From Pseudocercospora fijiensis CIRAD86 (taxonomy: Eukaryota > Ascomycota > Dothideomycetes > Mycosphaerellales > Mycosphaerellaceae): a stretch of 64,000 bases of DNA. How positions within the stretch are numbered: position 1 is the stretch's first letter; every line of letters starts with the position of its first letter. Location: positions 772,267 to 836,266 of the forward strand of contig NW_006921542.1 of assembly GCF_000340215.1 (NCBI RefSeq), read 5' to 3'. This document shows positions 1-64,000 of this stretch, piece after piece. A program made the position numbers and the translations under genes. The notes under the pieces are model-generated. The model ran no database searches, was not told the origin of the DNA, and saw only the letters and a program-made list of their open reading frames with translations.

Positions 1-1560
1 GGAAGCTATACGGTTAAGTTAATAGACTAGCGTCTAAGCGTCGACTTCTAGGCGAAAGAACACTCTAAAGAGCTAAGGTCGGAACTTCTTAAGAGCTTTA
101 TAGACACTAAGGCACTCCCGCTTGCTAGTATCGTATCGGGCCTCGATTAGTTTCTATAGACCGGACTCGTACCGGATAGGGTAACGTAAGGAGGGCTCCT
201 TACGATTATACTATATTAGTATCTCGCCGTAGCCTTCCCCGCTCGAGTCGATAGTAACAATTAGTAGACCTGCGCCTTCCGAGTAGTTAATAGAGGTAAG
301 CGTAGGCGCGCTAACAAGTGCCTTAGTAACCTTGTCCTTAGCGGCTTAGTAAACGGAGGTCTATTCAAACTCTACATCTTTCTTAAGTAAGGCGTATAGA
401 GGCTTGTATACTAACGCAAAGTTTTCGACCTAGATACGGAAGTAGGAGACTACTCTAAGCCAGATCCGGATATCTTTCTAATAGGTAGGGTCTAGCTAGG
501 ACACAATCTTTAGAACCCGTATATTGTTAGGATAGCGGCCGTTCTCGTTAGTAATAAACCTAATAATGTTTATGCGCTTATATAGGAGCTAAAGCTTTTC
601 CCTATATACTATTAAGTTAGCCCGGTCTAAGTCGTAGAGGACACTATCGAGGTTCTAGATATATTTAAGAAAGAACCTCCGAATGCTAGGCTCTACTTCT
701 TCGTTGTTATACCTAGTTTTAGGCCCTTTAATGCCGATATCGTTAAGGAAAGGCATCGCAGTATAAGAAATGTAAGCCGCGAGGACTTAGTTTATAATAC
801 GCAAGAACTAGGCTACTAAGTTAGTCGCCCCTTAGGGAAGGGTAGTTTGTCGGTATAGTCTAAGAGGCGTTTCGAAACTAGTTAGGTCTCTGCTATTAGG
901 GTAGAGAGGTATCTAGTCGTAGCCCGAGAATATATTAACTAGCGAAGCTACTATAGAGTTAGTAAAGGCTTCTAAGAACCTATTAGTCTCCGGAGGAAGA
1001 TTAGCATCTCTAATCGTAACTACGTTAAACTTCTAGGCAGCGTTAATTAGCCGGTACTTCTTTAGTTCCCTAAGAGCTGTCTTCTTCTAAACTAGGAAGT
1101 ATAGATTGCGATACGAGGCATAGGAAGGCTCTAAGGTACTAGCCTTTATACGCTGCCGTATCATGTCCTTAACTATACCTCTTAGGCTTAGGTTTAGCTT
1201 GAACCCTAGGTAAGCCTAAGGCTTATACTCGATCGTTCGGATCCTCTATAGAGGGGCAACCTCCGGGTTAATCCTGCCTAGATACGTAAAGTTATATACT
1301 AATACGGCTTCGCGGTTGTACAGAAGCTCGTATAGCAAATCTAGCTTAAGATCCGAAAGCTCGATACTAGGTTTGATTTTAGCTAGTCTCTCCGGCGTTA
1401 GCCTTAAACCCCTAGGAATAGTAGAGAACTTTTTTATAATATACCTCTAGTCGTACGGACTATCCCTAGGTATTAATATCGCTTCGCGGTTAAGGCACTT
1501 TTGTCGCTAGTTAGGATTTCCGCTAGGATTAGACCTATTAGTTATATATACGCTACCTTT
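1..1560 (-). pseudogene. Ty3 Pol: reverse transcriptase and RNase H (fossil)
   Basis: The reverse complement of about 720-780 reads LPFL-DDIG-IKGP style residues (FLNDIGIKGP), the region around the RT catalytic aspartates of fungal Ty3 elements. About 1-250 reads TIDSSGEGYGEI, then RYPIRYESGL, then a KRECLSVYKALKKFRP-type block, which is the RNase H start and the conserved RYESGLW...KRECR...LKKFRHWL region. In the family this polyprotein makes cDNA from element RNA in cytoplasmic particles. Many TAG/TAA stops make it non-coding. No frame break other than RIP-type stops was needed to follow the blocks I read; I did not trace every codon. Confidence 0.82.
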
Positions 1561-2999
1561 TACGGGCTTAATCTTGTTAGCTACCCTCTTATATAGGGTA
1601 TATACACTAACCGCTCTTAATACCCGAGCCCTCTCCCTTTGACGTTAGGCCCGGAGATTAGCGTAATAGAACAGCGCGTAAACTTTATTAGAAGTCTCCT
1701 TAAGTCGGTAGGTATACAGCTAGTAATCCTAATTTATAATTCCGGCGAAAACGTTAGATTCCTAATAATACCCCTAGGGTGTTATTCGATCGGCGCTCTA
1801 ATTAGTTAGTTCGGATTCGGGCTCGGGTAGATCCGCTTCCGGCGGCGATAATTGCGACAGCATTATTACCGAGATTCGTGTACTAGGTTGTCGTTGCCGT
1901 ATTGTTATACTCGCTATCGCTTCGAGTATTCGCCTCCTTAGTATAGAGCCTAGAAACTTGCCTTAACGTACGGAGCGGCGTACCTCTAGATATAACCTAT
2001 TTAAGCTACACTAACTTATAGCGCAGATTGCCGGTCTTATAACCGCGCTATAGCGTTTCCCGAAGAGCGCTTAGAAGTAGTAAGGATATCCTCGTAGGAC
2101 TTGTAGCTAGTGTTTCCGATATAACTAGTAAATACGACTCGGTTACCCTTCTAGTTAGCGATAGTTCCTTCCTAGGAGCTGTCGTCGTAGTTGCGCTAGA
2201 TATCCCGGGTTATACGAGACTATAGACGACCTAGAATAATTGGCGTATTCGGGTTAGCGGCAATCTAGAAGGTAAAGGAAAAGTATATACCGAAAGCGTC
2301 TACTATAACATTGTAGTAGGCACCTACTAGCGCAACCTCCCTATTTACTCCCTATATACTAAGGGAAATATCTCTATTTATTAGTAGTCGGAGCTGTTTA
2401 GCCTAGCGCTCACTTATAATAAGTGACTCTAAACCATTATTAAGCATTGCTAGCAACTACTAACTATAGCTTCCGATAGCAACTTAAATACAGATAGCGG
2501 GAACGACGGCGAAGGAACGGGTAACTGCGGAAAGGTCTATATTATTAGGGATAGAGTAAAGCTCCTTAGGTCGAGGAGGTCCCGCTCGACCGATTTATTA
2601 GCTAGTAAATCGGACAGCCTTAATAGATACTAAAACCGAAGTAGGGTCGGCATTATTACTATCCCCTCGGCCTATCTCCTTAATCCCCTCTTCGTTAGCA
2701 TCGTCGATAGTCTCCTAGCTCTCGTAGGTTACTAATTCGCCTTCTACTAACTCCTAGGCCCCTAAAAATTCCGGAAGGAACTATAGGGAAGAGACGTCGA
2801 TATAGTCCTCTCGCCCCTATTTGCGTCGGAGGGCTACAAGGTCTTTTATAAAGGTAGTATCGTTAGGAATCCGGCTCTAGAATAGGTTAGTAGGCAAACC
2901 GTATACTAGAAGCTCTCCTATAGATACGTTAGACTTAAGGTCTAGGAACTATAAAGCCTAGAAGAGAGCATTTGCCTTTGTGTCGTAAGAGTTAGTAGG

Positions 3000-4880
3000 C
3001 CCGGTACTATACTTCTTTATATATCTATTAAAGCGAAAGCTCTTTAGGTCGGCTAACTTTCGTTTGTAGGCCGGCGGGTTAGCTAGGCCTAGGGTACTAC
3101 TAAGGTCGGTAGTATTATCCTCTATATCGATATCTAGAGTCTCTAGGACCTCCGGAGTAGCTGTACTAGCTCGGGTTGTACGGTCTTTAGCTGTCTAGAG
3201 TGTCTTAGTCTTAGCGACTAATTCTCGCTGTTTCTTAGCCTTGTTAGCTGCCTGCTTCTTAAGTATCCTAGTAGGGGCTGCCGCACTAGGGCGGGTAGGG
3301 TTCTGCGGGCTCTTACCCTTGCCCTAGGACTAGGTTTAGGACGACTAAGTTTGGGACCTTATAGCAGCGTAGATATCTATACTATTCTTAGTAACCGCGT
3401 AAACATTAGTAACTACGTCCGGGTCCTAAGACACAAAGTTGACTTTAATAGGCTTAGTAGTACCGTTACTACTCCGCTCCTTAACCTGTTTTGCCCTAAC
3501 CTTCTAAGTTTCTCGTTTAGCAATAGCGGCGAGGGTACTATTCCTAGTATCCTTAAACTCGATCTTACTACTATACTTCTTCTCTAGAAGACTCCTAAGT
3601 TAAGGCAGCTTCGGGGCTCTACGATCCTACTCGAAGTTAATCTTGTCGCCGGTATCGGTATAGTAGAACCGACTATTTACTTATATAACGAGCTTCCTCT
3701 TAAGAAGCTCTTTCTAGATAGGGCAGTCTAATTGAATATATTTAAAACTACCGCACATCTAGTACTTGCTATCTAAGTTAGAATAGATTTTTCGCATAGC
3801 GTAGACGTTAACTAAAGGGGCCTTAGGGTAGTTAGGATCGGAAATCTAGTAGACCGGTAGCATATCCTTTAGTATACTAGCATTAATAACCTCCCTAACT
3901 CGCTATAGTGCTTTCGTATTAAGGTTAAGCTAGGCTAGGGACTTAGCTAAGTCCGCAACGTCCTAAGAGTGCTTAGTAACAGTAGGAGTTACGGTCTTAG
4001 GACCGCTCTACGACTTAGGAAGGAACTTAGGTCCTCTACTTCCCGAGGCGTCGCTCTTTACCTAAGCTAGGTTATTCCTGTCCTCGCCGTAAATGAACTT
4101 CTTCGCATTAGCGGAGCTGTTAATGTCGTCCTTAATAGCCTCTAGGACCTCTTTATACTTCCTAAAGGTCTCGGGATTAGCTTCGTTAAGCTTGTAGCGA
4201 CGGAAGACACGCTTAGCCGTAGACTACGGCAACCCTTTAGGGAGCAGCCTCGTTCCCTAAGAATTCTCGAGGTCCTACTAGTTAATACCGTCCGCTAACT
4301 TAATAAACTCGCGGACATACTCCTTTAGGTCGTTATCTTCGGTACGCCTCTCTATATAGAGGTTCTTAAGCTACGTACGACTGCCTTTAATGCGACGGCT
4401 ATCGCGATCCCGATACTCCCTTATAAAGGCCTATTTAAAGACCTCCTAGTCGGCATTAGACTTATCGTCCTTTTCTAGGTAGCTAACTAGGGTTCTAAGG
4501 GTTCGGTAAAGCTTAGTAATAGTAGTCCTCGTAAGGGACCGGACCTTATACTAGTCCGACTCCTCTTCGAGTCCGTACTCGGTTAAGTTGTCCTTAAAGC
4601 GTTCTACGTGCGCCGTAGCGTTCTACCCTTCGAACAAAGGGTTCCTACTACTTCCCGGCTCTAGCGGGCGACGCCTATTCTAACGGAGAAGGTTAGTTTG
4701 CCCTTAAATTATCTTTATAACGACATTATAGAGAGCCTCGGGCGTAGAAGGCTCGACAGCCTCTAGTTCGATAGCGCTTATAACAACTAGTCGTCGCCTG
4801 ATTTCTTCGTTAATAGGGTCCGGTAGGTTATTAGATTCCGAAGATTCCGCTAATTCGTAATGCTCGCTTTCGCTAGAGCT
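3000..4880 (-). pseudogene. Ty3 Gag with zinc knuckle (fossil)
   Basis: The minus strand at about 3650-3760 reads MCGSFKYIQLDC, a CCHC-type nucleic-acid-binding knuckle in which the His position is now Tyr (CAT to TAT, a RIP change). It is followed by a basic stretch, as at the end of fungal Ty3 Gag. The N-terminal end is placed near 4.88 kb, upstream of a change to non-coding leader. Gag forms the virus-like particle and packages element RNA. The product is dead through multiple nonsense codons. A short plus-strand ORF at 3351-3587 lies inside this gene and is a shadow. Confidence 0.65.
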
Positions 4881-4990
4881 TATTCGATTGTTATAAAGTA
4901 GTTAAAATGAAATGCTATAAGAAAGTATTTTTAGTATATATTGTAGGTTTGGTTTGTTTCGATATTGCTATACGAGAAAATAGTATACTA

Positions 4991-5940
4991 GGCTATTTTC
5001 TTCTAATATTACCCCCGGGGTAGCATTAGAGTTTAGTCTCCTAGGGGTCGCCTAGATACCCCTAGGAGCTTTAATTTAGTAAATTTAGACAAAAGCCGCT
5101 CGGAGGAAGGAACTGCAATCTCTATTTACCTCTAGATCCTAGAAACTAGCCACTTTACTAACTATCGTTATCTCCTTTAGCTAGGCAAGGGGGCGGGGAC
5201 CTTCTTTTTCTAGTAGAAGGCTAAGCACTATCCGAACGAGGTAGCGAATCCCGAAACAATCTACCCGGTTAATAGGGGAACTGTCTAGGCATCTGACCTG
5301 TAATCTAGAAATTGCTATCGTATAGATAGTCTTAGCAAACCAAGTAAGGCCGATAGGTAATTAATCTATCTCCTCCTTAGGCGGGCAGTAGCTTATCTCG
5401 AGTAAGCGGTACTAAATAGGTCTTCGACCCGGAGCCGAGTCCTTAGAAGCTAGCTATAGTTATAGACTAGGCCCTAAGCTATAATAGTCCTAAGGGTTTG
5501 TAGCTTTTCGGGGTTAAAGCGATGCCCTCGTTAAGAGGTTTCTCTGCTTGTCGTAACGGCCCTTTAAGATACTTCGGTATCGTCCGTATCGTAGGCTCTT
5601 GTCGTGCCCTCGCTTCGGTTATAGCTATTCGTACCTAGAGACTACCTTTAACATACCCGAACCTGTTAGATATAAAGAGATAGCCCTACCTTCGGCTCTA
5701 ATAAAGGACGGAAACCAACACTACTACCACCTCTTATAGCAATAGTATAGGCTACCGAGGGTAATATAACCTATAGCAATACGGGCAGCTATGTTTAGCA
5801 AGATAGGATAACGAGACTGTCGCTTAGGCTAATAACTAGAGCCCTACAATATAGGCATTGTAGAAGTGTAACATAAACAATGTGCTATACGAGGTTAGTA
5901 ATCTGTCTACTCTATAGAAGGAGGCCTCTTATATAGGCTC
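4991..5940. mobile_element. Probable 5' leader/LTR of element A
   Basis: This non-coding stretch lies upstream of the A gag. It includes a C/G-run (about 5010-5022) resembling that at the pol end of elements B and C. A block at about 5668-5700 (core GATAGCCCTACCTTCGGCTC) recurs about 1.06 kb upstream of gag in element D (about 56,140-56,170), which supports a shared leader or LTR. I could not pair two LTRs for A because its 3' end is outside the window. Confidence 0.4.
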
Positions 5941-6342
5941 AAAACTAGCCTATAGGTATAGGGCCGGTTACTAGCTAATAGTAGGTATCGATAGTCGTAG
6001 GTATCGATAGTTAAATCGTATATAAGAGCTAGGCGAGAAGCGTAAATACGAGGAAGCGATAAGGATACCGAGTCCCGCTAAGACCCTGCATTTAGTATAG
6101 TAGAGTACTTAATTAGTAGGATTAAACGTTATAGCTGCTTTCTTCTACGTATTTATAATACTAACCTTTACGACTTTTATAATAGTATATTACTAATAGA
6201 GCTAGATACGTCGATTTAGCGCATTTCTAGTAAATAGCGCTAATAAAAGTGTCTAATACGATAACGACGGCCGCCTTAGGTACTAAAAACTGCCTTCGAA
6301 ATCCGAGAAGGTAGTAATACTAGCGAGACTAGTAATACTATC

Positions 6343-6432
6343 GATACTAGCGATACTAGCGATACTAGCGATACTAGCGATACTAGCGATACTAGCGATA
6401 CTAGCGATACTAGCGATACTAGCGATACTAGT
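6343..6432 (+). repeat. 9-bp minisatellite, ten copies of GATACTAGC
   Basis: Ten head-to-tail copies of GATACTAGC (the last ends in T), preceded by degenerate copies from about 6325. The unit is a multiple of three and encodes Asp-Thr-Ser on the plus strand, in a frame with coding-like sequence either side. It may be a repeat tract within an old protein gene. The array is homogeneous despite surrounding RIP because the unit contains no CpA or TpG. Confidence 0.9.
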
Positions 6433-7270
6433 ACTATTCCTCCTATACTATAGGTATTAGTACTATAATATATATAGTAAGAAAATATACGTAGGGCGAT
6501 AATATATATCGAGCGCTCGTAAAAGCACCCTTTAAGAAGCTATAATAGCCCTCTTACGTTAACGCCCTCTATTACTTAGACTCTTTATAGAACGATTATT
6601 CCAATAAGTAGATACTATATAAGGTAGAGAAAACGAATAGTAGCGTCCGGGGATCTAATTAACTAGCGGTACTAAGCGGCTATAGAAGTATATACTCCGA
6701 AGTATACTAAAATTATATATAGCCTATATAGTACGCGTAATACGTAATAATTAACGTATTCTATTACTAACTATAGTACGTATAACTAAAGACAAGGTAT
6801 ATAGGACGGAACTTATTAAGCGAAATAATAATAGCTTATTCGCTAACGCGATATATATTAGTTCCTAGACAATAATTAAGTATAACCGTATACTTAGTAT
6901 CTCTAAGAGATACTATAGAAAAGCTTGTCGAGCGCGTTATAGTCGTATAGTAATATTAATATACTTGCTAGGAAGGAGGGGTACTATAGTCGGGTAATAC
7001 TCTTAATACGCTTTCGGTTCGGTTCGGTACGTACTATAGTCGAATAGCAGTCTTAATACGTAAAGGGCTATAGTCGTATAGTAGTGCTATAGTCCTATAG
7101 CAGTAAAGACTAAGACTAAGCGCCTTCGGGCTTAAGTATATAGTATACTAGAGGCCCTTACGTAACGACTAAGGTTATTATAACTAATAGTCCTAACGAA
7201 GGCGTAATACCGACTTAACTAGATACGCGTATATTATCCTATAAAGAATCCGAACGTAGGAAGCCTATAG

Positions 7271-7409
7271 CCGCTACTTAAGGTATACCTTACTAAAGAG
7301 TTTTTACCGAGTTAGACCTATAGTAATACTACGAACCTATTAACCTACTTAGTAGGAGAGTCGCTATCGAGCCGCTACTTAAGGTATACCTTACTAAAGA
7401 GTTTTTACC
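7271..7409 (+). repeat. Direct repeat, two copies about 37 bp, 101 bp apart
   Basis: A block beginning CCGCTACTTAAGGTATACC and running to GAGTTTTTACC occurs at 7271 and again at 7372 with almost no difference. Because 101 is not a multiple of three, the two copies cannot both be read in the same frame. It is a short local duplication of unknown origin. Confidence 0.8.
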
Positions 7410-8619
7410 TCCGCTAATCTATCTAAGACCTCTATAGTTTATACTAAGACTGCGATATTCTAATAATAACTATACTCTTCCGGTTAAATACGTAGTCGGC
7501 CCCTACTAAAGTAATAGAAAACAACCTACTCGCTAGGAGAGTTGCCTTCGTAACGTCTCCCTTAGCAAAGCCTATCGGAGACTAAACCTCGAAGAGAAAG
7601 GACTAGATAAACTCTACCTATCGAGGAACCTTAACTATTAGATAAGCGGCTCTATCGGTAGCAAGCTATAGAACTAGTAGGGAATAGTATTAATCGCTAT
7701 AGAGCTACCTATATACGATAAAGAGGTATCGATACTATTACTATTAGAAGCCGATAGCTAGTGTATTACTGGGGGTATTAGTATATAGTATATATATAAT
7801 AAAGAAGAAAAAGAAGGTAGAAAGCGGATATCTATATATGCCGCGTAGGTAAGCTTTGCCTCTACTAATAGTATTACGCTATTTATACGACAATAGCAAG
7901 GCATTAATAACGGCTATATATAACCGTACCTATTATTAAGGCTATAGCCGCTAACTACTACTAGTTAAATGCCTAAGGCTAGAATTGCTACAATTTGCTA
8001 GGGACTAGAGGTATAGGCAAGAACTTCGTATTAGGCTATAGCTAGTTTATTAAACGCTAGCTCTTATAGATATAGCTTAACCTACGCTAAGTATTAACGT
8101 CTAATAAAATTAGATAGTAATAGGATCTGCCGAAAATTACTAATACTTTAATGCAATCTATTAAAAAGCTCTTCGGGACGATAATTATAACGACTATTTA
8201 GAATATACTCTACGCTCGTTAGCCGACGTAGCTCTTTACTCGAGTTATAGAAATTCCTAGAGGCCTCCTTTAGTATTAGGCGCTCTAAATTTATATAGGA
8301 ACTAAGTCTAAAGCGAAGCTAATAGTAGAGACCGCTACTCTAACTAAGACCCCGACTGCCGCTAGTTAGAGTAACGCTAGTTATTAAGCTATTATCGTAC
8401 GCCTAGCTAAACCCTTCGACTTTATAAATATCTCCGACGAGGTACGTACTCTAGTCTACCGCTACTACTTTGCCGCTAACCGCCTAGTTAATAGGGCTAT
8501 CGTTATCGACGGTAAGCGCACTTAGAGGATAAAGCTAGTACCTAAGAGATAAAGCTAGTAAGGAAGGCTTAAATAGTAGACACAGCAGGTTAGATTACTA
8601 TAAACGAATATAAAAGCTA

Positions 8620-11600
8620 GATTTATTTAATCCTTAATTGCTATAGCCGCTACTATTATCTATTGCTATTATAAGAGCCTTATCTAGGTCTACTTAGTCG
8701 TCGCCTATCGTATCGACTACTTCGATATCCGTATCGATTAGCTAAGCCTAGCTATCTACGTACGAGATAGTATCGACCTACTTAGAGTCCTTATTATCGA
8801 TAGTAGTACTATATATATATTACTACGATTAGTTATAGCCTAACGACTAGCCTTAGTAGTCTCTATGTCTTCTACTACCGTATCCGTAATAGTAGAGCGA
8901 CCTTTAAAGTACTCCTTATTGCTTTAGTTAAACGTAGCGACGTTTTCGCGGATTAAATTACTACTAATCTACTAGATATTATCCGACAGATATCTACCTT
9001 TATTTCTATACGGAGCTATAAAGCTATTGGTAAATAGCTTCTCTATACGGCTAAAGACATTAATAGCTATATTCTTATAGGTATAGTAACTACTTAGCTT
9101 AATACTAGTAAAGGAGGTTATTATATTACGTAGTAGTCGAGCCGGCTCGCGGTTAAGGGCGATCTTCTTAAAGGTTGCTAGTAGGTTATAAGTCGAGTTA
9201 CTAATGCGATTAATATCTTCTAAGTACTCGTAGTTACAGTCTTATAGATCTTAAGCTACTTATCCGCCGCTATTATATAACCTTTCTTGCTATTAGTAAT
9301 AATACTAGTAGATAGAATAGCCTCTTAGCGGATATTATTATAGCCTAGACTAAGTAGCTATCGCTTATATATTATTATCCGACTATAATTTCCCTACTTA
9401 GTACTAAGGAATCTAGGGATTAGACAGTTAACGGATCGACGGAGATAACTAATATCTACGTTATAGACCCTAAGGCGTAGGGTAAGGAATATCTTAATCT
9501 CCTATATTATCCGAGCTATAGTAGTATACTAGGCATTAGGTACTAGCTTACTAACGCGGTACGGCAAGCTACGCTATACCTCGATAGATAGGAGCTTCTT
9601 TCTATAGATATCCTATACTATCTTAGCCTAGATAGGGCCTCCTATACTATATCTATACGGCTCTCCTTCCTAGAGATTACAACGCGGCTATACTTAGACA
9701 ACTACTTAATAGCCGTACCGATAATACGAGCCTAGAATATAGTCTTTAGAAGCCGAAGGATCTCGAAGAATTTTAGCTTCGTACTACTAACCTTATTCTC
9801 GCTATAGTAGAATATAGTATCGCCTGTTGCTATCTAAGCGCTTAGAAGAGGGTTCCTATCGCTATTCTTATCCTAGTATATACGTAGGATAGTAAATATA
9901 TAGTTTGTAATAGTATAGAACTAGGCTAGCGATATAAGGAGGCTATCGCGCTTATCGTATAGGTCCTTATTCTCGATACTCTCGTTACGTACGCTATGCC
10001 TACGTACGATAGTTATATTATCGCAATTTTATATATATAGAGGTCCCTCTAGCCCGCTTATAAAGTCCTTATCGCGGTCTAGGTCCTAGAACTTAAGTAG
10101 GATCTCGTCCTATATAGTATATATACCCTTAATAGTCGCCTTATCGTTAAAGGAAATAGGCTACGAATATACCTCTCTATAGGCTGGGACTAACTTATTA
10201 ATTACTAGCTATACTAGTCGCTTTAGGTTACTACCGCTCTTCTCGAATATTGCCTTTACGGCCTCTAGAAACGTATACGTAATAGCCTTATCGATATAGA
10301 AGAGCGTAGTCTTAATACTAATATTAGAAACCTCCTCTCTATCCGGTCGTATTACCTTATCTTTATAGATATTCTTAAAGATCTTATTAGCGTTTAGCGG
10401 CTTATCGTAATAGATTATCTTCTTCTTTAGGCTACCCTTCGGAATATGCTTATTAATAGCTATATAAGAGGTAGTTATAGCTCCTATCTAGTTAGTATCG
10501 CTAGTAGCCTAGTCGGGGTAGTTATATAGCTTAGCAATTTACGTCTCTATATAACAAGCATTCTTATCTATTAATATCTAGATAGTCTAATATACTAGAG
10601 TAATATTTAGGTTATTTAAGACCTCGATCGTACGACGACTCGTACTATTACTAACGAGGAATATTCTAAGGGCCTTTAGAAAGAATAATGCCTTAATATA
10701 AGATATAGAATATAGGACTTAAGAGGTTAGTAGCGTCGTACGCTTCCGTATAATATTACGCTTATTTACGAACTTAGTCCGGTACTAGTAATAATCGCGA
10801 CGTACGTTAGGTAGTAGATTCTAGCTAAGTAACTAATACTATATAGGAGCGACCTATTAGATAGTATCGTCTATATCTACGAGGTCGATTTCGAAGGTAT
10901 AGAACTCCGGTTTGTATATACTAAACAAATCCTTACTAATTAGGCTCTTTAGCTTATTACAAATAATACGAGTACTAAATAAGCGATCTTCTAGAAAGGT
11001 TTCGATAATAGCCTAGAGGTTCTTTTCGTATTACTTAGAGCGCTTAGTAGTCTTATAAGTTTTAGTAGACGTAGATACTTTGTCGCCTAGTTTATCGACT
11101 AGATATATAACGAAGTAGGCTATACTAACCTTGTTCTATACTATAGTATCCTTTAGCTCCTTATAATAATTATCGAGGAGCCGCTTAAGCGGAACGTCTT
11201 TACTAGTACGGCGTGCAATTTCCTCTTTCTCTTTCTCTCTATCTTTATTTTTATCTTTATCGACCCTATTATCTTTATCGCGAGTATCTAACTCCTCGTT
11301 ACTACTAAGATCTTCGTCTTCTTCGCTAAGGTCTTTATCTATAGTCTCTAACTCCGACTACTTATCTTCGAAGTCGCTAACCCTAGCTATATCCGCTAGT
11401 TATACGATAGTCTCTAGTATATCGCTTAGGAAGCCGCTTATAGAGTATATCGGTAATACTACTATCTATCTAGGAAGAGGTAGACCAACTAGAGCGTACT
11501 ACTAACCTAGCTAGTCTAGAAGTAGCGTATTATCTAAATCCTAGTCTATTAGATCGCTACTATCGTCTTACTACTAAGGTAGAAGGATTAGATTAACTTT

Positions 11601-11810
11601 ATCGTCGTAATTATATACTATTATCTTACTAGAAGGTTCGTTAGATATCTTAATAGACTCGAGAGCTAGTAGCTATACTAGTAGCGGTAGTAGTAGTAGT
11701 GCTAGTAGTAGTTCTAGTAGCAGTAGTAGTAGCGGTACTAGTAGCGGTAGTAGTAGTACTAGTAGCGACTTTTAGGTATTTTAACCTTAGCTTTAGAGTT
11801 ACAACTACTA
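8620..11810 (-). pseudogene. Large fossil ORF, DUF6589-like fungal protein
   Basis: The minus strand can be followed for about 3.1 kb with stops almost only TAG/TAA. It has an acidic/charged segment (about 11.2-11.45 kb: Asp/Glu/Lys-rich, many DKDK repeats), then a block with ALFFLKALRIFLVSNSTSRR, and later KVIRPDREE and QDEILLKF-DLDRDKDF blocks. The order and flavour recall the uncharacterised fungal DUF6589 family (a repeated, probably transposon-borne family), but this is recognition by eye and could be wrong. Ends are approximate. It is non-functional as it stands. Confidence 0.4.
11667..11768. repeat. Trinucleotide tract (AGT/AGC/GGT)n
   Basis: Imperfect trinucleotide repeat built from AGT, AGC, GGT and ACT, about 100 bp. 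The plus strand reads Ser/Gly-rich and the minus strand Thr/Ala-rich. It sits at the 5' end of the minus-strand fossil ORF, where low-complexity Thr tails are common. Period three suggests a coding origin. Confidence 0.8.
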
Positions 11811-11869
11811 TATAGTAGTAACTTAATAACTATATATATATAAAAGGTGTTTAGAAATAGTCTACGAAG

Positions 11870-12840
11870 GACCTCGAAGTATCGAGTGGGCTATAGGAAG
11901 GTTATTAATTGCCCTCGAAGGCTATATAGCGGTTAGTAGGCGTCGGACGGAATTTTCGCCTACCTAAATAACAATCGCCGGCGTTAGGAGAAAGACCTAT
12001 AAGTATTAGCTAGGCGATACGGATTAAGGTATTTCTAGTAGTATAGCTAGCTGCCTAGCAATCTAGATAGCTATAGTCGAGTCGGCTTAGTAGAATAGCG
12101 AAACCTTAATACGCTAATATCGTATAGACTTGTTTAATAGGTAGAATAAAGCGCAATTAGTAGGGCTATAACCCCCGCTATTTAGAATATCTTATATACG
12201 TTATAGTCTTATATTAGTGTTTAGTAGGCTAGTTTCGTATAAGTTTATATTAGGCTCGTAGGCGAACAATTAGGTAGAGTGCTCGTAATTAGTTATCGGT
12301 AAGTTCGGAAGCTAGCCCTAATTACTAATCTATTACGTATACTCTATCGCAATATAATCCCGATTTATATATCTAGGTATCTTAATTCTTTATACCTACG
12401 AGCCTTAATAGAGGAAGCTCCTATTATTAACTTCTAGTAGTATTATTAGAAACCTTAGCGGAGATTTAACGCGCTATATCGGGCACGATACCGAACTAGT
12501 TACTAATTAATAGCGCTATATTCTGCCTTAAACTATTAGCAAACTAAATAGCAATATACTTAAATTTATAATTATAGTGCCGTACTAAGCTTATAGTATA
12601 TATAAATCTTATCTACCCTAATTACCTTCCGCTAATATCGTCGGAAACTAGTATAGAAATTATAAAGCCTCGATAGAGTATATACGGAACTATTTAACGA
12701 TTAGTAGAGCCTTCGTTATCTTTATCCTCTTCTTACTATCGACGAACCTAGAAGTAATAGGCTTATATATCGTAAGCAAAGTGCCGTACTAGACTAGTTA
12801 AGAAAGTAGTAGTAGGGGCGATTTAAGCTATAGCGACTGT
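11870..12840. other. RIPed DNA with no recognised content
   Basis: TpA-rich sequence with scattered TAG/TAA in all frames. I recognised no protein family and no repeat ends. Confidence 0.4.
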
Positions 12841-13830
12841 CTTTAATTAAGCCTAGGCCGATCTGCTATTATAAGATTAATAGACCTAGCTTCGAAGTAA
12901 GTAGAGATACCTATATTAAATATTCTCGTCCCTAACTCCTCTATCTATTTCTTTCTAAATATTCGAACCCGATAGTCTACTATGTCTAAGATAACGGATT
13001 AATTCGAGACTCTCTTTAATAAGCCTAACCTCCTCTAATTAATTAAATCTAGGCCGATCTACTCTTACTACTTTTATAGGGTTTTCTAAAAATATCCGTC
13101 TAAAGCGTTTCTATCCCCGGAGCTTATCTCTTACTTCTCTACTCTTTCGTTAGTAAAAATTTAATTTAAAGCCGATAGCCCGTTTCTATAAGATAACGGA
13201 TTGATTAATTATTATCTTTAATAAGTGTAACCTTCTCTAATTAATCTAGTATAGGGCGATCTACTATTGCTATATAATAGCTCTAAGATACCTACGCTTA
13301 GCGTTCTTATACTTCGACCTACTCTTACTCCTTAATTAACCTTAACCCCTATATCCGATTTTTTAAACTTTGTCTAATAAGACGGATTAATCTTATCCGA
13401 GGCTAATTCTCCTCTAGTTAATTAAGTATAGGCTAATCTACTCTTACTACTTCGATAGGGCTAGCTTCAAAGCTTCGTTAAGTATTCTTATTCCTAGAGC
13501 GTCTCTTTCTCTTCCTAAATTAATACCTCCTCTAAAGCCTATAATCGCTTGTCCTATTTCTGTTTTAGCCTTTTTTTTATTTAGCGTAAGTCGAAGGTAT
13601 AACAAGTACCTTCTACGATCGAAAAGGCCTACTTACTTTCTATACTTATTAATAAAGAAAATCCGGATCGAGGATAAAGCTATAGTAGATCGTAGAAGGT
13701 AGAAGGTTAATATAAACAAGGCAGTCGTATTAAGCGCCTAAGAAGGAGGTAGAATCTTTCTAATTAAGCCTAAGAAGACGGATTAATCGGAGGCTATTCC
13801 GTCGATAAGTTAAAGTTCGTTAGTTTACTC
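12840..13830. repeat. Degenerate tandem repeat, period about 190-200 bp, 4-5 units
   Basis: Two markers recur in step. The first is a block like TAAGCCTAGGCCGATCTRCT at about 12,843, 13,042, 13,238 and 13,428. The second is a block like GATAACGGATTAATT at about 12,993, 13,190, 13,378 and 13,775. The spacings give a unit of about 190-200 bp. Units differ by RIP-type transitions and small indels. No protein or known satellite was recognised. Confidence 0.65.
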
Positions 13831-14410
13831 GTATACTCTCTTCTTACTTATATAGTTGTAGTAGTACGGTATCTACCGATTAGCGAGTAATCCGTAGACT
13901 TCTCGCTAGAAAGCAGAACGCCGAATAACGATATATTAATACGCTTATACCTAGGAGAAGAGTAGGCGAACTATAATAATACGGTACGTTAACGGAGGAG
14001 CTTTCTCCGTTTTAGTATAATAGAGCGTAGCGAGCTTACCTATATAGTAAGTAGGCGCTTTGTAATTATTCTATACTAGATAGCCTTAGGAGAAGACCTA
14101 TACCTAATTAAACTAAACTACTTATACCGATAAAGACTCCCCCTATATACTAGAGTATATAGAGAAGACCCGGGAACCGATCGATATACGAATCTACGTA
14201 AAGCAACGATAATAGCTAATATATAGACGGTTAAAAGTAAGAGTAGGAAGTAGAAGTAGAGGTAAAGGGTTAAAGATAAAAGTAGAAGGTATAGTAAAGT
14301 CTTCGAGAGCCTAAGAAGGTAGTAGTAGAGGATTCTTATTTTTTGTTCCGGCTCTATCGGTAAGTGTAATTGCTATTGAATATTATATGCTATATCGGAA
14401 CAAAGGAAAA
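13831..14410. other. RIPed DNA running up to the RIP boundary
   Basis: No gene was recognised. The last saturated RIP sequence ends close to 14,400. From about 14,411 CA and TG dinucleotides reappear at normal frequency. Confidence 0.5.
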
Positions 14411-14411
14411 T

Positions 14412-14561
14412 CATAAATTCGTCGCTTAGGGCACACTACCGCACAGCTCCAGGTCTATCTTACTCCGTCTGCACTCTGCTTGCGCTATGTCGTTAAGAAG
14501 AAACATCATCAATTCGTCGCTTGGTGCTTGCTCCCAGGTCCATCTATCACGTCTGCACTCT
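14412..14561. repeat. Short direct duplication of the coiled-coil gene's 3' end
   Basis: Copy 1 (about 14,412-14,477) and copy 2 (about 14,506-14,561) share AATTCGTCGCTT, CCAGGTC and GTCTGCACTCT in order, with 84-95 bp offset. Copy 2 covers the 3' end of the coiled-coil pseudogene, including its stop. Copy 1, on the side of the RIP boundary, differs partly by TpG-to-TpA type changes (CTTAGG against CTTGGT). Confidence 0.7.
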
Positions 14562-16196
14562 ACCAACCCCCTCCAAGACCTCTACAACCTCTCCAACCAA
14601 GTCCCTCAACTCCCTCGCAGCAGGAACAATCAATCCCTTAGACAAGTTCTTCTCGATCGAAGCAGCCGACAGTTGACGACTACCCGCAAGGCGCATGACT
14701 TCATTTCTGAACTCCAATCTTTCCTGATTACTGCCGTTCGCCTTGAGGTATGCGACTCGGGCTTGTACGTGGGCGGGGATGAATGATGGTAGGAGTGTCT
14801 GATCCTTTTCCAGAATGCGGATCCGCTCCTGCAATCCATGAGTGATTTTGTCGCGCGTAGAGAGCTTCTTCTCCAGGAGATTGTGGGATTTTGAGATGTT
14901 GGTCGAGGCTTGCTGGAGTTGCCAGTTCTGTTCCTGCAAGGCCGAAAGCTCTGAGTTCTTGTTTGAGACTTGCTCTTGGAGGTCGCGCAGTGCCGAAGAA
15001 GACGAATCCTTGCCTTTCGATTCGAGGTCGAAGATTCGGTCGCGCAGTTGCTAGATCTCGTCAGTGAGATCTGTTTCGATCTCCAAGAGACGAGAGTTTT
15101 CCTCCTCGAGGTCGGAGAGCTTTCTCATCACATCGACCTGGCCTGCTACTTGGCCTTAGAGATCACCAATGCTTTTCGTATTCTTCTCATCGGCCTGCTT
15201 CAAGGCAGTATTCTCATCTAGCAACTTGAAATTTTCATCCTGCTTCAAATGCAGCTGAGACTGCAGCTCACGGGCCTTGGCCTCAGCTAAGTCCTTTTCT
15301 TTCCGCAGGTTGCGGAGGTCTTCCGTCAGGTTCTTCTCGGCTATGCGAGACTGGTCCAAAGCGTCTCCAAGTTTGGCGTTCTTCTCCTTCGCCGATTGAG
15401 CTCGAGTATTCATCTCTTGCTGCTTGGCCATCAGTCTGCGCTCCTGATCCAGTGTCTTCTCGACTTCTTCCTGTTTTGCCCTGAGCTGGACCTAAGCATC
15501 ATCCAAGACGAGCTCACGGGTCTTCAGTTCCTCCTTTTTGCTGTGGTACTTCTTGTCCTCCTCCCGACAAAGACGATGGAATTCATTCTCTCGGGCCATC
15601 AACCAATCAGAATACTGCTTAACATGGGTCGCATAAGTGTCGATGTGTTGCTGGTTCGTCGGGTCGTCCTGCACGCGGTTGTATGCGGCTGTCAAGAGAC
15701 TAGTCCAGGTTTCATGCGAGTCCCTACCACCATTGTCCTTGGTAAGAGAGGCGGGGGGCGACATTTGCGAGGTAGTGATAGAGACAGAGTGCTCGCTGTC
15801 GTCTGGGACATCGGGGACATCCGACACAGGGGCATCGTTATGTAGAGCAGTCGACTTGAGAGGTGGCATCGGGGATGAAGGAGAAGCGGATGCTCCTTGG
15901 GCAAGCAAGAAGAGGTCCACAGCCTCTTTCAAGAACGATGCACGTGAAGAACTCCAAGTCGGCTTGCGGCTATAGCGCTCTTTGAACTTGGCCTCAAACT
16001 GTCTATACACCAAGTTGTGGCGTCGGCGTTGCTCGTTTGGATCCTGCGTTGCGGCCAGCTTGTCGTGGTGGAGGGCAATAAGGTAGAAGCGGTTGAAGTC
16101 TGTTGGGGTCACAGTTCCGAGAGCTTTCATTTCGTCGAGACGACTGTTCATGACTTCATGGCTGTATGGGAGGGCCTGGTTGCGTTGGCGCGGCAT
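14547..16196 (-). pseudogene. Coiled-coil protein gene with three RIP-type nonsense codons
   Basis: One minus-strand frame runs 550 codons from ATG at 16,194-16,196 to TGA at 14,547-14,549. It is interrupted only by TAG at 15,492-15,494, TAA at 15,156-15,158 and TAG at 15,051-15,053. All three segments share the same frame, and each stop is one C-to-T change from a Gln codon (CpA to TpA). The start was chosen for A at -3; another ATG lies nine codons upstream. Residues about 1-110 are a globular, basic region, about 110-150 is Ser/Pro-rich, and from about 200 to 480 Leu/Glu/Lys/Gln heptads indicate a long coiled coil. I do not recognise the family. It is divergent from the intact gene at 16,872. 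Stop-codon readthrough or assembly error are less likely explanations than RIP. Confidence 0.75.
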
Positions 16197-16871
16197 AATG
16201 AGGGAGCCGAGGATAGTCAACATCAATTGAAGGAAGAAATGGTGAAGTATATTGTGGAAAGGAGGAAACTGAGGGCAGAAGATGTGTCGTCTTATAACTT
16301 GTGGTATGCAGACTTCTGTGCGGCTTTTGTCCGAAGTAGGGTTGTATAACCTCTGTTCTCAGCAGGCTTGGATGATGACTTGCTTAGATGATGACTTCGG
16401 AAGTCGACAGATCGAATACGGGAATGGAATGCGGCACAAGTCGACTTGTCATGCAGGACAACCATTTTCGGATGCACTGTCTTGCAGGAGCTTTTCGGAC
16501 GTAGGGTGTCGGAGGTCGGAGGTTGGAAATCGGCGCTGAGCTTCCCCGTCCACCCTGATTCTGATTGCCGATGGCCCGCTCGTCTTCAAGTTGCTGCGAA
16601 GGAGAAGGTGTCTGTCTCACAGTGCTCTATCACATCTAAAACAGCAGCGCCCTGAGCCGTCGCACGTCGCACGTCGCACGTCGCACGTCGCACGTCGCAC
16701 GTCGCACGTCGCACGCATGTCCTGTTTGGCGCAGACGTCTGAGACCTTTAATCTCGCCTCTGGCATCACTGTTCGTTATGCTGTTCTCTTTCTAGGCAGA
16801 AGAAGTCCGCCGCCGCCGCCGCCAGTGGCCAGTGGTATTCCAACGAGAACGCCCGCCGGCGAGCGCACAGC
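16197..16871. promoter_or_regulatory. Divergent intergenic (bidirectional promoter) region
   Basis: About 675 bp lies between the two divergent start codons. It is not RIPed. It holds the GTCGCAC heptamer array and CT-rich and GCC-rich segments near the plus-strand start. I found no certain TATA box. Several short ORFs here are spurious. Confidence 0.5.
16659..16714 (+). repeat. Eight perfect tandem copies of GTCGCAC
   Basis: Fifty-six bases are exactly eight head-to-tail copies of the heptamer GTCGCAC, in the shared upstream region of two divergent genes. Seven is not a multiple of three and no conserved frame covers it, so it is unlikely to be coding. It could be an array of regulator-binding sites or a simple expansion. 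Confidence 0.95.
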
Positions 16872-17819
16872 ATGTCATCGTCGCACGCGCTTACAAACGC
16901 CGTCATCAAGCATCCCCATCACAGCGACCACCGCCATCACCGCGACCACCGCCCTCGTCACCGCCTAAGATCCGCACTAGACGACGCCGACGAGGCTTGC
17001 ATTATTGTTGCCTTAAACAAGTGGTGGGAGGAATTCTTCTCGCGCCTTCTCGAATGCGAGTCTGACGGCGAAAACTTTACCCTCCTCCTCCCTCCCGGAT
17101 CTCCTTCCGATCGAGGCCATACTCCTGACCAATTCTACATCGACCAGCTTGTCGCGTGGCACCGTGAACATGAACCACCACCACCACCGAACGCTCCCAC
17201 CGAACACTGCTTGTGGCATTTCATTCAGACTGACAATGATGCCTATGTCGCACGCCGAATCGCCTCGAGCCCGCTCTACCTCGCCGCCCGCGCCGCTATT
17301 GCGCTAATCCTCGACAACCATATCAACATCTGGCGTCTTCGCTGGTCCACGGGCTCAAAAAGTTGGCACTTCGCTCTCGATGTCCACACTACATTACCAA
17401 ATCTCGAGCGGCACTTAGATAAGTGGTATGAGAAGGCCTGTCGCCAGGACGTAGAGGAAGAGGTAGCTAGGATTGAAGCACGGTATGCAGAGCAGTGGAA
17501 GGGAAGAGATGCGGCGCTTAGCAACAAGATTGAGTCTACTGTTCTGCGATGGCGATTGGAGGCTGAGAGGCTGGATGTCGCTGTGCACAGGCAGGTGCAG
17601 GACCGCGACCTCGTGCCTGCGGTGCATGCGACCGGAGAAGAAATCACTGAGGTCGCGACGGGGGAAGTGACTACCACCATGCCTTGTTCTTCTCCTACAC
17701 AGAAGTCTTCTGCAGGTCTAGAGGTCGAGGCATCTGCGCGTCCCCGTCAACCACGACCCTGGCATGAGTCGCTGGTAGAGCTGTTTGAGCTCTGGACCTG
17801 GCGTCTGGCGAGAAGGTAA
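16872..17819 (+). CDS. Uncharacterised 315-residue protein, intact
   Basis: This is the only long intact ORF of the window with normal codon composition. It starts at ATG 16,872 (A at -3, good fungal context) and ends at TAA 17,817-17,819, with no internal stop or obvious intron. The N-terminus is His/Arg-rich (residues 12-32), followed by a Trp-containing segment (ALNKWWEEF, about 47-55), a proline run near residues 101-105, a hydrophobic Ala/Leu helix (about 135-150) and a charged helical region (about 175-245, with VARIEARYAEQW). The C-terminus is basic and Trp-rich. I do not recognise a family and see no signal peptide or membrane span. The flanking DNA becomes RIPed within about 30-50 bp of its stop codon. 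Confidence 0.75.
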   Translation: MSSSHALTNAVIKHPHHSDHRHHRDHRPRHRLRSALDDADEACIIVALNKWWEEFFSRLLECESDGENFTLLLPPGSPSDRGHTPDQFYIDQLVAWHREHEPPPPPNAPTEHCLWHFIQTDNDAYVARRIASSPLYLAARAAIALILDNHINIWRLRWSTGSKSWHFALDVHTTLPNLERHLDKWYEKACRQDVEEEVARIEARYAEQWKGRDAALSNKIESTVLRWRLEAERLDVAVHRQVQDRDLVPAVHATGEEITEVATGEVTTTMPCSSPTQKSSAGLEVEASARPRQPRPWHESLVELFELWTWRLARR

Positions 17820-17849
17820 ACAATAGGGAGGGCCGTACTCGCTAAACTT

Positions 17850-19200
17850 GCTAGATTGTAGAAGTTGTATATTCTAGTCTGCTCTACTAGGCTAGCCAAC
17901 TATATTGTATAGAGTATCTCTAACTACCTACTATTCCCTCGTCTACGCTATCGCCTATAATATAAATAACTACTAGTAGCTCCTAAGTAGTATAGATTAC
18001 GTATTATCTATAGGTATAGGATAGGTTAGGCAAATATAATAGTATAGATTATAGTAGTAGAGATATTATAGGAAGAGATTATAAGCGTAGACGTATAGCT
18101 ATCGCTTACTTTTATAAAATAAACTGTTCGATCTAATACTTTCGCTTAGATAGTAAAAGATAAGCAACTAGATTTAGGCTAGATAAACTACTAGCGGTAA
18201 GTCTACGTTAGTATCTATAGATATATTAATATATAGAATAATAGAGCTAGCTATTAGTAGTATTTAAAATAGTATACAAAGTAGGCTTAAATTAATCTTT
18301 ACTATAAGATATAGGTCTTTCTATATTGTAGTATCCTACTACTACTATACTTACTATCGCTACTAGTACCGTTTAGCGGAAAATATATTAATTAATATAA
18401 CTTTAAGTAAAGCTTTCTATAATCTCTAGGTAGAGTCTATAGACTTCTAGTAAGGAACCTATTATAGAGTTCTTAAGATATATAAATTTATAGATATATT
18501 AATCTATTATCTAAGCTAGACTAGAATAAATAGTCTCTTAAAACATTATCTTATAGTAGGTAGATATCTTATCTATATCTCTATAAATAAGTCTCTAGAT
18601 ATAGTAAATCTTAATCTAGATAGATATTTTATAGTATAAGAAGCGTAAATTATCTACTAAGGCCTAGCGTCTACCTAATCAAGAGTCTAGCGCGCTAAAC
18701 TCTAAATCTAACGTAAATATAGTATATCTATTATATTAGCTAGTATTAGCTCTATCTAGCTAGCGATAGCTAAGTATTATAATATATTAACTATAATACT
18801 AAAGAAATACTACTATAGCGAGTACGAAAGGCTATCGCTATATAGTATAGACTTAATATAATAACAAGCAGGTTATACTAAACCGGTATTAGCTAGTAGA
18901 AGGCGTTTTCGAAGAGGAGAGGCCTTTAGCTATATCCTATATAGTAATACTATTTTTAAGATTAGACTATTATAAAGAGATTAGCTCTAAAGCTTTTAGT
19001 AACTCGCGGCGAGACTTTTAGTAACTCTATATTATACCTTCGCTTATACTCTATCGATAACTAGCTTCTAGCCGCTATATTCGAACCTTTAGTTAAAAGG
19101 CGCCTTATCGATAGCGTATCTTATTTTAGGGTCTATTAAGCCTAAATTTCAAGTAAAAATCTACTAGTAAGAGCTTAGAAGATAGAGGATATATTCTTAT
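17850..19200 (-). pseudogene. Unidentified fossil ORF beside the hAT insertion
   Basis: The minus strand reads as one long frame with RIP-type stops, for example KFIYLKNSIIGSLLEVYRLY near 18.4 kb and GYYNIERPISYSKD followed by FKPTLYTILNTTNS near 18.25 kb. The open character over more than 1 kb argues for an old protein gene. I do not recognise the family. It ends just left of the 49-bp stump of hAT copy 2 (19,424-19,466), the place where copy 1 carries its H3 cassette. Confidence 0.45.
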
Positions 19201-19423
19201 TAGCTTTCCTACTACTATTATATATAATCTCGTCGAGTTATAATAAGCCTATAAAAGTAGAGAAAAGCGCCGCGATTATATTATAGTTATCTATATAGAT
19301 TACTAGTAGTCCTAGTAAATCCTTAGGTATAGAAGAGAGTATAGGAAGTATATTCTCTAGTAGTTTATCGTATATATAATTATAACTATATACGCTATCG
19401 ATAGGGCGTTAAGAAGCCTACTA

Positions 19424-19466
19424 CCGTCTCTATATACCGGCTACGAGTACCGGCTATACCTCTAAA
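19424..19466. mobile_element. Left stump of hAT copy 2, with target duplication
   Basis: About 43 bp here match 21,909-21,957 of hAT copy 1 (CCTACTACCGTCTCTATA and CCGGCTACGAGT blocks). They are interrupted at 19,466 by the hAT terminal repeat and resume at 29,368. The 8 bp before the element (19,459-19,466, CCTCTAAA) match the 8 bp after it (29,368-29,375, CCTCTCAA) at 7 of 8 positions. Homology to copy 1 stops abruptly left of 19,424. Confidence 0.75.
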
Positions 19467-19600
19467 TAGACCCCGCAGTAGTTCGGGTTGGTTTAGTTTA
19501 GTTTGCTAAGCCGAAACTCTAGTTTGGTTTAGGTTGGTTTGCTAAGCAACTATATAAGTAGCTAGTTCGAACTATATAATTTATCGGTTTTTAAGAAGTG
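19467..19600 (+). repeat. Left terminal inverted repeat of hAT copy 1
   Basis: It begins TAGACCCCGCAGTAGTTCGG and continues with internal GGTTTAGTTTAGTTTGC and GGTTTAGGTTGGTTTGC subterminal repeats, whose complements (GCAAACCGAAC type) are at the right ends at about 29,340 and 43,580 and in the MITE at 48,583-48,928. Confidence 0.85.
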
Positions 19601-19628
19601 TACGAATATGTACGTAGCTTCAAGCAAG

Positions 19629-20545
19629 CCCTTTATAAGACTTAGCAGTATAGCCGGTAGCGTAGCCGGCATTTTTAGTCCTTAGTACTTATAGAATTTT
19701 CGAATCCTACTTAGGCTACGTAGTTGTATAAAGGTACTTATATAACCTTAAATCTATAGACAATTAGCTAAGGGCACTAACCAATTAAAAGCATATATAT
19801 ATATAAGGCATTATAGTTTAGTTCGGAAACTATACTCCTTAGGTATGAATTTTATCCTTTCGTTTACGGTTTAATTCCCTAACTGCTTAGTAGAATGTCT
19901 TTATCTAGATCTAGGTAGAACTTATCGATTTCCGTCGAAGCTCTCCTTAAGAAGTTCTAGCACTTTCCTACTAAACTATACTCTAATATTAAGTACTAGG
20001 ATAGCTCCTCCCTCGATATCGGTACTATATACGAAACAGCTATAAGGCAGCTCTATAGGGCGTTCTACTAGTTACTCGCTATACTACGGCCGAATGCTAG
20101 TTCGTTCCTTAGAACTCTAGGTTATTTAGTAGATATTAAGGATAGGGTAGGTAGTAACTTCGTATTGTATAAGGAAGTAGAGGCTACTATAGAGGAGTCC
20201 TTCAACCTATAGAAGATAGTAAAAGATATAGAGGTAACTACAGGTCTAGGTACCTAGTTGAATTTCTAGTAGGTAGAGTATAAGGATATTTAGTAGGAGT
20301 ATTAGGTAGAGTTGCGAAAGCAGGTATATAATATAGTCTAGAGAACAGGGATAATACCTATAACTATAAGTATTAGGTTCTTTAATCTTCCTCCTTTTTT
20401 CCTTATTTTCTTTTTATAAAAATCCAAACTAATACAAATTAACTAGAATATCTATCTTCTTTTAGTTCTTTATAAGACCTAGTAGCGTAGCCGGTAGCGT
20501 AGCCGGCAGCGTAGTCGGCCTTTTTACTCCTAAGCACTAACGGGT
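19629..20545. repeat. Direct repeats flanking the plus-strand ORF of the hAT
   Basis: A block with CTTTATAAGAC, then AGCCGGTAGCGTAGCCGGCA, then TTTTTA and AGYACTWA occurs at about 19,629-19,700 and again at about 20,468-20,545. The two copies bracket the plus-strand ORF and carry the GCCGGC motif otherwise found in introns. They may mark a captured cassette. Confidence 0.6.
19895..20350 (+). pseudogene. Unidentified plus-strand ORF in the hAT
   Basis: From ATG at 19,895 the plus strand reads as a single frame of about 150 codons whose stops are all TAG (Gln or Trp equivalents). Readable segments include NLSISVEALLKKF, LDIGTIYETAIRQLYRAFY and TLGYLVDIKDRVGSNFVLYK. The amphipathic, Leu/Lys/Glu-rich character suggests helices, but I do not recognise a family. 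It is convergent with the H3 gene (end at 20,745) and bracketed by direct repeats. It is missing from hAT copy 2. Confidence 0.5.
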
Positions 20546-20830
20546 TTTTCGAAGACTTCTATTCTATACGGCTAATAAAGTATACTATACTATATAGGTA
20601 TACTTAGAGAGTATTTAGAGCGCGGTATATAGCGCCGTATAACAGCGGCTTATTTCGTATATAGAAAAGCTTATAGACGATACTACGAATATCCTTCCTA
20701 CTAGTATATCTATCCTATCTAGCACTATCTCGAATATAGATATTCTAGCCTTTTAGAATCTGATCGAGTGCTTTAAAATCCTTATCTATAATCGTTATAC
20801 GCTTCGCGTAAATAGCTATAAGGTTGACCG

Positions 20831-20878
20831 CTGAAATAGTATTAGTATAGTCCGAAAAGAGGTAGAAGAGAAATATAT
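20831..20878 (-). other. Intron 2 of the H3 gene (48 nt, phase 1)
   Basis: The 5' end reads ATATAT, one RIP change (TpG to TpA) from GTATAT. The branch-point sequence TACTAATAC and 3' TTTCAG follow. Removing it joins FES to VNLIAIY and restores H3 alignment exactly. It has no GCCGGC array. Confidence 0.85.
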
Positions 20879-21061
20879 ATTCGAAGATACGAACTAGGTA
20901 GGGTTCTATAGCCTCTTAAAGGGCGCCTATCGCGGAGGCTTAGAAGCGAAGGTCCGTTCTATAATCCTAGGCAATTTCGCGAATAAGTCGTTAGAAAGGA
21001 GCTTTACGGATTAGGAGCTTAGAACTCTTCTAATACTGCCGAATCTTACGGAGGGCTACGG

Positions 21062-21152
21062 CTAAAGAAGGATTAGTAAAAAGACAGTAAGAATGCCGGC
21101 TACGCTGCCGGCTACGCTACCGGCTACGCTGCCGGCTATAAATAGAACTTAC
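21062..21152 (-). other. Intron 1 of the H3 gene with GCCGGC array (91 nt, phase 1)
   Basis: The 5' splice site is GTAAGT at 21,152 and the branch region is TTTTTACTAATCC, with 3' TTTAG (RIPed CAG) at 21,062. Between them lie four units of about 12 bp with alternating GCCGGC and ACCGGC cores (21,094-21,139). Splicing joins RLG-T to VALRKI in frame. Confidence 0.88.
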
Positions 21153-21964
21153 TTCCTAGGCGCTATCGACGCTTCGTACGATTGCTACTAGTAGTAGAAG
21201 CGCTAGTTGTCGTCTTACGTAGAGCCTTGCCCGCCGTTGTCTTACGCGGAGCCTTACTCGCGACGCCCTTTCTAGTACCGGAGCTAGCGGTAGTAGTAGT
21301 AGCCCTCTTATATTAATATACTATACTCGTTCTATTATTTCCGATCTTGTTACGACCCGTAGAAGTAGCAGGTCCCTTCTTACGAGGCGTCGTAACTTAG
21401 TTAAGTAGACTCGCTATTATAAAAGTCGTCGAATTAAGGAAAAAAGTGCGTTACGAAAGTATACGAAGGCGCGCGTAGAGCGAGGATATTGCGGAGGTAG
21501 TAGATATAGAGCGTAGAGGTATAGGTATCGATACGAAGGTTAAATATAGCGAGAGAGGTAGTATCGCGGTATCGCTAGGCAATAGAGTAAGCTTCGCGTA
21601 AGCCTATATTATAGTAACGTTAGAGTAAGGAAAGAAGGCAGGTACGGCTAAAAAAGGCGGGCATAGCTAAAAAAGGCAGGTACGGCAAACTTTGAAATAT
21701 AGCCGGTATATATAGCTAGTATAGTAATAGGCGAAAGCCTCCTTTTAATAAATAGCCGGCGTAATAATAGTATCCTACTATAGTATAGATATTCTTTAGT
21801 AATGCCTTTACTAGCTATAGTAATCTTATAAGTAACCTAGGCCTATTGCTAGTAAATATAAGAAATATTAGGTAGGCTATACTAAACAAGCTAGTTATTT
21901 AGTAGGAAAAGGCCTACTACCGTCTCTATATGCCGGCTACGAGTGCCGGCTATCGCTCTAAATT

Positions 21965-22687
21965 TAACTCCGCCCTATCTCGGAGGCTAAGGTACCGAGC
22001 GGAAACCCTATAGCTTATATTTACTCGGTTGTCGCGGAGCGCTTATAGGTAAGGTATTAGAAAAGAGTATAAAAAGTACGAGAAGAGTATCCTAGGATAT
22101 AGGTCGTAAGTGAATAAGAGTAGCACGCCTAGTTATTTATATAGTACGTTACTCTATACGACTAAGAGCCTATATTATCTTATACTTCGCTTATAAGACC
22201 TCGACTCTACTAGTATACTATCGATCTCCTCCTCGGTCGCTAATACGCTATCTTAATTCTTCTTCGAGTTGCCGGACTTAGTACGTATCTATAGCTATAT
22301 AATAGCGCTACGTATTATAGAGAATCAACTCCGCCGTATCTCGAAGGCTAAGGTACCGAGCGGAAATCCTATAGCTTATATTTACTCGGTTATCGCGGAG
22401 CGATTATAGGTAAGGTATTAGAAAAGAGTATAAAAAGTACGAGAAGAGCATCCTAGGATATAGGTCGTAAGTAAATAAGAGTAGTACGCCTAGTTATTTA
22501 TATAGTACGTTACTCTATATAACTAAGAGCCTATATTATCTTATGCTTCGCTTATAAGACCTCGACTCTACTAGTATACTATCGATCTCTTCCTCGGTCG
22601 CTAATACGCTATCTTAATTCTTCTTCGAGTTGCCGGACTTAGTACGTATCTATAGCTATACAATAGCGCTACGTATTATAGAGAATT
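21965..22687. repeat. Tandem duplication, two 362-bp units
   Basis: Unit 1 (21,965-22,326) and unit 2 (22,327-22,687) both begin AACTCCGCC and end near GCGCTACGTATTATAGAGAA, with high identity. hAT copy 2 has one such unit (from about 29,386). The unit holds the C-terminal coding region of the CENP-A-like H3 gene. As 362 is not a multiple of three, the extra unit cannot extend the frame. Confidence 0.88.
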
Positions 22688-23670
22688 TCTCGTTAAAGTT
22701 TCTCTCTCGTAGGCTTACTATCTACCTTATAGTATAGAGGATTAAAGTACTAATACTAAAGAATCTCCTTATAGTTAGGATACTAGGGCTCCTTAGGACC
22801 TTTATATTTTAGGTCTAAATAGAGACGTATTATAAACGTTCTATCGCCCTTTCGCTTACTATCCGCTAGGTCGCGATATACGAAGAAACTAATCTAAATG
22901 TAGCTCGTCTCTATAATAGCCGGGTAAATATAGAGCGCTAGGTTTCTACTTCGTACCTTAGATTTAGGGACGGCGCGGAGATAAAATTAGAAATATAGCT
23001 AGTACCTATAGCCGGTAAAAGGATGCGAAAATAGGCCTCCTCCTAGGTTAATCTAACGACTAAATACAATTTCTAACTAATCCGCTACAAACCGACGCCG
23101 AATTTTAGCTAGAAGCTGTATATCTTTATTTTAAAGAGTAACCCGCTTCGTATAGATAGCAAGTAGGTTTAAAAGCTTAAGCTCGGTTACGAGAAATGCC
23201 TCCGTAGCTTCCTAAAGAGTACTAATCGCCTTAGCCGTAAATCGTATACTAGACCGAAAATCTAATGTAATTTCTCGGACGAGTCGCTAGAAGGGAGTCT
23301 TAGGGATTAAAAGCTCGGTCTCTCTTTTGTTTTAGAAAAGCCGGATCTAGCGAAGGGTAATAGTACCTAGTTTAAAGCGCCGCTTCTTTATCGTCGAGTC
23401 CTACCTTATTCCCTTTCTTTTAATAGAAAGATAACTTTTCTACGCGATAGTCTTCGTCCGCCTACTCTTTTTAGCCTTCTCCTATCTATCTATAGCCTTC
23501 TTATTTTTCGGTACTGTTTTCCGAGGAACCCCCTTCCTTTGTATATACTACGGAGAGCCTTACTCTTCCGATATCTCGTTCTCGCTACGGTCTCCCTATA
23601 CTTAGCTTACTTTACTCTTACCCTTTAGCCTCTAAAGATATTTATCTACGCGTTTAGGCGACGAGGGCAT
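22316..23670 (-). pseudogene. Divergent, CENP-A-like histone H3 gene with long tail and C-terminal extension
   Basis: One minus-strand frame from ATG at 23,668-23,670 runs about 450 codons with only TAG/TAA stops. The first about 115 residues are a basic tail (MPSSPKRVDKYL at the start, KKAIDR, KKSRRTKTIA). The histone fold follows: RRFKLGTITLR, RETELLIPKTPF, RLVREITLDFRSSIRF, EATEAFLVTELKLLNLLAIY and TKRVTL-NKDIQLLAKIRRRF. These match H3 [50 protein letters not shown] and KDIQLARRL in order, with a two-residue insertion before ELLI. Divergence and tail length fit a CENP-A-type variant, but this is inference. After the fold come a probable intron with a CCGGCTA motif near 23,000 and an unfamiliar extension (KGDRTFIIRLYLDLKYKG, then a coiled-coil-like QLEEELRQRI). 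The second hAT copy has the same gene. Confidence 0.82.
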
Positions 23671-24007
23671 ATCGGTAGGACCTAGAAAATTAATAAGTAT
23701 ATAATCGTAAGGAGACATTAATACTTCTTGCCTTCTAGAACAAATAGTCTTCTATTAAACCGCCTTAGTAGGTTATCGTTAGATTCGAATAAAGGATAGT
23801 AGCTTAAGGAAGGGGAGGTAGCCGGCTTAGGAAGGCCCGAAGAGCCGAATCCTTAAGGTATATTTATCTTTAAGAATATAGGGAAAGGGAAGAAGGAGAG
23901 GAAGAGCGAATAGAGAATTAGAAATAGTCCGTAGGTAAGCGGGGTCGGTTGCTATAGCAACTAGTCTATTTAGGTCCTAGGAATTCGAAATACATTTCGG
24001 ATATATA

Positions 24008-24033
24008 CCGGCTATATATGCCGGCTATATTAC
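24008..24033 (-). other. 5' end of a probable 3'-terminal intron with CCGGCTA motif
   Basis: Just after the transposase C-terminal coding region, AAG is followed by GTAATA (5' splice-like, at 24,033) and two CCGGCTATA-type units. I could not fix the 3' splice site. Confidence 0.45.
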
Positions 24034-25377
24034 CTTATATATAAACGCTTCGTCTCCTTAAAGCTACTCTAAGCCTATATACGTTTCCGCTTCTCGACCT
24101 AGTATCGCCTTCTACCTCCGCCCTCCTTCTCTTCGTTATCGCTAATTAGGGTTTCGCTTAGACTAAATTTCGTATTCTCTTCGCGCTCCTAGGTTTCTTC
24201 GATCTTAAGGTTTTCTAATTCCTCGATTAACTCCTTTAGTATAATCTTTAGTAACCTACCTTAGCGATTCTAGTAGAGGAGATAGTATCGGAATACTATA
24301 ATAGATTCGAAGGTAGTAGGCGAGTATATTCGATTAAAGCGGCCCTAGTAACGAGCGATACTAAAAGACCTCTTATAGCCTATTCCTATACTCGGGATAG
24401 CGAGGACGTCCCGAGCGACCGACGCTATCGTTAGAAACTTAGGCTCTAACCGCTACTATATAGCGAGAATATCGTCTCCGAATTCGTCTAGAAGACCGGT
24501 AAGATCTAGAGATTATTAGCCCTCTTTCCGAGCCTACGGGTTTATACTTACTTACGCGCCGATAGAGATCGAACTCTTCTTTATTTACTTTAGTAGTTGC
24601 TTCCTCTTCTGCCTCTACTTCCTACCTACGAAATAGGTATAATATCGGAGCCTTCTAAACCTTCTTTTTCTTTATAGGAGCTATATTTAGACTAGTTTCT
24701 TTCCGACGCTCGTAGAATATCTTTTCTAGAATAGTCTAGTAATACTTCGGCTATACCTCGTCCGCCTTCTATTCTAGCCTCTACTAGTATATATCCTTTT
24801 CTACCGGGTTAAGCAAGTACGTAACGCTATAGATATCCCCGAACGACTTAAAGGTAGTACTATAATATTTATATAACTTAGTATAGGAGGTGTCTATAGC
24901 TTTCCTTATAGCTACTTTCTAGAGAACGCTCTTCTTAGCTAGCTTAGCTACGGTTTCCTCGAGCTCGTTAAAGAGCTAGTTATAGTACGTAAAGACAAGG
25001 TAGATCGTCGGTCCTCGGGTTCTTCTAATCGTAGTAGTAACCTTCGCGTAATACTTACTAATATCGACGAGATACTCTACTTAGCGCTATTCGGCGGCGG
25101 TAAGGCCGAGCTACTTAATACCCTCGGAACTCTAATAGATCTCGAGAGCGGTACGTAAAGTATATCCTCTCGTAACTATATAGAAAGTCGAATCGAACTA
25201 GGTCTTAATATCTTAGGTAAAACGGAGTAGGCGCTAAGGAGGCCGCTTTTGCTATCGCTTATTCTATACGATATTCTAGGTATTAGTTTTAGGGCGCTCG
25301 ATTAGGTTCTTTTAAATAGCCTCGAATCGGTTATATCTCTATAAGCTCGAGTTCGTATATATTGCTAGACGACGAAG

Positions 25378-25446
25378 CTAGAGAAAAAGAGTTAGAACTA
25401 TACTAGGTTACCGGCTATAGGTGCCGGCTACGGATAAAAGTTATAC
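25378..25446 (-). other. Transposase intron with GCCGGC motif (69 nt, phase 0)
   Basis: AAG followed by GTATAA at 25,446, two units (GTAGCCGGCACC, ATAGCCGGTAACC), branch GTTCTAACTC and 3' TCTCTAG (RIPed CAG) at 25,378. Splicing joins LVLYK to LRRLAIY, the hAT KLRKLV motif. The same intron is in copy 2 at about 32,386-32,454 with a changed array. Confidence 0.85.
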
Positions 25447-26401
25447 CTTATATAAAACGAGAGCGAGGCTCTCTACCTTATCCCGTCTTATTACTATAAT
25501 AAGTTTCTCGACTTTCGACTTTGCTTTATCCTTATCTAGGATCTTCTATTAGTCGTCGTTTAATAGTGCAATTTTAAGCGTTTTAAAGAGGGCTCGGATC
25601 GCGATTTAAACTATATAAGCGAGGTAGGGAAACTTCTATAGGGATGCAACTAGTAACGACGTCGGCTCCGATTTAATAGGGCTAGGGCTATTAATAGGCT
25701 CCTCTTTATCGTTATTATCGTACGTATTGTCGTACGTATCCGGAATCGTAGCGAGCTTAATATTCGGAAGATTAAGCTAGATTATAGACCTTATAATCTC
25801 CTCTACGTACTCGACCCTATCGATATAATTAGTAATTTTAAAGATATATACGAGTAAATTGTATATATAACGCCTTATATAATATTCGATTATTACTAGC
25901 GTTATCGGTAGTAATCGAGATTAGTTTCGTTATTACGCTAACCCTATCTATTACCGTATAGATAAGCTTCGCTATATCCTTACTAGTATAGGAACCTAGA
26001 ATTTTAGGGAATCCGATTATAAGTTCCTAGAGTTTCTAATCCGAATTAATAAAGTATAGTATAATCGAGAGGAAGGAGGCTCTTATAGTCCGGCTTAACC
26101 AGCTATCGATAGTAATAGCTACTTAGCGAGTATTACGGAGGATCTCCTGAATATCGTCTAACGTAGCCTCTTTATTTATTTCGAATATAATACCCTAGGT
26201 TGTCGCGCCGAGAAATAGGGGAGGGTAGTTTATAAGATATAGGTATGTCTTCTACACAGACTCCCTTTCGTAGAAGTCTTCCGGAAGACCGTTTATAGCT
26301 AGTATTTCGTTTGCTAGTTGCTTAAAGTCTTCGGGGGAGAAATCGGTAGCCTTTAATCCTAGAGCTTCCTTAAGCGTAGCCTATAATAATTAGCTAGACC
26401 T

Positions 26402-26493
26402 CTACGGTTAATTTAAGTAGCCGGAATCTATAGCCGGAATCTATAGCCGGTAGCTATAGCCGGCAGCTATAGCCGGCATTTTAGAAGACGTAC
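26402..26493 (-). other. Transposase intron with five-unit GCCGGC array (92 nt, phase 0)
   Basis: 5' GTACGT at 26,493, five 13-bp units with GCCGGC or CCGG cores separated by TATAGCT or TATAGAT, branch-like TTAAATTAACC and 3' CCGTAG at 26,402. Splicing joins IAFQKE to RSSQLLQATL in frame. Copy 2 has only two degraded units at the same place (about 33,410-33,432). Confidence 0.85.
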
Positions 26494-27264
26494 CTCTTTC
26501 TAGAACGCTATATCTATATTAACTCTCCTCTCTCCTTAAGATTCCCGACACTGTTTAGAATAGAGATAGTTCGTAGGCGATAAGTTCCTATCCCCTAGTT
26601 TCGGGTATTTCAAGATTAAACCGTAGAAGTTATAGACAATTACTAGTTAACCTTTAAGTCGAGAAGTCGTATAACGGTATAATACCCCCTCTATAAAGAA
26701 CTTCTAGAATGTATCCGTTCGCTCCTTACTCCCCTATCGTATCGAGTACTTCCGGAGTTTACACTCCTTTAAACGTAAGTATAAAGGGAACTATATCTTA
26801 TAGACCTATTAATTAAACTGCTCTATATACTCGGGTTTCTAAAGATACGCCTAGCTAGCCTTTTCGAAGATTTCCGGGTTAATACTCGATATTCTTATAT
26901 CTCCGAACAACCTTCTACTTAGACTCCGTAAAGGTAAGGACTAGGTAGTAGTACCCTATAATAAATTCCTACTACTAGGATTCGGAGAGGATAAATCTAG
27001 CCCTAATCGTCGTCTAGGACTCGATAGGCTCGAAGGTAAGTATACGACCTCCTCTCGACGTTGTCGCAATCTCGCTCGTATACTAGACTGTTTCGACTAT
27101 CGTCTCGTTATTATTCTTCCTAGTATAGCGCCTAGTATATATACAATGTCGGTCGGTATGTTTTAAGGTTTCGTACGGTAAGGTAAGGACTTAGGAGTAG
27201 TAGATATATACTAGTAGCTATAGGGAAACACCCTTTCTTTTATAGTATCGTATCGTTAGGAACA

Positions 27265-27400
27265 GCTAGGTAGTAAATAGCTAGCTACCTTTTTTTTTGT
27301 TTCCTAGCTACCTAACTACTAGATTTTTTTTTCCTAGCTACCTTAGCTAGCCTAACTACTAGAATTTCTTTCCTAGCTACCCTAACTACCTAAACTTTGC
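27265..27400. repeat. Short tandem repeats with T-runs, three units
   Basis: TTTCCTAGCTACC is repeated three times, with CTAACTACTAGA spacers and T-runs of up to nine. The spacing is about 35-50 bp. It lies between ORF-A and the transposase start. Copy 2 retains a shorter version at about 41,385-41,430. Confidence 0.7.
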
Positions 27401-27823
27401 CTTCTATATAGCGGCTCTCTCCTACTAACGGAACCGAGCTACTATACCTAACGAATCTAAGCTCGTTTTTAGTCTTAATCTATCCTCTTTCGGTATAAGA
27501 CACTCGACAAGTAAATGCTTAGGCCGAGTCTAACTACGAAACCTAAGACTAACTAATAGCTCTATTAACTAATCCTAATCCTCGAACTCCTTCCGCTTCT
27601 TAGTAAAGACCTTAAAGAGCGCTCGAGCTTCGTTAGGTACCTACGGAGTAGTCGAGATAAAGCCGTATCGCTAAAATAGGTAATCCTTCGGAGGCTTATA
27701 TAGAGATTTAGAGAATTCTAACGCTAACCTATCCTACTAGTAGCTTAGATTCCGGATATAAGCCCTCTCTGCCGTAGTAAAGATTTTATATAGTAGTAGT
27801 ACTCTGCCTTCGAGAAACGCTTT

Positions 27824-27871
27824 CTATTTAACTATTAGTATCTGCCGGCTACGAACGCCGGCTATATATAC
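27824..27871 (-). other. ORF-A intron 2 with GCCGGC motif (48 nt, phase 0)
   Basis: 5' GTATAT at 27,871, two units (ATAGCCGGCGTTC, GTAGCCGGCAG), branch TACTAATAG and 3' AAATAG at 27,824. It joins VIILYS to KAFLEG. Copy 2 has the same intron, nearly unchanged, near 41,880. Confidence 0.83.
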
Positions 27872-28370
27872 CGAGTATAGAATAATTACCTATACCCCTT
27901 CCTCCTTTAGTAACACTTCTGCCGTCCCTAGATACCTAGCCCCGATCGCATTAATCGTAAGCTACTTTGCCTTTATAGACGTAAAGGCTTCGCTCTAATA
28001 CTAATAAAGAAACTTCTACTCTATATCGAGGATATAAAGACGACTAGTCTCGATTCTAATCCTTACTAGCTTTTCGTAGTAGCTTTAACTATAATTTTCT
28101 AGATTAATAGGACTTATACCTTAGCCCTTTACTAGTATCTCGTCTCTTTAACTATACTCGATCTACTCCTAGCGCTTATCGTCTATAGCGTTAGGCCCTA
28201 AGACTATACCTATTACTAGATCGACGTATAGTATCTCCTCGCTTTTTTTAGTTCCTTTATTCGTAGTATTAAGCTCTATCGCGGCATCCTAAACTCTAGC
28301 ATTATTGTTCTCGGCTATCTAAATATCTCCGTTACTATCGGTCGTATCGATAGAGGTAGCGGCTATAGGT

Positions 28371-28451
28371 CTAAATGCTATTAGTTAACGTATTAAAGAA
28401 AAATATGCCGGCTATAGCTACTAGCTACGGCCGCTAGCTAGATTGACTTAC
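28371..28451 (-). other. ORF-A intron 1 with GCCGGC motif (81 nt)
   Basis: 5' GTAAGT at 28,451, a degenerate array ending ATAGCCGGCATA, branch TTAACTAATAG and 3' CATTTAG at 28,371. It joins KVLVA to PIAATS in frame. The matching intron of copy 2 (about 42,440-42,500) holds a longer array. Confidence 0.82.
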
Positions 28452-28904
28452 GCTACTAGAACTTTACGCTCGAAAACTAGCCGCAATTCTTTCCTCCTCT
28501 TAGCCTTCTCTTAGGTTGTCTTCTTATTCTAACCTTTACTTTTTTCTATAGGCGCTAGCTATCGATAGAATGCCTTATTCCGCGCCTTTCTTCTCTTATC
28601 CTTAGCTCTTTTATTCTTATCTATCTTCTCCTTTCTCTCGCGGTCTCGTACGGAATTCTTCTTCGTAGAGTACTCCTCTTTAGTCTTACGCTTTTTAGTT
28701 AGAGGCTTAGGTAAAACAAACTCGCGGTCTTTAGTTCTATTTTCTATTTAGCGCGCGGCGCGCTTCCCTCTTACTATTATAAGGGAAAGGGGTAGGGGCG
28801 TAGCGTATAGTAGTTATTGTCGGTATAGGTATAGAGGAAGAAGTTAAAAGTATAAGAATATCGCGAAGCCCTAATTGTTGCCGCCTACGTAACGTTATAT
28901 AGGT

Positions 28905-29220
28905 AAGCTTTCGTAACTACGGCAACTACGCCCCGGCAATAGCAACTACGCCCTAGTAACGGCAACTACGCCCTAGCAACGGCAACTACGCCCTAGCAAC
29001 GGTAATAAAGCGTAGTAAATACAACCTAGTAACTATTATAGCCGGCAATCGTAGCCGGTAGTCGAATAAGAGTATCCTAGTAGCAAAACCACGCCCTAGT
29101 AACGGTAACTACGCCCTAGCAACGGCAACTACGCCCTAGTAACGGCAAAAGAGCGTAGTAAATATAATAGAGTTACTATTATAGCCGGTAATCGTAGCCG
29201 GTAGTCGAATAAGAGTATCC
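28905..29220. repeat. 20-bp minisatellite and larger duplication in the hAT 5' region
   Basis: Units like CGGCAACTACGCCCTAGCAA recur head to tail at about 28,919-29,010 and 29,095-29,150. A larger block starting GCGTAGTAAAT and containing GCCGG(C/T)AATCGTAGCCGG is duplicated at 29,011 and 29,152. Copy 2 has a shorter, more degenerate version at about 42,980-43,100. Confidence 0.8.
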
Positions 29221-29239
29221 TTATAGTAAAACTAATATA

Positions 29240-29367
29240 GTCTCTAGTTTAAACTAGGAATCTATATAGTTCGAAGAAACCAAACCGGAACTAGGGAGCT
29301 AGTTCGCCGCTAAGAAACCAAACTATATACGTTTAGTAGTTCGGAAACCGAACTACTACGGGGTCTA
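29240..29367 (-). repeat. Right terminal inverted repeat of hAT copy 1
   Basis: It ends GAACTACTACGGGGTCTA, the complement of the left end, preceded by subterminal AAACCGGAACTAGGG and GTTTAGTAGTTCGG blocks. The duplicated target CCTCTCAA follows at 29,368-29,375. Confidence 0.88.
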
Positions 29368-29378
29368 CCTCTCAATTT

Positions 29379-30682
29379 AACTCCGCCCTATCTTAAAGGC
29401 TAAGGTACCGTATAGAACCCCTATATCTTATATTTACTAAGATATTACGGAGCGCTTATAGGTAAGATATTAAAAAAGTATATAAAAAGGTACGAGAAGA
29501 GTATCCTAGGATATAGGTCGTAATAGAATAAGAGTAGTACGCCTAGGTATTTATATACTACGTTACTCTAAACGACGAGGAGCCTATACTATCTCGCTCT
29601 TCGCTTATAAGACTATTTAATAAACGATCGGGTAAGTATAGCGAGAAGGTAGAGGTAGTCTCTTAGGACGAGGCTTCTTTACGTCTCTTATATGCGGTAT
29701 ACGCTCTTCTTCGTTAGACTTATAAGTAGAGTCGTCGCTCAACTATACTAATATACTATCGATCTCCTCCTTAGGCGCCTAAGCTATACGAGTAGCTACG
29801 AGCGATAATATCTAGATCGTATAATAGTCTCTTTTCTTCTTTAGTTATATCTACTTCTACCTCTTAGCGTAGTTAAACTAGAAATACTATCGAGTAAAGC
29901 CGGGATATAGAAAGAAACTAGTCTAAATATAGCTCGTCTCCGTAATAACCGAGCAAATATAAGGCGCTAAGTTTCTACTTCGTACCTTAGAATTAGAAAC
30001 AGCGTAGAGATAAAATTAGAAATATATCCGGTATCTATAGCTAGTAAAAGGATACGAAAATAGGCCTCTTTCTAGGTTAATCTAACGACTAAATACAAAT
30101 CCTAATTAATCCGCTATAAACCGACGCCGAATCTAAGCTAGAAGCTATATATCTTTATTTTAAAGAGTAGCCCGCTTTTTATAGATAGTAAGGAGGTTAG
30201 AAAGCTTAAACTTAGTTATAAGAAATGCCTCCGTAGCTTTTTAAAGAGCACTAATCGCCTTAGCCGTAAATTATATACTAGACCTGAAATCTAATATAAT
30301 TTCTTAGACGAGTCGCTAGAAGGATGTCTTAGGGATTAAAAGCTAGGTCCCTCTTTTATCTTAGAATAGCCGGATCTTATAAAGGGTAATAGTACCTAGT
30401 TTAAAGCGCCGCTTCTTTATCGTCGAGACCTACCTTTTATATTTCTTTTTTATAAAAGAATAACTATTCTTTATAATAGCCTTCGTCCGTCTACTTTTTA
30501 GCTACTTTAGCGTTCTTCTATCTATCTAAAGCCTTCTTATTTTGCGGTACTATTTTCTAAGAGACCCTATTCCTTTATATATACTATAAATAGTCTTTGT
30601 CTTTCTATAGTTAGCTTACCTTACCCTAACCCTATTCTAAGTTCTAAATGTATCTTTATATACGTTTAGGCGATAACGGTAT
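29379..30682 (-). pseudogene. CENP-A-like histone H3 gene, copy 2
   Basis: Second copy of the gene at 22,316-23,670, with the same histone-fold blocks in the same frame (the region 30,120-30,440 aligns with 23,090-23,410). The ATG has become ATA at 30,680-30,682 by RIP, so the start codon itself is lost. Only one C-terminal 362-bp unit is present, which is probably the ancestral form. Confidence 0.75.
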
Positions 30683-31069
30683 ATCGCTAAGACCTAGGAA
30701 ACTAATAAGCCTATAATCGTAAAGAGATATTTATACTTCTTACCTACTAGATTAAATAGTCTTTTATTAACCCGTCTTAGTAGGTCCTCGTTAGATTCGT
30801 AATTAGGATAGTCGCTAGAAGAAGGGAAGGTAGCTAACTTAGTAAGGCCGTAAGAGCTAGATCTTTAAGGTATATTTGTCTTTTAGAATATAGGGAAAGG
30901 GAAAAAGAAAAGGAAGAGCAAATAGAGGTTTATAAATACTTAGTAGGTAAGCGGGATAGGTTACTATAGCTACTAGTCTATTTAGGAGTTCGAAATATAT
31001 TAGGAATATATACCGGCTATATATACTAGCTATATACGGCGGCTATATTAACTTCTATATAAACACTTC

Positions 31070-33719
31070 GTCTTCTAAAAGCTACTCTAAGCCTATATAC
31101 GCTTCCGCTTCTCGACCTAGTATTCTCTTCTACCTCCGCCCTTCGCCTCTTTATTATCGCTTATAAGGGTTTCGCTTAGACTAAATTTCGCATTCTCTCT
31201 ACGCTACTAGGTTCCCTCGATCTTAAGGTTTGTAAATTCCTCGATTAAGTCCTTTAGTATAATCTTTAGTATCTTATCTTAGCGACTCTAGTAGAGGAGG
31301 AAGTATCGGAATACTATAATAGATTCGAAGGTAGTAAGCGACTATATTCGATTAAAGTAGCCCTAGTAACGAGCGATACTAAAAGACCTCTTATAGCCTA
31401 TATCTACGCTTACTATAGCGAGGACGTCCTAAGTAACCGACGCTATCGTTAGAAACTTAGGCTCTAACCGCTACTATATAGCGAGAATATCGTTTCTAAA
31501 ATCGTCTAGAAAACCGAGATTATTAGCCCTCTTTCCGAGCCTATAAGTTTAGTACTTACTTATACGCCGATAGAGATCGAACTCTTTTTAATTTACTTTA
31601 GTAGTTACTTCCTCTTCTACCTTTACTTTCTATCTACGAAATAGGTAGAATATCGGAGCCTTCGTAGCCTTCTTTTTCTTTATACGAGCTGTATCTAGAT
31701 TACTTTCTTTTTAACGCTTATAGAATATCCTTTCTAGAATAGTTTAGTAATACTTAGGCGATTCCTCGTCCCTTTTCTATTCCCGCTTCTACTAGTATAT
31801 ATCCTTTTCTACTAGGTTTAGTAAGTATATAACGCTATAGAGATTCCCGAACGACTTGAAGGTAGTACTATAATACTTGTATAACTTAGTGTAGAAGGTA
31901 ACTATAGCTTTCGTTATAGCTACTTTCTAGAGGACGATCTTCTTAGCTAGATTAGCTACGGTTTCGTTAAGCTCGTTAAAAAGCTAGTTATAGTACGTAA
32001 AGATAAGGTAGATTATCGGTCCTCGGATTATTCTAATCGTAGCAGTAACCTTCGCGTAATACTTACTAATATCGAGGAGATACTCTACTTAGCGCTATTC
32101 GGCGGTAGTAAGCTAGAGCTACTTAATACCCTTAGAACTCTAATAGATCTCGAGAGCGGTACGTAAAGTATATCCCCTTATAACTATATAGAAAGTCGAA
32201 TCGAACTAGGTCTTTATATCTTAGGTAAAATAGAGTAGGCGCTAAGGAGGCTGCTTTTACTATCGCCTATTCTATATAATAATCTAGGTATCGGTTTTAG
32301 GGCGCTCGATAAGGTTCTTTTAAATAGCGTCGAATCGGTTATATCTCTATAAGCTCGAGTTTATATAGATTACTAGACGACGAAGCTAGAGAAGAAGAGT
32401 TAGAACTATACTAAATTGCTAGCTATAGCTACCGGCTACGGATAAAAGTTATACCTTATATAAAACGAGAGCGAGGCTCTCTACCTTATCTAGTCTTATA
32501 ACCGTACTAAGTTTCTTAACTTTAAGTTTACTTTATCCTTATTTAGGATCTTCTATTAGTTGTCGTTTAATAGTATAATTCTAAGCGTCCTAAAGAGGGC
32601 TTAAATCGCGATATAAACTATATAAGCGAGTTAGGGAAACTTCTCTAGAATTATAACTAGTAACGTCGGCTCCGATTTAATAGGGCTAGGGCTATTACTA
32701 AGCTCCTCTTTATCTTAATTATCGTACGTACCCGGAATCGTAGCGGGCTTAATATTTAAAAGATTAAGCTAGATTATAGACCTTATAATCTCGTCTATAT
32801 ACTCGACCCTATCGATACTATTAGTAATTTTAAAGACAAATATAAGTAAACAGTATATATAACGCCTTATATAATATTTAATTATTACTAGCGTTCTCTA
32901 TAGTAATCGACATTAGTTTTATAGTTACGCTAACCCTATCTATTACTATATAGATTAGCTTCGCTATATCCTAACTAGTATATAAATCTAGAACTTTAGG
33001 GAATCTAATTATAAGTTCCTAGAGTTTCTAATCCGAATTAAGTAAGTATAGTATAATCGAGAGGAAGGAGGCTCCGATAGTCTAGCTTAACTAGCTATCG
33101 ATAGTAATAGCTACTCGGCGAGTATTACGGAGGATCTCCTAAATTTCGTCTAACGTAGCCTTTTTATTCTTTTTAAATATAGTACGCTAGGTAATTGCGC
33201 TAAGATATAGGAGGAGGTAGTTTATACGATATAGATATATCTTCTATATAGACTCCCTTTCGTAGAAGTCTTCCGGAAAACCGTTTATAGCTAGTATTTC
33301 GTTTACTAGTTACTTAACATCTTCTAGAGAGAAACCGGTAGCCTTTAATCCTTAAGCTGCCTTTAGCGTAGCCTATAATAATTAGCTATATTTATAGGAT
33401 AAATCAAAGTAGCCGATAGCTATAGTCGGCATTTTAGAAGACGTACCTCTTTCTAGAACGCTATATCTATATTAACCCTCCTCTCTCCTTAAGATTCCCG
33501 ATACTATCTAGAATAGAGATAGTTAGTAGGCGATAAATTCGTATCCCCTATCTTTAGGTATTTTATAATTAAACCGTAGAAGTTATAGACAATTCCTAGT
33601 TAACCTTTAAGTCGAGAAGTCGTATAACGGTATAATATCCTCTCTATAAAGAACTTCTAGAATATATCTATTCGATCGTTACTACCTTATCGGATCGAGT
33701 ACTTCCTTAGTTTATACTC
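31070..33719 (-). pseudogene. hAT transposase, copy 2, 3' part (rest at 40,862-41,220)
   Basis: It aligns with 24,060-26,755 of copy 1, including core and dimerisation blocks and the introns near 32,386-32,454 and 33,370-33,460. The gene is interrupted after 33,719 by Ty3 element B, and the N-terminal part resumes at 40,862. RIP stops lie in both parts. Confidence 0.75.
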
Positions 33720-33919
33720 TATAAGAAGGGTTATATTAGCAGGTAGATAGGGTGGTAGTAGGTACAAGTAGTATTCGATAAGGATCTAGGAGGAGAGGGA
33801 GGAAGGTAGGAGAGTTAGCCTATTGCTAAGCGCTAAGCCCTACCTAAGGCATTAAGACTCTAACTTTACTCGAGCCTAGTTACATACTAAATACGTATAA
33901 CCTCTTTAGTCCTAATATA
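33720..33919 (-). repeat. 3' LTR of Ty3 element B
   Basis: On the plus strand it starts TATAAGAAGGG (RIPed TGTAAG) and ends CCTAATATA (RIPed TACA). It is nearly identical to 40,662-40,861, and similar to the 198-bp LTR at 58,568-58,765, which retains TGTA...TACA ends. Confidence 0.9.
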
Positions 33920-35110
33920 CGCTTCCCTTCTAAAGGCCGCGCCCTCGTAGCCGGTCTATATTCTAATCTTATCCTCTATTACTACTAACTTAGTAGGTCT
34001 AATAAGCTACTTAGCCCGCGCTAAATTAAATACGCAACTACCTAAGTATGTAACTATGTTAAACCTTACCTCTAATATAATATAATATTCAACTCTAACT
34101 ACGCTATCCTTATATATAATAAAGTAATATATAATTACGAGAATTAAGGACTATCGACTAATTATAATACGAGCGCGTCTTCCCTACTATAATAGGTAGG
34201 CGTACGAGGTATTACAGCACTGCCTCCGTTCTAAGTAATGTCGTTCCGAGTTCTTTGCGTCTACTCTAAAAGACCTAGAAATTTCCGCTCTAAGGGATTG
34301 TTCTTATTATTACGAGGGCTATTATTGTTCGTAGTTTCGCTAGCCCTAATTAGTTAGGTTTGGCAGTCTTTAATTGTTAATCTTATCTTATCTTTTCAAA
34401 AACACAGTTCGTCTAGTTTCTATAGGTAAAGGCTATTATAAGTACAATAGTTAAGGTTCGCCTCGCTTAAAGGGTCGGAAAGATCGAGGAGTAACCTATT
34501 ATACGCAAGATCGACCCTAGCTAGCTTAGCTCTATAGTTTTGCCCTTAGTTAGTCTATTGACCTAATCTTTTAAGCGGCTCTTAGTGTTTTAACTTAGCC
34601 TTAAAGTTTTAATTAAACCTTTAATATAGCTATTCTTTTAGCTTAACCGGTATACTCTAGCTCGTAGTATAGGTAAGGTTAGTAATAGTAGCGAGTAGGT
34701 AGTATTAACAATAGCGGCGCTAGCCGTCTTAGCGCTAACTTTACCTTGCTTCTAATTTCCTTCTTTAACTAATAATAACTTAGTAACACCGTTACTAATA
34801 TAGCCGTATCTTTCCTTCTTTAAGTAGTAATACACTCCGTAATACCGTTACTAATATAGCCGCGCCGGCTACCGGTACACTACTAGCTCGTAGCGCGATA
34901 CTATTATCTTTATTACCGTTATTCGTACGCGCGCGCGCGTATCGCCCTTATCGATCGCTTAGGCCTTAGGGCCTCGATAGAATAAAGGGACAAGAGAGGG
35001 CGCTAAGAGAAGGGTCTTATAGGGTGCGCTAGTAAAGAGGTAGATTCTATAGTAGTATAGTCTTATTGTCCTTTGTTGCTAACAATTACTTGCCTCTAAT
35101 TAGTTAGCTA
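33920..35110. other. Non-coding 3' region of element B with alternating CG run
   Basis: This long stretch between integrase end and 3' LTR has no recognised gene. It contains an alternating CGCGCGCGCG run near 34,930. The counterpart in element C is 58,766-59,900, with the same run near 59,725, so both belong to the family. Confidence 0.6.
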
Positions 35111-38100
35111 ATAGTACCCCGGGGGTAGTATTAATCCTAGGCCTTTCTAGTAACATTATAGGCCCTTAGTCTTCTTCTTATTCTTTACGCTAGTCCGATA
35201 CTTATCTAACAACTTAGTTATGTCCTTAAACGAGTCTTTAGCTTCCTACGAGTCCTATTTAGGTAAATAGCCTTGCTATCTTAGGAGGTATTCCTTCTTG
35301 CCTTGCCTAGTCCGATACTTTAGGATACGTTCTATAGACTATAGCTCTTTACTATTAGCTAGGACTTCTTCTAACTTAGCAGGCGCTTTATCGCCTTCGC
35401 GTTAATAGTATAGTTTAAGGAGGGATATATAGAAGGTGTTATAGATAGTGTAATAGGGTAGAAGCTATAACTAATAGGCCTATACGGAGGAGCCCTTAAC
35501 TTCTCGGATACGGAATAGGCTAATATATCTCGGTACGATCTTAGGCCTTGTTTTACTATTAGGTAATAGGTGTTTGCGGATGCGGAGGTTCTTCGTACTA
35601 AGTATAACTATATCGCCTTGTTTGAAGGTTATTAGTATATAACGCTTATCGTAGTAGGCCTTTTAGTAGGCCTATGCCCTTGCTAGTTTATTAGCTATTT
35701 TAGCGTAAATTTCTCGCATCTTTTAAATCCTCTTAATAGCTGCTAGTGTCTTAGGTACTTAACGCGCTTCTATTTCCTTACGCTCGGCCTCGAGCGAGGT
35801 AAATAGATCTTATAGCAAGGCAGCGTTTTAGCCTATTATAGCTATATACGGTAAAACCTTAGTTAACGAGTGTACGCTATTATTGTATACGAATTCTATA
35901 GGCTATAGGAGATTAACCTAATCCTCGGGGTTGTTATTAATATAGCTGCGTAGGTACTACTATAGGGTAGCATTCTGCCTCTCTATTTAACCGTTAGTCT
36001 ATAGATAGAAGGCTATTAATAGCCGATGCTTTAGTCTTAGTTGTAGGTATATTTCGCTCTAATAGTGCGATGTTAGTATCGATCTACGATTAGATACTAT
36101 CCCCTTAGGGGTTCCCTAATAGGTATAGAAGATATTAGTCTATAGCGCCTCTGCTATATTAATAGCAGTCCAATCCTTACGCGCCGGGATATATCGAGCG
36201 CCTTTAGTAAATCGATGTACTATAATAAGGATAGTATTATATACGTCCTTACTACCTCTACGCTTAGCAGGCGGGAGGCCTATAATAAAGTCTATTATAA
36301 GCTCTGTAAATAGCTTCTTTAGAATAGGAAGCGAAGACAGCTCGCCGAATAGTAAGTGCTTCGGTGCTTTAACTCGCTAGTATACTATATATATCTATAT
36401 ATACTTCTTTATATGCCGCTTACTATTTAGCTAGTAGTATATGCGCGATAGTAACTCGTACGCCCTCTCTATACTATAGTAACTAGCGAGCTTACTATTA
36501 TAGTGCCTCTTTAAAAGCTCTTGTCTAATCGATTGTTTAGCGGGGATATAGTATCTGCCCTTAAACCTTAAGTAACCCTTATCGTCGATCGACTAACTAT
36601 TACTCTTACTAGATCGAGTCGCCCGTCTACTTACAAGCCTATTAATACGCTCGATAGCAAAGGCGTCCCTCTACTAAGCGCGTAACAGCTTATCTATAAA
36701 CGATTAACTATCCCTATTCGTAAGGTTATTTAATAGCACCCTTGCTATCGAACGAGGTACGCATTATATATATCTAATAGTACTAGCAGCCGGAACTACT
36801 ATAACCTCTTCTATAGTGCTATCGCTATATTAGCTATTACTACAGATAGCAATATCTTTAATCGAGTTATTATAGCTCGAGCGATCTACGTCCTTTCTTT
36901 TAACGTATACTAGAAGAACGACAACTCCGCTATAGTATTTGTTACTACCGCGAGGTCCGGAAGTCCGCTTATCCTACGCTTGCTTATTAACAATACGGGC
37001 TATAGTAATCTTATACTATAGGGTTAGAAACAATAAATTAATAGATTACTAAGTCTCGCTATCGTAATTAGGTCGCCTCGATAGGCTATCGGTAGGGTTA
37101 CTTACGCCTAGCCGGTATAATATATTAAAATCGAACCCGGCGAGGTAGACGGCCTATCTAGCCTATCGACCTATAACCCTAGTAACCTTAGTAATGCTAC
37201 GGAGGTTGTTATAGTCTATATAGACCTATATCGTATATTAAGCCCTATCGAGGTAGTGCCTCTAATACTTAAAGGCCTCGATAATAGCTAGTAACTCTTA
37301 CTCGTAGGTCTTATAGCGACGCTCTATATCGATTATCTTTCGTAAAAAGAAGGCAAACGGGTGCTAACAGGTATTATTAGCCTATTGTAACATAATAGCT
37401 AATATAGCGAACTATAAAGCGTTAGTCTTAATACGGATCTGCTTACTTAGTATAAAATAGTATAATAAGGGGACTTTAGTAAAGCGTTGCTTTAAGCCGT
37501 TAAAAGCGGCTTGTACCTTATTAGTCTATTTAAACTCTCTAGTCGGGTTAGCCTTAGTTTTAGTAAGCTTAGTTAGTAGTATTACGTACCTTAAGTAACC
37601 CTCGATAAATCGACGATAGAAATTAGTAAAGCCGAGGAATAACTAAAGTTCTTTAATACTAGTAGGTGTTAGCTACTTAGTAATAGTCTTAATCCGATTA
37701 GGATTAGCCTTAATACCCTTAGTTAATACGAGGAAGCTAAGGAAGGACACCTCCTTAGTAGTAAAGGTATATTTAGAAGGCTTACAATATAGCCTATAGG
37801 CCCTTAGGCGATCGAGCACCTTGCGGACTATAGCCTAGTACTCCGCAATGTTAGGTAAGTATATATAAACTAGGATGTTATCTCGGTAAACTATATAGAG
37901 GTAGTCTAATAGGCCTAATAGGGCCCGATTAATATAGGACTAGAAGGTTATAGGGGCATTAGCTAGCCTAAATAGTATAACTAAGTACTCGAAATAGCTA
38001 TAACGAGTACGGAAGGCCGTCTTCTATTCGTCGCCCTTGCGAATACAAATGCGGTAATAGGCGTCCTTAATGTCTAATATAGTATAGTAGTAAGCACTAG

Positions 38101-39060
38101 AAAGGCGATCGAGGGTCTTATTAATAAGCGGAAGTAGATAGCGGTCTTTAATAGTAATAGCATTAAGCCTACGATAATCGATATATAGGCGTAGGCTACT
38201 ATCCTTCTTTAGTACAAACAGGATAGGTGCACTAGTAGGGCTATTACTATACCGTATCCGGCTATTTGCTAGGTTTTTATCTAGGTACTTACGTAATATA
38301 GCAAGCTCTCGTTCACTAAGGTTATAGAGAGGACTAAAAAGGACCTCTTTGCCCTCTATAATATTAATCTTATAATCCGTCTCTTTAAATATAGGCAATG
38401 TCGATACTAGGTAGTGTTTAAATACATTAATATAGGTCTCTCGAATAGGCTCTAGTATACGAGCAAGCTAATTAGGGTCTATGCTATTAGGGGGCATAGG
38501 TTTATCGTTATTACTACCGAGTAGGTTAGTAGTCGGGTCCGCTAGGGTTAGGTTGCTAATAAATAGGACCCTAATATCGTTAGGGCACTCGCTAATATTA
38601 ATATGTTTAATATCCTCTTTCCTAGCGATTCTAAATCGCTATTACTAACTGCCTAAGTCTATAGCTATAGCGTAGTACTTAAGGATAGGGTTGGTAATAA
38701 TAATAGTAGCTCCCCTATATAGGTAGTCTATATCTACTATGTAGGTAGTAAAGTCTAGTAGGCGCTTATTGCCGAGGTCGTCTTTTAGAACTATAGGGAC
38801 ATAGTAGGCCCTATAAGTTAAGTGCCGAGCGTTATTAAACTAAGCAAGGGTTAGTAGGTTAGTCCTAGGTAATTGTCGAAGGTCTAATTACTTAGCTAGG
38901 CGATAGCTAATAAGGGCACTAACTAAATTTCCTAGATCTAGTATAACCTTAGTCTTATAATTAGTGCTATACGAGTCCGATACGAGATAGGTACGTATAA
39001 TAGCTAGTACAATGTCGATAGTCTTACGCCGTATAAGGCTAACAGTTAGTATAGCGCTTA
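35110..39060 (-). pseudogene. Ty3 Pol of element B (protease, RT, RNase H, integrase), fossil
   Basis: RT is clear at 38,024-38,398 ([38 protein letters not shown]). The active-site strand is at about 37,860-37,890 (YRDNILVYI, from a Y/F-x-DD-IL motif). RNase H lies at about 37.0-37.5 kb and integrase with a zinc-binding N-terminus at about 36.9-35.5 kb. The C-terminus reads KYRTSVKNKKKTKGL just before TAA near 35.15 kb. All functions are lost to stops. In the family, Pol makes cDNA and integrates it, often towards heterochromatin. Confidence 0.85.
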
Positions 39061-39099
39061 TTCTTTTTTCGAAGGTTAGCCTATAGGGGTAGCGTTAGC

Positions 39100-40640
39100 T
39101 ACTAAGAGGTGCTTTCGGTACTTAGCGGTAGTACGGTCGATTCGGGCCTAGTCCTTAGGTTTGTCGCATTAGCCTAGCAGATAGCTAGTACTATTATAGT
39201 TGAAGCACTTTAATCCGGTTAGGAGATTGCTATAGCCGCTATTGCTACTATTGTTAGCCGAGCGATTAGTACTATAGGGATACGAGCCCCTTCCGCGGCC
39301 CCTATTATAGCCTCCTCTATATAGCCGCCGGCTACGGCCTCTTCTACGGTCGTTGTTACTGTTCCTATTGTTAGCGTTATTGTCTTAGTAGGAACTTTAG
39401 TTTCCTCCGCGGGCACTACGGTTACTATAGTTAGTACTAGTTAGTCGAATCCTCGACTCTAGCTGTTACTAAAGCTAAATAGCTTGTTTAGCTGTTTCTA
39501 CTTCGACTATAAATTAAATGCGTATTAGATTAGCCTATTCGAATACACGGCGGCGGTCTAATTTAAGGACTAATTCCTATCTTAATTTAGGGCGTATTTC
39601 GGAGATCTATATAGAATTAGTTTTAGCCGGAAGGTTATCCTCGAGGGTATTTAAATAGGCTTTAAATAAGCGAGCTAATTGATTAGTCTTTTATTTAGCT
39701 CGAAGGTATTAGTCCTAAGCGTATTATTGCCTTAGTATAGGGTTTCTAAGGGTGTCTAGTATAATAGTCTTATAGGTTTTCTACTAAATAGTAGCCTAGT
39801 TACTAAGGGAATCGAAATAATTATCCTAAGTACGTTTTAGGTCGCTATTAATATACTGTATAGCGTATACGACTAAGGAATAGTTATCTAGCAGCGCTCT
39901 CGTTACATTGCGCTAGTTAAGCTTATAGTTACGAATATAGTCGTTATATTGCTTCCGACTAGAGCTATTAAATACGGTGTAGTCTTTAAGTTTAGTATCC
40001 TTCTTTTAAATAGTTAGTAAGGAAGGCCCTACTGCTAGTCTAGCATTAGATACTAGGGACTCCTATAGGCGGCGAATTTCGAGGAGATTATCCTTTAACT
40101 ATTGTTCTTAACGTAAGGTAGTAAGCCTGTTTTAGGTAGCTTCTTAAAGTCTCGCTACTAGCTAGGGGCTAAAGGCTAGTTAGCTATATCGACGGTTAAC
40201 AATATTGCTAAGAATATCGTTAATAGGCAACGATAGGTTATCCCCTTCGATTATAGGTTCTTTAGTAGGCCCTCCGGTAGGCTCTTTAGTAGGCACTTTA
40301 GCAGGAACTGTGCTACTAGCGTTGTTATTGCTAGCGCTACTAGCGGCGCCGCGGGTATTGTTGTTACTTCGTAATAAACCGGCTATTATAATAAGGGGTA
40401 ACACTAGAAATATATTATAGGCCCCTATAGTACGGATATAGCGGAATTAGTAGGTATCGGCTTAGTGCGATTGACTTAGTATAATAGGCCGTATAGAAGG
40501 CCTTGCTTAATAATTGGTACGGTTGTTCTAATAGAATAGTACGTATAGGTCCCGTTCTTCGGGCGTAATATAGTTCGATTAACGATTTTCGTAGCTATAC
40601 CGCTAAAAGCTTAAAATAAGGACTATCTAGCTACTACCCT
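39100..40640 (-). pseudogene. Ty3 Gag of element B (fossil)
   Basis: At about 39,170-39,225 the minus strand reads KCFNYNSTSYLLG-C, a CCHC knuckle with one Cys and the His changed to Tyr (TGT/CAT to TAT) by RIP. Upstream are Gln- and Arg-rich capsid-like sequence and an Ala/Asn/Thr-rich segment (about 40.2-40.4 kb). Short ORFs at 39,219-39,416 and 40,180-40,420 are pieces or shadows of this gene. Confidence 0.7.
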
Positions 40641-40661
40641 TAAAGGGTAGATCGAATACTG

Positions 40662-40861
40662 TATAAGAAGGGTTATATTAGCAGGTAGATAGGGTAGTAG
40701 TAGGTACAAGTAGTATTCGATAAGGATCTAGAAGGAGAGGGAGGAAGGTAGGAGAGTTAGCCTATTGCTAAGCGCTAAGCCTTGCCTAAGGCATTAAGAC
40801 TCTAACTTCACTCGAGCCTAGTTATATACTAATCACGTATAACCTCTTTAGTCCTAATATA
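40662..40861 (-). repeat. 5' LTR of Ty3 element B
   Basis: Pairs with 33,720-33,919 at the same 200-bp length. Gag begins on its left side, which makes it the upstream LTR. The primer-binding site next to it (about 40,640-40,661) is too RIPed to assign a tRNA. Confidence 0.9.
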
Positions 40862-41449
40862 CTCCTTTAAGTATAAGTATAGAGGGAACAATATCTTATA
40901 GACCTATTAATTTTAATTAAACTACTCGGTATACTCGGGTTTCTAGAGATACGCCTAGCTCGCCTTTTCGAATATATTCGGATTAATACTCGATATTCTT
41001 ATATCTCCGAATAACCTTCTACTTATACTCTAAAAAGGGAAGAACTAAAAAGTAGTACCCTATAACGAATTTCTACTACTAGTATTCGGAGAGGATAAAT
41101 CTACCCCTAATCGTCGTCTAGTAATCGATAGGCTCGAAAGCGAGTATATACCTTCGTCCTAACATCGTCGTAATCTAGTTCGTATACTAGACTATTTCGA
41201 CTATTGTCTCGTCGTTACTCTTCCTAGTATAGCGCCTAGTATCTATATAATCTCGGTCGGTATATTTGAAAGTTTTATATAGTAAGGTAAGGAGTAGTAG
41301 ATATATACAACTAGCTAAAGGGAGATACTCTTTCTTTTATCGTATTATATCGGTAGGAATAGCTAGATAGTAACTAGCTAGCTATCTTTTTTTTGTATCC
41401 TAGCTACCCTAGCTATCCTAACTACCCGAATTTTGCCTTCTATATAGCG

Positions 41450-42800
41450 GCTCTCTCCTACTAACGGAACCGAGCTACTATACCTACTAAATCTAAGCTC
41501 GTTTTTAGTCTTAATCTATCCTCTTTCGGTATAAGACACTCGATAAGTAAATGCTTAGGCCGAGTCTAACTACGATACCTAAGACTAACTAATAGCTCTA
41601 TTAACTAATCCTAATCCTCGAACTCCTTCCGCTTCTTAGTAAAGACCTTAAAGAGCGCTCGAGCTTCGTTAGGTACCTACGGAGTAGTCGAGATAAAGCC
41701 GTATCGCTAAAATAGGTAATCCTTCGGAGGCTTATATAGAGATTTAGAGAACTCTAACGGTAACCTATCCTACTAGTAGCTTAGATTCCGGATATAAGCC
41801 CTTTCTACCTTAGTAAAGATTTTATATAGTAGTAGTACTCTACCCTCGAGAAATGCTTTTTATTTCACTATTAGTATCTACCGGCTACGAACGCCGGCTA
41901 TATATGCTAAGTATAGAATAGTTACCTATACCCCTTTCTCTTTTAGTAACTCCTCTACCGTCCCTAGATACTTAGCCCCTATTATATTAATCGCAACCTA
42001 CTTTACTTTTATAGACGTAAAGGTAGCGCTCTAATACTAATAAAGAAATTTTTATTCTATATCGAGGATATAAAGACGACTAGTCTCGATTCTAATCCTC
42101 GCTAGCTTTTTATAGTAGCTTTAACGATAATTTCTAGATTAATAGGACCTATACGTTAGCCCTTTACTAGTACCTCGTCTTTTTAACTATAGTCGATCTA
42201 CTCCTAGCGCTTATCGTTTATAGCGTTAGGCCCTAAGACTGTTCCTATTACCAGATCGACGCACAGCATCTCTTTACTTTTTTAGTTCCTTTATTCGTAG
42301 TATTAAGCTCTTACGGTATTCTAAACTATAGTATTATAGTTCTTAGCTATCTATATATCTCTATTACTATCCTTCGTATAGATAGAGATAGCGGTAATAG
42401 GTCTAAATACTATTAGTTAACGTCTTAAAGAGAGAATACCGGCTATAGCTACCGGCGATAGCTACTAGCTACTATAGCTGCCGGCTATATTAACTTACGG
42501 TACTAGAAAGTTACGCTCGAAAACTAGACCTAATTCCTTCCTTCTCTAAGTCTTCTCTTAGGTTGTCTTCTTATTCTAACCTTTACTTTTTTCTATAGGC
42601 GCTAGCTATTAATAGAATGACTTTTTCCGCGCCTTTCTTCTCTTATTCTCCGATCTTTTATCCTTATCTATCTTCTCCTTTCTCTCGTAGTCTCGTACGT
42701 AAGTCTTCTTTATAGAGTAGTTCTCTTTAGTCTTACGCTTTTTTCTTAGATACTTAGGTAATATAAACTCGCGGTCGTTAGTTCTATCTTCTATCTAGCG
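41450..42800 (-). pseudogene. ORF-A, copy 2
   Basis: Aligns with 27,400-28,750 of copy 1, including both introns (GCCGGC arrays near 41,880-41,905 and 42,440-42,500), the basic first exon and the near-palindrome TAGCGCGCGGCGCGCTT. It is broken by RIP stops. A pure G-run (about 42,834-42,856) lies just upstream. Confidence 0.6.
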
Positions 42801-43603
42801 CGCGGCGCGCTTCTCTCTTACTATTTTAAGGAAGGGGGGGGAGGGGGGGCAGGGGCGTAGTATATAGTAGGTACAATAGGTATAGGTATAGTAGAAGAAG
42901 AAGTTAAAAGGTATAAGAATATCGCGAAGCTCTAATTGTTACCGCCTACGTAACGTTATATAGATAAGCTTTAATAACTACGGCAACTACGCCCTACTAA
43001 CTATAACTACGCCCTAGTAACAGCAACTACGACCTACTAACGGTAACTACGACCTAGTAACGTTAATAGCTATTATTAAGGCAATCGCGAGCGTAGTAAA
43101 TTTAACCTAGTTACTATTATAGACGGTAATAGTAGCCTATAGGCAAATAACTATCTATAGCAATCCTAGGCTAGGAGACTCCTATCTTATTAAATCTAGC
43201 TAATCTGCTTTACTCTTATTAGATACATATATAAGACTCTTAATGTTCCTAGTAGCTATAATAGTCTATTCCGGATTTATTTACTATCCGAAGACGTAAA
43301 GATATATAAGATCGATAGGAACAACCGATATCTTCTTATAGCCCTAGGAAATACTCTATTAGAGATTAATACTAAAACTCGCCTATAGAATAGTTAAAAC
43401 TAATATAGTTTCTAGTATAGCTAGCAATCGTAGCTAATAGTCAAATAAGAGTGTCCTTATAGTAAAGGTAATATAGTCTCTAGTTCTAACTAGGAATCTA
43501 TATAATTTAAAAAAACTAACCCGGAACTAGGGAGCTAGTTTGCCGCTAAGAAACTGAACTATATACGTTTAGTAGTTTGCAAACCGAACTACTATAGGGT
43601 CTA

Positions 43604-46600
43604 ATTAAATTTCTCCCTAGCGTTAGGCGTAGGCTAGTATTTATAGAATTCTTCCTAGTTTAGGCGGATAAACCGATCCTTACCGTTATTTATAATACAC
43701 TTTTTATCCGTTAATAACTTAATAAGGGCTTTAAAGAATAATCTTCTCCTAAACGTTCCTACTCGAGCCGAATTACTATACTTATTATTTTAGAGTAAGC
43801 CCTTATAATATCCTTTCGTACTACTTTAAGTAGTTCGTAAGTGTATAGGAGGAACCTTCTTAATTAAAGTTACTAAGGAATCTTCGAATATATTATAATA
43901 CTATACTATTATCCTACTTAGATAGACTAACGACGGCTTCCGAGATTAGGTTATTATTGCGTAGGCGTACTATAGCCGGCAATATATACGTAGGAGAGCT
44001 ATACCTTTTTAGAAGACTAGATAGCGAGGTAGGGCTAGGAAGAAGATCTCGATAGGCGGCGGTAAGCTCTTCGAAGGTACCGCTAGCTTCGTAATCGAGT
44101 TTGCTAGTATTTAAGTCGTATAGGTAGAACTAAGGAAGTATTATTATCCGCTTAGTACCCTTTAGGGATACCGAAGCGCCGTACGGAAGATAAGAAAGGG
44201 TTAGTCGTATTCCGAGAGTACTAACTAGGTACTGTTCCTAGCCTGTATTTCGATACTTGCCCTTTAGATCGTCCCTAATAAAGCTATTAAGGGTATTCTC
44301 TATCTTAGTATTTAGGTAATAGGTATTATAGTTAATAGAGAGAAAGTAAGCTTAAGGAGCGTATATAGGGCCCTTCTCCTAGCGAAGAATCTTAAGCTCC
44401 TTATACTACTTTCTAAAGAGCTCCTCTAAGTAGATCCTAGCGAAGAACTTTATAGTAGTCTCTACGGTTTTAGAAAGGAAGGATATAGAGCCTTAAACTT
44501 AGTTCGTAGTAATACCTTCTTCTAAGAGGATACTAGTTTATATAGGTAAACTTAGTCGACCTACCGTTGTTAGGTTAAGTTATCTTAGCGAAGTATAGGT
44601 AGGAGATAAGGTTAAGGGCGCGGTTAGGGCGGATTAGACCGTAAAGGAGCTAGTAGATAGGGTCTCCTCTATAGACTTACTAGAATCTAGAGTAGAAAGC
44701 GGTTCGAAGCTAGCCCTTATTCGAAACTCTATTAACCTTACGCTAGTGCTATAAGTATATTGTAGCCTCTAGCTTAAACTAGTTAGATAGAGATAACTTT
44801 CCGAACGATAGAGGGGCCGCGGCAACTTCGATTTTCTTATTATTATACTATCTAAAAACAGCCGCTCTATATAGCTCCCTAGAGCCCTTATTGCTTATAA
44901 TAATATCTAGGGTAATAGTACTATATCTCGCCTAAGTATCCTAGCTAGCCTTAGTTATTACTTTCGTATAAGAGAAGGCCTTACGAATCTTAGTAGCAAT
45001 TGATAGGGTAACGCGTTCGATAATTAGAGGAGTATATATCTTACTCTAGTAGCTATAGGTCTTAGGGAAGAAGCGATATAGTCTAAGGTAGTCGCTAGGG
45101 ATAGGGAGGTAGCGAGCTTTCCGAAATAGGTTAGGGCGTTCGTTTCGAAAGCTAAGCAAGTCGTTCTAGTATTTATATCTAGGGCCGCTTAAGATCTCTA
45201 TTATCTAGTTACGGCCGATCTTTCCTTAGAACCTAACTACTCTCCTAAATAGGTAGGAGGTATAAGTATAGTATAGCGGGTAAGGGGCGGTTATAACGAG
45301 AGCAATTACTCTATCTTATATAGTATTAATAGACTTACTATCGTACTATATTAATACATTTCGGTCGGCCTTAGAAACCCTATTATAGGTATAGTAGGCT
45401 AGACTATTTCTAATTTAAGTATCCTAATTATAGGTTAGCTCCTTATAGTAAGTAGTACTACCTCGTTTAGGCCCTAATATATCGAGGTCGTTTATTAGGT
45501 TCTCTTTAAGGGATACGGTAAGATCTCTACTTAGCTTATTAAGTCTATTCGATCTTCGAGTCCTATCTAGAGGAGGAATTAGCGTAGTAGTTCAAATTCG
45601 ACGAATAGACGGAGCCCCTAGAGCAAGGCTATTATTACTACTTCTACTACCGTTTCGATCTAGTAGTAAGGTAGAGTACTCGACTAAGAGACTAGGACGA
45701 GTTATATCCCGCTATATAGGCGTATTTTATCGAGAGCTAATAGGTTAAGTAGGGCGTATAGGAGACAGGTATAGGTTATTTAGCCTAATTAGGGGGTCGC
45801 TAGCCGGATTATATATAATTAGCAACCTAATAGGTATACTAATACGCTCGTATATACCTATAAGGGACTAAGGGACCTTAAGCCCTAGAGTCTTAGAGGC
45901 GGTGCCTTTAATATAACTACCTAGTAGGTCCGAAAAGGGACGGCCGTTAGGAGTAATAGTAATAATAGGAGGACCTTCGCGCTAGCTAATCTAAATACCG
46001 ACGGCCTCGAGCTTAGCTTTACCTACTTCTATCTTCTTAGGGAAGTACTTATCTTTATCCTCTTTACTTATATTATCTTCTTTATCTACTACTTAATCCC
46101 TAGCCGTAATAGTAACGGTATTAATATTAGCCCGTCCTTACCTTACTCTAAGGGTACGACGGTATATATAGTTGCTTAAGATACGAAGAACTAGCTAAAC
46201 CTCGGTAACCTAGCCGGAGCTGTTTAGGTTTACTAGGCTACTAAGCTTTCTATCTTTCTATAGCCTAAAACTTCGAGCTATTTCCTCTATCGTATTACCT
46301 AGAATATTATAGAGGTCTAGATAATTCCTAAACAAAAGTAGGGCTATTAGCGATATCGTTCTTACGGCGATCCTTAGTAGCTTTTCTATAAACGATAGCG
46401 GCCTATAGGGTAGCAAATTCGTTACCTATATACTACTTAAGGGTCTATATCGTTATAGATCCCCTAGTACGAAGAATATCTCCTATTTGTTTTCGTATCC
46501 CTTTAAAGAGCGCTTCTTTAAGTTAGTAGTAGGTTAGCTTAGTGCCTTTAATAAAGTAATTAATGCTTCCTAGATTATCGTAGATAATATCTACTTTAGT

Positions 46601-48574
46601 TTAGCGAGATAGGTTAGCCGATTAAAGATACTATACCTATTCGAGCGGGATATTATAGTTGCTTAGTTACTAGTCGGTAGGGAGGTAGGAAATATCGCTA
46701 TAGGCTACGCTAGTAGTAAGGTCTCGGCTAGAGCCTTCCGCTATTTCGTTCTTTAAGGCGGCGGGGGGTTTTTATATCTAGTTCTAAAAAAAAGAGGAAA
46801 GGGTATATCGGTATTTAGTAGTTAATTAAGGAGGATAGTATTTACTATAGGTACCGATCGCCTTATTAAGAGGAAGGCGGTATAGGTATATTTGTTTATA
46901 TAGAAGTTTAGTAAGAAGGTTCGCCTTTTTATCGTAGTAGCGGCGCGGGTATATAGGAAGAAGTAGGAGGTACCTACCTTGCCCGTATATACGCGTTTAT
47001 ATATAAATCCGGAAGTAAAGCGCGTATCTTAAAAAAGTAAAGCGTAAAGTATAGGTAGTAGTAACATTTCTAAGGACCTAGGTAATTCGCGTAGTAACGA
47101 GATTCGAAGGGGTAAGACTAGAGTATTTAGATTTAGGGAGTTAGTATTATATAATATGCTAAACCCTCCGTTTTACCCCCTACTATAGTAAGGTATAGTT
47201 ATAGAGGCCCTTTTAGGTAGTATAGAGTAGTAGTAGTAGTTATAATATATCCTAGCTAGCTAGCTACTATAGGTAGGAGCTCCGGGGATTCCTAGAAATT
47301 TCGATATATCGGCTATTTTAGGCTATTAAAATACTATAACAGAAAGGTTTTAACTACTTCCCCCTAAGGCAGATAGTTCTTCTTAGGCTATAAGCTATTC
47401 GATTGCGACTATTACTAGGTATCTATATCGGTAGTCGTATAGTATATTCCTCTTTTTAGTAGGAAGGGTAACTAGTTCGTCTAGTACTTACTAGGGCTAG
47501 AGGAAGGGGGCGATTTATAGTTATATTCCTATACTTCTTCTAGCTAGTATAGTTTAATAAAAGAAATTTTCGAGGAGAGGTAAGGTTTCTAGATCTAATC
47601 CGGAAAGCGGGTTTCGTTCTATAGGGCTAGGTATAACGTAGAGCTCTTAGTAGGCCTATTATTGCTAAGTTAAAATTATTTACTCGCCTCTTAGATAGGC
47701 TAGTACTTAGACTATCCCGGGGAGTAGGTCTAGGATATTATTAAGGACGAGGGCTTCTTACTGAAGTACCTACCCTCGACGGCGGTATAGTAGAAAAGAA
47801 GAAAGGAAGAAGCTTCGAAGGTCGTACTCTATCTAGCTACTAATACATAAAGGGATAAACGATCCTAGTATACGTCGATAATCTATTTAAATACGCTAGC
47901 GAGTAGAAAACTAGGGTAAAGCGAGTAAATATAGATAAGATAGGGGGCAGAAGCGAGTAGATATAGGTAAATAGGGCCTTAATTAGGGACTTAGTAGGCC
48001 TACTAAGGCGGTAGTAGTCCTTTTTGCTATATTCTATAGCCTACTCCGCCTCTAAGGGTTCGTCGCAAATACCTAGGTTTAATCCTAAGCCTATAGAGTT
48101 ATCGGGATAGCGGGGTTACTCTTAATTAATCTAGGTAAGCTAAGTCTATCTCGTATCCTTATTAAGGACAACCTATACCCGTTATCTCCCCAGCCTACAA
48201 CGTTATCTAGAGCCTCCTAGGTAAGAAATCCAATGCCTTGTCATCTGTACAGATTAGCGTATACTAGGGTAGTAATACTAGTTTCTATAAGGGCCTTAAA
48301 GAGATATAGGTTATATTCGACCTTTAGTATATTTATTTTATCGTAGACCTAGACTCTCTAAGCTATCTACTAGTTAGGGTCTCGCTATAGTGCTAGTCGA
48401 AAGCTGGGCTCCCGGGTAGGTCTAAGAAGGGCGCTAATATAGTAAGCTTATTCGTAGAGATCCTATTATCTATAGAGAACTACTCTTTAGTAGATCCTAT
48501 AGTACTAAGCTAATAGCTAGGTTATCCTATTCTAGGTAAATAGGGTAGGGTAATTAAAAGCTAGGAAACTATTA
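43604..48574 (-). mobile_element. Element E, unidentified, copy 1
   Basis: This long RIPed unit starts right at the hAT copy 2 end. The minus strand is open over long stretches with RIP-type stops. At 43.6-44.7 kb it reads TTIKFFARIYLEELFRK, SINYNTYYLNTKIENTLNSF, YLVSTLGIRLTLSYLPYGAS and ILPAIVRLRNNNLISEAVVS. At 46.3-46.7 kb it reads GTKLTYYLKEALFKGIRKQI-type residues. I recognise none of these families. The first 1.2 kb recurs at 57,394-58,567, so this is a repeated element. A plus-strand coding-like frame at 47.9-48.57 kb (for example YFIVDLDSLSYLLVRVSLQC) may be a different gene. Confidence 0.5.
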
Positions 48575-48582
48575 GGCTTAGC

Positions 48583-48928
48583 TAGACCCCGTAGTAGTCC
48601 GGGTTAGTTTAGGTTAGTTTACTAAGAATCCGGTATACGGACCGGTTTACCGGCTACGTACCGGCTATAGATAAAAATCTAACCTAAAATACGCCGGAAT
48701 ACGTCTAAATAGCCTTAAATATAGATTCAATCGTATAGTATATATAATATAGGGCCCTATTATCTTCCGGACTCGATCCGAGGTCGTCGTAGGTTAGTCG
48801 GATTTTCTAGGAAACTAGTTTAGACTAGCGGGGTAGCAAACTAAACCGAAACTAAACCGGAGGGGTACCGCTAAGATACTAAACTATATACGTCTTATAG
48901 TTCGCAAACCGAACTACTACGGGGTCTA
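48583..48928. mobile_element. hAT MITE, 346 bp, with perfect 8-bp target duplication
   Basis: Ends TAGACCCCGTAGTAGTCCGG and ...GAACTACTACGGGGTCTA are the same inverted repeats as the 9.9-kb hAT. Both flanks are GGCTTAGC (48,575-48,582 and 48,929-48,936). It has no ORF. It contains two CCGGCTA units (about 48,647-48,668) next to ATAAAAATC, resembling the transposase intron at 25,378-25,446. It would be moved in trans by the hAT transposase. Confidence 0.92.
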
Positions 48929-48939
48929 GGCTTAGCCGA

Positions 48940-51500
48940 GCTATTAATAATCTAACTATTTGCCTTTAGGTAGTATAGGGAGATTTAGACTCGGTAGGTA
49001 GCTATTCGTTCGAGTAAGTCTTTAGTATCTTTTTAGTTCTTAGTACTATTATCTATAACGAATTTATCCGGGTAGCTATATTAATAGTAGACCTCCTCGT
49101 ATAGAAACTTAGCTATTTAGTTTGTACTAGCCGATTTACTAGCGTAATTAGATATCCTCCCCTTAACCGAGCTACTAACTACTTCGCGAGCTAAGGCAAT
49201 AGATCTGTTTCTGTTAATATAGAGTATATTAGTAACTTAGCGACGGCTAATAACCCGAATATAGGTAGAGTAAAGTATTCTAGTAATCCTATATCCCTCT
49301 CGCATTAAGTAGACTTAATAAGACTAAACCTACGTAGCGATCTCGGACTATATACTATACTAGAAGTATCGTTTAGACGCTAGGTAATATACTATCCCCC
49401 GGCCCTTATAACTATATTCCTTATAAAGCGAATAGATTATTTCTTCTCGAACCTTCTCGCTATTAATTACTCCCTAGAGAGGATAGCTTAGATAGCGTTA
49501 GTAGAATAGGAGGCGATCTTTAATAATATATTTCTAGGAAGTACGTCGAATTCTTTAAGATTTAGTATAAGAAATACCTAGGAGAAAGCGAGGAGTTAAT
49601 TTAAAGTATCTAATAGATAGCGATTCTTAGGACTAATATTTATCCTCGTTAAGGAAACTAGACTCGGCTAGGGGATTAATAGGCTCGGATTAGACTATAG
49701 TATAGAAGAAGTTGTTATTAATTATATTATCGTCGTCGATTTAGTCGTCTCCCTCGGAAATATCCTCTTCCGTAGTATTATAACGAGATAACCTATTAGC
49801 TACGGAATGCTTTCTTCTAGGAATATACTTAATCTCGAAATCGAATAGTCGGATCTAGGTAACCTATCGGGCTATTACTAAATTAGGGAGATCCGAAGCT
49901 AACTTACTAAGCTAGTAGGTAAGAGTAGTAGTATTAATTTCGATCTAAAAGTACTATCTAACGAGTTACTTCTTAAACTTCTTTAGTAGTTTAAGTACTA
50001 TAAGGTATTCTTGCCTACTAGTATTATATCGGGCTTCGGTTTTAGTCTAAAGGCCGCTTTCGTACTAAATAGGGTAACGCTTCTTTATATTGTCTCTTTC
50101 GGATTAGTTTAAGCTACTACTATATCTAGACCTACTCGTATTCGAAAGGAGGATAATTAATCTATTACCCTTAGTATAATTAATCGAGATAAGCGTAGGT
50201 ACCGTAGTAAGTATAGCCTTTAAAGAGTCTATAGTAGCTTACTAAATAGGTCCCTAGGAAAAATAAATATTAGCTTTTAGGAGGTATAAAAGGGGTCTTA
50301 GTATTTCTACGAAGCCTTCGATCTAGATATAGTAGTAGATACAAACCCTAAGGAAGGCCCGTACGCCTAAGTAGTTCTTAGGTGTTAGCTAGGCGACAAT
50401 CTTTGTAACCTTCTCTATATTAGGGTGTCTTCCGGAGATATTAATAACGTAGCCGATATATTTTAGTTTCTTATAGAGGAATTAAGATTTAAGGCCTAAA
50501 ATAGTATATCTAGTACGCTCGATATCTATAAGAATACTATCTATCTATTAAATATACTTAGTAACGAACCTTCTTAAGCTAGGTTCGACCTCCCTATTAT
50601 TATATCGGGTCTTCGGGCCCTTAATACTAATATCGTCGACAAAAGGCCTCGTATAGTAGGAAATGTAATCGAAAAGGATCCTTATAACTACTCGGACAAA
50701 CTAAGCAACTAAGTTTGTCGCTCCTTACGAAAGGGTAGTTATTCGTATAAGGCTAAGCGGGGTATTAAAGGCAGTTATGTCTCGATCGACCTTATAAAGA
50801 GGGACTTAGTCGTACCTAGAGAAGAAATCGATTAGGGACGAGATAGTATAGTTAGTAAAATCCTCGGTAAAGCTATTAGTATTAGGAGGAAGGTTTCCGT
50901 CCTATATTATATATCGGTTTAGTTCTATAGTAGCGTTAATTAGGCGATACTTTTTAGTTCCTTTCTTCTAAACTAAGTACTAGGGGTTTCGGTATACTCC
51001 TTCGCTAACTTTAAGTACTCTATTCGCAATTCGCTCTCGGATTATCTCTTCTATAATGTTTACTAGGCTAGGCTAGAGGCGGAAGGTTAGTTTTCTCTAA
51101 GGCTTATAAGGAATTGTTCGGATTAGCTAAGAAGGTACTACGTCCGCGTCGACTCTTCTAATTTTAGTAAAGCTCTAGGTAAGGGCTTTTTCCCTATTAT
51201 AAAGTATCTCGTAGAATAGATCTAGCTCCTTAGGAAGAAGCTCTATACTAATAAGAAGCTTTGCCTTCCTCTGTTTAGTAAGACGCGAGCCGCGTAGTAT
51301 ATCTAAGAACTTTTTAATTAAGTACTTCTAGTTATATAGCCCGGCTCTAGGCGGGAGTAACGCTTCTCGAGCAAGCCGTTTCTTTTTCTAGTAAGGGTTA
51401 CTACCGGTTGTTATACTCCCGGTTATTGCTATACTAGCCTCTATAGGTCTTACTTTATCTACCTTCTTCTTATATATTCTATAAACTCCGACCGTATAGT
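48940..51500 (-). pseudogene. Ty3 Pol of element D (RT, RNase H, part of integrase), fossil
   Basis: RT: KGPKTRYNNREVEPSLRRF near 50.6 kb, followed by FLYKKLKYIGYVI. RNase H: RYNTSRQEYLIVLKLLKKF, then DLPNLVIAR, then IRLFDFEIKYIPRRKHSVA near 49.8 kb, matching the family pattern RWIAWIQLFDFEVRHVPG. Integrase-like sequence continues to about 48.95 kb. Stops are RIP-type. Confidence 0.8.
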
Positions 51501-51999
51501 ACCTACTAGTCTCCGAATCTTCCTTAAGCATTTTCTTAATAGATAGTAGCTAGGTAGGGAACCTTTAAAAGCTCTAAAATCTATAGTACCGCTTATACTA
51601 TTTGTAAAACCTATTCGCTTCTAACTATTAAAGTATCGCCGCCTAGTTGTACTACGTTACAGGCTCGAGAATCGCCTCTATACGCCCGAGCCGGGTAAGG
51701 CTAATCGTTAGGTATAGCTAGGAAGGATTTTCGAGGAAGAACTAGCGCTATATAGCTAGGACCGGTACGTCGTCGTATATCCGCTCTTTAATAGGGGTAC
51801 TAGTTAGGCGGCCTTTATATAGGCTATTACTAGAGGGCAGTTATAGGGATGCGGGGATACCGGGACCGCCGGGAATGCCGGGATAAGCCGGGGCTAGTCT
51901 AAGCGAGGTCGGAAAAGGTAGCGAGAGTAGGGGCGGGCCGACTATCGGACTAATAAATATACCCTAGCTAGCTAGCTAGCATACCTTGCGACTACCTTC

Positions 52000-54900
52000 T
52001 ATTTTGCCGTATACTTCTATACTAACATTTCTTATTAAACAATAAGCCGCAACGGTATATATAATACTTCTACCTAGCGGTTTCGAACTTAGGGCAGACT
52101 CGACGCTAGTTTCTAGTCTATTACCTAGTTTTTTAACTACTAGGTATTATTGCGACTAAGGAGCTCTTTAAGCAGGATATAATTTTTAGAGCTAGTAAGG
52201 GTAGTAAAGGTAGTAGAGCGGCCCCTACGCGTAGAAATAGTCCCTTCCTAGGAGCCGTCGTCTATATTTTAAGCGATAAGGCGGTTCTTACGAGCCTACG
52301 GGCTACTAAGGATAATAGGGAGGTCGTTATCCCCTAGGGGCACAATAAGGAAATCGGTTTTACACTCGATATCAAACACAGAGACAGGAACGGAAGTGCT
52401 AATACCGATAAGTTTAGCCCTTCCTCTAGCTCCTCGTATATTTAGAATAAGACCTTTTAAAAGAGCAAGGCTAGCTTGCTATAGGAACTTTGTATTTAAT
52501 ATATTCCCCTCGGAGCCTTTATTAATAAGAGCGCGGATCTTAAGGCACCTATTAATAGTAATAGTAATATACGGGCTAGGGATAAGGGCGAAGTTATCGT
52601 CGACCGATAAAAGGTATATTTAGCTAGGGTCGATATAGAGCATTTCGTTAGGAAGGGTATCTACCCTAGACGAAATAACCTATATAGCGTAGTAGTTAAG
52701 TCTATTTCTCCGGCTAATCGAATTAGGGTCCCGGATAACCTCTTCGTTAGCAGCTTTATATTCCTCGTAACCTTCTTCCTCGTCGAGGCTAGTAAAGAAT
52801 TCCTAGGTAGAGGTAAGGACTAGAATAGGGTAGTCCTTAGGTCGCCTAGGTCTAGTTTTCCTAGTAGCTAAGGTAGCTACCCTACCTACTATCTCTATAA
52901 TCTAGTAGGGAATCTTATCGGTTTTATCCTTTTCTAGCTCCCGAATTCTTAAGGCAAGCGCGTTATCGTTTAGCTAACGGGCAACGAGCTTTTAATATTC
53001 CGGAATATAGGTAAGGGCCTTAGCATTACTAAGCTATATACTATTTCTACTAAGGAACTTCTTTACCTAAAAGTTAGGGTCCTTATAATATTTCTAAAGA
53101 TTCTTTATAATATTAGTTGTCTTAGGCTCCTTTCTCGTAGCTCTCTACTAGCTCGGAGGGTTTACCCCTTTCGATAGCTCTTTAGTAGCAGGTCTCGGGG
53201 TAGGCGGTAGTACGTTATCTATTTCTAAGTTACTAGCCTTAGGTAGGCTAGCGTTACTATTTAGGGATTTAGCCGTAGGCTACCTATAGGTACTAGAAGG
53301 GCCCGTAGTAGGAGGGTTACGACTAACTGTTTCCTTAGACTAAGCTCTTAGAGGTAGTAGGCTCGGGGACCTTTAAGTAGTTCTTCGAGGCTAGGTTTGT
53401 TTCCGAATTCGCTCCTCTACCTTACGAATACTAAGTCCTTAAACTATATTACGAATACCCTTAGTCTTCGTAGCACCCTTCTACCTAGTAGTAGCCTTCC
53501 GAATTCGGTTTACGTCGGCAATAGCGGTAATAGGAAGACTATTCCTAAGCGGAGTATCCTAGCTACGAGTATAGGTAAGGGTATCTATAACTATAGCCGC
53601 CTTATAATCGCTAAAATCTAGTTCTTTATCGGCCTCCTCGATAATACCTAGATTATAGGGCCTCTAGTATAGTATAACCCGCCTAGTAGTAGTAGGGGTA
53701 ATAGTAGGGGTAGGAAGGCCGTTTCGAGTATCGTTCGAGGCGATCCCTCCGTAGGGGTTTCCCGGAGACCTTAAAGGTAGAGGGGGTAGGGTAGAAGGAA
53801 TTATCGGAGCTAGGGCTCGAGGAGTTAGGGCTCGAGAGGCTAGTTAAGCTATAATACTAGGAGCTGCAGTTCGCCTTAGTTGCTAAGAAGGATAGTTAAA
53901 TTGTTTTTAAAGGGCTTCTATTCTAAATTTAGATAGGAAGACAATCTCCTACTAGTAATAGGCTTCGAGGAGCGGAAGTATAATAGCGAGTTTTAGGAGG
54001 GTAGGGCTATTACGGAAGCGGAATAGGGTAGCGTATAGTATACCTAAGAGCCCGAGGTACTACGTACAGTCTCGAATATAGTAGAACCCTTAGTCCGATA
54101 TATACTAATAGGGCCTATAGTTTAGGCGAAGGTAGCCTTTAGCTTCGTAATAGTAATAGCGATCCTCTATACTAGGGATAGACTAAAAGGCAAAGGTATT
54201 AATAGTCGGCCCTTATATAAACTAGTTATTATATATCTAAGCTATAAGGGCATTGTCGCTCTAGAAGGGGTAGAGGCGCTATAAGGTATACGAATCGGTA
54301 TTAGTATTAACCGGGCCTATAGTAGGACCCTTCTAATTGTCTTAGGAGAGGATATAAAGCTTTAGGTCTTAGAATTGTTTAATAAGGTCGTCGATACCGG
54401 GCTAAGCAATAGGGTTAAGGGCTACCCCTTATCGCTAGATATGTAGGGTAGGCCGTATACTTAGCATTCTTTTCTTAACTGTCTCCCGTAGCTCTTTTAA
54501 GTAGCCGCTATCGTTACTAGTAAGGAGCGAGAAGCCCTATCGGCTACGAGCTAGGTCGTACCTAGTACGATAAATCTATTCGAAGTCGGTATAGGATTCC
54601 TTATCGTAAGGGTAAATGCAATATTTTTCGTAGATACGAGGTATAATAGTAGGTATAGAACCCCCTAGGCCTTTTAGAAACAGACGGCTTCTCGTAATAT
54701 TATTAAGAAGTCTCCTCGGTATCCCTTTAGCGATACTATAGAAGTCCTAGTAAAAGCGAAGGGCATTACTCTTAGCCGTTTGTCTAGTATATAGCTACTT
54801 AAGGTATTCGCGGGAGTTTAACCGAACCGCGATATCCTAGTTAGCAAACTCGCGCTTAAATTTCTTTAAGAAGGTATCCTACTTAAGAGGCTTACTTCCT

Positions 54901-55079
54901 AGAAGCCGAATAACTCGGAGTCGGATGCTAGTTTTACAATTAGAGACAAGGAGTTTTACTATAGTAGCCGTTTTATACCTCGGGTAGTATCGCTTAAGGA
55001 TAGTAGAGAACCTTTTAACAAAGTTAGTAGCGTTTTCTCTAGTAAAGAGGGGGTTCTTAACGGACTCTAGGAGAGGCAT
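52000..55079 (-). pseudogene. Ty3 Gag region of element D (fossil)
   Basis: From 55,079 the minus strand is open for 66 codons (MPLLESVKNPLFTRENATNF, then KRFSTILKRYYPRYKTATIV), a Gag N-terminus in which FTGEN...F...F is usual. Downstream frames to about 52 kb are coding-like but broken. Short ORFs at 52,396-52,623 and 53,397-53,621 are on the opposite strand and are shadows. Confidence 0.6.
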
Positions 55080-55480
55080 TTGCGGCTATAAGTCCGAGAA
55101 GGCCTAAAGAAGACCCTAGAGAAGTTAAAGGGATAGCCCTCCGGTTACCTAGGTAAGCTACTAGGGAACTTCTCGAGTACCGCCTTCTTAGGTAGTACCT
55201 CCTTAAGCCGCTTTACTATTATCTATACTAGTATCCCTATCGCTTCCTAAGCCCGTAGTCCTCTCGGTATTAGAGTTAGTATCGAGGTAGTTACGAATAA
55301 AGTTTAGAGGTAGGTCTCGGCAGGTAGAGGCATCCGAGGGAGCCTATAAAGGCGGCTCTACCGGGATAGGGTTATTATTGTTCTCCTAGGAGCTTATTTC
55401 GTCGATAGAATAAACGATTTATAGAAGACGATAAAGAATTAGAATAAATAGGAAGGATATAGTATTAATAAAATTAGATA

Positions 55481-56165
55481 GGTTGCAAGGTGTTTTTAGG
55501 GTAAGGAGGGAGCGTAGAGCGTAGGTAGGCTTCAGCGTATCTTATAGTACGTATCGCGTCCGTATCTTCGAAGTAAGGAGAGGGTAGGCGGTAGCCTATA
55601 TATATATAGAATAAAGGGGAATGCAAGGATTACCTAGCTAGCTAGCTGCTATACCCGCTATACCTATTCTAAACCCCCTTTGTTCCTCGCTATTAATTTC
55701 TATTAACTCGTAGTATGCCGATTACGGTACTACGGAAGGGTCGTAGTAGTTCGGAAGGAGGTTTCGAGTTAGGCTTATACCGATTAGCGGAAGAGATAGG
55801 GGCGCTATTAATTTTCGGGGTTCTTCGTATCCCTATCTCCAGTTTCTTATAACGGGGTCCTTAGGCTCCCTTTCTATACAGGTCGTTTCTTATAGAGTCC
55901 CGCCTACTATAGATAGGTAGGGATTCGTAATATTCGTAAATAGTATTTCTTTTACTTAGTATCGGTAATAGTATTTTCCTTTTGCTTTAGGTCGGTAACG
56001 GTTTAATAGTAGTAGGACGTCTCGATACTACTAAGGTCTCTTTAGCGGTAGTATTACATTAGTAGCTTAGTTTTCGCTCTAGGCGAATGCTATAATTGTT
56101 TCTTCGTAACTATATATATACCTATACCTTTAAATAAATAAAGATAGCCCTACCTTCGGCTCTAG
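55481..56165. other. Leader or LTR remains of element D
   Basis: Non-coding. Shares a block with the leader of element A (near 56,140-56,170) and contains one of four CTAGCTAGCTAGCT runs in the window (about 55,632). LTR ends were not resolved. Confidence 0.4.
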
Positions 56166-56873
56166 AAAATATAGGCGGGACGAGTAGGTCGTAAGTAGAG
56201 GTGTGTGTATAGGGAACTATATACTAAAGGCCTAGTATTTAATGCCTCTTAGGTAACTGTAAGGGGTCGGCGTAGCATTATATACCTCTAAGATAAAGCA
56301 TTGTAAACATTAAAGAGAAGAGAATAATCGTAGAGAGGGCTATATTATAGCGAGATAAGATATATTTCTTATATCTCTCCTTCTATATATTGTCGTAGCT
56401 ATCTCTCTCTATTTATCGTATATATGTCTATTAAGGGAAAAGAAAGATACAAAAGTGCATACCTCTACTAAGCCGGGTTTCCCTACTATAATAGTAGTAC
56501 TAGCCTCTATAGGCTTTACTTTATCTACTTTCCTCTTATATATTCTATAAACTCCGACTATTACGGGCGGGATAAGTAGGTCGTAGGTAGAGGTATATAT
56601 ATAGGGAACTATATACTATATGCCTTGTATTTAGTGTATCTTAGGTAACTACGAGGGGTCTACGTAGTATTATATACCTCTAAAGGGCGGCATTATATCT
56701 ATTAAGAAGAAAGGAATAATAGTAAAGAAAGCTATATCGCCGCGGGATAAGGTATTGTTTTTGTATCTGTCTATATTATCGTAGCTATATATATATATCG
56801 CTGTCTATATATAAAGAAGAAAAAGATACAAAGGTATATACCTATACTAAGCCGGGTTTCCCTACTATATTTT
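56166..56873. repeat. Pair of LTR-like direct repeats, about 300-335 bp, around a pol fragment
   Basis: Copy 1 (about 56,172-56,500) and copy 2 (about 56,567-56,873) both start GGCGGGA(C/T)(G/A)AGTAGGTCGTA and end GCCGGGTTTCCCTACTA. The 65 bp between them (about 56,503-56,566) resemble 51,424-51,490, which is within pol of element D. The arrangement could be a truncated retroelement or a recombination scar. Confidence 0.7.
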
Positions 56874-57393
56874 CCCTCCCGGACTAAGAAGTCTACCCTT
56901 AGACTAACGCCTTTCTTACCTCCCGGACTAAGAAACCTTAAATATATAAAGAAGCTAATTTAATTATCCTACGAAGGTATCCTAGCTAGCTAGCTACTAT
57001 ACCTCCTACCTATTTCTTTCTACTACGAGTCGCTACCCTACTCTAGTTTCCTCTGCGTCCCTAACTACTATAATTGCCGCTACAGCCTTACTAGCTAAAC
57101 TAATCGATAAGAGCCTAGGTCCGTATAGCTTTAGCTCGTATATCTTAGGGAGTCTACCGCTTATTCGGGTTAGCTATAGGGGTTATAGGGTGTTTTAACG
57201 AGGATAGTTTAGGCGGCTACCTCTTAGGAGTACGAAGTTGTTAAGAGTAAACGTTTAGGAGTACTCTACTAGGAGTAGAGACCTTCGAATCGTAGGTAGT
57301 AGGTCTCGCTAGGGGAGCGCTAGACTATCGCTAGTTACGAGGAAGGTCTGCCTTACTAGGCTCCTACTAGTATATAAATCCCTATCCTCCCTA
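56874..57393. other. RIPed DNA without recognised content
   Basis: Holds a CTAGCTAGCTAGCT run at about 56,991. No protein family or repeat ends were identified. Confidence 0.4.
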
Positions 57394-58567
57394 GTTAAAT
57401 TCCCCTCTAGAGTTAAGCGTAAGCAAGTATCTATAGAAGTTTTTATAGTTTAGGCGTATATACCGATCCTAGCCGTTATTTAGGATATACTTTTAATCCT
57501 TTAAAGACTAAATAAGAGCCTTAAAGAATGATTTCTCTACGAAACGTTCCTACTCGAGCCGAATAACTTTACTTATTATTTTAGAGTAAGCCGCTACTAC
57601 CTCCCTACGATACTACTTTAAATAGTTCTTAAGTATATAAGAGGAGCCTTCCTAATTAAGGTTACTAAGGAAGCTTCGAATATACTATTATATAGTAGTA
57701 TTATCCTACTTAGACTAACCGACGAGGGCTTCCGAGATTAGGTTATTATTAAGTAGGCGTACTATAGCCGAGAACGTATATAGAGAAGTACTATACTTAG
57801 TTATAAGACTAGAAGGCGAGGAAGGGCTAGGAAGAAGGTCTTAGTAGGCGGCGGCAAGTTCTTAGAATATACCTCTAGCTTCGTAATCGAGCTTTCCAGT
57901 TATTAAGTCGTATCGGTAGAACTAGGGAAGTATAGTTATCCGCTCGGTACCCTTTAGGGATACCTAAGTACTATACGGAAGATAGGGAAGGGTTAGTCGT
58001 ACTCTAAGAGTACCGACTAGATACTATTCCTAGCCTACGGATCGTTACTTGCCTCTTAGACTAGTCTTGATAAAGCTATTGAGAGTATTCTCTATCTTAG
58101 TATTTAGGCATTCGGTATTATAGTTAATAGAGAGAATATAACCTTAAGAAGCGTATATAGGGCCCTTCTTCTAGCGAAGGATCTTAAGTTCCTTATACTA
58201 TTTCCTAAAGACCTCTAGCTAGTAGATCCTAGCGAAGATCTTCGTAGTAGTCTCTATAGTTTTAGGAAGGAAGGAGACGGAACCCTAAACTAAATTCGTA
58301 GTAATACCTTCTTAGAGGTCGAAAGGGTACTAGTTAATATAGAGAAACTCGGTCGAGCTACTATTATTAGGTTAAGTTATCTTAGCGTAGTATAGGTAGA
58401 AGATAAGGTTAAGGGCGTAGTCGGGGCGAGTAGGGCTATAAAGGGGCTAGTAGATATAGTCTCCTCTATAGACCTACTAGAACCTAGAATAGAAAGCGGT
58501 TCGACCCTCTATTAACTTTACGCTAGTACTATAGGTATATTATAGCCTCTAGCTTAAACTAGTTAGA
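57394..58567 (-). mobile_element. Element E, copy 2, truncated by Ty3 element C
   Basis: Aligns with 43,612-44,787 (shared ACGTTCCTACTCGAGCCGAA, CTTATTATTTTAGAGTAAGC and others). It stops at CTAGCTTAAACTAGTTAGA, where the LTR of element C begins. The remainder lies beyond element C, outside the window. Confidence 0.75.
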
Positions 58568-58765
58568 TGTAAGAAGGGTATGTTAGTAGGTAGATAGGGT
58601 AGTAGTAGGTACGAGTAGTATTCGATAAGGATCTAGGAGGAGAGGGAGGAAGGTAGGAGAGTTAGCCTAACGCTAAGCGCTAAGCCCTACCTAAGGCATT
58701 AAGACCCTGACTTTACTCGGCCTAGTTACATACCAATTACGTATAGCCTCTTTAGCCCTAATACA
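58568..58765 (-). repeat. 3' LTR of Ty3 element C
   Basis: Starts TGTAAGAAGGG and ends CCCTAATACA, giving perfect TGTA/TACA termini. It matches the element B LTRs. It defines the insertion point in element E. Confidence 0.9.
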
Positions 58766-59899
58766 CGCTTCCCTTCTAAAGGCCGCGCCCTCGTAGCCTG
58801 CCTATATTCTAATCTCGACCTCTATTGCTACTAACTTAGCAAATCTAATAAGCTGCTTAGCCCGCGCTAAATTAAACACTTAACTACCTAATTATATAAC
58901 TATATCAAACCTTACCTTCTAATACAATGTCTAACTCCGACTGCGCTATCCTTATATACAATAAACTATAAAGTAATATATATCTATAAGAATTAAGGGC
59001 CTTCGACTAATTACAATACGAGCGCGTCTTCCCTACTATAATAGGTAGACGTACGAGGTATTATAGCCCTGCCTCCGCTCTAAGTAATGTCGTTCCGAGT
59101 TCTTTACGTCTACTCTAAAAGACCTAGAAATATCCGCTTCCGAGGGTTGTCCGTTCCGAGGGATTGTTCTTATTATTACGAGGACTATTATTTACTATCG
59201 TAGTTTCACTAGCCCTAATTAGTTAGGTTTAGTAGCCTTTAAGTATTAACTAATTATATCTTTTTAAAAAACTCAGTTCCTCTAGTTCCTATAGGTAAAG
59301 GCTATTATAAGTGTAGTAGTAGAGGTTCGCCTCGCTTAAAAGGTCGGAAAGATCGAGAAGTAACCTATTGTCCGCAAGATCGACCCTAGCTAGCTTAGCT
59401 CTATAGTTTTGCCCTTAGTCGGTTAGTCTATTAAGCTACTTAATCTTTTAAGCGGCTTAAAGTTTTAATCAAAGTTTTAACTAACCCCTTAGTGCTTTAG
59501 GCTCGTAGTATAGGTAAGGTTGTATTCTATAGGCGTAGTAATAATAACAAGTAATGTTAATAATAGCGGCGCTAGTCGTCTTAGCGCTAACTTTACCTTG
59601 TTTCCGACTTCCTTCTTCGACTAATAACACACTCCGTAATACCGTTACTAATATAGCCGCGCCGGCCGTGCCGCCCTTTAGTATAGGCGCAACGCCGTTA
59701 TTATTATTATCGCTACTATTTATACGCGCGCGCGCCGCTATCGTCGACTAACTAGGCCTTAGGGCCTCGATAGAATAAAGGAATAAGAGAGGGCGCTAAG
59801 AGAAGGGTCTTATAGGGTACGCTAGTAAAGAGGTAGATTCTATAGTAGTATAGTTTTATTGTCTTTTGTTGCTAACAATTGCTTGCCTCTAATTAGTTA

Positions 59900-62800
59900 G
59901 CTAATAGCACCCTAGGGGCAGTATTAATCCTAGGCGACATTATAGGCCCTTAGCCTTCTTCTTGTTCTTTACACTAGTCTAATACTTATCTAACAACTTA
60001 GTTATATCTTTAAAAGAGGCTTTAGCTTCCTACGAGTCCTATTTAGGTAAATAGCCTTGCTACCTTAGGAGGTATTCCTTCTTGCCTTTCCTAGTCCGGT
60101 GCTATAGGATACGTTCTATAGACTACAGTTCTTTACTATCGGCTAAGACTTCTTCTGACTTAGTAGGCGCTTTATCGCTTTCGCGTTAATAGTATAGCTT
60201 AAGGAGGGATATATAGAAGGTGTTATAGATAGTATAGTAGGGTAGAAGCTATAACTAGTAGGCCTATATACCCTTCGGTTCTCGGATACGGAATAGGCTA
60301 ATGTATCTTAGTACGAGCTTAGGCCTTGTTTTGCTATCGGGTAATAGGTGTTTGCGGATACGGAGGTTCTTTATATTAAGTGTAACTATATCGCCTTGCT
60401 TAAAGGTTATTAGTGTATAGCGCTTATCGTAGTAGGTCTTTTAGTACTCTTAGGCCTTTGTTAGCTTCTTAGCTATCTTAGTATAGATTTCTCGCATCTT
60501 CTAGACACGTTCTATTGCCGCTAGCGTTTCTAGTACTTAACGCGCTTCCCTTTCCTTACGCTCGGCCTCGAGCGATAGTAGGTCTTATAGTATAGCAGCG
60601 TTCTAGCCTATTATAGCTATATATAGTAACACCTTAGTTAATAAGTAGACACTGTTATTGTATACGAATTTAGCTAGTTGTAGGAGGTTAACCTAGTCGT
60701 TAGGGTTCTCGTTAATATAACTACGTAGGTACTACTATAGGGTAGCATTCTGCCTCTCTATTTGACCGTTAGTCTATAGATAGAAGGCTGTTAATAGCCG
60801 ATGCTTTAGTCTTAGCTATAGGTATATTTCGCTCTAATAGTGCGATGTTAGTATCGATCTACGATTAGATACTATCCCCTTAGGGGTTCCCTAATATATA
60901 TAGAAGATGTTGCTCTATAGTGCTTCTACTATATTAATAGTAGTCTAGTCTTTCCGCGCCGGGATATATCGAGCGCCTTTAGTAAATCGATCTACTATAA
61001 TAAGGATAGCATTATACACGTCCTTGCTACCCCTACGCCTAGTAGGTAGAAGGCCTATAATAAAGTCTATTATTAGCTTGGTAAATAGCTTCTTTAGAAT
61101 AGGGAGCGAAGACAACTCGCCGAACGGCAAGTGCTTCGGTACTTTAACTCGCTAGTATACTATATAGGTCTATATATACTCCTTTATATACCGCTTACTA
61201 TTTAGCTAGTAGTATATACGCGATAGTAACTCGTGCGACCTCTCTATACTATAGTAACTAGCGAGCTTACTATTATAGTGTCGCTTTAAAAGCTCTTATC
61301 TAATCGATTGTTTAGTAGGGATATAGTACCTGCCCTTAAACTTTAAGTAACCCTTGTCGTCGATCGACTAGTTATTACTCTTACTAGATCGAGTCGTTCG
61401 CCTACTTACAAGCCTATTAATACGCTCGACAGTAAAGGCGTCCCTCTACTAAGTACGTAACAGCTTATCTATAAACGATTAACTATCCCTATTCGTAAGG
61501 TTATTTAATAGCACCCTCGCTATTAAACGAGGTACGCATTATATATATCTAATAGTACTAGCAGCCGGAACTACTATAACCTCTTCTGTAGTACTATCGC
61601 TATATAGGCTATTACTATAGATAGCAATGTCTTTAATCGAGTTATTATAGCTCGAGCGATCTACGTCCTTTCTTTTAACGTATACTAGAAGAACGACAAC
61701 TCCGCTATAGTATTTGTTGCCGCCGCGGGGTCCGGAAGTCCGCTTATCCTACGCTTGCTTATTAACAATACGGGCTATAGCAACCTTATACTATAGGGTT
61801 AGAAACAATAAATTAATGTACTAAGTCTCGCTATCGTAATTAGGTCGCCTCGATAGGCTATTAGTAGGGTTACTTACGCCTAGCCGATATAATATATTAA
61901 AATCGAACCCGGCGAGGTAGACGGCCTATCTAGCCTGTCGACCTATAACCCTTGTAACCTTAGTAATGCTACGCAGGTTGTTATAGTCTATATAGACCTA
62001 AATTGTATACTAAGTACTATCGAGATAATAGCGCTAATGCTTAAAGGCCTCGATAATAGCTAGGAGCTCTTGCTCGTAGGTCTCGTAGCGACGCTTAGCA
62101 TCGATTATCTTCCTTAAGAAGAAGGCAATCGGGTGCTAGTAGGTGTCGTTAGCCTATTATAATATAATAGCTAATATAGCGAACTGTAAAGCGTTAGTCT
62201 TAATTCGGATCTGTTTACTTAGTACGAAATAGTATAATAAAGGGACTTTAGTAAAGCGTTGCTTTAGACCGTTAAAAGCGGCTTATGCCTTGTTAGTCTA
62301 TTTGAACTCTCTAGTCGGGTTAGCCTTAGTTTTAGTAAGCTTAGTTAGTAGCATTACATGCCTCGAATAGCCCTTAATAAATCGGCGATAGAAGTTAGTA
62401 AAACCGAGGAACGACTATAGCTCCTTAATTAACGTAGGAATAGGCTATTTAGTAATTGTTTTAATCCGATTAGGATTAGCCTTAACACTATTAGTTGATA
62501 CGATAAAGCTAAGGAAGGCTACCTCCTTAGTAGCAAAGGTGCATTTAGAAGGCTTGTAATATAGGCTATAGGCCCGTAGGCGGTCGAGCACCTTACGTAC
62601 TACGGCCTAGTGCTCTATAATATTAGGTAAATAGGTGTAAACTAGGATGTTATCTAGGTAAACTATATAGAGATAGTCTAATAGGCCTAAAAGGGCCCGA
62701 TTAATATAGGACTAGAATGTTATAGGGGCGTTAGCTAAGCCGAATAGTATAACCAAGTACTCGAAATAGCTATAGCGAGTACGGAAGGCTGTTTTCTATT

Positions 62801-64000
62801 CGTTACCCTTACGAATGCGGATACGATAGTACGCATCCTTAATATCTAGTATAGTATAGTAGTAAGCCCTAGAAAGGCGATCGAGGGTATTATTAATAAG
62901 GGGGAGTAGACAGCGGTCTTTAATAGTAATAGTATTAAGCCTACGATAGTCGACATATAGGCGCAGGCTACTATCCTTCTTTAGTACGAACAGGATAGGT
63001 ATACTAGCAGGGCTATTACTATACCGAATTCGACTATTAGCTAGGTTTTCCTCTAGGTACTTACGCAATATAGCAAGCTCTCGTTTACTAAGGTTGTAGA
63101 GAGGACTAAAAGGAACCTCTTTGCCCTCTATAATATTAATCTTATAATCCGTCTCTTTAAAAATAGGCAATGTCGATGCTAAGTAGTGTTTAAACACATT
63201 AATATAGGTCTCTCGAATAGGCTCTAGTATACGCTCGAGCTAATTAGGGTCTATACTATTAGGGGGCATAGGTTTATCGTTATTACTACCGAGTAGGTCG
63301 GTAGTTAGATCGGCTAAGGCGGGTATTAAGTTGCTAATAAACAGGACCCTAATGTCGTTAGGGCACTCGCTAACATTAATGTATTTAATATCCTCTTTCC
63401 TAGCGATTCTAAATCGCTACTATTAAAGGCCTAGGTCTATAACTATAGCGTAGTACTTAAGAACAGGGTTGCTAATAACAATATCGGAGGGGAGGCTGTC
63501 TATATCTACCGTATAGGTAGTGAAGTCTAGTAGGCGTTTATTTCCGAGGTCGTCCTTTAGAACTATAGGAATATAGTAGGCCCTATAGGTTAAGTGCCGA
63601 GCGTTATTAAACTAAGCAAGGGTTAGCAGGTTAGTCCTAGGCAGTTGTCGAAGGTCTAATTACTTAGCTAGGCGATAGCTAATAAGGGCACTAACTGAAT
63701 TTCCTAGATCTAGTATAACCTTAGTCTTATAGTTAGTTCTATACGTGTCCGATACGAGACAGGTGCGTATAATAGCTAGCATAATGTCGATAGTCTTACG
63801 CCGTATAAGGCTAATAGTTAGTGCGGCGCTTACTCTTTTTTCGAAGGTTAGCCTATAGGGGTAGCGTTAGCCGCTAAGAGGTGCTTTCGGTATTTAGCGG
63901 AAGTACGGTTAATTCGGGCCTAGTCCTTAGGTTTGTCGCATTAGCCTAGTAGATAGCTAGTGCTATTACAATTAAAGCACTTTAATCCGGTTAGTAGACT
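59900..64000 (-). pseudogene. Ty3 Pol of element C (fossil, partial)
   Basis: Integrase fragment at 60,945-61,130 (LFTKLIIDFIIGLLPTRRRG, AILIIVDRFTKGARYIPARK), with the integrase-core D in IVDRF. RT at 62,796-63,197 ([37 protein letters not shown]). The same order as element B, with RIP-type stops between blocks. It is non-functional. The N-terminal protease part extends past the window. Confidence 0.85.

What the first reader, a model, noticed from the sequence alone, without database searches (positions are those of the whole stretch)
20745..21417. A histone H3-like gene inside a hAT transposon
Seen: the spliced reading follows histone H3 from the tail (SKAPRKTTAGK) through VALRKIRQY, LLIRKAPF, RLIREIA, DYRTDLRF and IAIYAKRITI. 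The five core stop codons (21,030, 20,991, 20,967, 20,940, 20,916) all fall on H3 glutamines and both introns fall where alignment needs them. Known: TAG/TAA from CAG/CAA is the RIP signature. Inference: the element once carried a working H3 variant, which could have altered chromatin at its own insertions or at the host's. I know of no hAT with such cargo.
Basis: partly seen in the sequence, partly recalled or inferred. Interest (0 to 1): 0.96.

Follow-up and report, generated by a model that had tools for sequence, protein, structure and literature searches.

The report
Known histone-carrying hAT transposon, RIP-broken
[quoted passage not shown] such elements are already described in print, but one of the two genes keeps two likely introns, so that gene was likely taken from chromosomal DNA and not, as published, from a messenger RNA.

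Summary
A spliced reading of window 20,745-21,417 (minus strand) is a histone H3 (Pfam Histone 97 bits with stops left as X), and all five core stops fall on H3 glutamines. It lies inside a complete 9,901-bp hAT element (19,467-29,367) with 20-bp terminal inverted repeats, an 8-bp target duplication (7 of 8 here; 8 of 8 in 6 of 9 other copies with both ends) and hAT-transposase homology. A second, intronless H3-like gene sits in the same element at 23,098-23,469, and a third in a diverged relative into which the element is inserted.

It is not new: Dhillon et al. 2019 (PMC6710886) describe this kind of element in P. fijiensis (784 H3-like copies in 471 elements), and Manning et al. 2013 a hAT with an H3-like gene in Pyrenophora. 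The genome here fits P. fijiensis.

One thing differs from print. The '16-amino-acid insertion' of one copy reads as a 48-nt intron, and the same gene keeps a 91-nt intron one codon from the host H3's second intron. That argues against 'transcript or retrocopy' capture for this copy. Signs of past selection on the cargo are modest for copy A and weak for copy B; a chromatin function is untested.

The parts
19467..29367 (-). Complete hAT element, 9,901 bp; the recognisable genes read on the minus strand
   Evidence: 22 of 29 other copies align up to a left boundary at about 19467, with unrelated flanks; inverted terminal repeats at both ends
19467..19486 (+). Left terminal inverted repeat TAGACCCCGCAGTAGTTCGG
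29348..29367 (+). Right terminal inverted repeat CCGAACTACTACGGGGTCTA
19459..19466 (+). Target-site duplication, left copy CCTCTAAA
   Evidence: matches the right flank at 7 of 8
29368..29375 (+). Target-site duplication, right copy CCTCTCAA
20745..21417 (-). H3-A: histone H3-like gene with three exons (21417-21153, 21061-20879, 20830-20745), true start codon not identified, terminal TAG 20747-20745
21062..21152 (-). H3-A intron 1, 91 nt, GTAAGT..TACTAAT..TTTAG; contains a short GTAGCCGGCAGC-type repeat; one codon from the host H3's second intron
20831..20878 (-). H3-A intron 2, 48 nt; taken to be the published '16-aa insertion'; donor G+1 and G+5 are A in most or many copies, in a TpG context
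23098..23469 (-). H3-B: second, intronless H3-like gene, with two extra residues near the end of the alpha-N helix (helix name recalled)
25895..26167 (-). Part of the hAT transposase (catalytic-core region, by recalled anatomy)
   Evidence: 2 of 6 frames taken from domain-bearing loci of the same genome (L040, L042) hit it by tblastn, E 1e-7 and 1e-6
24354..24449 (-). Probable remnant of the hAT dimerisation domain (weak)
   Evidence: tblastn E 0.5 and 1.6, collinear; PF05699 15.8 bits, E 0.012, below the 21.4 cut-off
21966..22686 (.). 361-bp unit, two tandem copies (21966-22325, 22327-22686), 96% identical
30130..30447 (-). Third H3-like sequence, B type, in the diverged relative into which the element is inserted
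   Evidence: Pfam Histone 1.9e-14 and 1.2e-16
29369..43603 (-). Right-hand part of that diverged relative (29369-33719 and 40858-43603), interrupted by an insert with 207-bp direct terminal repeats (33714-40862)

Best explanation
Window 19,467-29,367 is a 9.9-kb hAT DNA transposon, with terminal inverted repeats and a near-perfect 8-bp target duplication, that holds remnants of a transposase and two broken histone H3-like genes; [quoted passage not shown] It is taken to be a copy of the element published for Pseudocercospora fijiensis (species inferred, published consensus not compared). Shown: the H3 homology, the ends, the target duplications, the transposase homology, intron signals and lengths in 30 copies, and stops in 30 of 30 H3-A copies. 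Inferred: capture from DNA; one capture followed by doubling inside the element (A and B share non-RIP changes, but the evidence is mixed); loss of introns in B; RIP as the cause of the stops; possible past activity of the A protein. Untested: any effect on chromatin.
For: Ends and target duplication: (7 of 8 bp here; among 20 other copies looked at, both ends were found in 9, and 6 of those 9 have identical 8-bp flanks). Transposase: (E 1e-7, 2 of 6 queries), with a weak dimerisation-domain remnant. H3. Copies: of 772 first-look histone candidates 150 were scored; 148 bear stops, and the two without are the host's intact H3 and its CENP-A. Of 460 DNA candidates 40 were scored and all match H3-A. 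Introns; splicing restores G-T-V-A-L-R and F-E-S-V-N-L and raises the Pfam score from 68 to 97 bits. Host H3 introns lie in codons R8 and G44. RIP: codon 21038 is CAG in 16, TAG in 13 and AAG in 1 of 30 copies, 20762 is CAG in 6 and TAG in 24; 157 of 184 polymorphic columns are transitions only, 63 of them in CpA/TpG context. Prior description. Species: 73.9 Mb with the intact H3 on contig C6 and a largest listed contig, C1, of 11.88 Mb, against 74 Mb, scaffold 6 and 11.8 Mb in print.
Against: DUF659 (PF04937) and an above-threshold dimerisation domain were not found in this copy, although Dhillon et al. report DUF659 for the family. Three of the 9 two-ended copies lack a matching 8-bp flank. 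Dhillon et al. concluded that a transcript was captured, from exon junctions; that fits the intronless H3-B. Intron 1 of H3-A is 3 nt off the host intron, so an independent gain is possible. A strict splice pattern also turns up twice by chance on the other strand of the element, and intron 2 of the window copy does not meet it because its donor is mutated. No RNA evidence was available. 27 of 184 polymorphic columns include a transversion, and 50 of the 157 transition columns are in CpG context, which ordinary decay of methylated CpG would also give.
Confidence: 0.82

Rival explanations
1. Published reading: the hAT captured an H3 transcript or retrocopy; the 16-aa insertion in one copy is a mutation that arose before amplification.
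For: H3-B runs through the host's second exon junction without an intron; Dhillon et al. recovered exon-exon junctions.
Against: H3-A has a 91-nt block with GTAAGT/TACTAAT/TTTAG within one codon of the host's second intron, and the '16 aa' are 48 nt with donor, branch and acceptor; removal of both restores the H3 reading.
Confidence: 0.15
2. The H3-like genes are long-lived working genes of this hAT lineage, kept by selection because their histone changed the chromatin of the element or its host, before RIP killed them.
For: Transversions favour third codon positions: A vs B 27 of 174 (positions 1+2) against 25 of 87 (position 3), p=0.010; host vs A 23 of 174 against 21 of 87, p=0.022; host vs B3 28 of 174 against 23 of 87, p=0.036 (uncorrected). 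Splice-competent structure. A second fungus has a hAT with mostly intact H3-like genes and ESTs for them.
Against: Host vs B, B2 and B4 give p=0.24, 0.10 and 0.18, and the six comparisons within B types are not significant. Between the two neighbouring element copies the 300-bp bin that holds most of H3-B (23156-23455) has 14 transversions, more than several bins further on. Of 30 H3-A copies none is free of stops; of 150 scored histone matches only the host's H3 and CENP-A are (622 candidates unscored).
Confidence: 0.3
3. The cargo is a centromeric H3 (CENP-A type) and not an H3.
For: H3-B has two extra residues and CENP-A/CSE4-named proteins are among its 65 hits; one of the 120 listed H3-A hits is named CSE4.
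Against: The host CENP-A is a separate gene without stops (L057). In a 22-row tree A and B lie outside the CENP-A group (98/98), on long branches that the program warns about. Spliced A aligns with the host H3 without gaps from residue 37 to 123.
Confidence: 0.04

Closest known systems
hAT element with histone H3-like sequences of Pseudocercospora fijiensis (Dhillon et al. 2019, PMC6710886; text parts 1-5 of 7 read, which by the outline leaves back matter and references)
   Same: 9.5-9.9 kb, 20-bp TIR, 8-bp TSD, hAT transposase, two H3-like copies differing by 16 aa, hundreds of copies, RIP stops, intact host H3 on scaffold 6
   Different: Here the 16-aa block is read as a 48-nt intron and a second intron is found in the same copy, so DNA capture is favoured for it; a weak dimerisation-domain remnant, reported there as not identified, is seen here; DUF659, reported there, is not found in this copy
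hAT-H3L transduplication of Pyrenophora tritici-repentis (Manning et al. 2013, PMC3538342; passages read)
   Same: hAT with an H3-like gene between TIRs, amplified
   Different: 5.6 and 2.3 kb, 26 copies, 23 apparently intact (count from Dhillon et al.), ESTs found; Dhillon et al. found no similarity between the elements
Repeat family R25 of Stagonospora nodorum (Hane and Oliver, PMC3017866; passages read)
   Same: RIP-degraded repeat with weak DNA-transposon and histone H3 homology
   Different: Not identified there as hAT; re-classified by the authors as of presumably endogenous-gene origin

Membership tests
hAT superfamily | 8-bp target-site duplication | tested here: met
   7 of 8 in the window; identical in 6 of 9 other copies with both ends found, of 20 looked at
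hAT superfamily | Short terminal inverted repeats | tested here: met
   20-bp repeats at 19467 and 29367
hAT superfamily | hAT transposase | tested here: met
   26167-25895 matches two hAT transposases of the same genome, E 1e-7 and 1e-6
hAT superfamily | C-terminal dimerisation domain (PF05699) | tested here: inconclusive
   15.8 bits, E 0.012, below cut-off; collinear weak tblastn match
P. fijiensis hAT with H3 (Dhillon 2019) | Length 9.5-9.9 kb, two H3-like copies differing by 16 aa, 20-bp TIR, 8-bp TSD, RIP-type stops | tested here: met
   9,901 bp; H3-A and H3-B; 48-nt block in A only
P. fijiensis hAT with H3 (Dhillon 2019) | DUF659 domain (a hAT domain is reported in 277 of 471 elements) | tested here: inconclusive
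   PF04937 not found in this copy's X-marked translations or at its place in the genome scan. The copy is heavily mutated, 41% of published elements lack a detected hAT domain, and no other full copy was scanned
P. fijiensis hAT with H3 (Dhillon 2019) | Direct sequence match to the published consensus | not tested
Histone H3 | Core-histone profile and H3 sequence | tested here: met
   PF00125 97.3 bits for spliced A, 81.5 for B; 52% identity to the host H3 for each, stops counted as mismatches
CENP-A | Clustering with centromeric H3 | tested here: not met
   Outside the CENP-A group, with a long-branch warning

The most novel reading that the evidence does not exclude
The hAT lineage made its own spliced H3 variant, taken once from chromosomal DNA and then kept and doubled as an element gene; this transposon-borne histone altered nucleosomes so that the element could escape or delay heterochromatin and RIP, until RIP won.
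Probability: 0.15. Interest if true: 0.75.

Novelty: already known. Interest (0 to 1): 0.3.

Why it matters
The element itself is known. What the session adds is a correction: one of the two H3 copies still has introns, one of them next to a host intron, so this copy was likely taken up as DNA and not as RNA. That bears on how fungal DNA transposons acquire host genes. The transversion test gives a RIP-free way to ask whether such cargo was ever under selection.

Tried and rejected
DUF659 and dimerisation-domain scans of the own genome: 21 and 47 matches, none inside the window. Pfam scans of X-translated frames of 18.0-32.6 kb and 24.3-29.3 kb gave only histone. Two protein searches for intact relatives: H3-A (6,178 proteins at E <= 0.001, best 120 listed) gave proteins with a histone domain at 37-65% identity in those 120; H3-B (65 proteins) at 35-57%; nothing in either list stood out as a closer relative, and the tool shows no genomic context. 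Frames of 26.4-28.9 kb showed no gene that I could recognise by eye (no search beyond Pfam), although 27.36-28.26 kb is the least diverged part between the two copies. A CENP-A origin was rejected. Shared non-RIP changes of A and B (14 seen, 4.2 expected at positions 1+2) favour a common origin, but the four-way split with CENP-A is mixed: at positions 1+2, 9 for A with B against 4 and 3; at position 3, 1 against 6 and 4. For the B group I used 10 copies (window, L002 and 8 others); five further held loci of that type (L004-L008) were left out. An intron at host position R8 was looked for by eye in the A tail and not found. Paper searches gave the two hAT-H3 papers; of the other listed papers I looked into three for histone passages: one reports an H3-like repeat family in Stagonospora nodorum, one lists a histone H3 gene near a Copia element of M. 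fijiensis, and one showed nothing on this in the 12 of 15 passages displayed; the rest were seen as listings only.

Full report
What is there. The window is C11:772,267-836,266 of a 73.9-Mb, 30-contig assembly. Apart from a stretch at 14.5-17.8 kb of higher GC, it has no open frame of 150 aa or more, and from about 19 kb on it holds nested repeats. At about 19,467, 22 of 29 other copies of the region start to match the window, with unrelated flanks, nearly all at TAGACCCCG[C/T]AGTAGTTCGG or a form a few bases off; the inverted form ends at 29,367. The element is therefore 9,901 bp. Its flanks are CCTCTAAA and CCTCTCAA, 7 of 8 equal. Of 20 other copies for which the right end was fetched at an estimated place, both ends were found in 9; six have identical 8-bp flanks and three do not.

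The element is inserted in a diverged relative. The right-hand part of that relative runs from 29,369 to 43,603, 84-86% identical to the element over its aligned pieces, ends in the same kind of terminal repeat (18 of 20 letters), and is interrupted at 33,714-40,862 by an insert with 207-bp direct terminal repeats. The relative carries a third H3-like sequence at 30,130-30,447. Its left part, upstream of 19,467, resembles the element over only 57 bp.

The hAT identity. Of six open frames taken from hAT-domain and DUF659 loci of the same genome, two hit the element by tblastn at 26,167-25,895 on the minus strand, E 1e-7 and 1e-6. A weak, collinear match to the C-terminal dimerisation domain lies at 24,449-24,354 (E 0.5 and 1.6; PF05699 15.8 bits, below cut-off). 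DUF659 was not found in this copy.

The H3 genes. Exons 21417-21153, 21061-20879 and 20830-20745 give, with stops as X, a protein that matches Pfam Histone at 97.3 bits; the unspliced frame of exons 2 and 3 gives 68.3 bits. The five core stops align with Q55, Q68, Q76, Q85 and Q93 of the host H3, while the one at 21165 falls on Tyr41 and those at 21399 and 21315 in the diverged tail. In 30 copies (the window's and 29 others, of the 40 scored) intron 1 is always 91 nt and intron 2 always 48 nt. The +1 G of intron 2 survives in 6 of 30 and the +5 G in 13 of 30, the rest being A; both follow a T, the context that RIP attacks on this strand (recalled). The 30 copies carry 9 to 12 stops each, the terminal one counted. 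H3-B (23,098-23,469) is intronless, has two extra residues before helix 1, and matches Pfam Histone at 81.5 bits.

RIP. Two stop positions are still polymorphic between CAG and TAG among copies (21038: 16 CAG, 13 TAG, 1 AAG; 20762: 6 CAG, 24 TAG). Of 184 polymorphic columns, 157 are transitions only and 27 include a transversion. Of the 157, 63 are in CpA/TpG context, 50 in CpG context and 44 in others, so the RIP signal among these copies is clear but not pure.

What is known. A literature search found the element at once. Dhillon et al. 2019 report for P. fijiensis 784 H3-like copies in 471 hAT elements, full length 9.5-9.9 kb, 20-bp TIR, 8-bp TSD, two copies in full-length elements that differ by a 16-aa insertion, the intact H3 on scaffold 6, and RIP in all others; five related species have the event too. 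Manning et al. 2013 describe a hAT with an H3-like gene in Pyrenophora and already raise altered chromatin. Hane and Oliver report an H3-like RIP-degraded repeat in Stagonospora nodorum. I file the element under the published family; it was not compared with the published consensus, and the family's reported DUF659 domain was not found in this mutated copy.

What differs from the published account. Dhillon et al. infer capture of a transcript or retrocopy because they see exon junctions and no introns, and regard the 16 aa as a mutation. For H3-A I read this otherwise: the 16 aa are a 48-nt intron in codon 106, and another intron of 91 nt sits in codon 45, one codon from the host's second intron in codon 44. 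The simplest account is capture of a genomic H3 gene with at least this intron (shifted by one codon), gain of the second intron, and an intronless sister copy, H3-B. Independent gain of both introns is not excluded. As a control on the splice signals, a strict donor-branch-acceptor pattern occurs once on the element's gene strand, exactly at intron 1, and twice on the other strand by chance. The figures and supplement of that paper were not available.

Was the cargo ever a working gene? RIP makes only transitions (recalled), so I counted purine/pyrimidine changes in 87 aligned codons (30 A, 10 B, 2 B2, 5 B3 and 1 B4 copies, one host gene). A vs B: 27 of 174 at positions 1+2 and 25 of 87 at position 3 (p=0.010); A vs B2, B3, B4 p=0.012, 0.006, 0.017. 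Host vs A: 23 of 174 and 21 of 87 (p=0.022). Host vs B, B2, B3, B4: p=0.24, 0.10, 0.036, 0.18. The six comparisons within B types: none significant. The p-values are uncorrected, the tests share data, and the host's own conserved branch adds to the host comparisons. Between the two neighbouring element copies the bin holding most of H3-B is no less diverged than its surroundings. So past constraint is plausible for A, weak for B, and function is not shown. In a 22-row protein tree A and B are long branches outside both the H3 rows and the CENP-A group.

Verdict. The useful remainder is the intron finding, which would change the published capture route for one of the two copies.

Noticed in passing
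window 33714-40862 and 58570-63998: An insert with 207-bp direct terminal repeats (96%) splits the diverged hAT copy; a stretch 87% identical to most of it starts at 58570 and runs to the window end. It looks like an LTR-type element; not analysed further.
   Followed up: partly
window 21966-22686: A 361-bp unit occurs twice in tandem in this element; the alignments suggest one unit in copy L010, two in L015 and three in L012.
   Followed up: partly
window 19665, 20502, 21095-21136, 21932-21950, 26459-26477, 27844-27862: GCCGGC-centred short repeats are scattered through the element (17 GCCGGC sites), and one run lies inside intron 1 of H3-A.
   Followed up: partly
window 27356-28256: The least diverged part between the two neighbouring hAT copies (14 transversions in about 880 aligned sites); no gene recognised.
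   Followed up: partly
window 14547-17819: Island of mostly 52-56% GC with the only open frames of 150 aa or more in the window, probably host genes.
   Followed up: no
L057 (G000:C5:606300-607100): Stop-free centromeric H3 (CENP-A) gene pieces of the host.
   Followed up: partly
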